Assembly (NCBI GenBank): GCA_037447655.1
Contig: JBBHKE010000589.1
Coordinates: forward strand, 310,001 to 374,000
DNA length: 64,000 nucleotides
Reading direction: 5' to 3'
From: Zygnema cylindricum
Lineage: Eukaryota > Streptophyta > Zygnematophyceae > Zygnematales > Zygnemataceae
Shown here piece by piece: positions 1-64,000 of the stretch. Below the pieces are notes generated by a model, which saw nothing but the letters and a program-made list of their open reading frames with translations, was not told the DNA's origin and did not search any database. The stretch's first letter is position 1, and each line of letters opens with the position of its first letter. A program made the position numbers and the translations under genes.

Positions 1-700
1 TACTGTTCAGCGACGACACGTTCTCGTCGCTGGATTATCGTGTCGACTTTCTACACCTCAGCGACGACACATTGTGGTTGCTAAAAATGTCTGAAGCCGC
101 GACTGACATAATAATGGACTGTTTTTTTTCGCCATCCGTAGAATTTCACATGTAACCAACGAAGTCCTAAACACATTGCAAACATCTGTGTCGAATTTGT
201 GCACTTTAGCGATGAGAATGTGTCGTCGCTACAACTGTCTGAATGCCGAAAAAGAGGTATGAATGGACTGTATTCGTCGCCGTCTCGGGAATATTACTTG
301 TTATCGACGAAGCCTTAAACACATTGAATACATGTGTAACATATAATGTCATCAATTTCTTTTTCCATACATCATTGTCAATAACAAACTTCAAAACGAA
401 AAACAAAGAATGACAGATTATATCCAAAACATAAAGGGTACAATTTATTCAACAAAGTTTGACAAACGTTAAGTCATCGAAGTCTTTCTCCATACATCAT
501 CAACAACCTCAAACTTCAAAATGGAACACCGATAAGGATACGATTATATTGAAATCATCAATGATACATTTTTCCCAACATTATTTGAAAAACGCTAAAT
601 ACCATTACCACACTAACCATCCAAAACTACTAATAAAAAACTATAACAAATCAACACTAAACACTAGTTTTATAATTTTATGATAAACCTTGTCCTCTCT
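1..700. repeat. Palindromic GCGACGAC-rich sequence, no gene
   Basis: No supportable gene. The stretch carries several short inverted motifs of the form GCGACGAC...GTCGTCGC (near 10-32, 60-80 and 208-232). The same motif recurs at 2590-2870, 4724-4760 and 11580-11690, always around the pogo-like transposon pieces. It may be the subterminal or terminal sequence of that transposon family, or of small derivatives of it. No clean end or target duplication could be fixed. Confidence 0.45.
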
Positions 701-707
701 TCACACA

Positions 708-2518
708 CTACACCACTTCTCTATGAAACGACTCAAAATCTTCGATCTCCCATTCAACGTCCGTGTCATCGGGAACCTCATCCTCCCGAGTGTCAGCATC
801 TTGAATGCCTCGGACAAAATCACGTGCCACTATAGAGGGAATTGGCACCTCATCGCCTTCGAAATGGCACTGCCATTTCATGATGATAATTTGTAAATCC
901 TGCGTGAGCATGCTCTCCTCCCATTTCCCGTCCTTTAATGACAATCCGCACTGAATTATAGCTTTGCGTGCGTAACCCATCCCATTCTTGTCCTTCATTG
1001 TGTTGACTTCGCGAATTGAATCGCGAGCCAGCGTGAGGAAAAAAGCCTTCCCGGGCTCGACAAGCTTCCCGGACCAACCCTTGCCACTTGGTTGGGACCA
1101 CGCATGCTTCTCAATGCCGTTCATTTTCCAATCCTCCCATTTCCGCGACCAAACCTCCTTAATTTTCGAAATGACGAAGGAGTCGGCGGGTTGCACAAGG
1201 TGAGTCGCGCAAGGAGGGAAGAAGTGTAGTATAGTCCTCTTGGCGAGTAAGACTCGGTTCAACTCCTCGGAATTGTTGTGACAACCACAATTGTCGAGGA
1301 ATATTATTTTTTCACGCCCTTCGCGGTCTTTTTGATAAGACCTCGGCTCTTCTATCTATTGCGGGAATACGGTTTTATCATTCCATCCTTTGGGGCCGGT
1401 TCGGTAGCAAACTCCTACAAAAAGAAAAAACAAAGGAAAGGGAGAAGGGGTGAATTACGTTAGGGGGATTTAATGAAGGAGGGAAAGGGATGGAAGAGGG
1501 AGAAATATTAAATGACAAAGAAAAGGACGAGGAGGGAGCATTAAGAACCAATAAGAAAGGGCAAAACATATATTCATATAGAGTATTGCGTAAAGATTGG
1601 TGATTTATAAGGGAGATGAACATAAATTGAAGGATTTAAAATTTAATGAAACTTACCCGGTACATCGTCGGGAAGGCTCTTTATCGGGTAATTACGAGCG
1701 CGGTTGGTTAATATCAACACTGGAGCCTCTATTCGGGCGTTCACCCCCCCCGTGAGTCGTACAATCAATGTCATGGACTCTCCGCCGCCCGCAACATCTG
1801 CGTATCTAACAACCTCGTCGCCGCGAAAGCCTAAAGTCTTTTTGTTGTCTATATTTACAATCAAATGCGTCTCGTCCATATTCTCCACCAAATCCTCGTT
1901 AATGACACCTATAATCCACCAACAAAATAGATAAACGCAATAGAAAACAAAACACAAGTAAGTTCAATGAAAGGGGAAACAAAATACAAAACTTAATATG
2001 TCAAGAGGCAATAAATGGAATGGAAATACGAAGCATACCCGATTGGAATCCCCTTTTTAGTACGCCCATGTGATATGCCACGGATCTTTCAATGTACTTC
2101 TCCTTCTCCAGACTTAGTTGTAGTTTCCCCTTTTGAGCTCGGGCGACGATGCTATGCTTCTCAAAAAAGCGTTGAATCCAACGTCGACATATTTTTGGCT
2201 TGATCTCTTCACAATTCTCGTCAGAAAATTCAGGCGCACCCTCTTTTTTCATATCAGCGATGATGTGATTTGCCATTTTTCCCACAATGATAGTAGACAT
2301 TTTCAATCCCGCCTTCTGGAATCGGAAAAATTCGTCCACTAGTTCCTTGTGAACCTTGACAACCCATGGTAACTCTTTCCTTCCCCTTCCCAGTAACGCT
2401 TTCGTTACCACCACACTCCTCTTTCCAAATCCCGTGGAAGATAAGGTGAGAGTAGTCTCCCTTATCCCTTTGAGTAGCGCCACCCGTTCTACCCACCACC
2501 GTCTCGCTTTCTGGTACT
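708..2518 (-). pseudogene. CENPB/pogo-like DDE_1 transposase, C-terminal exons, broken
   Basis: This is the transposase of a Tc1/mariner-superfamily (pogo/Tigger-like) element. It would cut and rejoin element ends in the nucleus. Three minus-strand blocks are visible. Block 2518-2001 holds the helix-turn-helix region (KARRWW near its start, then CRRWIQRFFEKHSI). Block ~1909-1657 contains MDETHL, the first catalytic Asp. Block 1414-708 contains FLDNCGCHN, the second Asp, and HLVQPADSFV with the third. Donor GTAAGT at 1656-1651 and acceptor TTTTGTAG next to 1414 join the last two blocks in phase. An in-frame TAG at 1358-1356 sits where the family normally has Trp, so this copy is probably dead. 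An N-terminal exon of the same kind lies at 12312-11929. The DDE_1 assignment rests on motifs only. Confidence 0.75.
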
Positions 2519-2579
2519 CTGCGATTGGATTAATAAAGCAAAAAAAAAATTAGTGACTGATTTCCTATGAAGATGTTTA

Positions 2580-2870
2580 ACTCATTTAGTCTCGTCTTCG
2601 CTGAATTAGCGACGACAGGTTGTCGTCGCCTAATTCAGCGACGAAAATTTGTCGCCGTTTAATTAGCGACGACAACCTGTCGTCGCTAATTCAGCGACGA
2701 CCATCTATTGTTGTTGAATGGCATAAAACTCGACTACCCTAAGATTCATGGTTCACCGACGACTGGAATTCGTCGCTGCTTACGGATAAACCTCTGTCGT
2801 CGCTATATTGAACTTGCCCGACTAATTAAAAAAAAAAAATTGTGAGTATTTGGGTTAGCGACGACAAGAG
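2580..2870. repeat. Cluster of GCGACGAC/GTCGTCGC inverted repeats
   Basis: Several back-to-back inverted copies of the 8-mer GCGACGAC, spaced by about 5-12 bases and separated by TAATTCA, lie just upstream of the transposase C-terminal block on the minus strand. Each pair could form a short hairpin. The arrangement suggests transposase-binding or subterminal repeats, which is inference. Confidence 0.5.
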
Positions 2871-2918
2871 AAGAGAGAAAATAAATTCTAATTAATTAGC
2901 AAGTAACATACATACCGA

Positions 2919-4640
2919 TTACTGCAATTTTTTTTGAGACAACTCCCGAGTGAGCATCGCTATTTGTTCTTCATGGGCGGCCAATTGGTCAGTGAGTGCC
3001 TCGATTGTTCGTCGACATTCCTGTTCTGTCGGTGGTGGAGGCGGGGTCATCGGACGCCGAACCCGTGGAATTTCGCATAAACGGGCTTGCCTCACACGAA
3101 CATTTCAGAACTTATGTAGAACCGCGGTACGAGCCTTGCGCAAAGCTATTACCTTTGGAGTTCTTCGACAATACTTTAGGACGGTGTATAACCGAGGGTC
3201 CCACAGATGGTAAAGCCGCAATAGGTGGAGAACATTCACGCGATATCCGCGGTCATCATGAACAATCCATGAATGTCGTGGATACGCCGAATCGAATTGC
3301 CGTATGTGGGCGAACGTCAAGCCTCGGTTGTCACTGTCGATGAAGAGCCACGTCGGATGAGCGGGAACATCTGGGGGGATGTCTAGAATCTCCGGTCGCG
3401 GATTTCCCCTTGGGTTTAGGGAGCGAGGTTCACCATACCTCCAATGTTTAGGCCATTCGGCAACCGGAATGAACTGCTCGACCCGAGGCACAAAACTGTC
3501 CATGTCCTCCTCTCCCGTGGGAGGAGGAAAAAACCAATCAGGATCCTCAACTCGGTAGGGAGCTTGAGGACTCGGATTTCCCAATACAACGCCTCTCTCC
3601 CTATTCGGTGATGGAGGCACCTCAAACACGTCGTCATCATGCGCGTATTCATCCTCTTGTTGTCGTCCCTCGCTATCCTGACTTTGCTCGTCCTCGGTGG
3701 CGGGCTCATCCACATCCTTCCATACCCGAATATCCGTGGGATGTTCTTCCTCGGGGGCTAGATTCTCAACCGGCGGTTCCTCCCCATCCACAATGCTCTC
3801 ATCGCTACAAGAAGTGTAGGGGACGTAATTTTCATCACTCCATTGACTAACTTTCCGCTTTCCAAGTTTTATTTCCCTCCTCCTCTCTAACCTTTTCTGT
3901 GCCTCACTCCCTCCCCCATCCTCCCGCTCATGAAAAATTGACTCTTTCTTTTTAATTATCTTCTTCCTCTCAACTCTTCCCGCCGCCTCACTTCCCTCCC
4001 CTTCCTCAACCATCGCCCCTTTTCCCCTTCCTTCTTCATTTAACGCCTGCTCCCTTCCCGCCTCACCTATTTCCTCCCTCCCCCTATCATCAGATACCTT
4101 ATTTTTTTTTGTCATCCTCGTACTCCTCCTCTCTACTTCTCCACCCGTCTCAATTCCCTCCCCTTCCTCAACCATTGCCCCTTTTCCGCTTCCTTCCACA
4201 CCTGGTGCCGTGTCCCCTCTCGCCTCACCAAGTTCCTCCTCCCCCCTCCCACCAAAAACACTAATTTTCCTGTTTAGCCTTTTACTCCTCCTCCCTACTC
4301 CTCCCCCAGCTTTACTACCCTCCCCCTCCTCAACCGTCGCCGCCTTTTCCCATCCTACATCAAAAAATACCGCCTCCCCCCACCCCTCCGCAGTCAATGG
4401 GTTCCCCCCCCCCCCACACCTCGCCCTTTTCCTCCTCCTCCCTCTCATCAAAAACCCTACATTTCTTTCTTACCCTCTTTTTCCTCTTTTCTACTACTTC
4501 CCCCACCTCTCCTTCCTTCTCCCCCTCCTCAACCGTCGCCTTTTCTCCCTTTCCCCCCTCATCGTTTACCTCCTCCACCCTACTCACCTCTACAGATGCC
4601 TCCCTTTCGTTCCCTTCCCTTTCTCCTCCTTCCCTTTCCA
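2919..4640 (-). pseudogene. Transposon companion frame with Lys/Glu-rich tandem repeats
   Basis: I do not recognise the family. On the minus strand a frame starts near ATG 4640-4638 and runs to TAA at 2921-2919, with two lesions: a frameshift in a run of 12 C (4404-4415) and an in-frame TGA at about 3107-3105. The N-terminal two-thirds is about four degenerate copies of a 45-50 residue module: a VEEGEG core, a Gly-rich spacer, basic RRS.R..KK, then VF/VSD..G.EE.GEA. After this come an acidic stretch, a Trp/Pro/Arg-rich non-repetitive domain (PKHWRYGEP, HPTWLFIDSD), and past the TGA a Pro run and a short predicted coiled coil. It lies between transposase exons on the same strand, so it is probably a second product or an internal exon of that transposon. 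Confidence 0.5.
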
Positions 4641-4874
4641 TTCCTTCCCATCGAATGGCCAACAGGATTGCTGCCTTCCTCTGCCTTGCCAACTCTTTCG
4701 CGGTCGCTGTAATAAGGGGAGAATAGCGACGACTTTGAGCGACCACAGTACGTGGTCGCTTAATTTTCTTGTTGCCGCCCTTCGTAGCAAAGCTTAAAAT
4801 TAGCGTGTAAAAATGAGGTGAAGAAGACGCGGCTACGAAGAGTGGAGGGTGCAGTAAACTGTACAGACGTAAAA

Positions 4875-5923
4875 TGTAGAAACTAATGGTTTTATTAGTA
4901 TTTTCTAGGTCTGAAAAGAAATATAGAAGTCGAGGCAGTCTATCTCTAACTTCTCTCTCCAACTCTCAAACTTGTCGCAGTCACTGAGAAATTGGAGAGG
5001 AAGCTAGAGCCATGGCTACCTTGGCTATCCTGAGGTTTACGGGAATTTTATATTAGGGTTTATATATTTAATTAAAATGTATGTGCCGGCGGCAGGATTT
5101 GATCCTTGTACCTGCCGGCCGGCAGACAGGAAATAGCCGGTAGCCTTAGCCGTTTAATCTAGCGGTAGTGTTACCTAGCATATAGTTTGATAATTATTTA
5201 CATATGTATACAAGCGATAAACCATTTAACTAGAATTAATTACGGGATACATAGATCCAGTAATATGTAATGTACGACTTACGGTACGGACATAAATCAG
5301 TACCGCGCATTTGTTTCGTAAATGAAACAAATATCGCGCATGTATTTATTACGGCTACGATTAAAGCCGAATTTAATCGGACGGCCGGGATTAGCGCCGA
5401 GATCGCGGAGGAAGATTTCGGCGGTTTGTGGCCATCGCCACATCGGATGACGCGTGGCAAAATTCCGTTGGATTGTGGAAACTCCGGAGATTATGGCACC
5501 GAATCCGGATTTGACATATGTCGACATTTTGGCCATGTCGTACAATGTCCGTACATAAAGTACACCGGCAGTTGTACTTTTGCGTACGGAACTCAATTCT
5601 GATTGGTTCCGTACATCAGTAGATAGAGTCTGTGAGAGAGATAGGACTTAGAAAAATTAGAAGATAGGACCCTCTCTCCCAGAGAGCTTCTGTACAAAAG
5701 GTCAACTTTGACCCTCCATAACTTACTGCTCAGGGGAGCAAATTCAGAGATTCTTTTTGCTATCGACTCAGGGGAGTCTTGTCTTCACAGGGGTGAAGTT
5801 GGTCAGAGTTTTTGTCTGCCAAGGTGGCAGTTATTTTTGCTTAAACACAAAGGGGTCAGGATTATCCTAGAGGCTTCTTGGAAGCTGTCCACTCTGAGGA
5901 CTTATGGAGGTCTCAGAGTTTCA
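4875..5923 (+). repeat. 5' LTR of copia element
   Basis: Direct repeat partner of 10268-11316, equal length. It begins TGTAGAAACTAATGG and ends CTCAGAGTTTCA. Visible differences from the 3' copy include T/C near 5054, C/A near 5088, A/T near 5125 and A/G near 5516. It should hold the promoter and polyadenylation signals. Short frames inside it exist in both LTRs but have no family resemblance. Confidence 0.95.
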
Positions 5924-5938
5924 GGTTATGGGCCCACC
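5924..5938 (+). other. Primer-binding site, half-tRNA initiator-Met type
   Basis: The sequence directly after the LTR is GGTTATGGGCCCACC. This is the complement of the anticodon-loop and stem region of plant initiator tRNA-Met, not of the tRNA 3' end. Drosophila copia is known to use the same site (GGTTATGGGCCCA) with a cleaved 5' half of initiator tRNA-Met as primer. The gag start codon ATG (5928-5930) lies inside the site. Confidence 0.85.
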
Positions 5939-6848
5939 CTCTAGGGTACCAATATTTAATGGAATTGGCTTCATATACTGGGAAAGTATGATGATAGGAG
6001 CTCTATGCGAAAAAAGGTTTTGGGGGATAGTGAGTGGACGATTCGGGCGTCCATCAAGTCTTGGAATTCCTCCAGGGTTTAAAGAAAGCAGATTCACCAG
6101 GAAAGAGGATTCACCTTCAACGGAGGAAACAAATGAAGGAGAGGTGGTGGACAAAGGAAAGGAGAAGGAAGCGACCACACCAATAGCAACTGGTTCAGCA
6201 TTCATGTCACCTATTCCGAGGAACGAGTACAATGATACTGAAACCTGGGACTTCAACAATATGGCGGCAAAGCACTTCATCCTACGCCATCTCACTCAAG
6301 GCCTTGCATGTCCCCATTTGCAGGTAGAAAGGGCATCCGATCTTTGGATGGCTCTCATAGAGATGTACCGAAGTGGTACGATTCAGCAACAACATTTGGC
6401 TGATCAGAAAGTTAAAGAGTATGTATACAAAGGGGGAAATATGTTGGATTTTTGCAATGAACTTGCTACACTCTTCATGGAGTTAGAGAGTTAGGGAAAA
6501 GTTTTTAGTGATTATGAAAAGGTTAATTGTTTACTTATGAAGTTACCTAATGTGTTCGAGAACATAGTCAACCGTGTATAGGACTTGTCGGACTCAAGGT
6601 GGATATGGAACTCAGTGGTAGGGATGATTCTCGTTCGAGAGAATACGATTGAGATCCGAAGGGGAGGAAAGAGTGGCCAAGCCTTGGCAACAACGACCTA
6701 TTAGAGGAACAAAGATTCCCGGAAACCAGTCGAAAACTATGGGGGTAGGGAGCAGAAAAAAACAGGCTGATGAGTTCGAACCAAGGGCTCCCAAAGGTTT
6801 ATGTCATTTTTGTAAGAAACCGGGCACTATATGGCTGAGTGCAGTAAG
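5928..6848 (+). pseudogene. copia gag region with CCHC zinc knuckle, disrupted
   Basis: The gag part of the polyprotein begins at an ATG inside the primer-binding site. The UBN2-like capsid region is recognisable (DLWMALIEMYRSG, LADQKVKEYV, MLDFCNELATLF). A TAG at 6492-6494 interrupts it, another TAG lies near 6579, and later gag sequence continues in shifted frames. A nucleic-acid-binding zinc knuckle CHFCKKPG-H-YMAEC (C-x2-C-x4-H-x4-C) lies at about 6800-6844 but needs a one-base frame change between its second Cys and its His. Gag would normally package element RNA. This copy cannot make a full one. Confidence 0.85.
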
Positions 6849-9800
6849 CTAACCGAGCTTTGGTTAAAAGAGGGGCAGACCGGTGGTACCCCGAGAGGAA
6901 AGAAAAAGGCCCTTGTCACACAGGTACTTAAGGCAGAATCAGAGGAAGAAGACGATCAACTCTTTTTGGATGAGGAGTTGGAGGAAAAAAATGAGGTTGA
7001 AATTCCACGAAGGCAGAAATGTGCTTACACTGGATTGAAAGGTGAAGCAGGCTGGATTATAGATTCAGGTGCCTCCATGCACATGTGTAAGGATAGGCAC
7101 CTGTTCACTAAGATAAGAAAGATTCCTACCGTAGAGATAGAGTACGGGGATGGGAGGATAGTCACCACTACTCTTGTAGGATCGATAGATCTGAAAGTGT
7201 TAGTAGAAGGAAAGACATCCATATTAACATTCTTCGATGTATTGTTTATTCCGGAGCTGAACAAAAACCTTATCTCTACATCAGTATTAGATGATAAGGG
7301 TTTTTTCACTAGCACTAGGGAAGGAGTCTTTACTGCTAGTTTTGAGGAGGATGTCTATTTCATTGCTGAGAAAGGTAACCATGGGATGTTTAGGCTGATC
7401 TTAAGTAATGAAACGAAAAAACTTTATTATGTTGGTGTTCATGATATTATGATGTGGCATAAGAGGCTTGGGCATGTGAATCTAGACAAGTTAAGAGAGA
7501 TGAAAAAGATGGGAGTGGTGGAAGGGATTAAGTTTAGTGAGAGTGATAATATAAGTGATAAGAGTGGGTGTGCTCAAGGTAAAACACTCTGATTACCCTT
7601 TTCTAAAACAGCCACCTATAAAGGAGAATAAATTCTAGATCAAGTACACACAGATATTTGGGGACCGGCTAGAGTACCCTCACCGGGGGGGGAAGAGATT
7701 TATGATGACTATCACTGATGATTGGTCTCGGTATTCCCGAGTGTATTTTTTGAAAAACAAGTCCGACGCTCAGGATTGTTTTAGACAATATAAAGCATGG
7801 AGCCAAAAACTCCATGAAACTCCAATCAAGAGAATAAGGAGTGACAATGGTGGAGAGTATACTTCTAACCAGTTTGAGGATTTTCTGAGGGAAGATGGGG
7901 TCCAACACCAAAAGACAGTTCCACAAAAACCCGGAACAGAATGGGGTAGCTGAAAGGTTAAATAGAACACTAAGTGATAGTGCTAGAAGTATGTTGTCAG
8001 ATAAGAAGATAGGAAAAAGGTTTTGGGCAGAAGCAATGAACTATGCTAATTACCTCAAAAATAGAGTTCTTACTTCAGCTATAAAAGATCAAACACCTTA
8101 TGAGAGATGGACAAGCCGGAAACCAGACATATCTCACTTAAAGGTTTTTGACAGTCAAGTATTTAGTCTAGATACAGATCATTCTAATTGTAAGCTAGAT
8201 CCTAAACGAAAATCGGGATACTTATTAGGATATGATGAGGATGTTAAATGATATAGAGTTTATGATCTAAAAACGGAAGATATAATCTTTGTAAAACATC
8301 TAGTAGTTATGGATGAAAGAAAGTCTGTGGATCCCTTCAAATATGCAAAGTCATTAAAAATCAGATTTGAGTCAGAAAATTCCGATGACATTGGGCTTCC
8401 TAACTATCCAGGTTTTAGAGAAGATGACATTCTTGCAGGTACAAATCAGACTGAAAAGGACTTGGCTGTGGAAACTCCAGTGACAACTCTACCCGAAGCG
8501 GAAGACGTGGTGGAAATTGATTCAGAATCAAAGGATAGGGGAGAAGCCGAGTTTGTTGGAAAGAATCCACGAGAACCATCTATTTCGGCCTCTGATTTGA
8601 AGGGGGGAAGGAGAAGTAGCAAAAGACTGCAAGAAAAACAGATTAATAACAAGGTAACTAAACTATCTCATCAAGATGAACCTCAAACTTATGGAGAGGC
8701 GATGACTTGTCCAGAAAAAAATCGGTGGAAGATAGCCATCAATGAGGAGATGGCCTCAATTATGGCAGCCGATGCTTGGGAGCAGGTGGATTGTCCACCT
8801 AACCGAAAACCAATCGGTTGTAAGTGGGTTTTCAAATTAAAATTGAACCCAGATTACACAATCGAGCGCTACAAGGCCCGACTAGTGGCAAAGGGATTTA
8901 CACAAAAGGAGGGAATTGACTACGAGGAAACCTTTGCCCCGGTGGTCAGATTTCCCTCCGTCCGCATACTTCTCAGTTTAGCAGCAGCGGAAGACATGGA
9001 AGTGCATCAGATGGACATCAAGAAAGCCTTTTTGCATGGAGAATTGGAAGAGGAGATCTTCATGCGACAACCCGAATGATTTGTGGAGGAAGGAGAGGAG
9101 AGTAAGGTATGCAGGCTGATTAAAACTCTTTATGGTTTGAAACAGGCGCCTCGACGATGGAATAACAAGCTTGATGTGTTTCTTACCGGTCTGGGATATA
9201 TTCGAATCAGCTCAGATCACTCAATCTATATTTTCGAAGATGAGGAAGGTTTTTTATTTATTGCAATTTATGTTGATGATTTGCTTGTTTTAAGTAAATC
9301 AATAGAAAAAATTAATTAATTGAAAACCGATCTTAAACGGAGATTTGAAATGAAAGATATGGGAGAAGCAAAATATATTTTGGGAATTCAAGTAGAGAGA
9401 GACCGAAAAAGGAAAATTATAAGACTCACTCAAAAGGAAGCAATAGGGAACATGCTTGAAAAATTTCAATTGGATAAAGCTAATAGTTGTACAACTCCAA
9501 TGGAGTTTAAGAAGGGAAGTGAGGAAGAAGGAGTCATAGTCTTAGACGAGGAATTATTTCCTGAAGAATAGAAGTTCATGCAGACTATTCTTTACAGGCA
9601 AGTAGTGGGAAATCTAATCTATTTTATGAATTGTACCCGGCCGGATTTAGCTGCAGCAGTAGGAGTGCTGAGTAGAAGTCTAAATGCTCCCACTAAGAAG
9701 GATTGGGAGGCAGCTAAGAGAGTCCTTAGATATTTGATAGGAACTAGGGATATATGGTTGCATTTGGGTGGGGAGAATACAGACATCACTACTTGGAGTG

Positions 9801-10252
9801 ATGCCAGTTATGGTGATGCTCCGATGAGGAGATGCACTTCTGGATATGTATTATATGTGGGTGATGGGGCTTGCTGTTGGAGTAGCAAACAGCAAAGAGT
9901 TATTGCTCAATCCACCATGGAGGCTGAGTATATGGCCTCTTGCTCGGCTGTAAAATAATTGATGTGGGTCAAGTCTTTGATTGATGAGCTTGGTCACCTT
10001 AAGAGTGGTGTGCAGAAAAGTTTTTATGATAATCAGGCAGCAATTGCTATTTCTGCCAATCCTAAACATCATTTTAAAGCCAAACACATGGACATCAGCT
10101 CAGCTTTGTTAGAGAGAAAGTAGAAAACAAAATAATCAGTTTAGAGTACAGACCAGATAGTGAGATGGTAGCAGATATGATGACCAAACCTGTGCCTTCC
10201 CCTAAGCTAATTTTTTGCAGGGAGAAGTGTGGTCTGAAATTAAAGATTGACT
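6831..10252 (+). pseudogene. copia pol region: protease, integrase, RT, RNase H, disrupted
   Basis: Domains in order: aspartic protease IIDSGASMHM (~7055-7085); gag-pre-integrase WHKRLGHVNLDKL (~7456); integrase with HTDIWGP, MTITDDWSR, RSDNGGEYTS and PEQNGVAERLNRTL (~7650-7970); reverse transcriptase with WVFKLKLN, RLVAKGFTQ, QMDIKKAFLHGELEEEI, LYGLKQAPRRW and YVDDLL (~8690-9290); RNase H with WSDASYGD, GYVLYVGDGACCW and STMEAEYMA (~9790-9940); and a tail ending ...MTKPVPSP near 10200. Stops at 7590-7592, 8249-8251, 9077-9079, 9317-9319, 9569-9571 and 9956-9958 fall at codons that are normally Gly, Glu or Arg. Frame changes occur near 7690 (G run) and 7900. Catalytic residues are present but the copy is non-autonomous. 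Confidence 0.93.
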
Positions 10253-10253
10253 A

Positions 10254-10267
10254 GAAAATAAGGGGAG
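10254..10267 (+). other. Polypurine tract of copia element
   Basis: The purine-rich stretch AAAATAAGGGGAG lies directly before the 3' LTR TGTAG. This is the usual place and composition for the plus-strand priming tract. Confidence 0.8.
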
Positions 10268-11316
10268 TGTAGAAACTAATGGTTTTATTAGTATTTTCTA
10301 GGTCTGAAAAGAAATATAGAAGTCGAGGCAGTCTATCTCTAACTTCTCTCTCCAACTCTCAAACTTGTCGCAGTCACTGAGAAATTGGAGAGGAAGCTAG
10401 AGCCATGGCTACCTTGGCTATCCTGAGGTTTACGGGAATTTTATATCAGGGTTTATATATTTAATTAAAATGTATGTGCAGGCGGCAGGATTTGATCCTT
10501 GTACCTGCCGGCCGGCAGTCAGGAAATAGCCGGTAGCCTTAGCCGTTTAAGCTAGCGGTAGTGTTACCTAACATATAGTTTGATAATTATTTACATATGT
10601 ATACAAGCGATAAACCATTTAACTAGAATTAATTACGGGATACATAGATCCAGTAATATGTAATGTACGACTTACGGTACGGACATAAATCAGTACCGCG
10701 CATTTGTTTCGTAAATGAAACAAATATCGCGCATGTATTTATTACGGCTACGATTAAAGCCGAATTTAATCGGACGGCCGGGATTAGCGCCGAGATCGCG
10801 GAGGAAGATTTCGGCGGTTTGTGGCCATCGCCACATCGGATGACGCGTGGCAAAATTCCGTTGGATTGTGGAAACTCCGGAGATTATGGCACCGAATCCG
10901 GATTTGACATGTGTCGACATTTTGGCCATGTCGTACAATGTCCGTACATAAAGTACACCGGCAGCTGTATTTTTGCGTACGGAACTCAATTCTGATTGGT
11001 TCCGTACATCAGTAGATAGAGTCTGTGAGAGAGATAGGACTTAGAAAAATTAGAAGATAGGACCCTCTCTCCCAGAGAGCTTCTGTACAAAAGGTCAACT
11101 TTGACCCTCCATAACTTACTGCTCAGGGGAGCAAATTCAGAGATTCTTTTTGCTATCGACTCAGGGGAGTCTTGCCTTCACAGGGGTGAAGTTGGTCAGA
11201 GTTTTTGTCTGCCAGGGTGGCAGTTATTTTTGCTTAAACACAAAGGGGTCAGGATTATCCTAGAGGCTTCTTGGAAGCTGTCCACTCTGAGGACTTATGG
11301 AGGTCTCAGAGTTTCA
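10268..11316 (+). repeat. 3' LTR of copia element
   Basis: 1049 bp, same ends as the 5' LTR, followed by the TAAAA target duplication at 11317-11321. About ten substitutions and no obvious indels separate it from the 5' LTR. Confidence 0.95.
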
Positions 11317-11574
11317 TAAAACCCTACTTTTATTACGTAAAAATAAACTATTTCGTGCGGGGGATACTTTCATTACGAATGGCCATGCACGAAATTACTT
11401 CAAACCCTATCCGATATGTTTGAAAATTCCAACGATGGGGCGACGATAAAACAAATTTAATTCCACGTTTCACTTACCACGCGGATTCAATATTGGACGT
11501 CGTCGCGTATGCAACATTACGTCGTTAGACATTACAATATTAACCGGACGACGTTTCCATTAGAAATTTCCAAC

Positions 11575-11695
11575 GTTAAAGCGACGACGCATTGTCGTCG
11601 CTTTTCGATTTCTCCAACATTCGCAGAATCTCGGATGCAGTACACTTAAATTTTCGCATACCGGCGACGACACTATGTCGTCGCTGGTACAGACG
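11575..11695. repeat. GCGACGAC/GTCGTCGC inverted motifs right of copia
   Basis: Two hairpin-like pairs, AAAGCGACGACGCATTGTCG and GGCGACGACACTATGTCGTC, each repeat the motif found at 1-250 and 2590-2870. Their presence on both sides of the copia insertion supports one transposon locus split by it. Confidence 0.45.
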
Positions 11696-11928
11696 TTCTT
11701 ACACACATCAAAGCACAATTGGACGACGTTGTATAACAAACCATCATAAATACACGAGATGGTTAGGGGGAAGAATATGGCATGTACAAACATGCAATAC
11801 GAAGGGGGGATAATCAATTTATAAAAATTTGAATATGTAAAATTAAATTACAAACAATGGGAAACAGCGACAAACAAATTAAGCAACCGAGGGTTGCTAT
11901 ATAAAGGTAAAGATAATAGATAAAACAC

Positions 11929-12312
11929 TTACTTGTACGATACCCCCCCCGAAAAATGTTGCGGAAACATCTTCACAGTCCTCGGGATGAGCAGTTCCTT
12001 TCCATTCGCGTGACAATCGGCGATCATCCAATTGATTACCCGCAGTCGAGTAACCTTCGTTGACACTTGCTGAACTTTTCGGGTCGACACCCGGACGTTC
12101 CCGTATTTATCACACGGTGGGTCCAAATTTCCGGTCACAACGCCTTCCACGAGGGGGTCCACGTCAGGTGATCCCCTTCCTTCGTTCGGTGGGTCTTGTC
12201 CTTGAGTTTCAGTACATTCCATGTCCTCTTCAGTTAGTGGTGGTAATAAACCCGCCGTAGCGGTGTTTTTCGCCGCAAAAAATGTGGTAATATGAGAAGT
12301 AATCGGCCACAT
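11929..12312 (-). pseudogene. N-terminal exon of pogo-like transposase
   Basis: Minus-strand coding segment. An acidic, Pro-rich start is followed by YGNVRVSTRKVQQ and VINWMIADCHANGKELL, then MFPQHFSGG just before a possible donor (GTATCG) beside a run of C. From memory, this type of segment precedes the KARRWW block of DDE_1 transposases, and such a block begins the exon at 2518. With the copia element removed, both pieces lie on the same strand about 3 kb apart, with the Lys/Glu repeat frame between them. Either they belong to one transposon or this is the remnant of a second copy. No start codon could be fixed. Confidence 0.5.
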
Positions 12313-12485
12313 ATTGCAAATAATAGATCTGCCTTTTTGTCCAAATGATGATACAAAGCAAATAATAGAAAAGCAAACGTGAAGGTAACGGAAGGATGCG
12401 CAAAGACAGTGTCAATATTGGACCAAACGCCAGGTATATATACCAAATAAAAAACCAAATCGTGGGAAAAAGGGAGGGAAACCAT

Positions 12486-15400
12486 TCTCCTTACCTTCGG
12501 GCGTCAAAATTTAAATTTTAATTTTGCAAGCTGTCAAAATATCTTAGATGACACAAAGAAGGCGGGAAAGTTTCAAAATTATCGTCAGTTTTGAGAGGGG
12601 GTATGCACGTGATAAGCGACCGACGATTTTCATGAAAGAGCCATGGTAAGCGCCTGCTTCTTGACGTACCTACGGATCAGCTTTCGAATGGCGACGGGTA
12701 TGATAGGAGGTTGGTGTAACGTCATGTTGGAGCCGTAATGTTTGCGTGGATATAAAATTGTCCTCGTGTAAATTTGGGCGACCAATCGCGAAACGCTTCA
12801 GACGAGGTGGTTGGTGAATTGTACAGTTGGGGGCAATTTAGAATAGGAGTATACTCTATTACGTCATTACATTAACGCTATACCGGTCACAAGTTAGGGA
12901 GACAGACGGAAATGCATCCATTTTAGAATTAACACACATTTTAGCATGAATTCACGCTAATTAAACAGACGTCGCGACAGTATTAGAGTAAAGAACCCTT
13001 ATTACCGTACATTGTCGACGTAAAACGGAAAAGCGACCAACCGTTGAAACAGCAAGCGTTGCGTAATCGATACACGCGTAGAAATTACACTCCGTAAAAC
13101 TTTATCAAAGTTGACTACCTAACGGCGAATACATGACGCCTAACTGCGGTGAAATATTTTGACATGTACGTTGGAATGATTCACACTGTTACGTGACGGA
13201 GTACGATCTGATTTAAATTGTAAGGCTACTTTTATTAGTGTAAGCATATTTGCGACCGACATTTTTTTTTTCAAAGATCCAAATTACCATAACCAAACAA
13301 TTAGAATGTATGATTTCTCCAAAATTTTCAAATTCTTAAATAGCGTACACCACGGTAAAATTTTTTATACGCTAAAAAAACTTACACGCTAATAACGATT
13401 GGCGGTGTAGTGATTACTTTTCTGATTTTCAGTTGCATTTTGAAAAGTACATAACATGTGTAATTTCGTCAGTTTTCGTTGGTTTTACATCGTGACACGT
13501 AGCTTATTACTCCAGCGTGACGCTATTAATTTTTTTTATTTGCCAACCCACCTCCTACACGTACGTTGGCAGCTACAGAGAAAAATGAAGCGAACTCCTC
13601 GCGGATGAACATCTGACGGTCACTATTGCTTCCAAGACCATCGAAGAGAATTGGTAAGATTCTCTGTAATGTTGTTTCGCTTATAAAAACAAAATAAGCG
13701 GTACGGTCTGGTAAGGATAGTCGCGGAATTCTGTAAACTACCTAAATTTTCGACTGATGGAACTTGACACTAAGACGTGGTTTTGTCGTTTAAACTTTTA
13801 GATTCGGCAGTCAACAAGGGTCAACCGACTTCCTCGTTCAAGCTTGCACTGTTTTTGTTCTTTGAGGTACCTTTTGACGTAGGCGCTTGCAGCAAGAGTG
13901 ACGTTTGCAAAAAGTGCTTCCCTGATCCCGATGAGCGGGCAGCCGTCAAATTCCGTACGTGTCGGGATCTCAATAAACGGGAATCCCCTCGGTGGGAATC
14001 TTCCCTCCGTGGAGATCCTCACACGAACCAAATCACGACGGTGCAGTCCCTCGAGTTTGACCAATCATCATGAAGGTCGGCGCGTCGGCGAAGAAACTAT
14101 GCAAACCGCGTAGCAAAACCGCGTGGCATCCTTTTGCTTGTCATCAGACAGCCCCTATTGGCGGAGAGCTTCAACTTTCAAAAGTGCGTCACACGCACTG
14201 ACTATCTTCGATGAGCGAGAAGTGCACGGAGTGAATCGCCGGTAGTGTAAAGAAACAAAAACTGGTGCTACAGTAACTCTATTCTGGGTTTAGGGGCCTA
14301 ACGCCGTCAGAACATTGCTAATTTGGATACACATTCCCATGATGTAGAATGGTACACCGCCAATCGCTATTAGAGTATATAACGCCAATTCGGTGCCCTT
14401 TTTTCAAAAAAAAAACCTGAAATACAATTAATAACGCTATTTAAGTACGTGGACCATAATCTGCCACGTCTCAGGTACTAAATTAGAATCAATAACGCTA
14501 ATTGTTTTTTGACGCTATTTAATCCTTGACTCTAATAGCGATTGGCGGTGTAGAGGATGTAGCCCGCGTTCACATGTCGACATTTGAACACGTGAGATCA
14601 AATTCGCGCGACTTTCCCTCGTCTTTATTGCTGGGAAAGTGCCAAATTGGGAATCAAATTTGAGTGCGCTTTCGCGTGTCGGTGCCACTCACTTTCCGCG
14701 CCTCCCCTCGCGACGCTGTTGTCTCACACTTTTTCTGTACTTTTGACTTTTGCATAAAATAACGAACAGTTTTGGTTCGGAGTGGCACGATTGGTACACT
14801 ATGCATAGTGGTGACGTATTAAATTAGTGTGATTAACACAAATAAAAAATAGCCCCATATTCTAAGGTAAAGCAAAAAATTGGATTATTAATTATATTTT
14901 AGATGCAAAAGTCAAAGCAAAGGGATGCCGAATTAGTCTCATAAACACTAATAGCGGCTCACTTTGTAGTTCACTCGAACTCGCATGTTTTCAAAATGTT
15001 CCGTACTGTTATTTTTTGATCGTTGAAAAAATTGAGTGGAGAACTTGTCAAGATTCTCCACTGATCCAGGCGTGTACGTTGACCGTTCGATCTATACTGT
15101 TTACGCAAAATCCAAAAAACAGTCCCTCCATCCAGCCAACATGGCCATAATAAACTGGCCGCGTAAAATCGCGATACTTGGATTTCTCATATAAGCTACA
15201 GTGCTGCACGATAAAGTCTACAGGTCGTACAGGCAGCGTGACTTCCGGCACTGTGGATCCAAATCCACCAAAAGCCACAGAAATATCTTTGCCGGAAGAT
15301 ATCATCTCAAACTCCCATTGACTTCGTGGTTTGCCGCGGTATATTTTATTGTTTTAGGTTGTTTGACGTTTTGCGTTGGTTCAATGAGATAGTGTGCTGG

Positions 15401-16370
15401 TACAGATCTGACGCTCAGATTATAAGCTTGAAAAACTCTGACGAACGCTCGCACGAATTCTACAGTTAAAAAAAGGGAAATCTTTGACGATTTTCAATAT
15501 CTAAACACAAGCCTGCGTGGTGCCACCCAAAACAACGCGCCTCATGGTCAGGTGACTGTACTTTTCTGAAGCACGACCTTTTCCTCGCGGCTGTTTACGT
15601 GTCGGAAAAGTTTTCTTCCCTCAGGACGACACGTATGCTTTTTTCATGGAAAAAAAGGTTTTAAAACTTTTCATGCGAATCCATTAGATTCCATTCTTTC
15701 CCTAAAGTACACGCGTGACAAACTGAGTAGTCCGCCCAACTCGCAATCGCGCCAATCAGTGAGCTTCCGCGTGTTTATTTTTTCTGTGCGTCGCAATTTG
15801 CTGTCAACCTGCACTTCACCAAAAGTACAGTACCTTTTCCGCCACATTGTGCGCACTAAAAGGACAATAAACAGCTTCAGTGCGCCGTGCCTCAGCTTTA
15901 TAGTTGGCATCAACTGAAGGAACCGTGACAGTCGCGTTGGCGACTTGCTGGAATCCAAAATGGCGTCGCACCGAAGGCTGCTGTGGGAGCTGACGCAAAG
16001 GAATTCTAACAATGTTGTCGTTTTCGTAGGACGCCGAAGGTTTTTGTTTGGGATTTTCGTCGGACTACTTGTCACCGGTGGGCAGGCTCTGCAAAATAAT
16101 AATAGCTTTGCAGAGTAGAATAGATACTAGGACTTTTATGGAGCCTAGGGATTCTTAGTTACGTTTGTCACCCGCTGAAGCATCGCTGAGTGAGTCAATT
16201 TAACAATGTAAAGAGAATTTTGAACCACCAAACTAAAGGTCGACCGAGGCTGCCGCAAAACACGGAAAACAAACACTGCTTCCTCGCATGCGACAAAACG
16301 CATTAAAGCTCGCCATTGGAAATAATGCCAGCCAAATAAAATACTAACGCAGCTCCGCGACTCTACTAAC
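12486..16370. other. Gene-free region with MITE remnants
   Basis: No coding sequence I can support. It contains one complete TIR element (14355-14550) and an isolated right end of the same family at about 13391-13418 (GCTAATAACGATTGGCGGTG). A minus-strand open stretch at 15671-16075 has no recognisable motif. The last few hundred bases should contain the upstream region of the alpha-2-macroglobulin gene. Confidence 0.5.
14355..14550. mobile_element. 196-bp MITE, perfect 22-bp TIRs, TA target
   Basis: Left end CACCGCCAATCGCTATTAGA(GT), right end its exact inverse, flanked by TA (14353-14354) and TA (14551-14552). No coding capacity. It belongs to the family also seen at 27944, 29876, 42487 and 51973. 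The TA target and short TIRs suggest mobilisation by a Tc1/mariner-like transposase. Confidence 0.85.
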
Positions 16371-19300
16371 TCACCTGCCTTGCCTTTCCTTTTGGCCTCT
16401 CTGCCTTCAAATGCTTCTCACGCTCTCCTCTGATCGCTGCTGTCCTGTGGCCCGTCCTTCTGTTGACCCTATTGACTTTGTCGTTTTGTTGCACAGTCAT
16501 TATACAGGGCCTGTTGGCAACAACTGACAGCTGGACCGCCCATCATCTCATCAGCTACGATGATGGCAAAATAAGGATTAGAGACATACCTGAATGGAAT
16601 GATGCCATAGGTGGAGAGGATGGTGTCAGAGGGAGAGAGATAGAGAAAGTGAGAAGGAGAGAGAGAGAGAGAGTGAGAGGGACAGAGGATACAACAGTGC
16701 CAGATGGAGAGTGGGGGGCGCACCACGCGGCCCTCCTCAAGGCCAGAGTGTCTGTCCACGTGGCAACAGACAAGGAGGTGTACCGGCCCGGAGAGACCCT
16801 ATTTGTGCGAGCTGTGGTGGTGCCCATGGCAGGAGACAATGCGCTGGAATCGGAACATCCAGATGGTTCAATCGATCCATGGATCCCTTGGATCCGTGAG
16901 GAAATTTCCATGGAGTTAACGGTGAGAGAGGAAGCACTGTTTGTTCATTTGATGTTGCCTCACTCACAGGGAATGGATTGTTTTCAAAAATAGTGTGGCT
17001 GACCTAAATGTGCGGACCAAACCTTTACATGGATGAAATTGGTCCGTATGGAAATTTGTCATTAACCATTGTGGATAAGGTATGTTTGGACATTGCACTA
17101 TAACTAGTGTGGTGCACTGTTTTTGTTGTATTGGTTTAGTCACGATGGTTAAGAGAAGCGAAGAATTGGATCAATTGGGAGTGCTTCTTGATTTGAAGGC
17201 GTTGAGTGCATTTAATGAAAGAATCAAGGATGCACTTTTTGTTTCAAGGAAAGTGGCTACCGACGCACTAATCTTTCCGTTTGGCTTCATGGAGAACACT
17301 TGTCCGATGGTTCCTTTCAAATGGTTCCAGCAAATGTAATGTGTAACTCCTCACGAATCTAGATCCGAATTTTGATTTGGATTTGAATTCGATGGTTTTT
17401 GCTTCTTATCTGTGGATTATAATTTTCGGACAGGTTATTTCTGCGGAGGGAGATCATGTTCAAGAAAGCGAGGCCATGCCTGTAAGCGATTGGCAGATTT
17501 CTTTTCAGTGGCCCATTCCAAAGGACATCAGTGGAGGAGAGTATACTCTCCAAGTCGGTGCTTCGGGTAGAAATATACATTTTCCTGGAGGAGAACGCAA
17601 GATCCAAGTGTACAAGTTTCGGAGCAAGGCCCTTCTGATTACCGTTGACTTTCTCGAAATCGGATACGGTCCAGGTGACCACGTTGCAACCAAAATTAGT
17701 GTGGCTCGGGCCAAAGGAGGAAGGCCTCCTTCCGGGACTGCTGTGACGATGGTCCCCAAAATTGACGGCTCCACCTTCCTGTCTGATGCCATGGCTTGCC
17801 AGCTGGACGAGGAGGGAGAATGCCATGTGGACTTCTCTCTCCCTAAATTTATGAGAGAAGGAGTGGGTGTTATCACAGCTGCGGTACGAGATGGAGGGGT
17901 TGTTGAAAGCGTCAGCAAGACGATTCCCATTGTACTTCAGGTAAACCCAGGTGGAGGAAAAAAATAGAACTGCATCTAAAACGTATTGAAAAGATAAAGG
18001 ATAAGAAAGAACATTGCCTAAATCTTACTGGAAACAACTGAAAATGCCCTGTTACCGCTCTTGATTGCTTTCCTGCGGCTCATTTTGCAGGCCTTGGACT
18101 TGAGACTGTATCCAGAGGGAGGCCCTTTAGTCGAGGGTGTCGAGAATATGGTTTATTGGGAGGCATTGAGTCCCACGGGGGAGCCATTGGAGGTCAAAGC
18201 AGAGCTTTGGAGCACAGGACAAAATGGTCCTCTCCTAGTTTGCCAGCTGGCGGCCCATCACGAAGGCCGAGGGAAGTTTAACTTTACTCCTTTCCCCGGA
18301 CGAGAATACGAAATCCATATTCTGAAACCTTCTGGTGTTGCAAAGGCCATTCCACTACCTCCCGCGGAAAAGGAGGGACCTGGAGGAGGAGAGGGAAGGA
18401 CATTTCCCCTAGTGGCTCTCTCGCTTTTGGAGAGAGAAGCAGGAGGACCGCAGGTCAAGCCGGTGCGTGTACGAGTCGAGGGGATGACACCTGGCAAGGT
18501 GAGGGTGGCTTTGTTTTGGAAGGAAGTACAGCTGGAGAGTGTGAGCGTGGAGTTATCCGGGAATGGTGAGAGTGGTAAGATGACGTCAGAGGTGGTTTTG
18601 AAGACAGAAAGAGCTCCGAGCCATGGAGGCGTGGGAAGGGTGACTGTCTTTGTGGAAGATTCCAAGATTCCCATTGCGGAGAGATTGGTGTTTTTACAAC
18701 CAAGAAAAATCATCCATGTGGAAGTTCGACAAGCATCTGGGAGTGCGGGAGAGAGAGCATATCCAGGAGCTCGGGAGGCACTGGAGGTGGTAGTGAAGGA
18801 TGAGGAGGGCAAAGGGGTAGAGGGAGCAATAGTGGGGCTGGTCGTTAGCGATCGGAGTACAGGAGCCATGGTAGAGGAGAGGAAGAGAGCGCCTCGTCTT
18901 CCAGAAATGGTTCTACTGGAAGACGAGGTAGAACACTTGGAGGCTTCGGGGGAGTACTTGCGGGGAACAGATAAAGATAAGGAATCCATGGATTTGCTGT
19001 TGGGTACGCAGGGATGGCGGAGATTTGTATATTCCGAGCCTCTCAAGAATTTGGGTGTTGGGAAACATGGGGAGACATCAGAGGTTGTCGAGGAGGAGGC
19101 GGCGGGTGAGGAGAGCACTAAGCGAAGGAGGAAGTTTGAAAGAATGATGGTCTTGGCTTTGAATCTCAGTTTTGGTGAATTTCGCATTTTAGATGAAGCT
19201 GAAGGTGGTCAATGGTCAACAGACGAGTCCGAAAGCGCTGAGAACGTAGTCTTTCAGTCCGCCGATATAGCATCTTCTGAGGGGTCTTTTGTGTCTGATG

Positions 19301-21444
19301 CTCAAGATTTTCCTGAAGTATTCATGCCAGAAGATATTGAGGAACGCAACATAGTCGTGAAAAAGTTGGATTTCGCCGATGATGAAAAAAAAAACAGGGA
19401 AAGTGATTTTCCCATATGGGACCGCATGGACAGGTGGAGAACAGCGCGTCAGTCCACTGGAGCAGTTCCTCAGGAGTTTTTTGATTCTGATGCTCGAGTA
19501 CTTCCTGGCCCAGGCATGCCGGAAGGCATTCAGGAATACAAAAAAGAAACGGAAATGTCTGAGGACTTGGATTTTGCCAAGGTCGAACTTGACGGCCCTC
19601 CAGTTTATCAAATAACATACGACCGTATATATGCTTATAGAAAAGTTGAGAACGGTGGGAAGGATGTCCGGCAAGACTTCACAGACACCGTCTTTTGGGC
19701 TGCTGCACTTGTCACGGACAAGCAAGGGGTGTGTAGACCACCTTTCTGCCTTGATCTCTTGCAAACCTCTTCATTCTCACTTCTGTCCTATCAGCATTTG
19801 TTTTTCACTGTAACGTGAAATTCGTCAATCTTTCTATATCTTTTGCCCATATTTCTTTCACTGTGTTTTGCTGACAATTTTTCCCATGGGCTCAACCCTC
19901 TTTCCAAAACTTTGAGGGCTTCCTGAAAGTTAAAACGCACCTTGTTAACCCATTTCTCTGTTGGTTCAGATCGCTCGCGCCGAGTTCGACTTGAGCGACT
20001 CTATCACGTCTTTTGGGGCACGAGCCGATGCCCACTTAGTGTCCCGCACAAAAGCCTCCAATCGAGACAAGCCATGGCCTTTGGCCTTCGGTTCAAGCTC
20101 GGAACAAATCATCACCTCGGGAAAACCATTGACAGTGGATGTAAAGGCTCCTCTGGAGCTGACAGCTGGCGACAGGGTGGACCTTCCTATTAGCATCGCG
20201 AACAGCGTTTCTGAGAATTTGCTTATTCGCCTCAATTATTCTGTACAAGGCGCATTGCAAAATGTTGGGGTAGATGCTGGTGAGGGGACACCAAAGGCTG
20301 TGCAAGCAAACATGCAAATTCGACATTTTATCAGTCTCATTGCTAAATCGCGACCGGAAATTTCCAACGGGGATGCTCTTGTCTCGGAAGGCAATGTTAC
20401 AAATTTTGGGCAGATTGCTGTGGACATAGAAGGATCCTTTGAAGAAGGAAAACAGGGTCTCGTACTCCCGAACCTCCCTCCCTTGCGGGATGCTGTTATT
20501 CGCCCAGTACTGGTGTCGCCTGTAGGTTTTCCATGGGAAATTTCATATGGAGGGAGCATTGAAGTGAATCAGGTGGCAAGTGGAAGGGATTTTATTATTT
20601 CAGAATCCATGGTGGTAAGGGAAAATGCGGAACCTTTTTGTTAATTCTTCTCAAGTCCATGTTGATAAATGAAACAAAGAACTGAATCGCTCATTTGTCC
20701 AGCATAGAAAGACATAAGTGTCAATAGCATTCATATCAATCCAATTGAAATTATTGGTTGTTGCAATGATTTTGTTGTGGGTGTAATAGGTCACCCCTAT
20801 GCCAAAATTCTCTTAATTGGTTTGTTATCGATTTCTAATTGAATCGATATAGGATATTTCGCTTTGTTTGACCAAGGACGGCCTTGAAATGGAAGATGTT
20901 TTGCCAAAATATACAGGAATTCCGAAAAAAAAAAAAAAAAAAGTCATCCCCACCTATTTGCGAATCTATGAATTCCATAATGAGAAAGAAAAAATCTTGT
21001 TTAACAAGCTTTCTAACCTCTAGGATTTTGGCCGATAAACATTCTTTAATGAATTTCTTTCCAGAATTGGCACATAGACATTCTAGAGTTAAAGAAACTA
21101 TCTCGTGGCCTGACTTTAATTTCTGCTGTAGCTTTATCCATGGCTGGTACAATTGCTGGTGAGGTTGGGTAGAATGGATCTCTATCCATGGCTGTTGTCC
21201 TCTACCCCAGCCCTCTTGCTAGCTTATCACACGCTATAGAGGCCCTCATTCAAGAGCCTCACGGATGCTTCGAGCAAACCAGTGCAACGGTCTATCCCAA
21301 TATCATGGTGGGTCCTCCAGCTCTTAACACCAGTCAGGGTACATTTCTTGTGTGCACAATACTGAACTGTTCTGCCTTCTTGACGTCATTAGAAGCAGAG
21401 CCGTTGTGTTTTCAAAGACAAACTAGTATGCTTGAATTCACTAT

Positions 21445-21485
<41 letters not shown>

Positions 21486-24400
21486 AAACACACACATGCA
21501 CATGTATTTAACACACACACAAAACACACATGGACATACTCACATATTTATATTCATAATATATGTATGCATGTCCACCAGTGCGTGACTCGTGTTGTCG
21601 CAAATGCAGGCACATTTGTACTTCAAGAGCCACAAGACCAGTTCGGAGATAGTGGATCGCTCCACAAAGATGTTGAAGGAGGGCTTCACTCGACTGCAAA
21701 CGTTTGAGATTGGAGAAAGCGGCGGCTTTGAGTGGTTTGGCCAATCCCCAGCCAGCGAAGCACTTACGGCATATGCTCTCATGGAATTTACAGATTTGGC
21801 AAAAGTTTACCCGGTTCCTAAGGTTCTTTACCCCTTACTTTTCTCCTCCCTCTTTTCTGTCTTGGATGAAGGTTCAAGGAGACGAAAATGTCTCAGTTCT
21901 ACTGTCAGTTCCAATGTAATATTGGTTAACCTCAAACAGTACTGCTCTTCATTAAGCAAAATGGATCTGTGCTGCATTTTCACTTGGATTAAGCTTCTCC
22001 CTCCCTCTGTTTGGCCCCACAGCCCCTTCTCCAGCGCGTGGCTGCATGGCTGGCGGCGCGACGTGACGATTCGAGACGCTCCTTCCGCCTCGAGCAAGCT
22101 CACTCGGATGGATTGTCAGGGGCGCCAGAAAATGTCACATTGGCATATATTGTGTGGGCCCTGGCGTCCGCAGGATATACACAGGTGTGCAAACTTCCCT
22201 CGTCTCTTTTCTCACTAACGGGGTGATGTAGACAAGTTTGTATGTACTGGGGGTCTGTCCACGTCTTTACCGTTTGTAGAAAAAATCAATGTTTTCTACT
22301 GTGTCCTTTTACTTCTGTGCATTCTTAGTGACGAAAGATAGTGTTGGCCATAAAATAAATCCTCAATATCTGGTTTTCCTTTCTCCTCCTTTCATCATTC
22401 TCCTCCTGTCTTGCAGGACATTGCACTCCAGCTCCAGAATGTGCGGGAAACAGCAGTGGCTGGCAAGGATCCCTACCTTCAAGCTCTGGCTGCCATATCT
22501 CTGTACCACAGCGGGCAGAAAGAAAAAGCGAAGCCGTTGGCTGACGCTCTCCGCTTGGCGCAACGGGCGGACGGTTCTGTGCACGGATCCGTTACGTCAA
22601 TCACACGGTCCACAGGGGAGGAGCTGCTTGTAGAGACCACCAGTCTGGCTCTGCTGACGTGGCTGGAGGAGTGGGAGCATTTTAAGGAGGTGGGAGAGAC
22701 AGCCGTCAGCTGGATTTTCTCCCAATGCCAGGGGGGCTCCTATGGCTCCACTCAGGCCACTGTGCTTGCTCTCAAGGTATGCTTTTGGACCCTTGTATTG
22801 TCGACTTCCAGTTTTTTCTCCACAGAGATTTCCAGATTCTGGCAGTTCCGTTTTGCTCACTTGGACCAAACAACGGCATTAATGTGATTTATACTATCGT
22901 TGATCAAATTCTCGAATTTCAGTTGTTGAAGTACATAATTTAAACTAGTGCATATGCACCAAATCTGGGAAAGTTGGACCGTTGCCAGTGTGGATTCAAT
23001 ATCACAACCCACACTAGTAACCGTGGACAGCAATGTGATGATGTAGGCTCTTCTTGCTTATAATGACAAAATTCGCGATACAACGGCTCCCAATGGCACT
23101 GCTACGTTGTCGGTGAATGGCGATAAAGTTGCGACGGTGGAAATTAAAGGTCGGTCAGAAACTCCATTGATTCTCCAGCTTCCAGAAAGCAGGGCAAGAA
23201 ATTTGCACGAGGGGAGAAGGCACAGGATGGAAGTGAGCATGGAAGGAGGCTTCTCCATGCCCTATACAGTACAGGTCAGTGTTGCAGTTTTAGTCATACA
23301 AATTGGTGAATGAGAATGCAATGACCAGGACTTTGGAGCTGCCTATGGGTGGATTTTATGAGGTTTTAGGTCACGTCGCCGTATTGCCAACTTTTAAGTG
23401 GATGAAATGGTTGCTTAGAAGGATGCAGTCGAAATTGTCTCCGACATTGAACTGAAACATGTCAAATGGACATCAAATGTCGGAGACGATTCTTGCATTA
23501 TTTGTGACTGTCCTGTAGACTCTATTTTGGAGGACATTACTATGAAATGCGAGATCCGATATTAAAATTTCATGTTTCTAAACAAAAAGCATTGACCAGA
23601 AAATATACTGGTCTTGACATTGGACATCAAACATTGGATCGAATTTTAGAATTTTATCATCAGACATTGGACACTGGAAGCTGGACATGGACCACTAGAC
23701 ATCAGACCTCAGATGGACTGGAAACTACAAATTGAAAATCGGAAATTGAAATTTAGACATAAGGCATCCGACGCTAGCCAAAATCTCATCATGAGGATTG
23801 TTCTAGATTGGACACTGGACAATCCTTCATCAGGTTTTGACTTCATGGGACAAGATCAATTCATCAGGTTATGGAAACCAATAAATTACTCGTCTCAAGA
23901 AAAAGCTAGGTTTTGTGAGATTCTGCGTGAAAAATAATTAGGTTGTGTACTGTGGGATTATGTACCTCACACTCAGTTATCTCGGCTTCTTTTTTTTAGG
24001 ATAATTCGTATGTTTTTGCTTTTCTGCTTCAAATAGAGGTCTTGCATTATGTAGATGCAAGCACCCTTGTAGCTTTAATAACACCAACTTTGGTTATTTA
24101 GAACCACATTTTAACCAACGTTACTACACAAGTAAATTCAATTTTTTACACCCATTAAAAGTTTCACAGGCACAATTTCAACTAAACCATTTTTTTTCGG
24201 TTTCAGATACTCTATCGCAAGATCCAGCTGATGTCATCTCCCGACTCTGCAGTCCACCTCACAACGGAACTCACAAACACAGATCTCGCGGAAGGAGACC
24301 TTGCTGACATCATCATCAGACTCTCCAACAAATTAGACCGCCCTCTCTTCATGGTTCCTCTCTTCCCCTCTTACTCCTTTCCTCCCTCCCTCCTCCCTTC

Positions 24401-25352
24401 CCCTCTTCCTCCCTCCCCCTCTTCCTCCCTTCCCCTCTCTCCGGCTCTCCCACTCCCTCTCCCTTTCCCTCTCCCTCTCCCCTCCCCCTACCCTCCGCCC
24501 CCCCTATCTCCCTCCCCCTTTCCCCCCCATCTCCCTCCCCCTCCCCCTACCCCTCCCCCTCCCCCTCCCCCTCCCCCTACCCCTCCCCCTCCCCCCCCCC
24601 CCTCTCCCTCTTGCTCTCGCTCTCTCCTTCTCCCCCTCCGACTGTCCCTTTTTATCTTTGTTTACCTATTTCCTACCGCCCCCATGCTGACTATTCATGG
24701 GAATGAAACCTCTTAAAATATCTTCCCTTGTTCGTGAAGAGTTGCCCAATGATAGGCCTTTTTACGGGGAGGGATGGAGATGAACTGGATGGTGGGAGGG
24801 AGAGGGAGAGGGAGCAGGTGGTACCATTATCGGACTCCCGGGAGGCTTGGAAATCCGCCATGACCATCTCAAAGATCTCGTTACCTCGGGTGTACTGCCT
24901 TTCTATGAGGTACAAACTCGCAACACAGGCATTCTGTATTATACGGATGTGTCCTCAGACAGCAAGGACAACGGGAGAACAATCTAGTCGTTGGTTTCCA
25001 GAATTTGCCCTACAGCAAAGTCTCATAAATCACATGAGCAGACCTAGTTTGTGGGTTCACCGTGAGTTTCATCAACTTTTTCGTCTTTTTCACACAGGTC
25101 CGTGGCCGAGAGGTAGTGCTCTACTGGCGCACGATGGCGCCATGTGGCAGCTTGCAACTTCGCCTCCAAGCGGAGGCTGCTGTTCCCGGGCGATTCACAG
25201 GACAGGCGTCACGCGCCTACGAATACTATTCGCCGAAAGCACGTCATTGGTCGTCCCCCTTGCACTGCTCCATCGCACGACATGGAAGGCCGCGCTCCGT
25301 TCCGCTGGAGGACACTGATTCGGTTTCAGTGAACATGGCTGCCTCTGTTTAG
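16371..25352 (+). CDS. Alpha-2-macroglobulin family protein (thioester protease trap)
   Basis: A large protein (about 1,650 aa) of the A2M/complement superfamily. Members trap proteases by a bait region and a reactive thioester, usually outside the cell. Deduced exons: 16371-16921, an unclear segment near 17008-17079, 17434-17940, 18091-19728, 19970-20614, 21173-21307, 21610-21822, 22023-22184, 22417-22776, 23047-23274, 24207-24353, ~24811-24909, 25098-25352 (TAG). From 17434 all join in phase 0, giving 1,462 aa. Evidence: hydrophobic N-terminal stretch (~16420-16520); DKEVYRPGETLFVR (first MG domain); GWRRF; FDLSDSITSF; the thioester HGCFEQTSATVYPN (Cys codon 21266); GGFEWFG, EALTAYALMEF and AYIVWALASAGY of the thioester domain; C-terminal GREVVLYWR, VPGRFTGQASRAYEYY. 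The GCFEQTS form resembles bacterial-type members. No in-frame ATG precedes the first block and an in-frame TAA lies upstream of the 17008 segment, so the N-terminus is unresolved. Confidence 0.88.
21443..21482. repeat. TA microsatellite in an intron
   Basis: A run of alternating T and A (about 20 dinucleotides with small interruptions) in the intron between the thioester exon and the next alpha-2-macroglobulin exon. CACA-rich sequence follows it. Confidence 0.9.
24360..24640. repeat. Long polypyrimidine tract in an intron
   Basis: About 280 bases almost purely C and T (CCCTCTCC, CCCCTACCC motifs) in the intron of the alpha-2-macroglobulin gene between exons ending 24353 and starting ~24811. 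Apparent proline-rich frames here are by-products of composition. Such tracts can form triplex or quadruplex-like structures. An effect here is only conjecture. Confidence 0.85.
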
Positions 25353-27533
25353 TTGGAGCGAAACTGGTTTACTTTTTTTCTGTCGGTGCTTAGACTTTAG
25401 TTTTGTAGATCTATAGAGTATTTTACGCTGTAAGCTAAAGGTAATTAGCGTAGGGCTATTGTAGATGCACAGGATAGCGTTGGGGCATAGCTGTTTAAAT
25501 TTGTTACTCTGAGGTTGTTTTGTATGTTGCGTTTTATGGTGAAGGTTTTGGTTTAGATCAGTAGATTTCCCTTTTTTTTTCCAGTTGTTTCATTTTAGGT
25601 CTTCATTCCTCGATACTTGGTGTTCTCAATTTTTTCCCAATGAGCTTAAGGTTTTTATATTTTGTTATCTTGCAAAGTTGTTTTCATGTGAAATTATTCC
25701 TTTCTCCTATCCTGCACAATAATCCATTGTTTTTCCAGGTTTCCACTTTGCTCACTGTGGTGAGATGGAAACCTTTATATCTGACAGTGATGTTTTTCTA
25801 CTGGTACATTCCAGACCAAAACCGAGTCTTCAAACATGGAACTCGATCTTTAGACGGTAGAAATGGATGAGTTCCGCATGTCGAGGAATAATCCATCAAG
25901 AGCAACGACAAAAGAGGCACCAAAAGATGCTGACTTTTTCATTTTCTTTTTGATGTGCCCATGCAAACCCAATGTATTGGTGATCTACCAATATGATACC
26001 GAAACACTGATGCAGTAAACAAATTTAGGGTTTTGAGTGAAGGAGGGAGGATGGGGAGGAAGGGAGGAAAGGTGGAAGAGGAGATCAGAAGGGAAAGTGG
26101 GAGAGAAGGCAAAAGGAAGGTAGAAAGGAAGGCGGGTGGGAGTGTTGGACAAAGAGAGAGAGAGGGAGTGAGGAAGGGAGGGAAGGAGGGAGGAAGGTAA
26201 GAAAAAGATAAAACAACACTAAGTTTGGTAGAAAAAAAAACAGTAAACTGGCATCAGAACAGCTAGACGACAGTTGCAAATTGTAATGATAAACTTTATT
26301 AGAAATGCGAAGCGTGGTGACGGAGTGGGAGAAAACACAAAACCAAGGTGAAGATGAGGAGGAAGGTCAAAAAAAAGACCCAACAATCTTACAAAATATG
26401 AATGAGGAACAGAATCCAACAAAACCTAGTAAAGCTGCAGAATCTAAAAAACCCAGGCCCAAAAAACCCAACCACGCCCACTAAATGGCAAATGCAGGCG
26501 GTCACATAAAGTACTCACCAGTGGATGGTTGCAATTGAGTATTAGTGACAAATTATGGCAATACTAAGCTGTGAATCGATGTATAGTAAAGAAAGTATTT
26601 GCCTTCAATTGCTATTAATTTTAGTTTAGAGATGACGAGACTGGACTGAACATAATGTGTCATAAACAAAAACTTAGTTCTTACGAGTACTGTTTAGGGT
26701 CGAAGGTCAAAAATCAAGCAGTACAGGGATGATGTTATCAACCTCAATGGCAAATTCTTTACACGGTAATGCTGAGAGAAACGCGCTTTTGGTAAAATAA
26801 TAACCAGCGCGGATGCACATCGGTATAAAAGCAATAAGAAATATTGCAAAAATTCTTCATTATATATTTGCCAAAAGCTAACCCGAATGAAGTGGAGAAA
26901 ATCAGTTATGCCACACTGCAGCTTAACATATTCGATTAACCATACCAGACCGCACAGCAACTAATCGCGATGAGTATTTACACAAAGACAACACTAATTT
27001 TTTTAATTCCAAACTCATTTCTCTCATGTCGGATGGCATATACTGTCCATGACCTTCCACAGGTGGCATCCGGAGGTGGTTCCAACAGGACAAACGGATG
27101 TTCTTAGGGTTAAGGGTCAGGAACTGCAGGCAGTTTCATTATGGATTGGAACCTAAGGATTTCCTCCAACAGCTAGAAGGAGAACCCTCGTCTTCATTTC
27201 ACTTCCAAACCTTCAACTCTGCTTTGTGTGGATGAGACGTATGATGCACGAATACCGAAAAAGCTACAAAAATAAGAAGAAGCGCAGCTAGAAGTGGCCC
27301 ACGGAGATGACGGAATGGATTGACATAGCACCACCGCAAGGCGTGGTTTGAAGACTCACAGCGGAGTGAGGCTTGAGGCTCAGCCACGTTCCCTTGGTTG
27401 GTTCTTTGGAGAAGAGTTCCCTCTCTCCCTAGCCTTTAAAATCAGAGAATTTGGACAATCCTAGCCACAGTTATGGCATGTCAAAGGTTCCCTTCCGGTA
27501 TGTGTAAGGGGAACGTTGGTGACTTAGGGTACG
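25353..27533. other. Intergenic region, purine-rich tract, no gene
   Basis: This follows the stop codon of the alpha-2-macroglobulin gene and presumably starts with its 3' UTR. A purine-only-biased tract (GGGAGGAAGG type) runs at 26041-26200. Short open stretches on both strands have no recognisable motif. I see no RNA gene. Confidence 0.5.
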
Positions 27534-27683
27534 GCCCCATGTGGCTAGGTACGGGTTATTTTCTGTCGTTTTCCTTTGAAATTTAGTGCCGTACTGCTAA
27601 AGTTGCAACCATACGAAGAAGTCGCAAATTTGTAGAGTACAATTTGCGTCATCCTCGAACGTAGGATGTACAAAAAGTTATAA
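27534..27683 (+). repeat. Inverted-repeat arm, partner at 33779-33927
   Basis: Begins TTAGGGTACGGCCCCATGTG and continues through CGTACTGCTAAAGTTG and TTTGTAGAGTACAATTTGCG. The same sequence, diverged, appears inverted at 33779-33927. No matching target duplication is visible, so these may be the ends of one 6.4-kb nested element or two separate copies. Confidence 0.6.
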
Positions 27684-27898
27684 GATGGAGATAAAAGTCA
27701 AACCATGGAAAACCTGACCGTATTTTGATTTGGAAACCCTAGAACCTATAGCTGGCGTCACGTGAAATCCAGTTATATAAAAATGCATTGCAAGGACGCA
27801 TCGGAAAACAGTGGATAAACAAAGAAAAGAATGAATATTCATGTGTAAGTTAACAGTGAAAAAGAGAGCATGGAGAAGAAAAAACAGAAATAATTCAA

Positions 27899-28674
27899 GG
27901 GAATATTGCTAATCGCAGAGACTATTTTTGCTGCGCGCAGGTACACCGTGAATCACTATTAGCGTACATGACGCTAATTTGGGTACCCCTTTTTTTGGGG
28001 CAAATTCTCAAATAGAGTAAAGTACGCTAAATGTTTTTGCACGTTATTTGAGGTACCCCGCTCAATACGGTTTATAACTGTAATATAATGTCCTTTTAAA
28101 TAGTGTGGTGTACGGACTGCCAGATATGTACTATTCCGTACCTTCTTTAATTTAAAAGTACAGAAAATTTAATAATATATAATTGCGTAAATATTTTCCG
28201 GCATACGCAGATGTCAAAAAAACGCGACGGCGTACGATTTGAACAATTTCGTACATGTACATGTTTTAGTGTGGACATATTATGTGCCGAAATTTTTTAC
28301 AAAGCAGTTTACAAATTAGAGTACATGATAAATTAGTATCATGGTGTACCCGAAAAAACACAATTTACCGTAAAGTACGCTAATTGTTTCATTACGCTAT
28401 ATTTTTTATTACGCTAATAGCGATTCACGGTGTAGTTGTCAGAAATTGTACATTTGAAGTACAGTTTCGTACTGGCTACGTACCTTTAATTTCAGATCTG
28501 ACGGTCAATCCGTCGAACAACTTTGACTGGCGGAATATTGTACCGGCGGTTAAAAAAGTGTCGCGCTTGCAAACGTCGACCGTCATAAAAAAAAAAAAAA
28601 TCACACGGCCGGCGCAGGTTTACTGTAACCAAACTGCGGCAGCCACATATAAATAAAATGGCTGCACGCAGGTA
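27899..28674 (+). repeat. Foldback/MULE-like arm, copy A, carrying a MITE
   Basis: Starts GGGAATATTGCTAATCGCAG and, apart from a MITE at 27944-28432, matches the arm at 29615-29875 and the inverted arms at about 30290-30610 and 31082-31357. It ends at AAATGGCTGCACGCAGGTA, where a second MITE end begins (28675). No coding content. Confidence 0.7.
27944..28432. mobile_element. 489-bp MITE inserted in arm A, TA target
   Basis: Left CACCGTGAATCACTATTAGC, right end the inverse of CACCGTGAATCGCTATTAGC, flanked by TA at 27942-27943 and 28433-28434. The uninterrupted target (CTGCGCGCAGG-TA-GTTGTCAG) is present in the inverted arm near 30570-30590, so the insertion point and the TA duplication are shown within the window. 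Confidence 0.9.
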
Positions 28675-28720
28675 CACCACGCATCGTTATTAGTGTCAAG
28701 GTTTAAATAGGGTGGAAGTA
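28675..28720 (+). mobile_element. Left end of a further MITE at the arm's second site
   Basis: CACCACGCATCGTTATTAGT follows directly after GCACGCAGGTA, as at 29876. No inverse right end was found before 29615, so this copy is truncated or disrupted. The end coordinate is arbitrary. Confidence 0.5.
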
Positions 28721-29614
28721 AATTTACCGTAATTGATGCTAATTAAGAATTTGAAATTAAAAAAAAAGGGTGTATTCTAATTTCAGCGATAATGCTAATT
28801 TGGAACAGCAAAAATGGAAAATTTTCTGTACGATTATACACATTATTATATGTATTCATACAAAATACTAGAAATCGTACACCGTCGTGAACTTTTTAAT
28901 ATCCGTACATGTCGGACTATTTTACGTGTCAGACCAATCCCGTTTTTTTAGCGCACGATCCTTTGCGTGCGCGTCTGATTTAATTCAATTTTTGTAAAAT
29001 TTCCACTTGAAAAAGTACATTTATGTACGGTTTGACACATGTCTTACACCACACTATTTAGATATTACTGTAATTTCGTTCTTTACGCTATTTTGTACGG
29101 TACCTTAATTAACGTCAAGGAAAAATTAAAAGCATGTATCCTATTTGGGGAAAAAAATCAAAATTTTATACAATCGTCACAAACGTAAGTTACGATTACG
29201 TTCTTACACATAGGGACACTTGAAAAGCGGGTCCGCCGGATCCGCGCTAAAATACAAAGTAAGTTCGCTAAGTTACAAGTACATGGGGACATACCCTTAT
29301 ACCTCACTTTTCGTCTGATGTAACCATACCCTAAGTTTGAACACAAGCCTACATTTTATCACTTAAAATAAAACAGGTAGGTGAAAGGTACAAAAGGTAC
29401 ATTACTGTACCTTTATACGTGTCACTTCTTCGTACGATTTCCGGCAACGCCTGATAAACAAAAAGCCTTAAAAGTTAAAAGTGCTCAAAAGTGTGCGAAT
29501 ACTATATATTTTTTAAACTATATATATAACCCTCGTACTATATACGTACTATACGTTTTTCCTCGGTTCTGTACGGAATGACATGATTATATTTCTTTAT
29601 AAAGGTTTAATTAT

Positions 29615-30610
29615 GGGAATTGCTAATCGCAGAGACGATTTTTGCTGCGCGCAGGTAGTTGTACAATTTCGTACAAGCTACGTACCTTTAATTTCAGATC
29701 TGACGGTCAATTCGTCGAACAACTTTGACTGGCGGATTATTGCACCGGCGGTTCACAAAGTGTCGCGCTTGCAAACGTCGACCGTCATAAAAAAAAAAAA
29801 TTCACACTGCCGGCGCAGTTTTACTGTAACCAAACTGCGGCAGCCACATATAAATAAAATGGCTGCGCGCAGGTACACCGCGAATCGTTATTAGTGTCAA
29901 AGTTTAAATAGCGTAAAAAAATAATTAGTGTTACTGATTCTAATTTAGTTCGAGAAACGTGGCAGATTATGGTCCACGTAATTAAATAGAGTTGCTAATT
30001 TAATTACAAAAATCATGTATACTAATTGCGGAAAAAAATCAAAATTTTAGGAACCCTAATTAGAGTTATATACTGTAATAACGATTCGCGGTGTAGTTTA
30101 TCACTTCACGTTAGCCGCAAAAATGAAATCAACTCGTTGTCACCGTGGACGTGACGACGTGTCATTTTAGTTTCATCGATATTTATACGCGGGCAGTCGG
30201 GTACGCAGTTTTATTTTGTACGAAGTTTATTTGGTTTCGTGCGAGTTTACACATGTACGTCGTCCTTTAATATGTGTCCAAGTTCAATGTAACGGATCGC
30301 GAGTTGATTTCATTTTTGCAGCAAACTACCTGCGCGCAGCCATTTTATTTATATGTGGCTAACGCAGTTTGGTTACAGTAAACCTGCGCCGGCCGTGTGA
30401 AATTTTATTTTTTTTATGACAGTCGACGTTTGCAAGCGCGACACTTTTTTAACCGCCGATACAATATTCCGCCAGTCAAAGTTGTTCCACGGATTGACCG
30501 TCAGATCTGAATTTAAAGGTACGTAGCCTGTACCAAATTGTACTTCAAATGTACAATTTCTGACAACTACCTGCGCGCAGCAAAAATCGTCTCTGCGATT
30601 AGCAATTCCC
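29615..30610. mobile_element. Foldback element with long inverted arms, 9-bp target repeat
   Basis: Both ends read GGGAATTGCTAATCGCAGAG in inverted orientation. Arms of about 300 bp (left 29615-29875 plus 30094-30136, right ~30290-30610) flank a ~150-bp centre. The 9-mers outside are TTTAATTAT (29606-29614) and TTTATTTAT (30611-30619), an 8/9 match. Long TIRs and a 9-bp target repeat are typical of Mutator-like (MULE) non-autonomous elements. It encodes nothing. A 218-bp MITE sits inside the left arm. Confidence 0.75.
29876..30093. mobile_element. 218-bp MITE in left foldback arm, TA target
   Basis: Ends CACCGCGAATCGTTATTAGT and the inverse of CACCGCGAATCGTTATTACA, with TA at 29874-29875 and 30094-30095. 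The right arm of the same foldback element (around 30326-30345) shows the empty site CTGCGCGCAGG-TA-GTTTG. Confidence 0.9.
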
Positions 30611-30756
30611 TTTATTTATACAAGTAAATCAACGCCCGTTACACGGGCATGTACTCTGTCCAATTTATCATGCCTGTTACAAAAAACGAGCACCAGTACC
30701 TTATCCTTGGATGGTCCCGTACATTTTCCTGTAGTCGTTCGTAGAGTGACGGCAAC

Positions 30757-30936
30757 GTTAGATTGTGCCAGCGGTACGGCGGTCGCGGCAACATTGGATT
30801 GTGGCAGCGGCACGGCGGTCGCGGCAACGTTGGATTATGCCAACTGCACGATGGTCGCGGCAACGTTGGATTGTGCCAGCGGCACGGCGGTCGCGGCAAC
30901 GTTGGATTGTACCGCTGCGGGCTGCAATGTCACGTT
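30757..30936. repeat. 36-bp minisatellite, four full copies plus partial
   Basis: Units start at 30757, 30793, 30829, 30865 and 30901. The core reads GTTGGATTGTGCCAGCGGCA followed by CGGCGGTCGCGGCAAC. Because 36 is a multiple of three, all forward frames stay open and give 12-residue repeats. This is a compositional by-product, not gene evidence. Confidence 0.9.
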
Positions 30937-31081
30937 GTGCCAGCGGTACATCGGTCTTTACTGCTGACGGACAGCAACGTTAGATTGTGCAAGCGGTAAG
31001 GCCGTCCGTACTGCGGACGGACAGAAAAAAAACAAGACAGGCACACCGCCTGTATAAGGGTTTTTAGAAAGGTGAACGAAG

Positions 31082-31357
31082 TTCTTTTATTTATATGCTG
31101 ATGTGGCTGCCACAATTGGTTACAATAAACCTGCGCCGGCCGTGTGATTTTTTTTTTTTTTTATGACGGTCGTCGTTTGCAAGCGCGACACTTTTTTAAC
31201 CGCCGGTACAATATTCTGCCAGTCAAAGTTGTTAGACGGATTGACCGTCAGATATGAACTTAAAGGTACGTAGCTTGTACGAAATTGTACTTCAAATGTA
31301 CAATTTCTGAAAACTACCTGCACGCAGCAAAAATCGTCGCTGCGATTAGCAATTCCC
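31082..31357 (-). repeat. Foldback/MULE-like arm, copy D, solo
   Basis: Inverted copy of the arm described at 27899 and 29615, ending GATTAGCAATTCCC at 31357. Its CAGG-TA target site is empty (AACTACCTGCACGCAG). The far end is truncated, and the bases outside it do not match those outside copy A. Confidence 0.65.
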
Positions 31358-31621
31358 TAAAGGTAGACATATGATTGATAAAAAAATGAAATGAGAGCGA
31401 TTAAAGGAAACTGCAAACAGCCAAAGAAAAGACCTACAAGGGAAAGGTTGAATAGTAAGGGTACGACCCCATGAGATTGTAACTTAGCCAACTTCGGTAT
31501 TTTTAGCGCAGATCCGGCGGACCCGGATTTCAAGTGTCCCTATGTGTTACAACACAAATGGTTATGCCATCGCAATTGTTGCAATAAAGACTTTTCTTTG
31601 TTTTTGTAACAACGACATTAT

Positions 31622-32582
31622 TAGGGCACTTTCCCATGTAACCGAAACTTTAGTCTTGTAACTTTGTTTTTAGCGAAGATTCTTTGTACTAATTTAAGAG
31701 CATGCCTATGTAAAGAAATGAAATCGTTACTTTAGATTGTGATAAATGTAAGCGTGGGTTTAATTCCTGACGGGTGTAGACGACCACAAAACTAGCGACT
31801 ATTGATGACGTTTACAAAATAGCGACGGTCGTAGACGTCTAGTCGTTTGTGACATTGTAGATGTTTAGGGTTGTGACAATTTGATTGCACCCTCACTTAT
31901 GATAGCATTGACGCCACTAATTCGAAAACATTCCGCCATGGTTTCTTGATTTTGTTTTCTCGTCCGTTCTCACTATACTTGCCATGAATATAAGCTAAAG
32001 AACAACCAAATTTTTTTTTTTTTAGAGATATTTCATTTGATACCTTTCTTGCCTTTTTCCATTGCAATAACTGTGAGGTAAGCGGATTAGTGGGAGGGAA
32101 AGGGAGAGGGAGAGGGGCGCTTTCACGAACTTCACTTTTGCGAAATGGCGTTAGTTAGTCAAGACCCCTTCCACGGCCCCTATACGGGAAAAAGCGCACG
32201 GAAAAAAGTCACGCACAAGCTGGAAACGTGCAGTGGGTTTTTTTATTTGTTACTCCGCGCACAAAAATTGTCAAAAAATCCCAACACTTGCAACAACATC
32301 TGCCTATTTGCTCACCTCATGGAACTATATTTAAAATCACCTCGCGAGGTGGTTTTATATAAAGTTTGAAGATGAGCTAAAAGGAAGCGAAATTGGGTCG
32401 AAACGCGCTAAACGAATAACTACATCGCGCTAGACGACAAATAGCAGTACATATAAAGTTCCAAGGTAACGCAACTTGTACGGTGGTAACTTCAATTTTT
32501 TGGTACGGCTGCGGACTTTAAGGTTTTTTTCTAAGTAATGGAGGAAAACGACAAAAACTTTAGCACATGGGAAAGTGCCCTT
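31622..32582. mobile_element. ~960-bp TIR element, GGGCACTTTCCCATG family
   Basis: Left end TAGGGCACTTTCCCATGTAA, right end the inverse of TAAGGGCACTTTCCCATGTG. Just inside, CGAAACTTTAGTCTTGTAAC matches the element at 35208. No coding sequence recognised and no clear target duplication. Confidence 0.6.
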
Positions 32583-33027
32583 ACTTAAGTTTGCGAGGAT
32601 TCTATACGTCGACAATGCGTGTGACGCCTGTCATCGTCTACAATTTGTCTTGCCGCACCGTATTTTTTCGAAACTTTTTGAAGCGTCGCAAAACACATCG
32701 TAATTTTTGTTACAATTTGGTTTGTCGCATGTCATTGCGTGACATCGTAGATGTACAACCTTGCAGCCGTGGCTGTACGACATGCCTTTGCGTAAACCTC
32801 TCCTGTCCCACCGCCATGACTTTGCAGATTTTTCACCTTTCCCTAAAATGACACTGCCGCATCAAGACCTCTGCAAAAAGAAACTTACAAAATGCTAGCG
32901 GACAAAAACAAACAACCTTGTACTTTTTTACGTCGTCAAAACTTTTGAAAACTTTTCACACGTGGAAATATGTTTTTCTATTTGTCAAAGTGATTTCAAT
33001 TTATTTAAAACACATCGGGTTATAAGA

Positions 33028-33724
33028 TAAGGGTGGACTTCCATTAGGCGTCTCAGTAATTGTACGGAAAAATTTACCGAGGGGCATGCCTTCCATTAGG
33101 TCGCGTATGTAAACCACTTTTTAATTGCGTGGCTCATGGTGGTTGGTAACACGTAAGTTAATATTCGATGCTCAAAAGTCAAAACCTTGAAAGAATTTTC
33201 GAACGCAATGTCATAACGCAATATCTGTACGAGCGGAGGTAATATATGTACCTGCGGAGGTAATCAATGACTCGTACAAAGGGCATTAAATATACTACCC
33301 AAAATTTCAAAACGCAACGACAATAAGGCGGCCGCAAACTTTGGTAGTGGGAGTGTGACGGGATAATTTCGGCGGATTTGCAGCCACCCTGGCGGAAGGC
33401 ACATGGCCCTTGCGACGTGTACCCACATACGTGCGCGCTCATCCTGGATTCTTTTTACCTTTTCCACACGGCCTATTTTTACACGTTCTGTATTCGAGAA
33501 CTCTCCTCACTGTACACGGTCTTAACAAACTGTAGGGTTGGTGACGTGGCGTCACGGATAGAAAGTGTTATTTGATCCGACGGTCCTTATTTACGCCTAC
33601 AACCTTGGACAATTTTATGTAATGTTGTTTTCGTTGAAAACAAGAAAAATCTGTACGAACCTGTACGAAACGGTACGGCCTTCAATAAAAAACCCCAATT
33701 TTTCGCTAATGGAAGTCCACCTTA
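33028..33724. mobile_element. ~700-bp TIR element, GGACTTCCATTAGGC family
   Basis: Left TAAGGGTGGACTTCCATTAG, right the inverse of TTAAGGTGGACTTCCATTAG. The TIR core CTTCCATTAGG is repeated about 70 bp inside the left end. The same layout occurs in the element at 49956-50972. No coding sequence. Confidence 0.65.
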
Positions 33725-33778
33725 AGTTTGAAAATGACGTGACAGTGGGTAGAAAAAACACAAGATGACAAATTTTCG

Positions 33779-33927
33779 TACATCCTAAGTTGGGATATGA
33801 CGCAAATTGTACTCTACAATTATGCGATTTCTTCGTACGACTACAACTTTAGCAGTACGGTGCTAATTTTAACGGGGGAAAACGACAAATAAAAACCCGT
33901 ACTTAGCCACATGGGGCCGTACCCTAA
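33779..33927 (-). repeat. Inverted-repeat arm, partner of 27534-27683
   Basis: Ends CACATGGGGCCGTACCCTAA. Read on the minus strand it matches 27534-27683 with scattered differences. Confidence 0.6.
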
Positions 33928-34260
33928 TATTTCGATATCTCGCTATTACAATTGAAATCGGATTATTATGTCTATTTGGATTGGCGTAATTTTGTGATGC
34001 AAATTGGGGCGGCGACTTTGACACATGAAAGTGAACGTTTGGTTTTTCCTTATGTTCTTGGCGGCGCGTCAATTTTGTTGAGTTCGCGCTTTCAACCGAC
34101 AGTTGCTTTTAACCAAAGCTGAAAATATGGCGGCGTTTCATACATCCACAACGTCGATTTGGATTAACGCGATGTTTGGCGAATTGAGCGTTCTTATTGG
34201 TTGTTATCTTTCACTGACAGTATGAGGGCGTGTCCCCATGTGTTTCAAGTAAGGGTTTTT

Positions 34261-34270
34261 NNNNNNNNNN
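34261..34270. other. Assembly gap (10 N)
   Basis: Ten unknown bases. The true gap size is probably arbitrary. The sequence on either side has no recognised gene. Confidence 1.
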
Positions 34271-35187
34271 TTTATGGTATTGTAAGCGGGGTTAGGTCAT
34301 CGATGAGTATTGTTACCAGGGTTGTGACATTTATGAGTACGATAACTTGAGGATCATTGTAAGGGACCATTGTTATGAGTAGCTACTGGATTGGGGCGAA
34401 TGTTATGGTATTTTATTTACCAGGTGAAAAAGAAAAATGAATATTTCAATTATTTGCAGGGAGCTCAAGTCCAAACATTAAGTGCGTCACTTTGTTGTTC
34501 GTCTGATAATTAGCCGATGCGGGAAATAAAAAAAAACCTCTTATAAAAAATAAGCCTCTTATTGGACATCTAAGATACATAAAACGTCGGTAAAGAGGCT
34601 CGTCCTATTGGCAGTGGTAATAATATCTGCGGCTGAAGATGGGAAGGCCCTGGGCATCATCTTGAAGGGGAAAGGAGGAGAGGAGTTTCTCCACTTGGAG
34701 CGTGACATCTGACGCGAGTGGCAAGAAAAGCACTGCGGTAAACGATATTGAAGAACAGAAATGAACGGACTCCATGAATTGCAACGGATTTGCATATTAA
34801 CGCCACGTGTCAATTTGTTAGCGACATAAGATTATAATTTGATGCCTGAATTTTAGTAGGTCTTTGGTTAACCGGATGCGCCGCCGTTTACTGCTATTAA
34901 TAAATGTAAAAGGTACAATGGCAAGTGATCTCCGTACAAGAGTAGAAATAGAAGGCAAAATGAGGTCGATCGTGTTATGAGACCAAACAAACAAAAAATT
35001 GAGAACAAAAGTGAAGAAAACAGGATTAGAGTTGATAACCTTGATTTCGTGGATCTTTTGACACATTAATTTTTAACGCTAATAGCGATGGGCGGTGTCC
35101 TCGCTGATAAGATAACGACACAAATCTCTGAAAGTCGGACCAAAAACTTAATTAACTGGAACGCTGTCACTTTCGAGTTTCGACGCT

Positions 35188-36214
35188 ACACGGTGTATCG
35201 CTATTAAGGTATTTTCGCATGTAACCGAAACTTAGTCTTGTTACTTTATTTTTTAGCGAAGATTCTCCGTACATCTTTCAGAGCATTCGGATGTAAACGG
35301 CTAAACGCAAATAACTTGTCACTCAAAAAAGTGACTTACGTAGACGTGTACGAAGAATTGTGACAGATGAAGTGGTACATAAAATGAGGCGAAACTTCCA
35401 CTCGCCTTCAATTTGAGGCGTTTCTCCGCACGTTGTACAATTTTTGTGACTTCGTAATGTCCGTACGCCACATTGTCGACGTGTCGAAACCTTAAAATAC
35501 CTTTTGCTGTTGCACAGAATTTGCGGTTTCGTTTGTCGTCTTCGCACTTGCCGATAGGTGGCCAATATTTTTCATACGCCGTATGTGTGAAGACACGTGT
35601 TTTTGAGAGAGACGGCCCCTGTACGGATCAGCGCACGCAAAACATTACGCACAGGCTGGAAACGTGGTGTGTTTTTTTTTTGGTACTCCGCGCACAAAAA
35701 TTGTAAAAAACTTCAGACACGTGCGACAGTGTCTGCCTATTCGCTCACATTATTGGACTTTATTTCAAATCACCTCGCGAGGTGATTTGATGCAAAGTTT
35801 GAACATGTGTTGTAAGGACGCGAAAGTGGGTCGAAATGCGATAAACGACAAATTGTATCGCCCTAGACGACAAACTACTGTACTGTACGTATAAAGTTTC
35901 AGGGTAACGCAACTTGTACGGTGATAATTTCTATTTTTTGGTACGGCTGCGGATTTTCTCGTTTTGGAAAACGACAGAAAATAACTAACTTTAGCACATG
36001 CGAAAATACCCATAGTGTTAATAATTTTTTCGCCACTTAAAACATCTTTTCTCCGTACACACTTCTCCGATTTTCAAATGGAGACCTTCAATAGGAAGCT
36101 GAGAATCTTACCTTTCCATCGCAACCGTCAGATCCATAATCCGACAAGGTTGTAAGGAGAAAAGATGTTTTAAGTGACGAAAAAAACATTAACGCTAATT
36201 ACGATTCACGGTTG
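35188..36214. mobile_element. MITE split by a second TIR element
   Basis: The outer element starts CACGGTGTATCGCTATTA at 35188 and ends AACGCTAATTACGATTCACG at ~36210, related to the element at 51973-52188. Both contain a TTTTTTCGCCACTTAAAACA palindrome that repeats inverted inside. An 803-bp element (35208-36010) interrupts it near its left end. Confidence 0.6.
35208..36010. mobile_element. 803-bp TIR element, GGTATTTTCGCATG ends
   Basis: Left GGTATTTTCGCATGTAACCG, right its inverse GGTATTTTCGCATGTGC. Internal sequence (CGAAACTTAGTCTTGTTACT, then a hairpin CACCTCGCGAGGTG) is shared with 31622-32582, so they are two copies of one non-coding family. No clean target duplication was found. Confidence 0.65.
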
Positions 36215-36695
36215 TACAGTAGAATTTTGGCATCCCGTCAGCGTCCATCTTCTATCAACACGTGGCATCAGCATGACCAACATGAAAACCGTTTTTGCTT
36301 TTAACGGTCACCAGAAACCTCAAATCCGGACAGCTCTAGATAATTTTCCAGAGCTTGAGGCCCTTCTCATGCACAGCTCCATATCAGCCCGTTATATTGT
36401 ACGGAATTTGGTGAAACGGTACACTCTGTCAAGCGGAAACTAATCTGAACCGTAGGATTCAGATTCTGCTTCGAGATCGGTCTTTCAATCAGCAGAGATG
36501 GATTCTAAACTTTGTTTAACTCTGCAATTTGGCATTCAACTTAGGGTTATCATCTCGTTTCTTTCCATACTTTACACCATTTCTTTCCTTTCCTTACCTT
36601 CCACTTTAACAAATCATTCCTTTCGTTTTTGTTTATTTTTTTCGTTTTTATTTTTGTTTAGTTCCAACCGTTTCGAAGCGTCTCACTCCCTTTTA

Positions 36696-36728
<33 letters not shown>

Positions 36729-36775
36729 TCTCTCTCTTCTCCCTCTTCTTCCTCTGTCCTTAAAGCTTAAGGTCA
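36215..36775 (+). promoter_or_regulatory. Upstream/5' leader of trihelix gene with CT repeat
   Basis: Region before the ATG at 36776. It contains a CT dinucleotide run at 36696-36738, common in plant 5' leaders, and pyrimidine-rich sequence from 36540. No TATA box could be assigned with confidence. Confidence 0.4.
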
Positions 36776-38116
36776 ATGGATAGAAATGGTTTGTTTCCTA
36801 TCAATCTTTCTGCACTTTTGCAGTTACCTTCTATGAACTTTCCATCGGCTCCAGTCATACGTCAGCCTGCGACAACCATATCAGATTTTGAGTTATTACG
36901 GAATTTTCCTGAAATTTTCAATAGAACGAATACCAGCCAACCGATAGACGTCAATCGTGCGAATATATTCGCAGCAGCATTAGCAGCGGCAGGACTAGGA
37001 GGAGGAGGATTAGGATTAGGAGGAGGAGGATTAGGGCTAGGAGGGGGAGGAATAGGATTAGGAGGAGGAGGAGGAGGAGGAGGAGGAGGAGGAGGAGGAG
37101 GAGGAGGAGGAGGAGGAGGAGGAGGAGGAGGAGGAGGAGGAGGAGGAGGAGGAGGAGGAGGAGGAGGAGGAGGAGGAGGAGGAGTTGGAGGAGGAGGAGG
37201 AGTTGGAGGAGGAGGAGGAGGAGGAGGAGGAGTAGGAGTAGGAGTAGGAGGAGGATTAGGGCTAGGAGGGGGAGGAATAGGATTAGGAGGAGGAGTAGGA
37301 GGAGTAGGAGGAGGAGGAGGAGGAGGAGGAGGAGGAGTTGGAGGAGGAGGAGGAGGAGGAGGAGGAGGAGGACCGGATGATACCGACAAAAAATGCAAGA
37401 AACCAAATTGGACTGAACTTGAAACTGAAACCCTAAATGAAGCCAAAAGGTTGGAATTTGAAGAATGTCAAAAACCGGGTTCAGAAGTTAAGTTTGCTAC
37501 TAGAGCTGAAAAATTTAAAACAATTTCGGGTATGCTGAAACAGGCAGGTATGGACCGAGATCCAATGGAATGCGATGGGAGGTGGCATCACATTTTGAAG
37601 CTCTACAGAAAAGTAAAAGAGTGGAATAGTAGAGTTGGAGTGGAGAATTATTTCCGGTTAAGCAGCAGAAAAAGGGGAGAGCATGATTTGCCGAGGGTGT
37701 TTCCGGAAAACTTGTACGAGCAGATGGATAAATGGGTAGGGAGGGCCGAGACTGTTTCTTCTCCGGATATTCCAGAAAAGGAAAAGGACAGAAAAACGTC
37801 AAACTTAGAAGCAAATGGAGTTTCCAACGGAAACGACAGTAAAGAGAAGGAGGAGTTTGGGGATGCGAGCTCAGGGAAGAAGAGGAAGAGAGTGGGAACT
37901 GGGCCTGTCACCGAGAAGGATTTGGAGATGCTGGACAATTTTGGAGCTATATTTGACAAGTCCTTTGAGAAAAATATGATTCACCAGTTGAAATGCCAGG
38001 AAGCTCTTCTTGAATCGGCCAATCATGATATCGAGAAGATGCTCGACAGAGTTGTTAGTAAAGCTGTGGCCACCTTCTCAAATAATGTAGAGAAGATGAT
38101 GCGGGGTCTTAAATGA
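36776..38116 (+). CDS. Trihelix (Myb/SANT-like) DNA-binding protein with poly-Gly
   Basis: Intronless frame of 446 aa from ATG 36776 (preceded by AAGGTCA) to TGA at 38114-38116. After an N-terminal hydrophilic segment, residues ~74-199 are glycine-rich with 41 uninterrupted Gly (GGA codons, 37061-37183). Residues ~210-285 resemble a trihelix/Myb-SANT DNA-binding domain, with spaced Trp and a basic third helix: PNWTELETETLNEAKRLEFE, MECDGRWHHILKLYRKVKEW. A KKRKR nuclear-localisation-like motif follows near residue 375. The C-terminal ~65 residues form a likely amphipathic helix (NMIHQLKCQEALLESANHDI), perhaps for dimerisation. Likely nuclear and DNA-binding. The targets are unknown. A domesticated-transposon origin is possible because such SANT domains also occur in Harbinger proteins. 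The Gly tract is repeat-prone and its length may vary. Confidence 0.8.
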   Translation: MDRNGLFPINLSALLQLPSMNFPSAPVIRQPATTISDFELLRNFPEIFNRTNTSQPIDVNRANIFAAALAAAGLGGGGLGLGGGGLGLGGGGIGLGGGGGGGGGGGGGGGGGGGGGGGGGGGGGGGGGGGGGGGGGVGGGGGVGGGGGGGGGVGVGVGGGLGLGGGGIGLGGGVGGVGGGGGGGGGGVGGGGGGGGGGGPDDTDKKCKKPNWTELETETLNEAKRLEFEECQKPGSEVKFATRAEKFKTISGMLKQAGMDRDPMECDGRWHHILKLYRKVKEWNSRVGVENYFRLSSRKRGEHDLPRVFPENLYEQMDKWVGRAETVSSPDIPEKEKDRKTSNLEANGVSNGNDSKEKEEFGDASSGKKRKRVGTGPVTEKDLEMLDNFGAIFDKSFEKNMIHQLKCQEALLESANHDIEKMLDRVVSKAVATFSNNVEKMMRGLK

Positions 38117-40989
38117 GGATGCGAGGAGTAGTGTTCTGTGTATTGTGTATTCTATTCATTCACAGGAAGTAGGGAACAAGAAATAAAAACTAAGAAACAG
38201 GAAACAGGAAGGAAACAGGAAGTAGGGGACCAAGAATAGGAAACAGGAACTAGGAAACAGTCTGGAATTGAAAGAAGGGTAGGTTTCGAAAGGAAACCGA
38301 AGGAAGCGGAAGCCTGGAAGTAGGAAATATGAAAGAAGAAGGATGTTAGGAGTAGGAAATAGGAAGCTGAGGCAGTTCGTTGGATCTTAGAGTTCGACAG
38401 TTATTTTTTGTTTCATTTTAGGTTTGCCCAGAGAAAACCTAAAGTGGTTTGTTTTATTAAAGAGGTTTAGAAGAATCCGTGTACAGAAAAGAATGGGAAG
38501 GAAGCAAATCAGGAACTTCAAGCCAAAAATTATTTGTGCAAGTGCTGTTTTAACTTTTCGGTGGTTGTTTAATATTTGCGAAGGACATTGTAATTAGCGA
38601 AGCTGTACAATTTTCTTTCCTTTCATTTATTTTAGTTTGTTGGGGAAAGGGAGTTTAGGTCTGTTATTATAATCGGCGAGCTTCGGAAGCTTACGAGAAA
38701 CGGCATATGAAAAGTTTTTTCTTGTCGAGGCTTCTAAATTTTTGGAATTCGTGGCTTCTATTGGAATACTATATGAGTTGTGGAATTCGGCTTTCAACTT
38801 CACGAGAAATGGCATCTGAAAACTTTTTCTTTTTTTTCTTTTTGAGGCTCCTAAGGCTGGTTTCATATGTTCGATTGGAATCTGGAATGAGTTTTGGAAT
38901 ATGAATTTCGATTAGGATAGGAATTTTGGTTTCCATATTTTGATTGTCTACCTGAAATTCCACATAAACAAATTTTGTTTCTCATGTTTTCTTAGGAATT
39001 ATATGCTTTCTTTACTTTGTGGATTTTAAGTTTTCGTGTTGAGAAGTTCATCCAGTTTTACGGAATTGTTGTGTTTTATAAAGGCAGTTTCCAAATTACT
39101 TTTTTACGATGTCTTTTTTGCTGCTACTTAATTGTTTGCTTGTCTCTTCGTCTTTTAATGATTTTTTTGCTGGAGATTTGATTTTGAACGGGCTGAAAAA
39201 TTCGAAGAATTGCTGGTTTCTGGAACAATGTAAAGCCTGATGCACCACGAATTGCTTTCATGAAACAATTAATATGTGGCCTGTTTTGATGTTGATAATT
39301 ATACTTACCAGCCCGGTGTTGATGATTTTAAACCACCAAAGGCATTGGAATTAAGAACAAAATCATATAACTATCTACAGTTTGCATTATCCGTGCTACC
39401 TTGAGTTAAGAGGGCAGAAACAACCTGGAATGAATTAGTATTGTTAACGGTAGATTCACAGCATTTTTTTCCCCAATATCATAACAATCTTGTAAAATTC
39501 TAGCTTTTTATTACTAATGAGAATCGAACTGAAATGCATCGATATTATTGAAATATATCAAAATGCAAATCTTTACAATACTCAACAATTGGTAGATACC
39601 AATTTTGGCGAGTTTTTGTATCACGATATATCCTTAGAAAGTTAGAAAAACGTTTTTCTTTTTCTTTTCATGTGTTCTACACGCTATTCTGATACTTTTA
39701 TAGTTAGCATCTTTCTTTCACGGTCTTTTCAGGATTTTTAGGCAGGGTTACTGAAGCTTTTAGCTTTAACGCTCAATTTTTTGGCTTTCTACTTTTATTT
39801 TTCTGGTCGGAATGGCTTCATGGGATACCAACAAGTAGCTTATATCCACTTCCATGCGATTTGAAATCTTTTAAAGAATTAGGGTTCATCACAAAATATG
39901 GATTGAATCGCCGTGTTGAGAAAAAAGTAGAAAATCAAAAATTGATCAGTCCAGTTCGATCCGCAACTGTGCTTTTTATGACCTCGTGATGTTTCGCAAA
40001 CACCAAATCCTAGCATGCATTGTGATTTCCACGTCGATGTCATCTATAAGCCGATGTCAACATTTTAGTGGAAGCTCATTGATGTACAGTTTTTGACTGC
40101 TCTTGGTTGGCCTGTGGTGTGTTTTTATGCGTGCACCCTAGGACTAATCTGGCCTCCAAATGGAATCCAGCCTACCCAAAGCCGATAGCTTTACGGCCAT
40201 CTGATGATTGCGGTTACTAAGTGTCTAGGATTCTGTGTACTATCATGTGCAAAACTACAAAAAGGGCAGGAAGGGCAAAAAGGGCAAAAATTATCTGGTT
40301 AGATGTGCACGGGGGCTTCAAAACTTTGGTTGGAAGCATAGACCATGTAGAAGCCAAAAACCACATTACAAAAAAAAAGGTTTGGCATTAATTCTGACGC
40401 TGATATCTCACCAATACATACCAAAACATACAAGCAGATGAATAATAAACCCTCCCCCCCGTGTGTAAAACCAAAAATCAACGGCTCTGGTTTGATACAC
40501 AACAGTAAACATTCCATTACAATTTCATTCTAATTAAAACGGAAACTGCTCCTGTAACAATTACTTTCCCTTCAACTAGTCTACGCTGACGTCGTCCAAT
40601 TTGTTACTCCATATGTTACGACTTTTCTACATATTCTTGTGTGAGCCAAATACAACCATAACTGCATAATCAAACGATCCTCATTGACTTAACTCCAAAA
40701 TGAATAGGCACAGCTAAAATTGAGCAGCCTTTATTGAAAATTAAAAAAAACTTCTCCAAGGAAAATATGTCCTTTGTGAAGCCCCTAATTTACAACCAAT
40801 AAGATACCTACATCTCCTCCATCTTTAATCGAGCAAAATTCTTGGTCTGGCCTCGTGTGCAAAAAGAGAAAAACCGAACTAACACACAATAGATACACAG
40901 TTGACAGTAAAACACTTTTTTACGGATCACAATCTTACGAAAACATCCGTAAGATACGTCCATGTCATTTTTCCACCTGTCAAAAACCC
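38117..40989. other. Intergenic, degenerate tandem repeats, no gene
   Basis: 38160-38370 is a loose tandem array of GGAAACAGGAAGTAGG-like units. 38683-38890 holds two diverged copies of a ~115-bp unit (ACGAGAAA(C/T)GGCAT(A/C)TGAAAA then GAGGCTTCTAA). The rest is AT-rich without a recognisable gene. It covers the 3' regions of the convergent trihelix and glycosyltransferase genes. Confidence 0.5.
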
Positions 40990-43900
40990 TCACGACCGTA
41001 TTGAAAGTTTCTTCCAAGGTGGACCTGTTTCTCTTGCTCTTCTGACTGCATCAGCGAAGTCAAGGGACTCCACCCACCAGTCAGGTTCCTGGTCCTGTTT
41101 GACCGTTTCAGAGCAGGTGCGAATAGACGATCTCAGCAGTCCCTGGACAAATCAACGAACACCATAACGTTACACTTTCTCTTTCTCTTATGTAAGGACA
41201 ATCAGCTTAATTACAGTGAAACTGTGTAAGGAGAACACAAAAATATCACAGGACTCGGCCCGGTTTGGGGTGAAACCAAACCGAATCGCACCAAACCGTC
41301 TTTTTGCCGATTTAGTTGTCTTTTTCGAACCCGATTTAATACAGTTACGGTCGGTTCCAGTGATCTTAAAAACCGTCAATTTGATTCCAATGTGAACCGT
41401 TTTATGAATGTACAGTAAAAAGTACATACACGTAAAATAAATTTACCATAAAAAATATAAAAAAAAGTAGGAACATAGTACAAATTGCTAGTCCCTAATC
41501 CTATTGGCCCATAAAACGGCTGTTTCGGGTAGTCTTTTTTCCAAAAAAGCAATGACCAGCAAAAGTAGACCTAAAAAGGTCAATGATTGGCACAGCCGCC
41601 GAAAATCTGGCAGACCACCTTTACAGTTGTAATTTCGTAAACCCTAAAGTACGAAAAAAAAAGATACACACTAAAATTGTGCGCGGAATTCCTAAGATAC
41701 TTGCGTCCAATCTGAGAGTTGATTCCAAAAAACATATGTGATGAGTAAACAGCTGGAAACAAAAAAAAAATCACATAGTTTTGCTCCTCCCCTGTTTTTG
41801 TTTCTTTTTGTTTGTAATGGCCAAACATCGAATCGCAAATGGCCAAAATTTTATGAGCCAACGGAGCTATGCCCTTAGAAGAATATTTCGGGTTTATGAA
41901 CGGTTTAGCAGTTTGGCGGTTCGGTTTGGAGGAACCCAACGGTTTAGTTTAGTTTGGGATTTCCAAACCCCCGGTTCGGCCCAAAATGAAACTGAACTGA
42001 ACCGGTCGAGTGCTAGTTACACTTTCTCTTTCTCTTGCAGTAAAATACAATAAGCTTAATTACAGCTAAATTGCATAAAATAATGTTACACTTTCTCTTT
42101 CTCAATACAACAAGCTTAATAAGAGTTACAACACAATAACATTACACATAATCTTTCACATATTGAAGTAGAATAAACTTAATAACAGTTTAGAGAAATA
42201 TGGGAAGCTTATTTTAGGGAAGCTTTAATGATTAAGGTTTATTTTTGAGTTTAGGGAAGATTTAATGATTATGGTTTATTTTTGAGTTTAGGGAAGCTTT
42301 AAGCAAGACACACAGCAGCATGCATATGACGGTCGTCATAACTGCATAAGGAACGGCGAAATTGTGACTCAGATGTAACGACAATTCAAATTTCCAGAAA
42401 GGGAAGTAGGACACAAACAAGAAAAGCAGGCGGTGACCAGGTAGAGAAGTAAGCAGTGACAAGTGGCAGAAGGCAATTTGTTGCTACACTGCCTATAGCT
42501 ATTAGTGTGGAAGAATTATAAGTATTGACGCAAAATTAATATCAATAATACTAATTTAGGGTAGAGTGACGAGGCCGATTTAAGACGGCTCCTTAAATAG
42601 TGTTATTAACACTATCCATGATTTTTGGCCAAAAAAAGTTGCAAGTGAATTAGTGTTATTAACACAAATAGCAATTGGCAGTGTCCTGTTCAGTTTGGGA
42701 AGAACATTTTTTTTTTTTAAACAAGCATCCCCATAGCCAAGAAACAGTATAAGAGTGGAGAGGGTCCTAACGTGGATCCAGAAAGAAGATTTGGGGCTTA
42801 TTGAAAGTGACTTCCTGTAAATCTCTTGAGACTGATGTGAAATCCACTGCAGCAGTTTTCCATTATGGTTTGCTTTTGTAGCATCCGACGAGATGAATTA
42901 CATGAAGGGGAACCAATCAAAGAAAAAGTGCAAAACGTGTTCTCCCTTCCCCAGATTCACAATGAAAAAATGGAAAACAATACTCCATACTCAATGACAA
43001 TAAACAGTTTGAAAACTACCTGAAAGTGATTGCTCCGAATCATGGTTGTGTTTAAATCCACTCCTCCTTCAATGGGATCGATGGGCCGATGGACCTCCAA
43101 GACCCACACTTTTCGAGGATTTACCAAAAATTTCCGGTGTCCATGATAATTGAGACACTTTTCTCTCGGATATGCACGTTCGAGAACACAATAAACGCCA
43201 GGCCAATGAAATGTCATTCTTTCCACAGGCCATAAACTCTTCCCTTCAGAACTTCTGTTGAAAAAAAGTCAAAATGATACAACCCCAAATCAACAAGTTT
43301 GAAGTAAGCACGTATGTTAACTGATCTCGCGACAACAGCACAGACTAAAATAGGCTGTCGAAGTTCTTATGTTTTCTTTCTTCTTCTTAGACTAAATGAC
43401 TCAACATTAATTTCAATTATGTGTTTCTTAACTATAAAAGCTCATCCTACTGCTTGCATGTGCTTGATATAAACATAAAAGCCTTCTGTGTATAAGTAAA
43501 CTATGTATGTTCACCACCAATAGTGAATGAGTAATGAACATGTAAGTGCATGCCTTTCCATGATCCGCCCTGTGAATAAATTATATCTTAATGATTTTCA
43601 ATTGCCAATATGTAAATTCACATGATAGTATCGATTGCATAATAATTAAAATAAACACAGACATACATATACATAAATGTATTAATTTCAATACTATTAT
43701 AATAATCATCATTATTAACATTATTAAAATTAACAAACTCACACACACAAATACGTGCGCGCATATAAATATAAATATAAGTAATAACATAATGACAATA
43801 GATTATCTATTTTTAACCAGCTCCTTATGGACTTCCACACAGCAGATAGCGTCATGCGGCCTTTTGGCTAATGAAAAGAAGAAAAAGAACTGGTATATGA

Positions 43901-46900
43901 TATAATGTCACACCATGAAATAGAATGCATAGAAAATTCGACGGAAGTGGAATAGCAATAACTTGCTGACTTGAGATAAGGTAGAACAACAATATCAGCT
44001 GTAGCAAAGTAGAGAGCAGAGAAATGCATGCATGAAGGATAAGGATAACAAGGACTTCGCATGAGTTAAGTTAGAGGGTACACAAACGGGAAAAGTGTGA
44101 CGGAAAGCGTAAAGAAGGAATTTACGTTTATAGAACAATGCCTTGCGTGTGAGAATGAGAGTGTGAATACTGTGGTAGCCTGTGATTGACCATTGTTATT
44201 TCTGCGAATGGTCAATATGGGTGGATGTTGTTCTGATTGACATGATAGATTCATGAACTAAACCTCTACTAGAGTATGGGTCAAGCCAACACAGACGCAT
44301 ACGACTAAGGCATTCATTCGTTTTCAGTAACTAAGGAATTGAAATTTGTACAATAATATGCTTTTCCGTCGATGATTTGACTATGTTGCAAACTATATTG
44401 GTTAACAAGGATTACTTTTCTCAAAGCCACGGGATGAAAAATCCTACTCAAGATGAAGAACTCAAAACTAATCTAAATGCAACTGCATCCCATTATAAGT
44501 CACTGCTCCTCCATTAAACCACATGCCCACCTGCAAAACGTCACTGACCACCAGAGGCTTCCAAATGTCATGTATGGTGCTTCAGAATGCTCTTTTAGAA
44601 TGCCAAGGACAGTTTGAGGCGGTTCAGCATAAAGATATTCGTCAAAATCAACAAAAAGAGCCCAGTTCGCCAACCATCGCATTCGATAGAGACAGTCATT
44701 TAGCGTCAAAACATTGTGCTTGGATTCATATTGGTACTGAGCTCGAACATCTATAATCTCCATCAAGCCAGACTCTAAGTATGGATTAAGAACCTGAAAG
44801 TATATCAAAGCCAGGAAACATTAGAAATTATTAGTGCTGAAACAAATATTTGATTAATCCCTGGGCATTACCTTGTTAAGTGACATCATCAAAAAGTCAA
44901 TCTAGGCAGTGAATGAAAAAGCCCAGACATGGCTGAAATCAGTTATGCAATTTATCCAAACCTTGACCTTGATTGACTTATAGGACATCCATACATTTCT
45001 TGCAGACACAGTTCTGATTCCTCCGAGTCTGTTTGATGTATTTAGGTACCTTTCATCAGTATTCGTATCTTATTCACTCAGAATTCCTCTACATGCCTTC
45101 ACAAATAGGAAGAGCCTTCATATCCTTGCCCTTCTGGTAAATGGTTGATAAGGAAGCATGGAACTGACATGTTAGAGACATCGAAAAGACTACAGATAAG
45201 GATACAAACCTCTACTTCAAGAACACCTTCATCAAAGTCATCAAATTTGTCAACATCAAGCGCCTACCAACACTCCAAAACAAATTGCGTCTCTACCAGA
45301 TAAACCAAAAAATACCATATTTCAAGATAGATCGTGCTCCTCTTTCTCACCTCCATAAATGACTCATCAATGGGCCCCCCATCATGGAGCACAAAATAGT
45401 CGACACCCACATAGCGATAAGCATACTGCATAAATTTCCCACCATCACCTGACTGATGTCAAGTTTTGTAACTCCATAGTTTTGGAACAACCACTATCCC
45501 AAGAAGGCGATCAAGCTGAGGATCTGTTGAATCCCGCCTTGTACAGGAAATTATTTCACAAGTAAACCTATGTTAAAAAGTAAAAGCGTATGAGACACTT
45601 AGTGTAAATACTTTTCAACCGCAGAGAAAAAATATTAAATGTACGATTTTTCATATGAAGTGAGGTCGGAGGATTTGTAGGAGGTATGATCATGGATTAA
45701 ATATTTCTGAAATAACATATTTTTTACCAGGTAAATAAACAACAATCCAGGCATATAAGGCCGGCCGTCAATTCAAATCGGGATCAATACTAAATTTACT
45801 TTTGTAATATTAACAGTATGAACAGTAAACAAAAAGTCAACTAAACTTTTCATTCGCCAAGGAAACGAATGCTAATTTATTCATACATTTTGTCAGGCGC
45901 TGGACTTCTGTATAATATCTCTTACAAAAATATACCACTGCACGATTCATTATGTACTTTTAACTTCATATAATATGACCTTTTCAAATAGAAATAAAGC
46001 ACCTGGCTACACTCAGCAGATTTCTCTCTTCGCCTTAAGTGTGCAGCTCACTTTCAGTATCACTGATAATATGTAACCCTTCCTCAGCACCGCCACACAA
46101 TTATTGAAAATGTAAGAGTTTTAGAAGGTTGTTGAGACTAGGTGTTTTTCTTCAAGATATAATGACCCCAAAAGAATGGTTGTTACCTGCAACCATTCAG
46201 ACAACCGTTGGGGAACTGCATCTCGATAAACAGGGAAGGAACAGAATGCAAGGTTGTACTTGAAAGGCGCAGTTGGCTCTAATTGCGTTCGCCCAGTCTC
46301 CTCCGTATAAACAACAGTCAACTCCTCATCTGACCTCCCCCTCTCAAACCCAACAAGGGTGGTCTTACTCAGCAATTAAAGAGAGGCATGTACAGAAACA
46401 ACATAAAGTTATCCCCGAAAACATCGTAATTTGACACTATCTGAGGTTTCAATGTGTTTGAAAAAAAAAGAGGATATAACCATAGACAGTCTTCCTTGCA
46501 TATAAGATGATGAGCGTCTTCCAGAAAAGGAGAACTTGCAGTCCTTCAAGATGCGGGATTACTCCATACGTGCAGCGACGACTGAAAAATCCAAAGATTC
46601 AGCAGGTTGAAAACTTCCATTCCATATCCTATTCAAGCTTTGTTGTTCAATAACTTATCAAAAGAGGGACATCAGCAGCCAAATACCCACCAATAGTCAT
46701 AACAAGAGATCCTCCAATACCAGGTTTTGTCCCCTCCTCAAGCTCGCAATGGTATATAGCAGATTCATACATCAAATCATGATGTTCTCCAGGCCACACA
46801 ATAAATTGTCTGCCCTCGACTCGCTTTTGATTAGAGGCTTGCCATTCACAGTGAATTCCCTGCAGTCCATCTCAGACGTTCGAGGAACAGCCTATGCGCT

Positions 46901-48573
46901 TGTTAATAAATAAGCTTCAATAATTTGGAACTTGGTTGCACAGTCGCAGCTATCTTAACAAAACAGTTTATGATCAAGAACGCAGAACTTGAAAAAGAAA
47001 AATGTCCAGACTTTCCTACCGTCTTCAAACTGTGCAATGAGAGAGCTGACAATCCGATTGCAACAAAGTGTCGGTTGTTGACGCGATATGAACTTCGAAG
47101 GATGAAGCTATGAATGCCGAACCCCGAGAAGGGGACAGCAACCTTTTCGTGCAAAGCTCGTAGGAGTAAGGGGCGTTCTGCGAGGCATGGATTTGCCGTT
47201 GACCCGTTGTGATCTATGTTTGCTCCCTCCACATCAGCTCCTGCAAACTCAGCGTACAATAATGCATTAAGCCAAAGCTGTTGGAGTGGAGGGACTCAGG
47301 AGACAAAATCAAATGGAAAAAATATCCAAAAAGCCATTGCAGACACATGTATTGGTGCAACATCCACAGTCATTAGCCTGGACCTACCAATAGGATGAAT
47401 GAGAAAAAATACGATTCACATTAGAAACACTAAAACACGGCCTAGTTGAAGACTTCCAACCCACAAAGATTTGCGTCCATATTAGTTTATGTGTACACCT
47501 AAGAAAACCGGCCCATAGAATTTACACCATCCAGAGTTAAAGCCCTGAGAGATGGATTTCACTAAGGGATAAGGATAACATGGTTCAGATGACTGTCAAG
47601 TTTACTTCAACAGTTAAAATAGAATTGTTTTGGAATAGTCATCATTTTTCTACATAGATTTAGCTTATACTTGAGGAAATTCAAGTGGTATGCAAAGTAG
47701 CTTTATTCAACGTTATTCCAAAAACAACATTGCTGACAAGAATCTATACATAAACTTTAGAGCATAAAAAGAATACTAGTTTTCATTGGGCTCTACAAGT
47801 CTCATCAAGCATTTCTCAACTCAACAACTTTATTAATAAACTACACAAGCTCATCGCTTATTATCAGAACATCAATCATTGCTACAAGCTTTAGTCAATG
47901 CAAACATTAACTAATTTATCAACACTATTTCAGAAATCTCTAAAGGAAACCATTATATTACAGTTTTTCATTGATGTTTCTGACTGTGACCATTTAAACA
48001 CAATATTGAGTGAGAATTTCTTAAGCTTATTATACGGATTACCTGTTACAAAAAAAAATAAAAAATTGCAAATTCTAATAATCTATATAATACTAAAATG
48101 GAAAATTACATCATCAAGTAATGTCCTTTCTTCCAAACATGTATTTTTTGCAGTCTATGCTCAGAAATTAAACATACTAGATTTGAACTGGAACTTCAAC
48201 CAACATTACTAACTTGAGAAAGCGGAACTTGAATGAATGTATATTGTAGAGAGTACAGCAACCTACCCAGCTTTAAATTGCTGCTGCTTGATAGGCTTTC
48301 AAGCATACCAAAATTTCCAGTCCTATCCCATTCGTCCAGACTTTCCTGGTGTATTCGAGAAGATGTCACAGATTCCATATACTGTCCAGTTCTTAGGAAT
48401 TGAAAAATTAGAAAGGCAATCCCGAACTGAAACACAAACATGAAACAATCTTTTGACAAAACCATGTTCCAAGGACGTAAAACGCGAGAAAACCGGCTAG
48501 ATTTTGGTGTTTTCAGAGGCGGTACTGGCCACGACCTCGATGGCTGATTAGGGACTCCTGTGTTTGTCCTCAT
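40990..48573 (-). CDS. Glycosyltransferase family 92-like type II membrane protein
   Basis: Ten minus-strand exons: 48573-48267, 47240-47020, 46859-46687, 46581-46536, 46363-46187, 45425-45351, 45263-45210, 44793-44531, 43254-43020, 41142-40990. All junctions are GT-AG and in phase, giving 567 codons then TGA at 40992-40990. An N-terminal membrane anchor (CFMFVFQFGIAFLIFQFL) gives a type II Golgi topology. Family marks: FKYNLAFCSFPVYRDAVPQR followed by EWLQ; GVDYFVLHDGG; LNDCLYRMRWLANWALFVDF then DEYLY, the DxD-type nucleotide-sugar/metal site; WSVTFC; HGHRKFLVNPRKV. GT92 (old DUF23) includes plant galactan synthases. The sugar and acceptor here are unknown. An upstream ATG at 48696-48694 is in frame, but a TTTTTTACAG acceptor lies between, so it is probably in a 5' UTR intron. 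The exon start at 46363 is the least certain. Confidence 0.85.
41167..42140. repeat. Direct repeats flanking an ACCAAACCG-rich insert in last intron
   Basis: GTTACACTTTCTCTTTCTC plus CAATAAGCTTAATTACAG-like sequence occurs three times, near 41168, 42016 and 42085. Between the first two lies a segment with inverted CGGTTTGG/CCAAACCG motifs (41255-42005) and loosely matching ends (GGACTCGGCCCGGTTTGG against the inverse of ACTGAACCGGTCGAGTGC). This suggests a hAT-like MITE inserted in a tandem repeat. Ends and target site were not proven. Confidence 0.4.
42487..42683. mobile_element. 197-bp MITE in glycosyltransferase intron
   Basis: Left CACTGCCTATAGCTATTAGT, right the inverse of CACTGCCAATTGCTATTTGT. 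The size and ends match the family at 14355. TA precedes it and the bases after it have mutated to TC. It lies within the 1.9-kb last intron of the glycosyltransferase gene. Confidence 0.75.
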
Positions 48574-48696
48574 TTGCTGTGTGTTTTTGCGCCGTCTCCT
48601 CGCAAAAATACGAAGCACCGCTGTAAAAAAGAAAAACCATTTAAGACAGTTGAAGAAGTTTAAATTTAAGGAGTTTAGGAACTTGTAGTTTGACAT

Positions 48697-49955
48697 GGAT
48701 CAAACAACAGAATATGGTAAAAGTGCTATAGGTGCCACATGCAAGTTCTAATAAAATTAAGAATAGTCAGTTAGATGCTGTTCATTTGACATAAACTATA
48801 TTACTTTAGAAACAGAATACATATCCAAAATGTTCAGTTTACTGTTAAACAGAGCATAGAACAAAAGTGCGGTTTTTTTCGATGTATTGTATGAACAAAA
48901 GGAGTAAAACAGGCGCATTCCCCTGACAGTCTTATTGCACTACAACGCCTATTTTACTCCTCTTGTGAGTGTAGTACAGGTAAAATACGTACTTTTGTTC
49001 TCTGAAACAGATGTATGGCTCAGCTTGATCCCGTAGCAGACACAATTATAAACTCTTCTAGTTGGTATTTTAGTTGTCTGATCATTTCTTCCAATAGGGT
49101 GTTGAACTTCAAACTTTTTTTGCAGATCTCTCCATCTTATAATATATTAAATTTACGGAACTGTGAAAAAGAAACATAGGAAAAACCTTTCTGAGCAGAC
49201 GATTCAGCTGCTCCAAGCTCTTCAGACATTTATGTTCACTTCCATTCAGCCAGGCATTGTACGAGACTTTTCGACAAAAGTGAGACAAACAATATAAAAT
49301 AAAAATAGTCTAACTGGCGTGCTAACCCTAATTAGTCAGCGACTCGCCTACTAAAGGTTTTACAATTCAGTCACAGTAGAAGCTGCATTGAAAGACGTAC
49401 GATGAAGAAAGGAACTCAGCATTCCATGTACGGACGGGAAAAATAAAGCATACAGTGCGTACCTTGAAACATAGTACGACGTTTTGCTAGGAATGTGAAT
49501 CTTGTGAACGTTATTCAAGCTACAAACTGTTAGAAATTCCTCGAGAATGAAGTAACAAACAAAAGACAACTGAAATGTAAAAGATGTGAAAGCTCGTCAC
49601 TCCAAAAAGCCGAGCGCAATCATAACGGCGAAGCGGGAGGCTACATGTACAGTAAAGTTTCACCTGTCATCCCTATTAGGAGTTTGCTCGTAGGGGATTT
49701 TTTTCCAAGCAATTCGAACTCTTGGATGGAAGCGAAACAAGTTTTGTCGTTTGCGGCGAGCATTTTGTCTTGAAGTGGCTCTCATGAGACCAACTGGACC
49801 AACTGTCCAAGTAATCACTTGGATATTGTAAAATGAGACCTACTACAAGACTCAAGAGTTTTGTAAAATGCTGCCACGTGTTAACTGGTGAGTCTAAATT
49901 TAGAACTTTACGTTATAAGTGCAAGCCGCCGCGTCCATGTACGGACATTTTCCCC
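48697..49955. other. Upstream region of glycosyltransferase gene, no other gene
   Basis: Likely holds the promoter of the minus-strand glycosyltransferase. It contains the palindromic element at 48858-49001. No open frame here shows a recognisable family. Confidence 0.4.
48858..49001. repeat. 144-bp nested palindrome upstream of glycosyltransferase
   Basis: The outer arms are AGAACAAAAGTGCG and the inverse of AGAACAAAAGTACG. The inner arms are GGAGTAAAACAGGCG (48901-48915) and the inverse of GGAGTAAAATAGGCG (48946-48960), around a 30-base loop. The whole could fold into one hairpin. It is either a tiny foldback MITE or a regulatory or small-RNA hairpin. Confidence 0.55.
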
Positions 49956-50972
49956 TAAGGGTAACCTTCCATCAGGCGTTCCCAGTAATCGTACGAACAC
50001 GTTTACTGGCAGTAATATTTGTAACACCATATTTGTAACACCCTTCCATCAGGTCGTGCCAGTGAATGAGGTGTTAGATTGCGATTGGTACCACGCAGGA
50101 TCCTGTTGAGCATCATCATTTCCAAAAGGACAAAATCGTAGCTGCATATGTGTACGCGCAGTTGCATATGTGTACGCGCAGACGCCGATTAAAATATCTA
50201 GTAGCGTCACGCTAATGTACAATCTGAACGTTCTTAGGGTTGTTGTCGTACCAACGGCCACGAAAACCGTTGCAAAATTAAAGTATGTACAAATGTCCAA
50301 TAATGTACCATTTGTACGTGAATGTATCATCGCTGAATCTTGCAACTTTTTGCCCCCCCGGGGTGCCGAAGACGTCCGCGACCGCTCGTTTAGGATTTAT
50401 TTTTTATCTTTTTGTTTTTTTTTTATTAAAAAAACAACCCAAAACACAAAACCCTATTTCTCGTACCCGATCCCAAGAGGTGCCAAATGTCGGCGCGAGG
50501 TGCCGCGAGGTGCCGAATGTCCCACACTTGTATGGGGGCTTGTTCGATACCCATACTGTATCGCACATTTATGAAGTTGGCGTGATATCCTACAACCAAG
50601 TTTTTTTTGTCGTCGAACAGGGTGGCTTTGATGTCAAAAGGTACAAGCCATTTGCCACGTGCAACTTTATAACTTCACGTCCGTCGTGGATCGACGCTGA
50701 CTTTACAAGTGGACCAATACACGCGTCCAGTAAGCGCTAAGTGTCCTCCTGAGGACAGTCGGAGGAGACTAGCCTGGTACTGGAAACAAGGGACGTTTGC
50801 GTCGAAAATTGAAAATCGGACGGTGGTAATTTTCGCCAAGAAGTCTGGAGAATCTCAACGACTTTTTAGTAAACATCTTTTGTTAAAAAAAAAAATAACG
50901 TACGGCTGAGTACGGCAAGGTACTTTCTCCAGTAAACAACCCCATTTTTTGCCTAATGGAAGGTTACCCTTA
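49956..50972. mobile_element. 1017-bp TIR element, AAGGGTAACCTTCCAT ends
   Basis: Left TAAGGGTAACCTTCCATCAG, right the inverse of TAAGGGTAACCTTCCATTAG, 22-bp TIRs with one mismatch. CCTTCCATCAGGT repeats ~85 bp inside the left end, as in 33028-33724. No transposase found. No flanking duplication seen. Confidence 0.7.
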
Positions 50973-51972
50973 TTCTGAAAAGTCAAGGTAATCATTGTTT
51001 TCCGTCAATTTATACCAAGGTTTGTCAAATTTTGTACATTATCGTATTTAATGACGTTAACACGTGCGCCAATGAAAATCGCTTCTTCCTGTTTCAGGAC
51101 GGCTCGATTGATTGGGTCGCCGTGTAGAGCTACAGACTATTGACATGCTGTATGAACTCGATTTCATTCCGTATGTATTTCCGATAAGTACAGTACGAAT
51201 AACGTACTTTCTACAGCTTCACATATTAATTCCGGTACGACAGTTTTTACTAACCTAATTCTGGTCATTGTGGTTCATCAGTCCACCAGAAATTCACAAG
51301 AAATTAATATTTTTTTGAGGAGCGCAGACTCTTTCTCCAACAGCAGTAGGAGGTACATAGAAAGGCCCGACGTGACGTGTGTTGTGTGACATGTGATAGT
51401 GCCACGTAGGTGTGGGTTTTTGAGTATCTTTATTTTTTCTTTTTTGAATCCCTTTGTTCCTCGAGGGTTTTTTCCATCGCACTTTCTGAAATAAAGTTTT
51501 TTTTTTTTTTGAGTAGCGGTTTGAAGTACGACTTTACGTACTTAAGCCAGTAAACCCGTTTGTCGTTATTAGCGTCATTGGCACTACTTTGTTTTTCTTC
51601 ACGCTAACTATTTCAACGGTTTAAATACAGCCACGTCGTTTGGCACAAGACGAATGCAAATCCCACGGTATAATTATCTTGACGCTTGGAAAGATACACG
51701 GCAGCTCGTACGGATTGTGTTTGAGAGAGTGGTACTTTTGTCTGTATAAAGCGTTGCTCTAGCTGAGACTCCTACCACATAGAACTGTTAAATGTTTGTA
51801 AACACATGGTAATACCACGGCACCACTGTCCTTTTGTGCCACGGTCGCGCTTAAGCAAGTCAAAAAGTTTGCACAGTACGGTAGTCAAGAATTCAATAGT
51901 TTGTACGAAATAAGAGCTGTCCGATAGGTCTAGGGGAGAACCAAGAATCCAAAATAGCTGTACTGACCTGTA
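50973..51972. other. Non-coding region, nothing recognised
   Basis: AT-rich sequence with a MITE-like fragment (GTCGTTATTAGCGTCATTGG, about 51561-51580). No gene, RNA or complete element could be supported. Confidence 0.4.
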
Positions 51973-52188
51973 CACCGCGAATCGTTATTAGCGTCAAGAT
52001 TTTTTTCGCCACTTAAAACATTTTTTATCCGTACACACATGTCGGATTGTGGATCTGACGGTTGCGATTGAAAGGTAGCATTCTCAGCTTCCGATTGGCG
52101 GTCTCAAATTGAAATCCAACAAGTGTGTACGGAGAAAAGATGTTTTAAGTGGCGAAAAAAACCTCGACGCTAATAAAGATTCACGGTG
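51973..52188. mobile_element. 216-bp MITE with internal palindrome
   Basis: Ends CACCGCGAATCGTTATTAGC and the inverse of CACCGTGAATCTTTATTAGC, preceded by TA, with GTA after it. Inside, TTTTTTTCGCCACTTAAAAC is repeated inverted at 52138-52160. The interrupted element at 35188-36214 shares this inner palindrome. Confidence 0.8.
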
Positions 52189-54232
52189 GTAGTGTGTCTA
52201 AGGAGAATGTCAGTGCGTCTAATAGCTCCCGTAGAATAGCGTCACAGTACGGAGCCGCCGTTTAAAACGAGAACATACCGATGATGCTTTCGACCATAAT
52301 AGCATCTCCGCCGTCCGATTCGCGTAGGCCACGTGAAGGAACAGCCGCGGAGGACCTGCCGATGAAGGGTTGCCAGCCACGCCTCGCGCGCATGTGTCAG
52401 CCATATAATCCTACCTACGTGGCTCCTTGCCGGGCAGAGGAAGCCGACGCGGTCAGCCTTCGTGGAAATATCATCGTGGCAAACTACTATGCGCGGGAGA
52501 TGGCAGAACTTGGGTCCGGAATTTTTTTAATGAGTTGCCGAGACGCTGCAGTACAGTACCGTACAGATTGTTACCGTACCGTGTTCTCACAATTGGTCTC
52601 CGACGTAGCGTACTTTTTTCAGAGTCACTTTCTCAAGAAAAACGAAGAAAAAATGCTTTTGTCAGCTTTCAACAACAACACAAACAAAACTAAAAGGTCC
52701 TTGTCCCCATCTATTAATTTATTTTAAAAAAAATTGATGGGTCTCATTAAAACGCGTACAAACCTGTGAATTACATTACAATTTTGGAACTGTTTTTTGT
52801 TTTCACTTTTCTGACCCCCAAACGGTAAAATCCTGTTTAAAATCAGGTTTAAACATGCTTTTAAATAATTTAAAAAAACCTCATTTTGTAGAAAGCTATC
52901 CGTACATTTGGCTATAACATGTATCTATGGTCGATTTACACCAACAGTAAATTTGATGTAATATTTCTATCACCCAGTATAAACAGAAATAAAAACGAAC
53001 GTGATTATAATGAAATCATAGCCATTGGTAAACATAGAAAACTGCTCTGGGAAAAAAGTTAGTCGAATTTCAGTGGTTGAAACGACAAAACTGACTATAC
53101 ACGTTTGGTGTTTTAGGGGGTAACACTTAAAAGACAACATTGTTAACACATACTAAATTTATAACTAGTGTTCCAAATTTGAAAGGTAATACAGCTTCAG
53201 GAATTGTATTTAGGGTTTGACGCCTAGACTGCGACGTAGACGACGAGCGTGCCAGATTTCGGGCTTTAACAACATTTACCGTACATCTATTTATGACACG
53301 CTTCGAGAAGTTTTTTGTGAAGGACAGTACGTAATTATTGTTTCGTACAGTGTGTCTTTCCCAGCCAATGAGAAGCAAATGGTGTGAACAAAACAACAAA
53401 ATTAATTGTAATTTTTGTCAATGCGCATGTGAGGAAGATGCAATCTGTAGCATTCTTTGACTGTACGGCAGCTGTTTTTATATATCCAGTCCAAGGTATG
53501 AGTGATGCCACGTAAACCATTTTTAAACCTGTATGGGCTTGGAGAGTGTACCTTTTTCCAAGACACATTACATTTTTTTTTCTTTTTTTCTTTCGTTCTC
53601 GGGAAAGCCTGCTTGGTTACGTGGCTCCTTTTTTGAGCATCTCTTTTAGGTTAGAGTCGGTTCCTTTGGAAACGTCTGCAAGTGTGTCCACGTGGCCTTG
53701 TTGTTTCGCTTTCGCGTTTGTTCGGTTCCATATTCCATCATTCTTTCAAATACCTTTGTCTCCACATCTCTATGTTTTCGTTTCGTTACCCATTAGCATG
53801 CTTCTCACGTCTTCTCAGTTTACTTCTTTTCACAGTATTGTACCTTGTGGGAGTTTGCCGCTCATCACAGTTTTTAGGTTTAGACATTTTTAGGGTTACG
53901 CGTTCCACTTGAGCCAGTTTAGGTTTTTGAAGTACAAGTCGAAAGAAGAGGAAGCGCAGCAGATAATCATCATTGACATCACTATCAGGTCGTATATGTG
54001 CTAATTTAACGGTTAGGATTTATCTAGCCTGAAAGATTACTATTGCAGTGAGAAGTAAAGAACTACGGTGTGAAGGACAAAGCGTGTCCAATGTGCCACG
54101 TGGCAGAAGCAGAATGGTAGCGGCAGCTGTGAAGATGCTGCAGCCACAAGATGCCAGAACATGCGAAATGAGGACTGACCATTCTGTGAATCAGCCATCT
54201 CCACTTCCTTTTTTGACAACAAGCTTCTCAGT
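52189..54232. other. Upstream region of the receiver-SPA gene, no other gene
   Basis: No coding sequence I can support. An open stretch at 52281-52727 has no family features. The 5' leader of the receiver-SPA gene must lie in the right part. No TATA box or known light-response element was assigned. Confidence 0.4.
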
Positions 54233-57200
54233 ATGGACACTATTCCTATCTCCCCCTCTGACATTCATGTGCTATTGGTCGACGACGAGCGTCTCTCGCG
54301 GCTTGTTGTGGGCAACCTACTAAGAAGATGTGGCTATCAAGGTAAGTTTTGCGTCCATACATACTCAAACTCTGTATCATCCGCCTGTATGTCCATCATG
54401 TTAGAGCACATATCCCCCCTTTCACATGTGTCACTGCTACATGAATTCAATATGAGCATCTAAGGCTGGAAACTGTTAATGTACAGATACGTCGAGCAAT
54501 AATTTAGCCTTTAAGGAACAGCTAAAAATCAATGCTCCATAGTTTCTAGCCTGTCATATCCTGGTTTCCAACCCTAACTGCTCCTGCTCACCATTTCACT
54601 AAACACAATTGCAATATTTCTGATCCGGCCACTGCAGTACAAATTTCCCCCATATATGTAAGTGCAGGAAATGGAGGTTAAGTTTGTGGATGTATTTGCC
54701 TCATGTTTGCAAGAACAAGGCCCTCGGAAAAGTAAAACTGTGTCAGTAATTGTTAACGCGAATAAGTCATACTGGAGTTCCTGTGTGAGACGAATTTGCC
54801 CTAATCTTTGATTATATCACTCAATTGATACTCCACAAAGTGCCGCGGTGAAGCTATTGGAATATCTAGTTAGTGCTTCCGTTTGCGTACCTTAGCATAT
54901 TGTAGAAAATTGTATCCGCGAAAACCGCTTTTAAAGGGTTAGTTGTAATGTGGTTCTGGTAAGTACATATAGTTCCCAGAAGTAACTGGAGGGTTGGGAG
55001 TGCCTTCCGGGAGTTTTGGCTGAGATGTGGAGCACCATATCTTCAACAGTCCAAGAAGACTTGTCAAAAAAGCTGACGTCAAGCAGGAGTTCTTAGGGTT
55101 CCTCCTTTTTTTGTCCTGAGAGTCGGTGAATTAGTAGTGAGGAAACAGAGAATTGTTACATGTCAGCTGAGTGGTTGATACCCTGGGGACTCTTTTGCAG
55201 TAACTGTTGCAGATGGCGGTCACGAAGCTTTACGAATGCTTCAAGAGAGAGCTTACAGTTTCAATCTGCTCCTCACGGTATGTGTTGCAATATACTTTCA
55301 CACCCGAGATCCTCTGATAGTAGTTGTGTGGTTCTCGAGAGATGGTTTAGGGTAGCAAGGAAGAACATTTCAAACTCATCAAAGTGAAATCCGTTTAGAG
55401 GACGAGATGTGGCCCTGAACTTGGAGCAAGAATAATCAGTTATTACCTTTGTTGAGGACTTGAGCCCAGATCTTGTTCATTCCCTACTTGCTTCTGTAAA
55501 GGCAGGTTTCAATGCGAAATCACTAGTCATTAGTCATGTTGAGTGGAAATCCTTATCTATCGACTTCCATACTATTGCATTAGAGACTTCTGATGCACAG
55601 CTCTTGAGATGGTCTAGTGGCCAGCTAGTATTTTAGTAAGCTTACCATTCATGTAAGTGTTTGCAGCAGTATTAAGGAAATTGGCCTCTTATTTCGGTGG
55701 AAAAAGAACCAGCATGTAAAAACATGAAGTTAGGAAGAAGGATTTAGTGGGGAGAACCACCGTCATTATGCTAAGTTGTCTATCGCCGATGTTGTTCACT
55801 TTAGTCAGTGAATCGGTGACAACCAGGTTTTTCATTGTTGCCTACTCCTATGCTTCCTTTCTTTACTCCTGCTTTCTTTTTTGTGACCTTTACATTATAT
55901 AATCTTGCTGGAGAAGGGCAATGGTGGTATAAATGGCAGGACTTGATGATGCCCGGAATCGATGGATTGCAGCTTCTTCGCTACGTGCGTTCAGATCGAA
56001 CATTGGATGCCCTTCCTGTTGTCAGTAAGTCATATATATCCTTTCTGCTCCATTGCGAGGCGATCCCACAACAAAAGCCGGTAAATCTTGTTAAGCCGAA
56101 GAGATTTTCGAAGGTTAAACTTTCAGAGTGTTGTTTTTATCATTGTTAAAGGCTGTTTACTCCAAGCCATGTGCCACATTTGTGTAGCTCATTTCCGTGC
56201 TCGCTCTTCAATCTGACATTGGTGTGACATCATGAGTAGCATGGTACTCGCACCGGTAGGCAATCATAAAAAACCAGGTTCGTCCGATTGCAGTTTGTTG
56301 GATCTTTCAATAATGATAGGGCTGGAAAATGTACATTCATTGATCTCCATAGGTCTGGTATTTTCGTGTCCAAAAGTCAAAATGCTCTGGAAAAGGCTGT
56401 TGGATGGTTCGTGGATGCACAAGTGAGAGCAGATAAAGCCAGCAGACCATGGCCTGTTGCTTATTCTTCGATTGCTTAACGTTTGATTGCCATTGTTCGT
56501 TTGCTGTGGTGTCCAGTAATGTCGTCCAATGAACACCAGCCTACTGTGGTCCAGTGCATTAGCAGTGGAGCTGAGGAATATCTTTTAAAGCCGGTCACAA
56601 AAAAGGAGGTTCACTACATCTGGCAGCACGTCTGGCGCCGTAGCCAGAACCTAATCCGACTTGCAGAAGGTCGTGTTCAATACGAGGTACAGTGTACATG
56701 CAAATTTCAAAAGCAAATGTAAAAATGTGAAGTCTGCACCATTGCTGATTGTTTTCTTCAGGTTAATTTTTGCTTAAGCTGCTATTGTTTGGATTTGAAC
56801 AATCAGGTGTCACAGGACTCTTTACATTGTCCTGTCAGGTTATGTCTTGGGGTACCAAATTTCTTAGTTGGCATTCATTACTTATTCATTGCTAATGGTT
56901 AAAGCCTGTGGATATGTTTATGCTTTTTGAGATGTCAACTTTATAAGGTTTTTGCCTGATATGGTTTGAAACCTTCTTGGATCCTCGCCTAGTAAGGCGC
57001 TCCACCTTTTTAGAAGTACTGGGTTTGTTTCCCTTTTCTTTTGGTCATTGATGGGAGGGCTAAAAAGTATTTGGTGTCTGATGCTTTTTCAATGGTTCCC
57101 AGCTTGTATGGAACTTCACATATCATTTTTTTGGATTGGTTTTATTTGTCCGCATAGTCAGATTCAATGTTTTAAATGGAGGGCGAGAGATAATCATCAC

Positions 57201-59308
57201 TTTAGGAACTATGATCTGACATGCTACTTCTTCGCTTTTTAGATTGCATCTTTATATTTACACCTATGTTTCGGTATGTTTATGTTCACTGCAGGCACAG
57301 TTATTGGCAAGTGGAACTGGGCCTTGGCCACAGCCTCAGAGCCTGACTCCTCTTATAGGGGCTCTCCAGTCATTGAGGTCTTCATCTGGGGTTAATACTG
57401 GGATCGAAGGTGGTTTTTTTGAGCGTCAAGCTGTGTCTTCTGGTGCTGATACTCGTCCCACTCGATCTGCTTCCTCTGGCGGTATAATGCACAATGCTGC
57501 TTTTTCTGAGGACACTAGTGGTAGAGGTGGAGGAGCTTCAAGAGGGATGCCTCCTCCTCAACCCCGATCAGATGGATGTCGCTCTGGTAGTGGACCGTTT
57601 CCATTAAGAGGTAGTAGAAGATGCCCTCCGGAGGTAGTCAGTGGCTTGGAAGGTCAGCTTGTTAGTGCGAATAACCCGACAGCTGAACATTTACAGAGAT
57701 TGGCGATGTCAGTTTTAGGGTGGGGTGGTTCTCTCCCTGGAATAGTGGCAGCTGGAGGGGGAATACCAGAGAGAGGTAATATGGGCTCTGCTGGAGATCC
57801 TACAGAGGATACTTTAATTGGTCCAGGAATGGGACCAAGTACTGGTGGGGGTCCAAGTACAGCTCCTACGCAATCAGGAGGATGTATGAGTCGAGGTGTG
57901 ACCTATTCTTCAGGATATGACACATGGCATACAGAGTCGAGAGGAGGATGGCGACCTAAAGCTGCTTCTACAGAAACTTTTTCAACGGAAGCGGGACGAA
58001 CTGTTACAGAAATGCAGTCACTTTCTGGAGGGGAAGGTTGTTCTGTTGGAGAAAAAGCTGGTGGATCGGGGCAGAGAGTGGAGCCTGGGAGGTTGATTGA
58101 AGGAAAAAACAGTCAGGGAGTGATGTCGGTTTTCGAGGGCAAGTGGGCTCAAACGGGGGGCTCTCTAACTCAACAGGATTGGGCAATGGGACCTCCAGGA
58201 GCGCCTGTTGAGCTTCACAATGTGAGAAATCAGAGTAGTCCTCAGGATAAAGATTCATTTCCTCTTCCTCTTCCTCATCAAGGTATAGGAAGTGGATTTG
58301 AAGCTTCTGGACGAGCTCCTCCAGAGTCGGTCAGATCACAGGGCAGATCACAAGGCTCACAAATTCCTCGACAAACCGAACAGCAAGAACAGGCGTCTTT
58401 AATGGGTCGAGAGCAAGGAAATGATGGTGTTGAACAAGCGCAGTTACATGAGTTGCCCCAAACTTCCTTGCCCAGAAAGAAAAACCAGCATCAATATGGG
58501 ATCAGGCCTCGGAAGCGGGAGTCTTTATCCGAACAGCTGATGAAGCAACACCAGGAGCATGATTTGTGGCGTCAAAAACAGCAGCAGCAATTGGAATCAG
58601 AGGCGTTAGAAATGGCCGCAAATTTGCAGGAGACTACCTCGTCTTTACCGACAGATCACCGGGAAGATGCAGAGAGACCCAATTCAGAGAGACCCCATTT
58701 AAGTGCAGAGAGACCCCATTCAAGTGCAGGGAGACCCCATTTAAGTGCAGAAGCGGAAGAGTTTCGACCTGGAGAGGCGTCTGGAGGTCAGATGTCTCTG
58801 GATGTAGAGCATATGTCTTTGTTACCTCAGCAATTGGATGTGAAACGGCAACAAGCATGGACTGCTGTTCAACAAGAACAGCAAGAGTGGGAAGAGGCAA
58901 AACAGCAATTGCTGAAACAGCAAGTGGCACAAAGGCATAGGCAATGGGAGAAGCTACAGGAACAAGAACTTCAGCACGGGTCGAGCTCCCTCCAGGAAAG
59001 CGCACTATCTATGCCTAATCAAAATTGGCAGGTTCAGCCACAGCAAGAGATGAGGCAGTTGAGTGAAATTGATTTCCAGAAGCAACAGCAGGAATGGGGG
59101 ATGCGGATGTATCAGCAACAACAGGATCATCAACAGCAACATCTGCGACAAGAAGAGCAAAATTGGCAAAAACAGGAAGAGAAACAACAACAGCAACAAC
59201 AACAACTACAGCATCAACAACAGCAGAAGTTACAGCAGCAAAAGCAACAGCAGTTGCAACAACAACAACAACAGCAACAATTTCAACAGCAGCAATTACA
59301 ACAACAGC

Positions 59309-59345
<37 letters not shown>

Positions 59346-59347
59346 GC

Positions 59348-59429
<82 letters not shown>

Positions 59430-62400
59430 CCAACAACAACAACACCAACAACAACAACAACAACACCAACACCAACAACAACAACAACAGCAACAGCAAC
59501 AACAAGAACAAGAACAGCAACAAATGCAAAAACAGCAACAGCAACAACATCAACAACAGCAGCTACAGCTGGAGCTGCAACTGCAGCAACAGCAACATAA
59601 ACAACGCCAACAGCAGCAAGCCCAATTCCAACAGAAACTACACCAACAACAACAACAGAAACATCATTTACAACTACAACAACAACAACAAGCGCAAGAA
59701 GAAGAAGAAGTAAAACAAACACAACAACAGCAGCAGCAAGAGCAACAGCAACAGCAACAACAACAATTGCAACACCATCAGCAAAAACTACTGCTACAAC
59801 AACAGCGACAACGTCACCAGCAGCAAACCATTATGCATGCTCGACTGCCTGATTCAAATACTGTGCAGTCTTGGGAACTCGCGCAAGGGAAGCAAGCCCA
59901 GCCATTTTCCAATGAGGGTTCCAAGGGTTTGCAGCATTTTAAGGTACAGGAACTGGAGGGAGAATCTATGCCAGAGAAGAGGGAGACAAAAACTAGGCAA
60001 GTTGCTGAGTTAAGAGCGGCTGGCAGTGATGCAGAGCATCTGTCTGATGCTGACGTGGCGACAGGAGAAAGACTGATTTGGAAAAGACAAATACAAAGCT
60101 CGCCGGGAGACCAAGTCTGGGCTGTCCAAGAGAAGCAGTTACATAGATTTAGAGGGACAAAATCTGAAGAACAAGCAAAGAAAGAGGCGTTGGTTGAGGA
60201 TGAAAGGAGGCAATACTTAATTCAGCAAGAACATTATCAAAGGGCACAATTGACACACCATCAGAGACTCCTTTTGGGACAACGGGAGCAGCTTTCACCG
60301 CAGTCAAGTGGAGAGGGGAATCAACAGCAAGACTTTTCACCGCCCCAGATTCAGGAACAAGAGAATATGTTGTCGTTACTGAGACAACAACAATTGGAGA
60401 TGGGACATGTCCGTCAACTTACACTGGGAAGACCTCTGGAATCTGGAGGGCAAATGCTGGGCCTTCCCCTCTCAGATGATGGGGACGATGACCAAAGCAT
60501 CGAAGGTGAAGAAAAAGCAGAGGAAGAAAGTGTTGAGGTCAGGAAGAGAGACATGGAAGAGGGAGCTGCTGTACAAGGAGAAGGAGAGGAAAATGTACAG
60601 GCGAGATTGCAAGTGGTTCGAGAAGTAGAGGTTGCAAATGAATGTTCTGGAGAGGAGATGGGCGGGAGAGCACAATCTTGTAAGCCACAGGATTACATGC
60701 AGGAGAAGGGTGAAGGTGGGTCAGTTGGCCGCTTAGAAGAGGGTGGAGGGAGGGTGCTGGTACGGAGCCCCTTTCTTTTTCCAGGGAAGGCAAGATCCGA
60801 GGGAAGGAGAAGCAATTCTGCCTCTGGGAGTGCACAAGTTAGCAATGATGAGACGAAAGTAACAAAGGGGCACAATAGATGGAGCAAGGGTTCCATTGAT
60901 AGAGTTGTGGTTGATCATTGGAGTCCAGAACGAGTGTCAGAAATGGAAGAGAAGAATAGTCCAAGGGAAGAGAGGAAGCGGACAGAGGAAGGCGTTCATG
61001 TAACGGAGGTAGATGTAGAAGTGAGAGGTGTTTCTCAAGTTGCTGGGAGAGAAGGAAGACAAGAATTGGAGTCTGAATCAGTGCAAAGAAGAGCAGCTCT
61101 TGGTCTTTCTCAAGGTCCAGGAGGTTCTTCAGGTGTGGGGACCCAGGGAAAAATGACTCTGAGAAAATGGTTGTGTAGACTGGATAGGAAAGTAGATAAA
61201 GTTGAAAGTCTTCATATTTTTTGGCAAATCGCAGACATGTTGGAACTTGCTCATTCTGGAGGCACAATCCTCCGCAATGTCCTACCATCGTGTTTTATGT
61301 TATCATCTTCAAACAAAGTCAACTTTGTTGATCCTGAAATTGAGGCTAGGAAGGTAGCTGAATTTGCTGCTGTAAACGATCCCATAACTTACTTGCAAGA
61401 AGGGACAGGAGAGCCTGGGACAAGGTCAAGAGCTCATGGGAGAGGAAGGGAAAGGTCGGTTGGAGGAGTTCATGTTCCAGCTATGTCAGCTGATGCTGCC
61501 CCTTCTGTTTCAGGCTTTCTGCAAGGAGGAAGGGAGGACAGAGAGGATAGAAGTAGGTCTAATATGTGGTCACGGAGGCCATCAGGTACAGATACCGAGG
61601 AAGGAGTTAATCAACGTCAAAATCAAGGTGGTGGTCCGAATATGTCTTCAGTATGGTTGACTGGAGGAGGATTGAGGAGAGAAGCAGGGCAGGTAGGTGG
61701 TGAAGCTGAAAGGTATGGGAGGAGAGGACATGGTACTTCTTTGAACGGAGAAAGAACTTATGTTTCTGACCGGTCTGAGAATCAGAGGACCGGAATGGAG
61801 TTAAGACCTGTAAGGACAGGTGTCTCTCAGGGTGATGTCTATCTGCAAGGTCCTTCCGATAAAACTACAGGTCCAGCTGAAAACATACAACATGAAATTG
61901 GAGTGGAAGCAGGGGCACTGGTAGCATTTAGAGAGTCAACGACAGGGAGGGCAGGAACAAGGAATGGGGAGGAGATGGCTGATTTGAGGCAAGCGGAGAT
62001 TGATGAACAAACTTGGTATAGGACACCCGAAGAGTTACAAGGAGGAACTATAACGACAGCTTCAGATGTCTATAGATTAGGAGTGCTTTTCTTTGAGGTG
62101 AGAATTTCTCTTTCTGTGGCTATTTCCCACGAAACCATAGTAAAATATTAGTTTGTGAAAAGTTGTTATATCTTACAGAGGACAATTGTCAACTAACACG
62201 TACAGACTTTGCGAGGCTCATGGTTGGACGGGACTGATTATTATATTTAGTGGTTCATAAACAATTCTGAATGGTTTGGCATCCATATTCATTGCAGTGT
62301 ACTGATGTTTTTCCAGCCAGTTTCAACATTAAAATGTTGTCGAGTTTCTTTCTGCTTCCCTTTCTTTTATTTGTATGCTTTGGGTAACTCATTATATCGT

Positions 62401-64000
62401 CGATACTCAGTTTTTCTATGCTGAGTCAAGCTGTCTTTTGCTGTTCTGCGGTGATGATGGTTTGTTCCCTTTACTTTTAGGTAAGATTGATTTCTCACAG
62501 AACCGCAGATTGATAGTTGAAGTTTTGCTCCTAACTTGAGGTTTCCCGCCTCCTTCCGTTCTTTTTACAGCTTTTTTGCCCATTTTCATCCTCATCCGAG
62601 CGTGGGAGAGTCATGTCAGACCTTCGCCATCGCATTCTTCCTCCACGTCTTCTCTCAGAGAGCCCAAAGGAGGCCGGTTTTTGTCTATGGTTACTTCACC
62701 CGGAACCAAGTGCTCGTCCAAAAGTCAAGTAATTTGCTGTTCCTTCCTGTTGGGAACAAGGTTTTGTTTTGTTAATACCTGAGGGATGGTTTTGATGCTG
62801 TGAATGGGTTGTTGTCACAGCATTTAAGAGTCTATCACATCAGGATATTGGCGCCTCCTACTTCTGAGTATTCATAGTGGTTTTTTACGGTGAATTAGGT
62901 CCGTGTGCCCAGTGGAAGGCACCTAATTGGGGAAAACTTTATTAACATAACTGTGGATTGGTGACGCATAGGTAGCTTGCTACAATCAACACTATCAGTG
63001 GTGAATGTTCTTCTAGGTTCCACACTTGTTTCTGACAATTTGAGGCATTTCCGTTTTTCTTCTCGTCTAAACCACGGAGTGGCACAGACACCGCAGAATG
63101 TGAATCATGCCATTGTTCAACAGCTAGTGCATTTTTTGACCTTCGGTTTAATGTCTTTTAGTTGAGTGGTCAAAAATCTTATTCCTCCAATCTTTTTTTC
63201 GTGTTCTGGTCTTTCATGGCCTTGGGTAGCCAGTACACTTCTTGCCGCCTGTTTGGAAAGACCTCTTCCCATGACAGCTCGGTTTTTGCTTTAGGTTAAC
63301 AATATCGTCGGAATACTTCTTGTCAATCTACCATTCCTTTCCTTTAATTTGTGCCTTTTTTTTTACAGGGATGTGCTCTCCAGTGACCTTCTTAGTGAGG
63401 CAGGAGAGGCTCTTGCCCAATGGCAAGCCGCGGTGGACATGGAGGAGAAGGAGGCAGAAACAGAAGCAGAAACAGAAGTACTTCTCGATTTCCTTCTTCA
63501 TATGCACAGACTGAAACAGGAGGCTGCGGCACGATTGACTGTCGACCTTTCCAGACTGAACTCAGATATGGAGGAAGTGAAGAAGAGGAGACAGCAGTTG
63601 CTTGCATGTTCTGGAGATGCGAGAGGGAGGCAAGCTGTAGTCACAGGAGAATTGTCTGGAGGTACTCAGGGAAGTAGGGATGGAACAGGGGGAGGTGGAG
63701 GTGGAGGTGGTGATGGAGGTGGAGGAGGTTTCTTTTTCCGACATGGAAGAGAAGGAAGGACGGCGACCCAAGAGGATTTACAAAAAGGTGAAGGAAGGAA
63801 GGAAGACAATCGGCAGATTGTGGTTTTAGGAAAGCGACTGAGGGAGGAGGTTGATGACGATGATGATGACGATGATGATGAAGAAATGCAAGCGAGGGAG
63901 AGAGAGAAGAGGGCTAAGAAAGTTAGCAAGATGGGACGACCAATGCCGATGCAGCAAACACGTCAACAACAGCAGACAGTCGATGAAGGAAGAAGGAAGG
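54233..64000 (+). CDS. SPA: Receiver domain-SPA fusion, 3' end beyond window
   Basis: Exons 54233-54341, 55201-55277, 55940-56024, 56517-56686, 57295-62097, 62571-62728, 63369-64000+ join in phase from ATG 54233. Residues 1-147 form a CheY-type receiver: acidic D17/D18, phospho-acceptor D63 ([10 protein letters not shown]), S93/S94 and K115 (YLLKPV). It ends IWQHVWRR, a mark of clock pseudo-response regulators, but keeps the Asp those proteins have lost. Residues ~580-1010 are Gln-rich, with 43 consecutive Gln at 816-858. From ~1434 comes a SPA-type degenerate kinase domain: [43 protein letters not shown] (no HRD), then [52 protein letters not shown] coiled coil follows ([20 protein letters not shown]). 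SPA proteins normally end in WD40 repeats and partner the COP1 ubiquitin ligase. That part would lie past 64000. A two-gene reading is possible if the 56687-57294 intron is not real. Confidence 0.88.
59299..59427 (+). repeat. CAA/CAG repeat coding 43 Gln
   Basis: Uninterrupted glutamine codons, mostly CAA with a few CAG, in the large exon of the receiver-SPA gene, continuing as His-interspersed Gln to ~59830. Poly-Asn and poly-Thr frames and antisense Val/Leu frames over it are shadows. The length is likely variable and may be mis-assembled. Confidence 0.95.

Follow-up and report, generated by a model that had tools for sequence, protein, structure and literature searches.

SPA proteins are currently viewed as a combination of a kinase-like domain, a coiled coil and a WD40 domain. 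In land-plant SPA1–SPA4 and in a Marchantia SPA1-related 3/4 protein (P0001), a kinase-like C-lobe, a coiled coil and a COP1-type WD40 domain occur in the same order as in the Zygnema cylindricum locus described here, but the Marchantia protein (928 aa) has no receiver and lacks the long linker of the Zygnema protein. Arabidopsis SPA1 reportedly has kinase activity. Receiver domains are familiar from type-B response regulators such as ARR1, whose output is a DNA-binding domain, and from clock PRRs, whose receivers function without the phospho-acceptor Asp in flowering plants and have a docking role. In Chlamydomonas, an SPA1/COP1 ligase acts on the CONSTANS protein CrCO and on LHCSR/PSBS photoprotection (PMC6736836, available portions). 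A receiver in SPA is not mentioned in the accessible portions of PMC6736836, PMC8775618, PMC12558739, PMC10286513, PMC5749748, PMC9166400, PMC7925916 or PMC12445801, and no report of one was found in the portions of the open literature covered, a scope outside which the key Chlamydomonas papers (Gabilly 2019; Aihara 2019) fall.

The window, i.e., the whole 64,000-nucleotide stretch of Z. cylindricum DNA that was analyzed, contains the first seven exons of an 11-exon gene on the forward strand. Exons 8–11 lie past the window end on the same contig (G000:C446), with a stop codon at 67038 in window numbering. As proposed in the initial annotation, the seven in-window exons joined the receiver to SPA in frame, with GT-AG borders on all of them and no stop codons over 2011 aa; the full gene forms one 2454-residue frame. 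From N- to C-terminus, the predicted protein comprises a receiver, a long Gln-rich linker, an SPA kinase-like C-lobe, a coiled coil and a COP1-type WD40 domain, and this was the only SPA locus in the genome. The receiver starts in exon 1 (54233..54341; donor GTAAGT), which carries the start codon, beta1-alpha1 and the acidic pair D17 D18, and continues through exon 2 (55201..55277; acceptor TTGCAG, donor GTATGT), which covers the mid-receiver (VTVADGG to LLLT), and exon 3 (55940..56024), with the phospho-acceptor D63 in DLMMPG, to exon 4 (56517..56686), with S93, K115 and IWQHVWRR at the receiver end. Exon 5 (57295..62097) encodes a low-complexity, Gln-rich and probably disordered linker, in which a poly-Gln tract was delimited by eye (approximately 59200..59560), followed by the start of the SPA kinase-like domain. 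Within this exon, SPA kinase-like block 1 (61153..61332; MTLRKWL to VNFVD) lacks the catalytic-loop Asp, and the first part of the kinase-like C-lobe, opening with TWYRTPEEL, occupies 61996..62097. The C-lobe extends through exon 6 (62571..62728), up to LHPEPSARP, and exon 7 (63369..64000 in the window, on to 64611) encodes the coiled coil, a linker and the start of the WD40 domain.

The SPA kinase-like motifs and coiled coil recognized in the initial annotation were borne out by an identity of 68% to Marchantia SPA over 99% of the C-lobe and coiled-coil region (E 3e-62; 66% in a second alignment). Of the 127 SPA-body matches tested, a set made up of 120 listed of 516 plus seven new ones from a later search, 125 gave an alignment with block 1 (E up to 1), which identifies the kinase-like domain as SPA-type. 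The WD40 domain, just beyond the window end, showed 72% identity to its Marchantia counterpart and matched COP1 structures (7vgg, E 7e-116). Pfam scans covering the protein outside Gln-rich residues ~758–992 listed no RING family; for the WD40 part, the listing comprised the 25 best of 34 families. The kinase Pfam match was limited to the C-lobe stretch and fell below the cut-off (31.1 of 31.7 bits). By comparison with the standard kinase motifs HRD and DFG, the protein lacks the features of an active Ser/Thr kinase (N-lobe catalytic Lys, HRD, DFG), and LRNVLPS stands where an HRD-type loop is expected. In the AlphaFold model of a relative, P0124, the receiver blocks (residues 41–150) were modeled with a pLDDT of 86–97, followed by a helical part that resembles a C-lobe, is poor in strands and shows no N-lobe-like sheet, long helices at 411–475 and 503–540, and a beta-rich C-terminal domain; its best PDB matches were COP1. 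A coiled coil between the kinase-like domain and WD40 was indicated by conserved alignment as well as by these long helices.

The receiver gave a Response_reg Pfam match of 92.1 bits (E 3e-26). Its complete active-site set DD-D-S/T-K (D17, D18, D63, S93 and K115; string DDDSK), like IWQHVWRR, lies exactly where it had been placed in the initial annotation, and 41 of 42 relatives had DDDSK in full, the single exception being a model without that stretch (gap at D63). Description of the receiver as "clock-type" proved misleading. It shares the WQHVWRR-type end with PRR/TOC1 proteins, but its identity to the receivers of algal SPA proteins P0121–P0160 was 54–67%, as compared with 33–48%, over pieces, to the receiver+CCT (PRR-type) and type-B-like loci that exist separately in the same genome. 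Residues 110, 118 and 120 follow the SPA-receiver pattern and are unlike those in the four PRR/type-B rows compared, as is residue 19 wherever those rows have a letter. Membership of the PRR/TOC1 family was rejected: the protein ends in WD40, its output is SPA, and of the eight CCT matches found genome-wide, none falls on the contig of this gene. On the related claim that clock PRRs have lost the phospho-Asp, the two receiver+CCT loci of this genome differ: one (--ESK, first exon not recovered) has Glu, as claimed, and the other (EDDSK) keeps Asp. Type-B response regulators share DDDSK, and the best solved-structure match of the Zygnema receiver was 8xat (E 5e-23); unlike in ARR1, however, the output here is a predicted ubiquitin-ligase partner.

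A receiver-only search showed that the same order of domains is common in green algae: 41 of 84 matches were receiver+WD40 proteins. Carriers include Coccomyxa, Trebouxia, Chlorella, Volvox and Cymbomonas, and Volvox, Gonium, Pleodorina and C. eustigma were among the matches, so that a receiver is expected, by analogy, in SPA1 of Chlamydomonas reinhardtii. The algal proteins have the same order and DDDSK but are all shorter (901–1647 aa) than the Zygnema protein, whose SPA body is nearer to that of land plants; in 15 of the 41, the kinase-like stretch did not align at E 1e-4. Some of the algal records are named "Response regulatory domain-containing protein" and many are hypothetical or nameless. 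The labels Mesvir1, Botrbrau1 and SM... were taken to denote Mesostigma, Botryococcus and Spirogloea. A Mesostigma model combines a divergent receiver with an SPA C-lobe, without a WD40 call, and because it joins the algal proteins, both green branches have receiver-SPA proteins. It was also the sole carrier among the SPA-body matches: 126 of the 127 tested had no receiver, in agreement with the earlier statement that land-plant SPAs lack one, named rows in this set being land plants except for Mesostigma and Spirogloea-type labels. The streptophyte-placed models P0020, P0021, P0027 and P0028 had no receiver, which may mean that these models are of poor quality or that the receiver was lost in additional lineages.

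In an SPA-body tree of 28 of 40 algal matches (those with both C-lobe and WD40 aligned; P0171 and P0210 not included) and 36 of the 127 SPA-body matches, in which the label "EMB" covers nameless rows taken for land plants, the Zygnema protein was placed beside land plants (97/92) and was separated from the receiver-bearing algae by a 100/99 branch. This placement fits vertical descent with later loss of the receiver. Receiver trees, built without P0171 and P0153 and, for the second, also without P0210 and five histidine-kinase rows, recovered the SPA receivers as one group with support of 66/42 when Mesostigma was included and 74/95 when it was not. In AU tests on the receiver tree (158 columns), grouping of the Zygnema receiver with PRRs (p-AU 0.13), type-B receivers (0.21) or both (0.26) was not rejected, and with these values the receiver tree was considered too weak to serve as proof of descent.

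That the receiver and SPA parts belong to two adjacent, wrongly joined genes, with a short receiver protein ending at about 56722 and a separate SPA protein starting from the ATG at 57487, appears scarcely credible. The receiver frame does stop at 56722 if intron 4 is retained, and the exon 4 donor, GTACAG, is not near the consensus; however, this gene also uses a GTACAA donor within its conserved WD40 region. The stretch before the first ATG (57295–57486) is free of stops, and the SPA frame gave its top codon score, 0.20, whereas 1522 overlapping non-coding windows reached at most 0.05; the stretch thus appears to be coding. This codon test is weak, because the receiver exons scored within the non-coding range (-0.05) and two reverse frames of the head of exon 5, with two stops each, exceeded the non-coding maximum (0.14). 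The two-gene model was rejected chiefly on the 41 algal proteins with the same receiver-SPA order, to which the codon test adds little; four relatives (P0124, P0126, P0131 and P0134) moreover lie on contigs of 3.0–3.7 kb that barely exceed the reading frame and appear to be transcripts. Both the search for a separate SPA start and the search for the same order in relatives, as suggested in the initial annotation, thus favored fusion. Since the same receiver precedes SPA parts in the 41 algal proteins and in the Mesostigma model, a gene-model accident is very unlikely, and the recurrence in the algal proteins places the order, as judged from sequence, far beyond chance. A new local fusion was disfavored by the algal and Mesostigma matches. 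Recent capture of a PRR-like or type-B-like receiver by SPA in this lineage only, separate from chlorophyte fusions, would be compatible with the receiver tree and with the four receiver-less streptophyte-placed models; it is nevertheless very improbable in view of the higher identity to algal SPA receivers, the SPA-receiver pattern shown by residues 110, 118 and 120 (plus residue 19, if there is a letter at that position) and the receiver of Mesostigma. Receiver-SPA thus looks like the ancestral green-algal form of SPA, kept in this streptophyte alga and lost in the sampled land plants.

The conserved active site suggests that the receiver is most likely a working aspartate switch that feeds phosphorelay signals into COP1/SPA. 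In the proposed mechanism, histidine kinases would phosphorylate D63, either directly or via HPt carriers, and the phosphorylated receiver would alter the coiled-coil- and WD40-mediated association of SPA with COP1 or substrates. Ligase output, which in Chlamydomonas means repressing both CONSTANS and photoprotection genes, would then track the phosphorelay signal as well as photoreceptors; the receiver would later have been dropped in land plants. In the Zygnema genome, a candidate for COP1 combines RING and WD40, and there are 41 HisKA matches (matches rather than genes) on 35 contigs. An HPt search yielded no match and no candidate in this genome, which was read exon by exon, a procedure that may miss short HPt exons. 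This result would also suit a receiver that serves as a protein-interaction module only, its fold kept for docking, with no involvement of phosphorylation, and its acidic residues for stability or metal binding, as would the WQHVWRR-type end common to this receiver and PRRs, the function of flowering-plant PRR receivers without phospho-Asp and the Glu for Asp in one own receiver+CCT locus. A pure docking domain would, however, be expected to lose some residues, as these receiver+CCT loci have done (EDDSK, --ESK), whereas 41 of 42 relatives retain the full set of five active-site residues even though receiver identity to the Zygnema protein drops to 54% (P0121–P0160). We therefore regard a docking-only role as unlikely. 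The reading as a whole, in which an SPA of ancestral form has a receiver that is phosphorylated at D63 and tunes COP1 ligase output, and in which land plants dropped that receiver, is considered probable on this sequence evidence.

A broader proposal, put forward tentatively, is that the COP1/SPA ligase of green plants was, at its origin, a direct His-Asp phosphorelay output, that the SPA aspartate switch gated algal photoprotection and light responses, and that land plants, with the receiver deleted, rewired the ligase to photoreceptors alone. Chlamydomonas offers a ready test system, with a spa1 mutant and photoprotection read-outs (PMC6736836, available portions). If the ancestral SPA was a response regulator, two-component signaling and COP1-type degradation would have been one machine in green algae, and land-plant SPA would be a reduced version of it. 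Loss of the receiver could then be set alongside the rewiring of light signaling during the move to land.

The receiver-SPA gene starts at 54233 on the forward strand and runs past the end of the window. All GT-AG borders of the seven-exon chain proposed in the initial annotation were present, and the joined reading frame was free of stops over 2011 residues. After extension of the contig by two 10-kb stretches, the first of which shares 1 kb with the window, the remaining WD40 exons were located beyond the window by tblastn with four SPA proteins as queries. The complete gene comprises 11 exons and 2454 residues (C-terminal end ...GNIKLLEMV). From N- to C-terminus, it encodes a receiver (residues 13-123; Pfam Response_reg, 92.1 bits), a low-complexity linker of ~1300 residues that includes a long poly-Gln tract, an SPA kinase-like C-lobe, a coiled coil, and a WD40 part that matched COP1 structures (E 7e-116). 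Pfam scans of linker pieces outside residues ~758-992 (nearly all Gln) listed no further family.

SPA proteins and receivers are each familiar. Database names (e.g., 'Response regulatory domain-containing protein') already reveal their combination, whereas a search of open-access papers, which did not extend to two 2019 papers (Gabilly, Aihara), turned up none that describes it. A receiver-only query against proteins of about 800-2545 aa yielded 84 matches, 40 of which (P0121-P0160) carried Response_reg and WD40 Pfam calls. P0171 was an additional receiver-SPA model with a shortened receiver, and the other 43 were mostly histidine-kinase-type proteins. Sources included Coccomyxa, Elliptochloris, Trebouxia, Tetradesmus, Botryococcus, Parachlorella, Chlorella, Micractinium, Cymbomonas, Chlamydomonas eustigma, Volvox, Gonium, Pleodorina, and Astrephomene. 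By BLAST, the window's segment order was repeated in all 41 algal proteins; the kinase-like segment was unaligned in 15 of these. Twelve similar relatives (P0135, P0137-P0146, P0149) showed receiver and WD40 with the kinase-like stretch unaligned, so loss or gain of this stretch may have been a separate event. A second search, for long proteins with an SPA body, yielded 10 matches (7 new), among them a 1380-aa Mesostigma model with receiver, Gln-bearing linker, and SPA C-lobe, in which a WD40 call was absent.

Alternatively, two neighbouring genes, encoding a receiver protein and a separate SPA, could have been wrongly joined. Against this, the stretch ahead of the first in-frame SPA-side ATG (57295-57486) was free of stops and resembled SPA in its codon use, with a score of 0.20 in the SPA frame as compared with a non-coding maximum of 0.05 (1522 overlapping windows). 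This test is weak, because two reverse frames also reached 0.14 there and the receiver exons scored -0.05. Overall, we regard two joined genes as very improbable.

At receiver positions 17, 18, 63, 93, and 115, all but one of the 42 relatives read DDDSK; the exception, P0171, reads DD-SK, its model lacking that stretch. A type-B-like receiver of Z. cylindricum also read DDDSK. Of the two PRR-type receiver+CCT loci of this genome (G000:C2393 and G000:C1485), one read EDDSK and kept the phospho-Asp (TDVVMP), and the other, with its first exon unrecovered, read --ESK and had Glu (AEVELP).

In a 65-row SPA-body tree, the window protein was sister of 32 land-plant-labelled rows (support 97/92), 28 receiver-bearing algal rows filled one side of a 100/99 branch, and the receiver-less P0020/P0021 and P0027/P0028 grouped with streptophytes. 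Among 127 SPA-body matches (120 listed of 516, and the 7 new), a single one, the Mesostigma model, had a match to the receiver profile. The topology of the receiver tree agreed with shared ancestry, at weak support (66/42 and 74/95), and AU tests left other placements of the window receiver unrejected. This receiver was 54-67% identical to those of P0121-P0160 and 33-48%, over pieces, to the PRR-type and type-B-like loci of its own genome. Based on this identity gap and on residues 110, 118, and 120 (19 where present), we favour common descent with the algal SPA receivers.

The kinase-like part matched as C-lobe only, and LRNVLPS stands where the usual catalytic loop would be; on these grounds it is likely a pseudokinase scaffold. 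For relative P0124, AlphaFold gave a model (26 sequences, mean pLDDT 78, pTM 0.49) in which the receiver is predicted with confidence and the C-lobe-like part lacks an N-lobe-like sheet. The model also has long helices and, at the C-terminus, a domain rich in beta strands; its best PDB matches were COP1.

Elsewhere in the window, forward-strand frames containing alpha-2-macroglobulin pieces (16370-22887; MG2 below, A2M at, and TED domain above cut-off) perhaps form one multi-exon gene, to our knowledge unexpected in a green alga. The forward strand also carries Copia-type retrotransposon pieces (gag_pre-integrs, Pol_BBD, RVT_2; 5898-9079) and, at 36764-38116, encodes a Gly-rich protein in which a Myb/SANT-like DNA-binding domain was identified. 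On the reverse strand (708-2549), a DDE_1 transposase piece (708-1355) and a nearby frame (2001-2549) perhaps belong to a pogo/Tigger-like element.

The Z. cylindricum genome contained one SPA locus, a COP1 candidate, and 41 HisKA matches (not genes) over 35 contigs. COP1-type WD40 loci (G000:C628/C2265 and C2631/C2059) and type-B-like receivers (C1003/C1411) occurred in pairs with near-equal scores, representing either uncollapsed haplotypes or recent duplicates. An HPt search of this genome gave no match, which counts against a phosphate route via HPt, but the search reads exon by exon and could overlook short HPt exons. A Chlamydomonas study (PMC6736836) reports that SPA1 and COP1 hold back photoprotection proteins as well as CONSTANS, and that co-immunoprecipitation recovered the two together with UVR8. 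We propose that, in Z. cylindricum, SPA would pair differently with COP1 or substrates once D63 carries phosphate. In the simplest reading, receiver-SPA was present in the green-plant ancestor and was retained in chlorophytes, Mesostigma, and Z. cylindricum; land plants lost it, and certain other streptophyte lines may have done so too, unless their gene models simply overlook the receiver.
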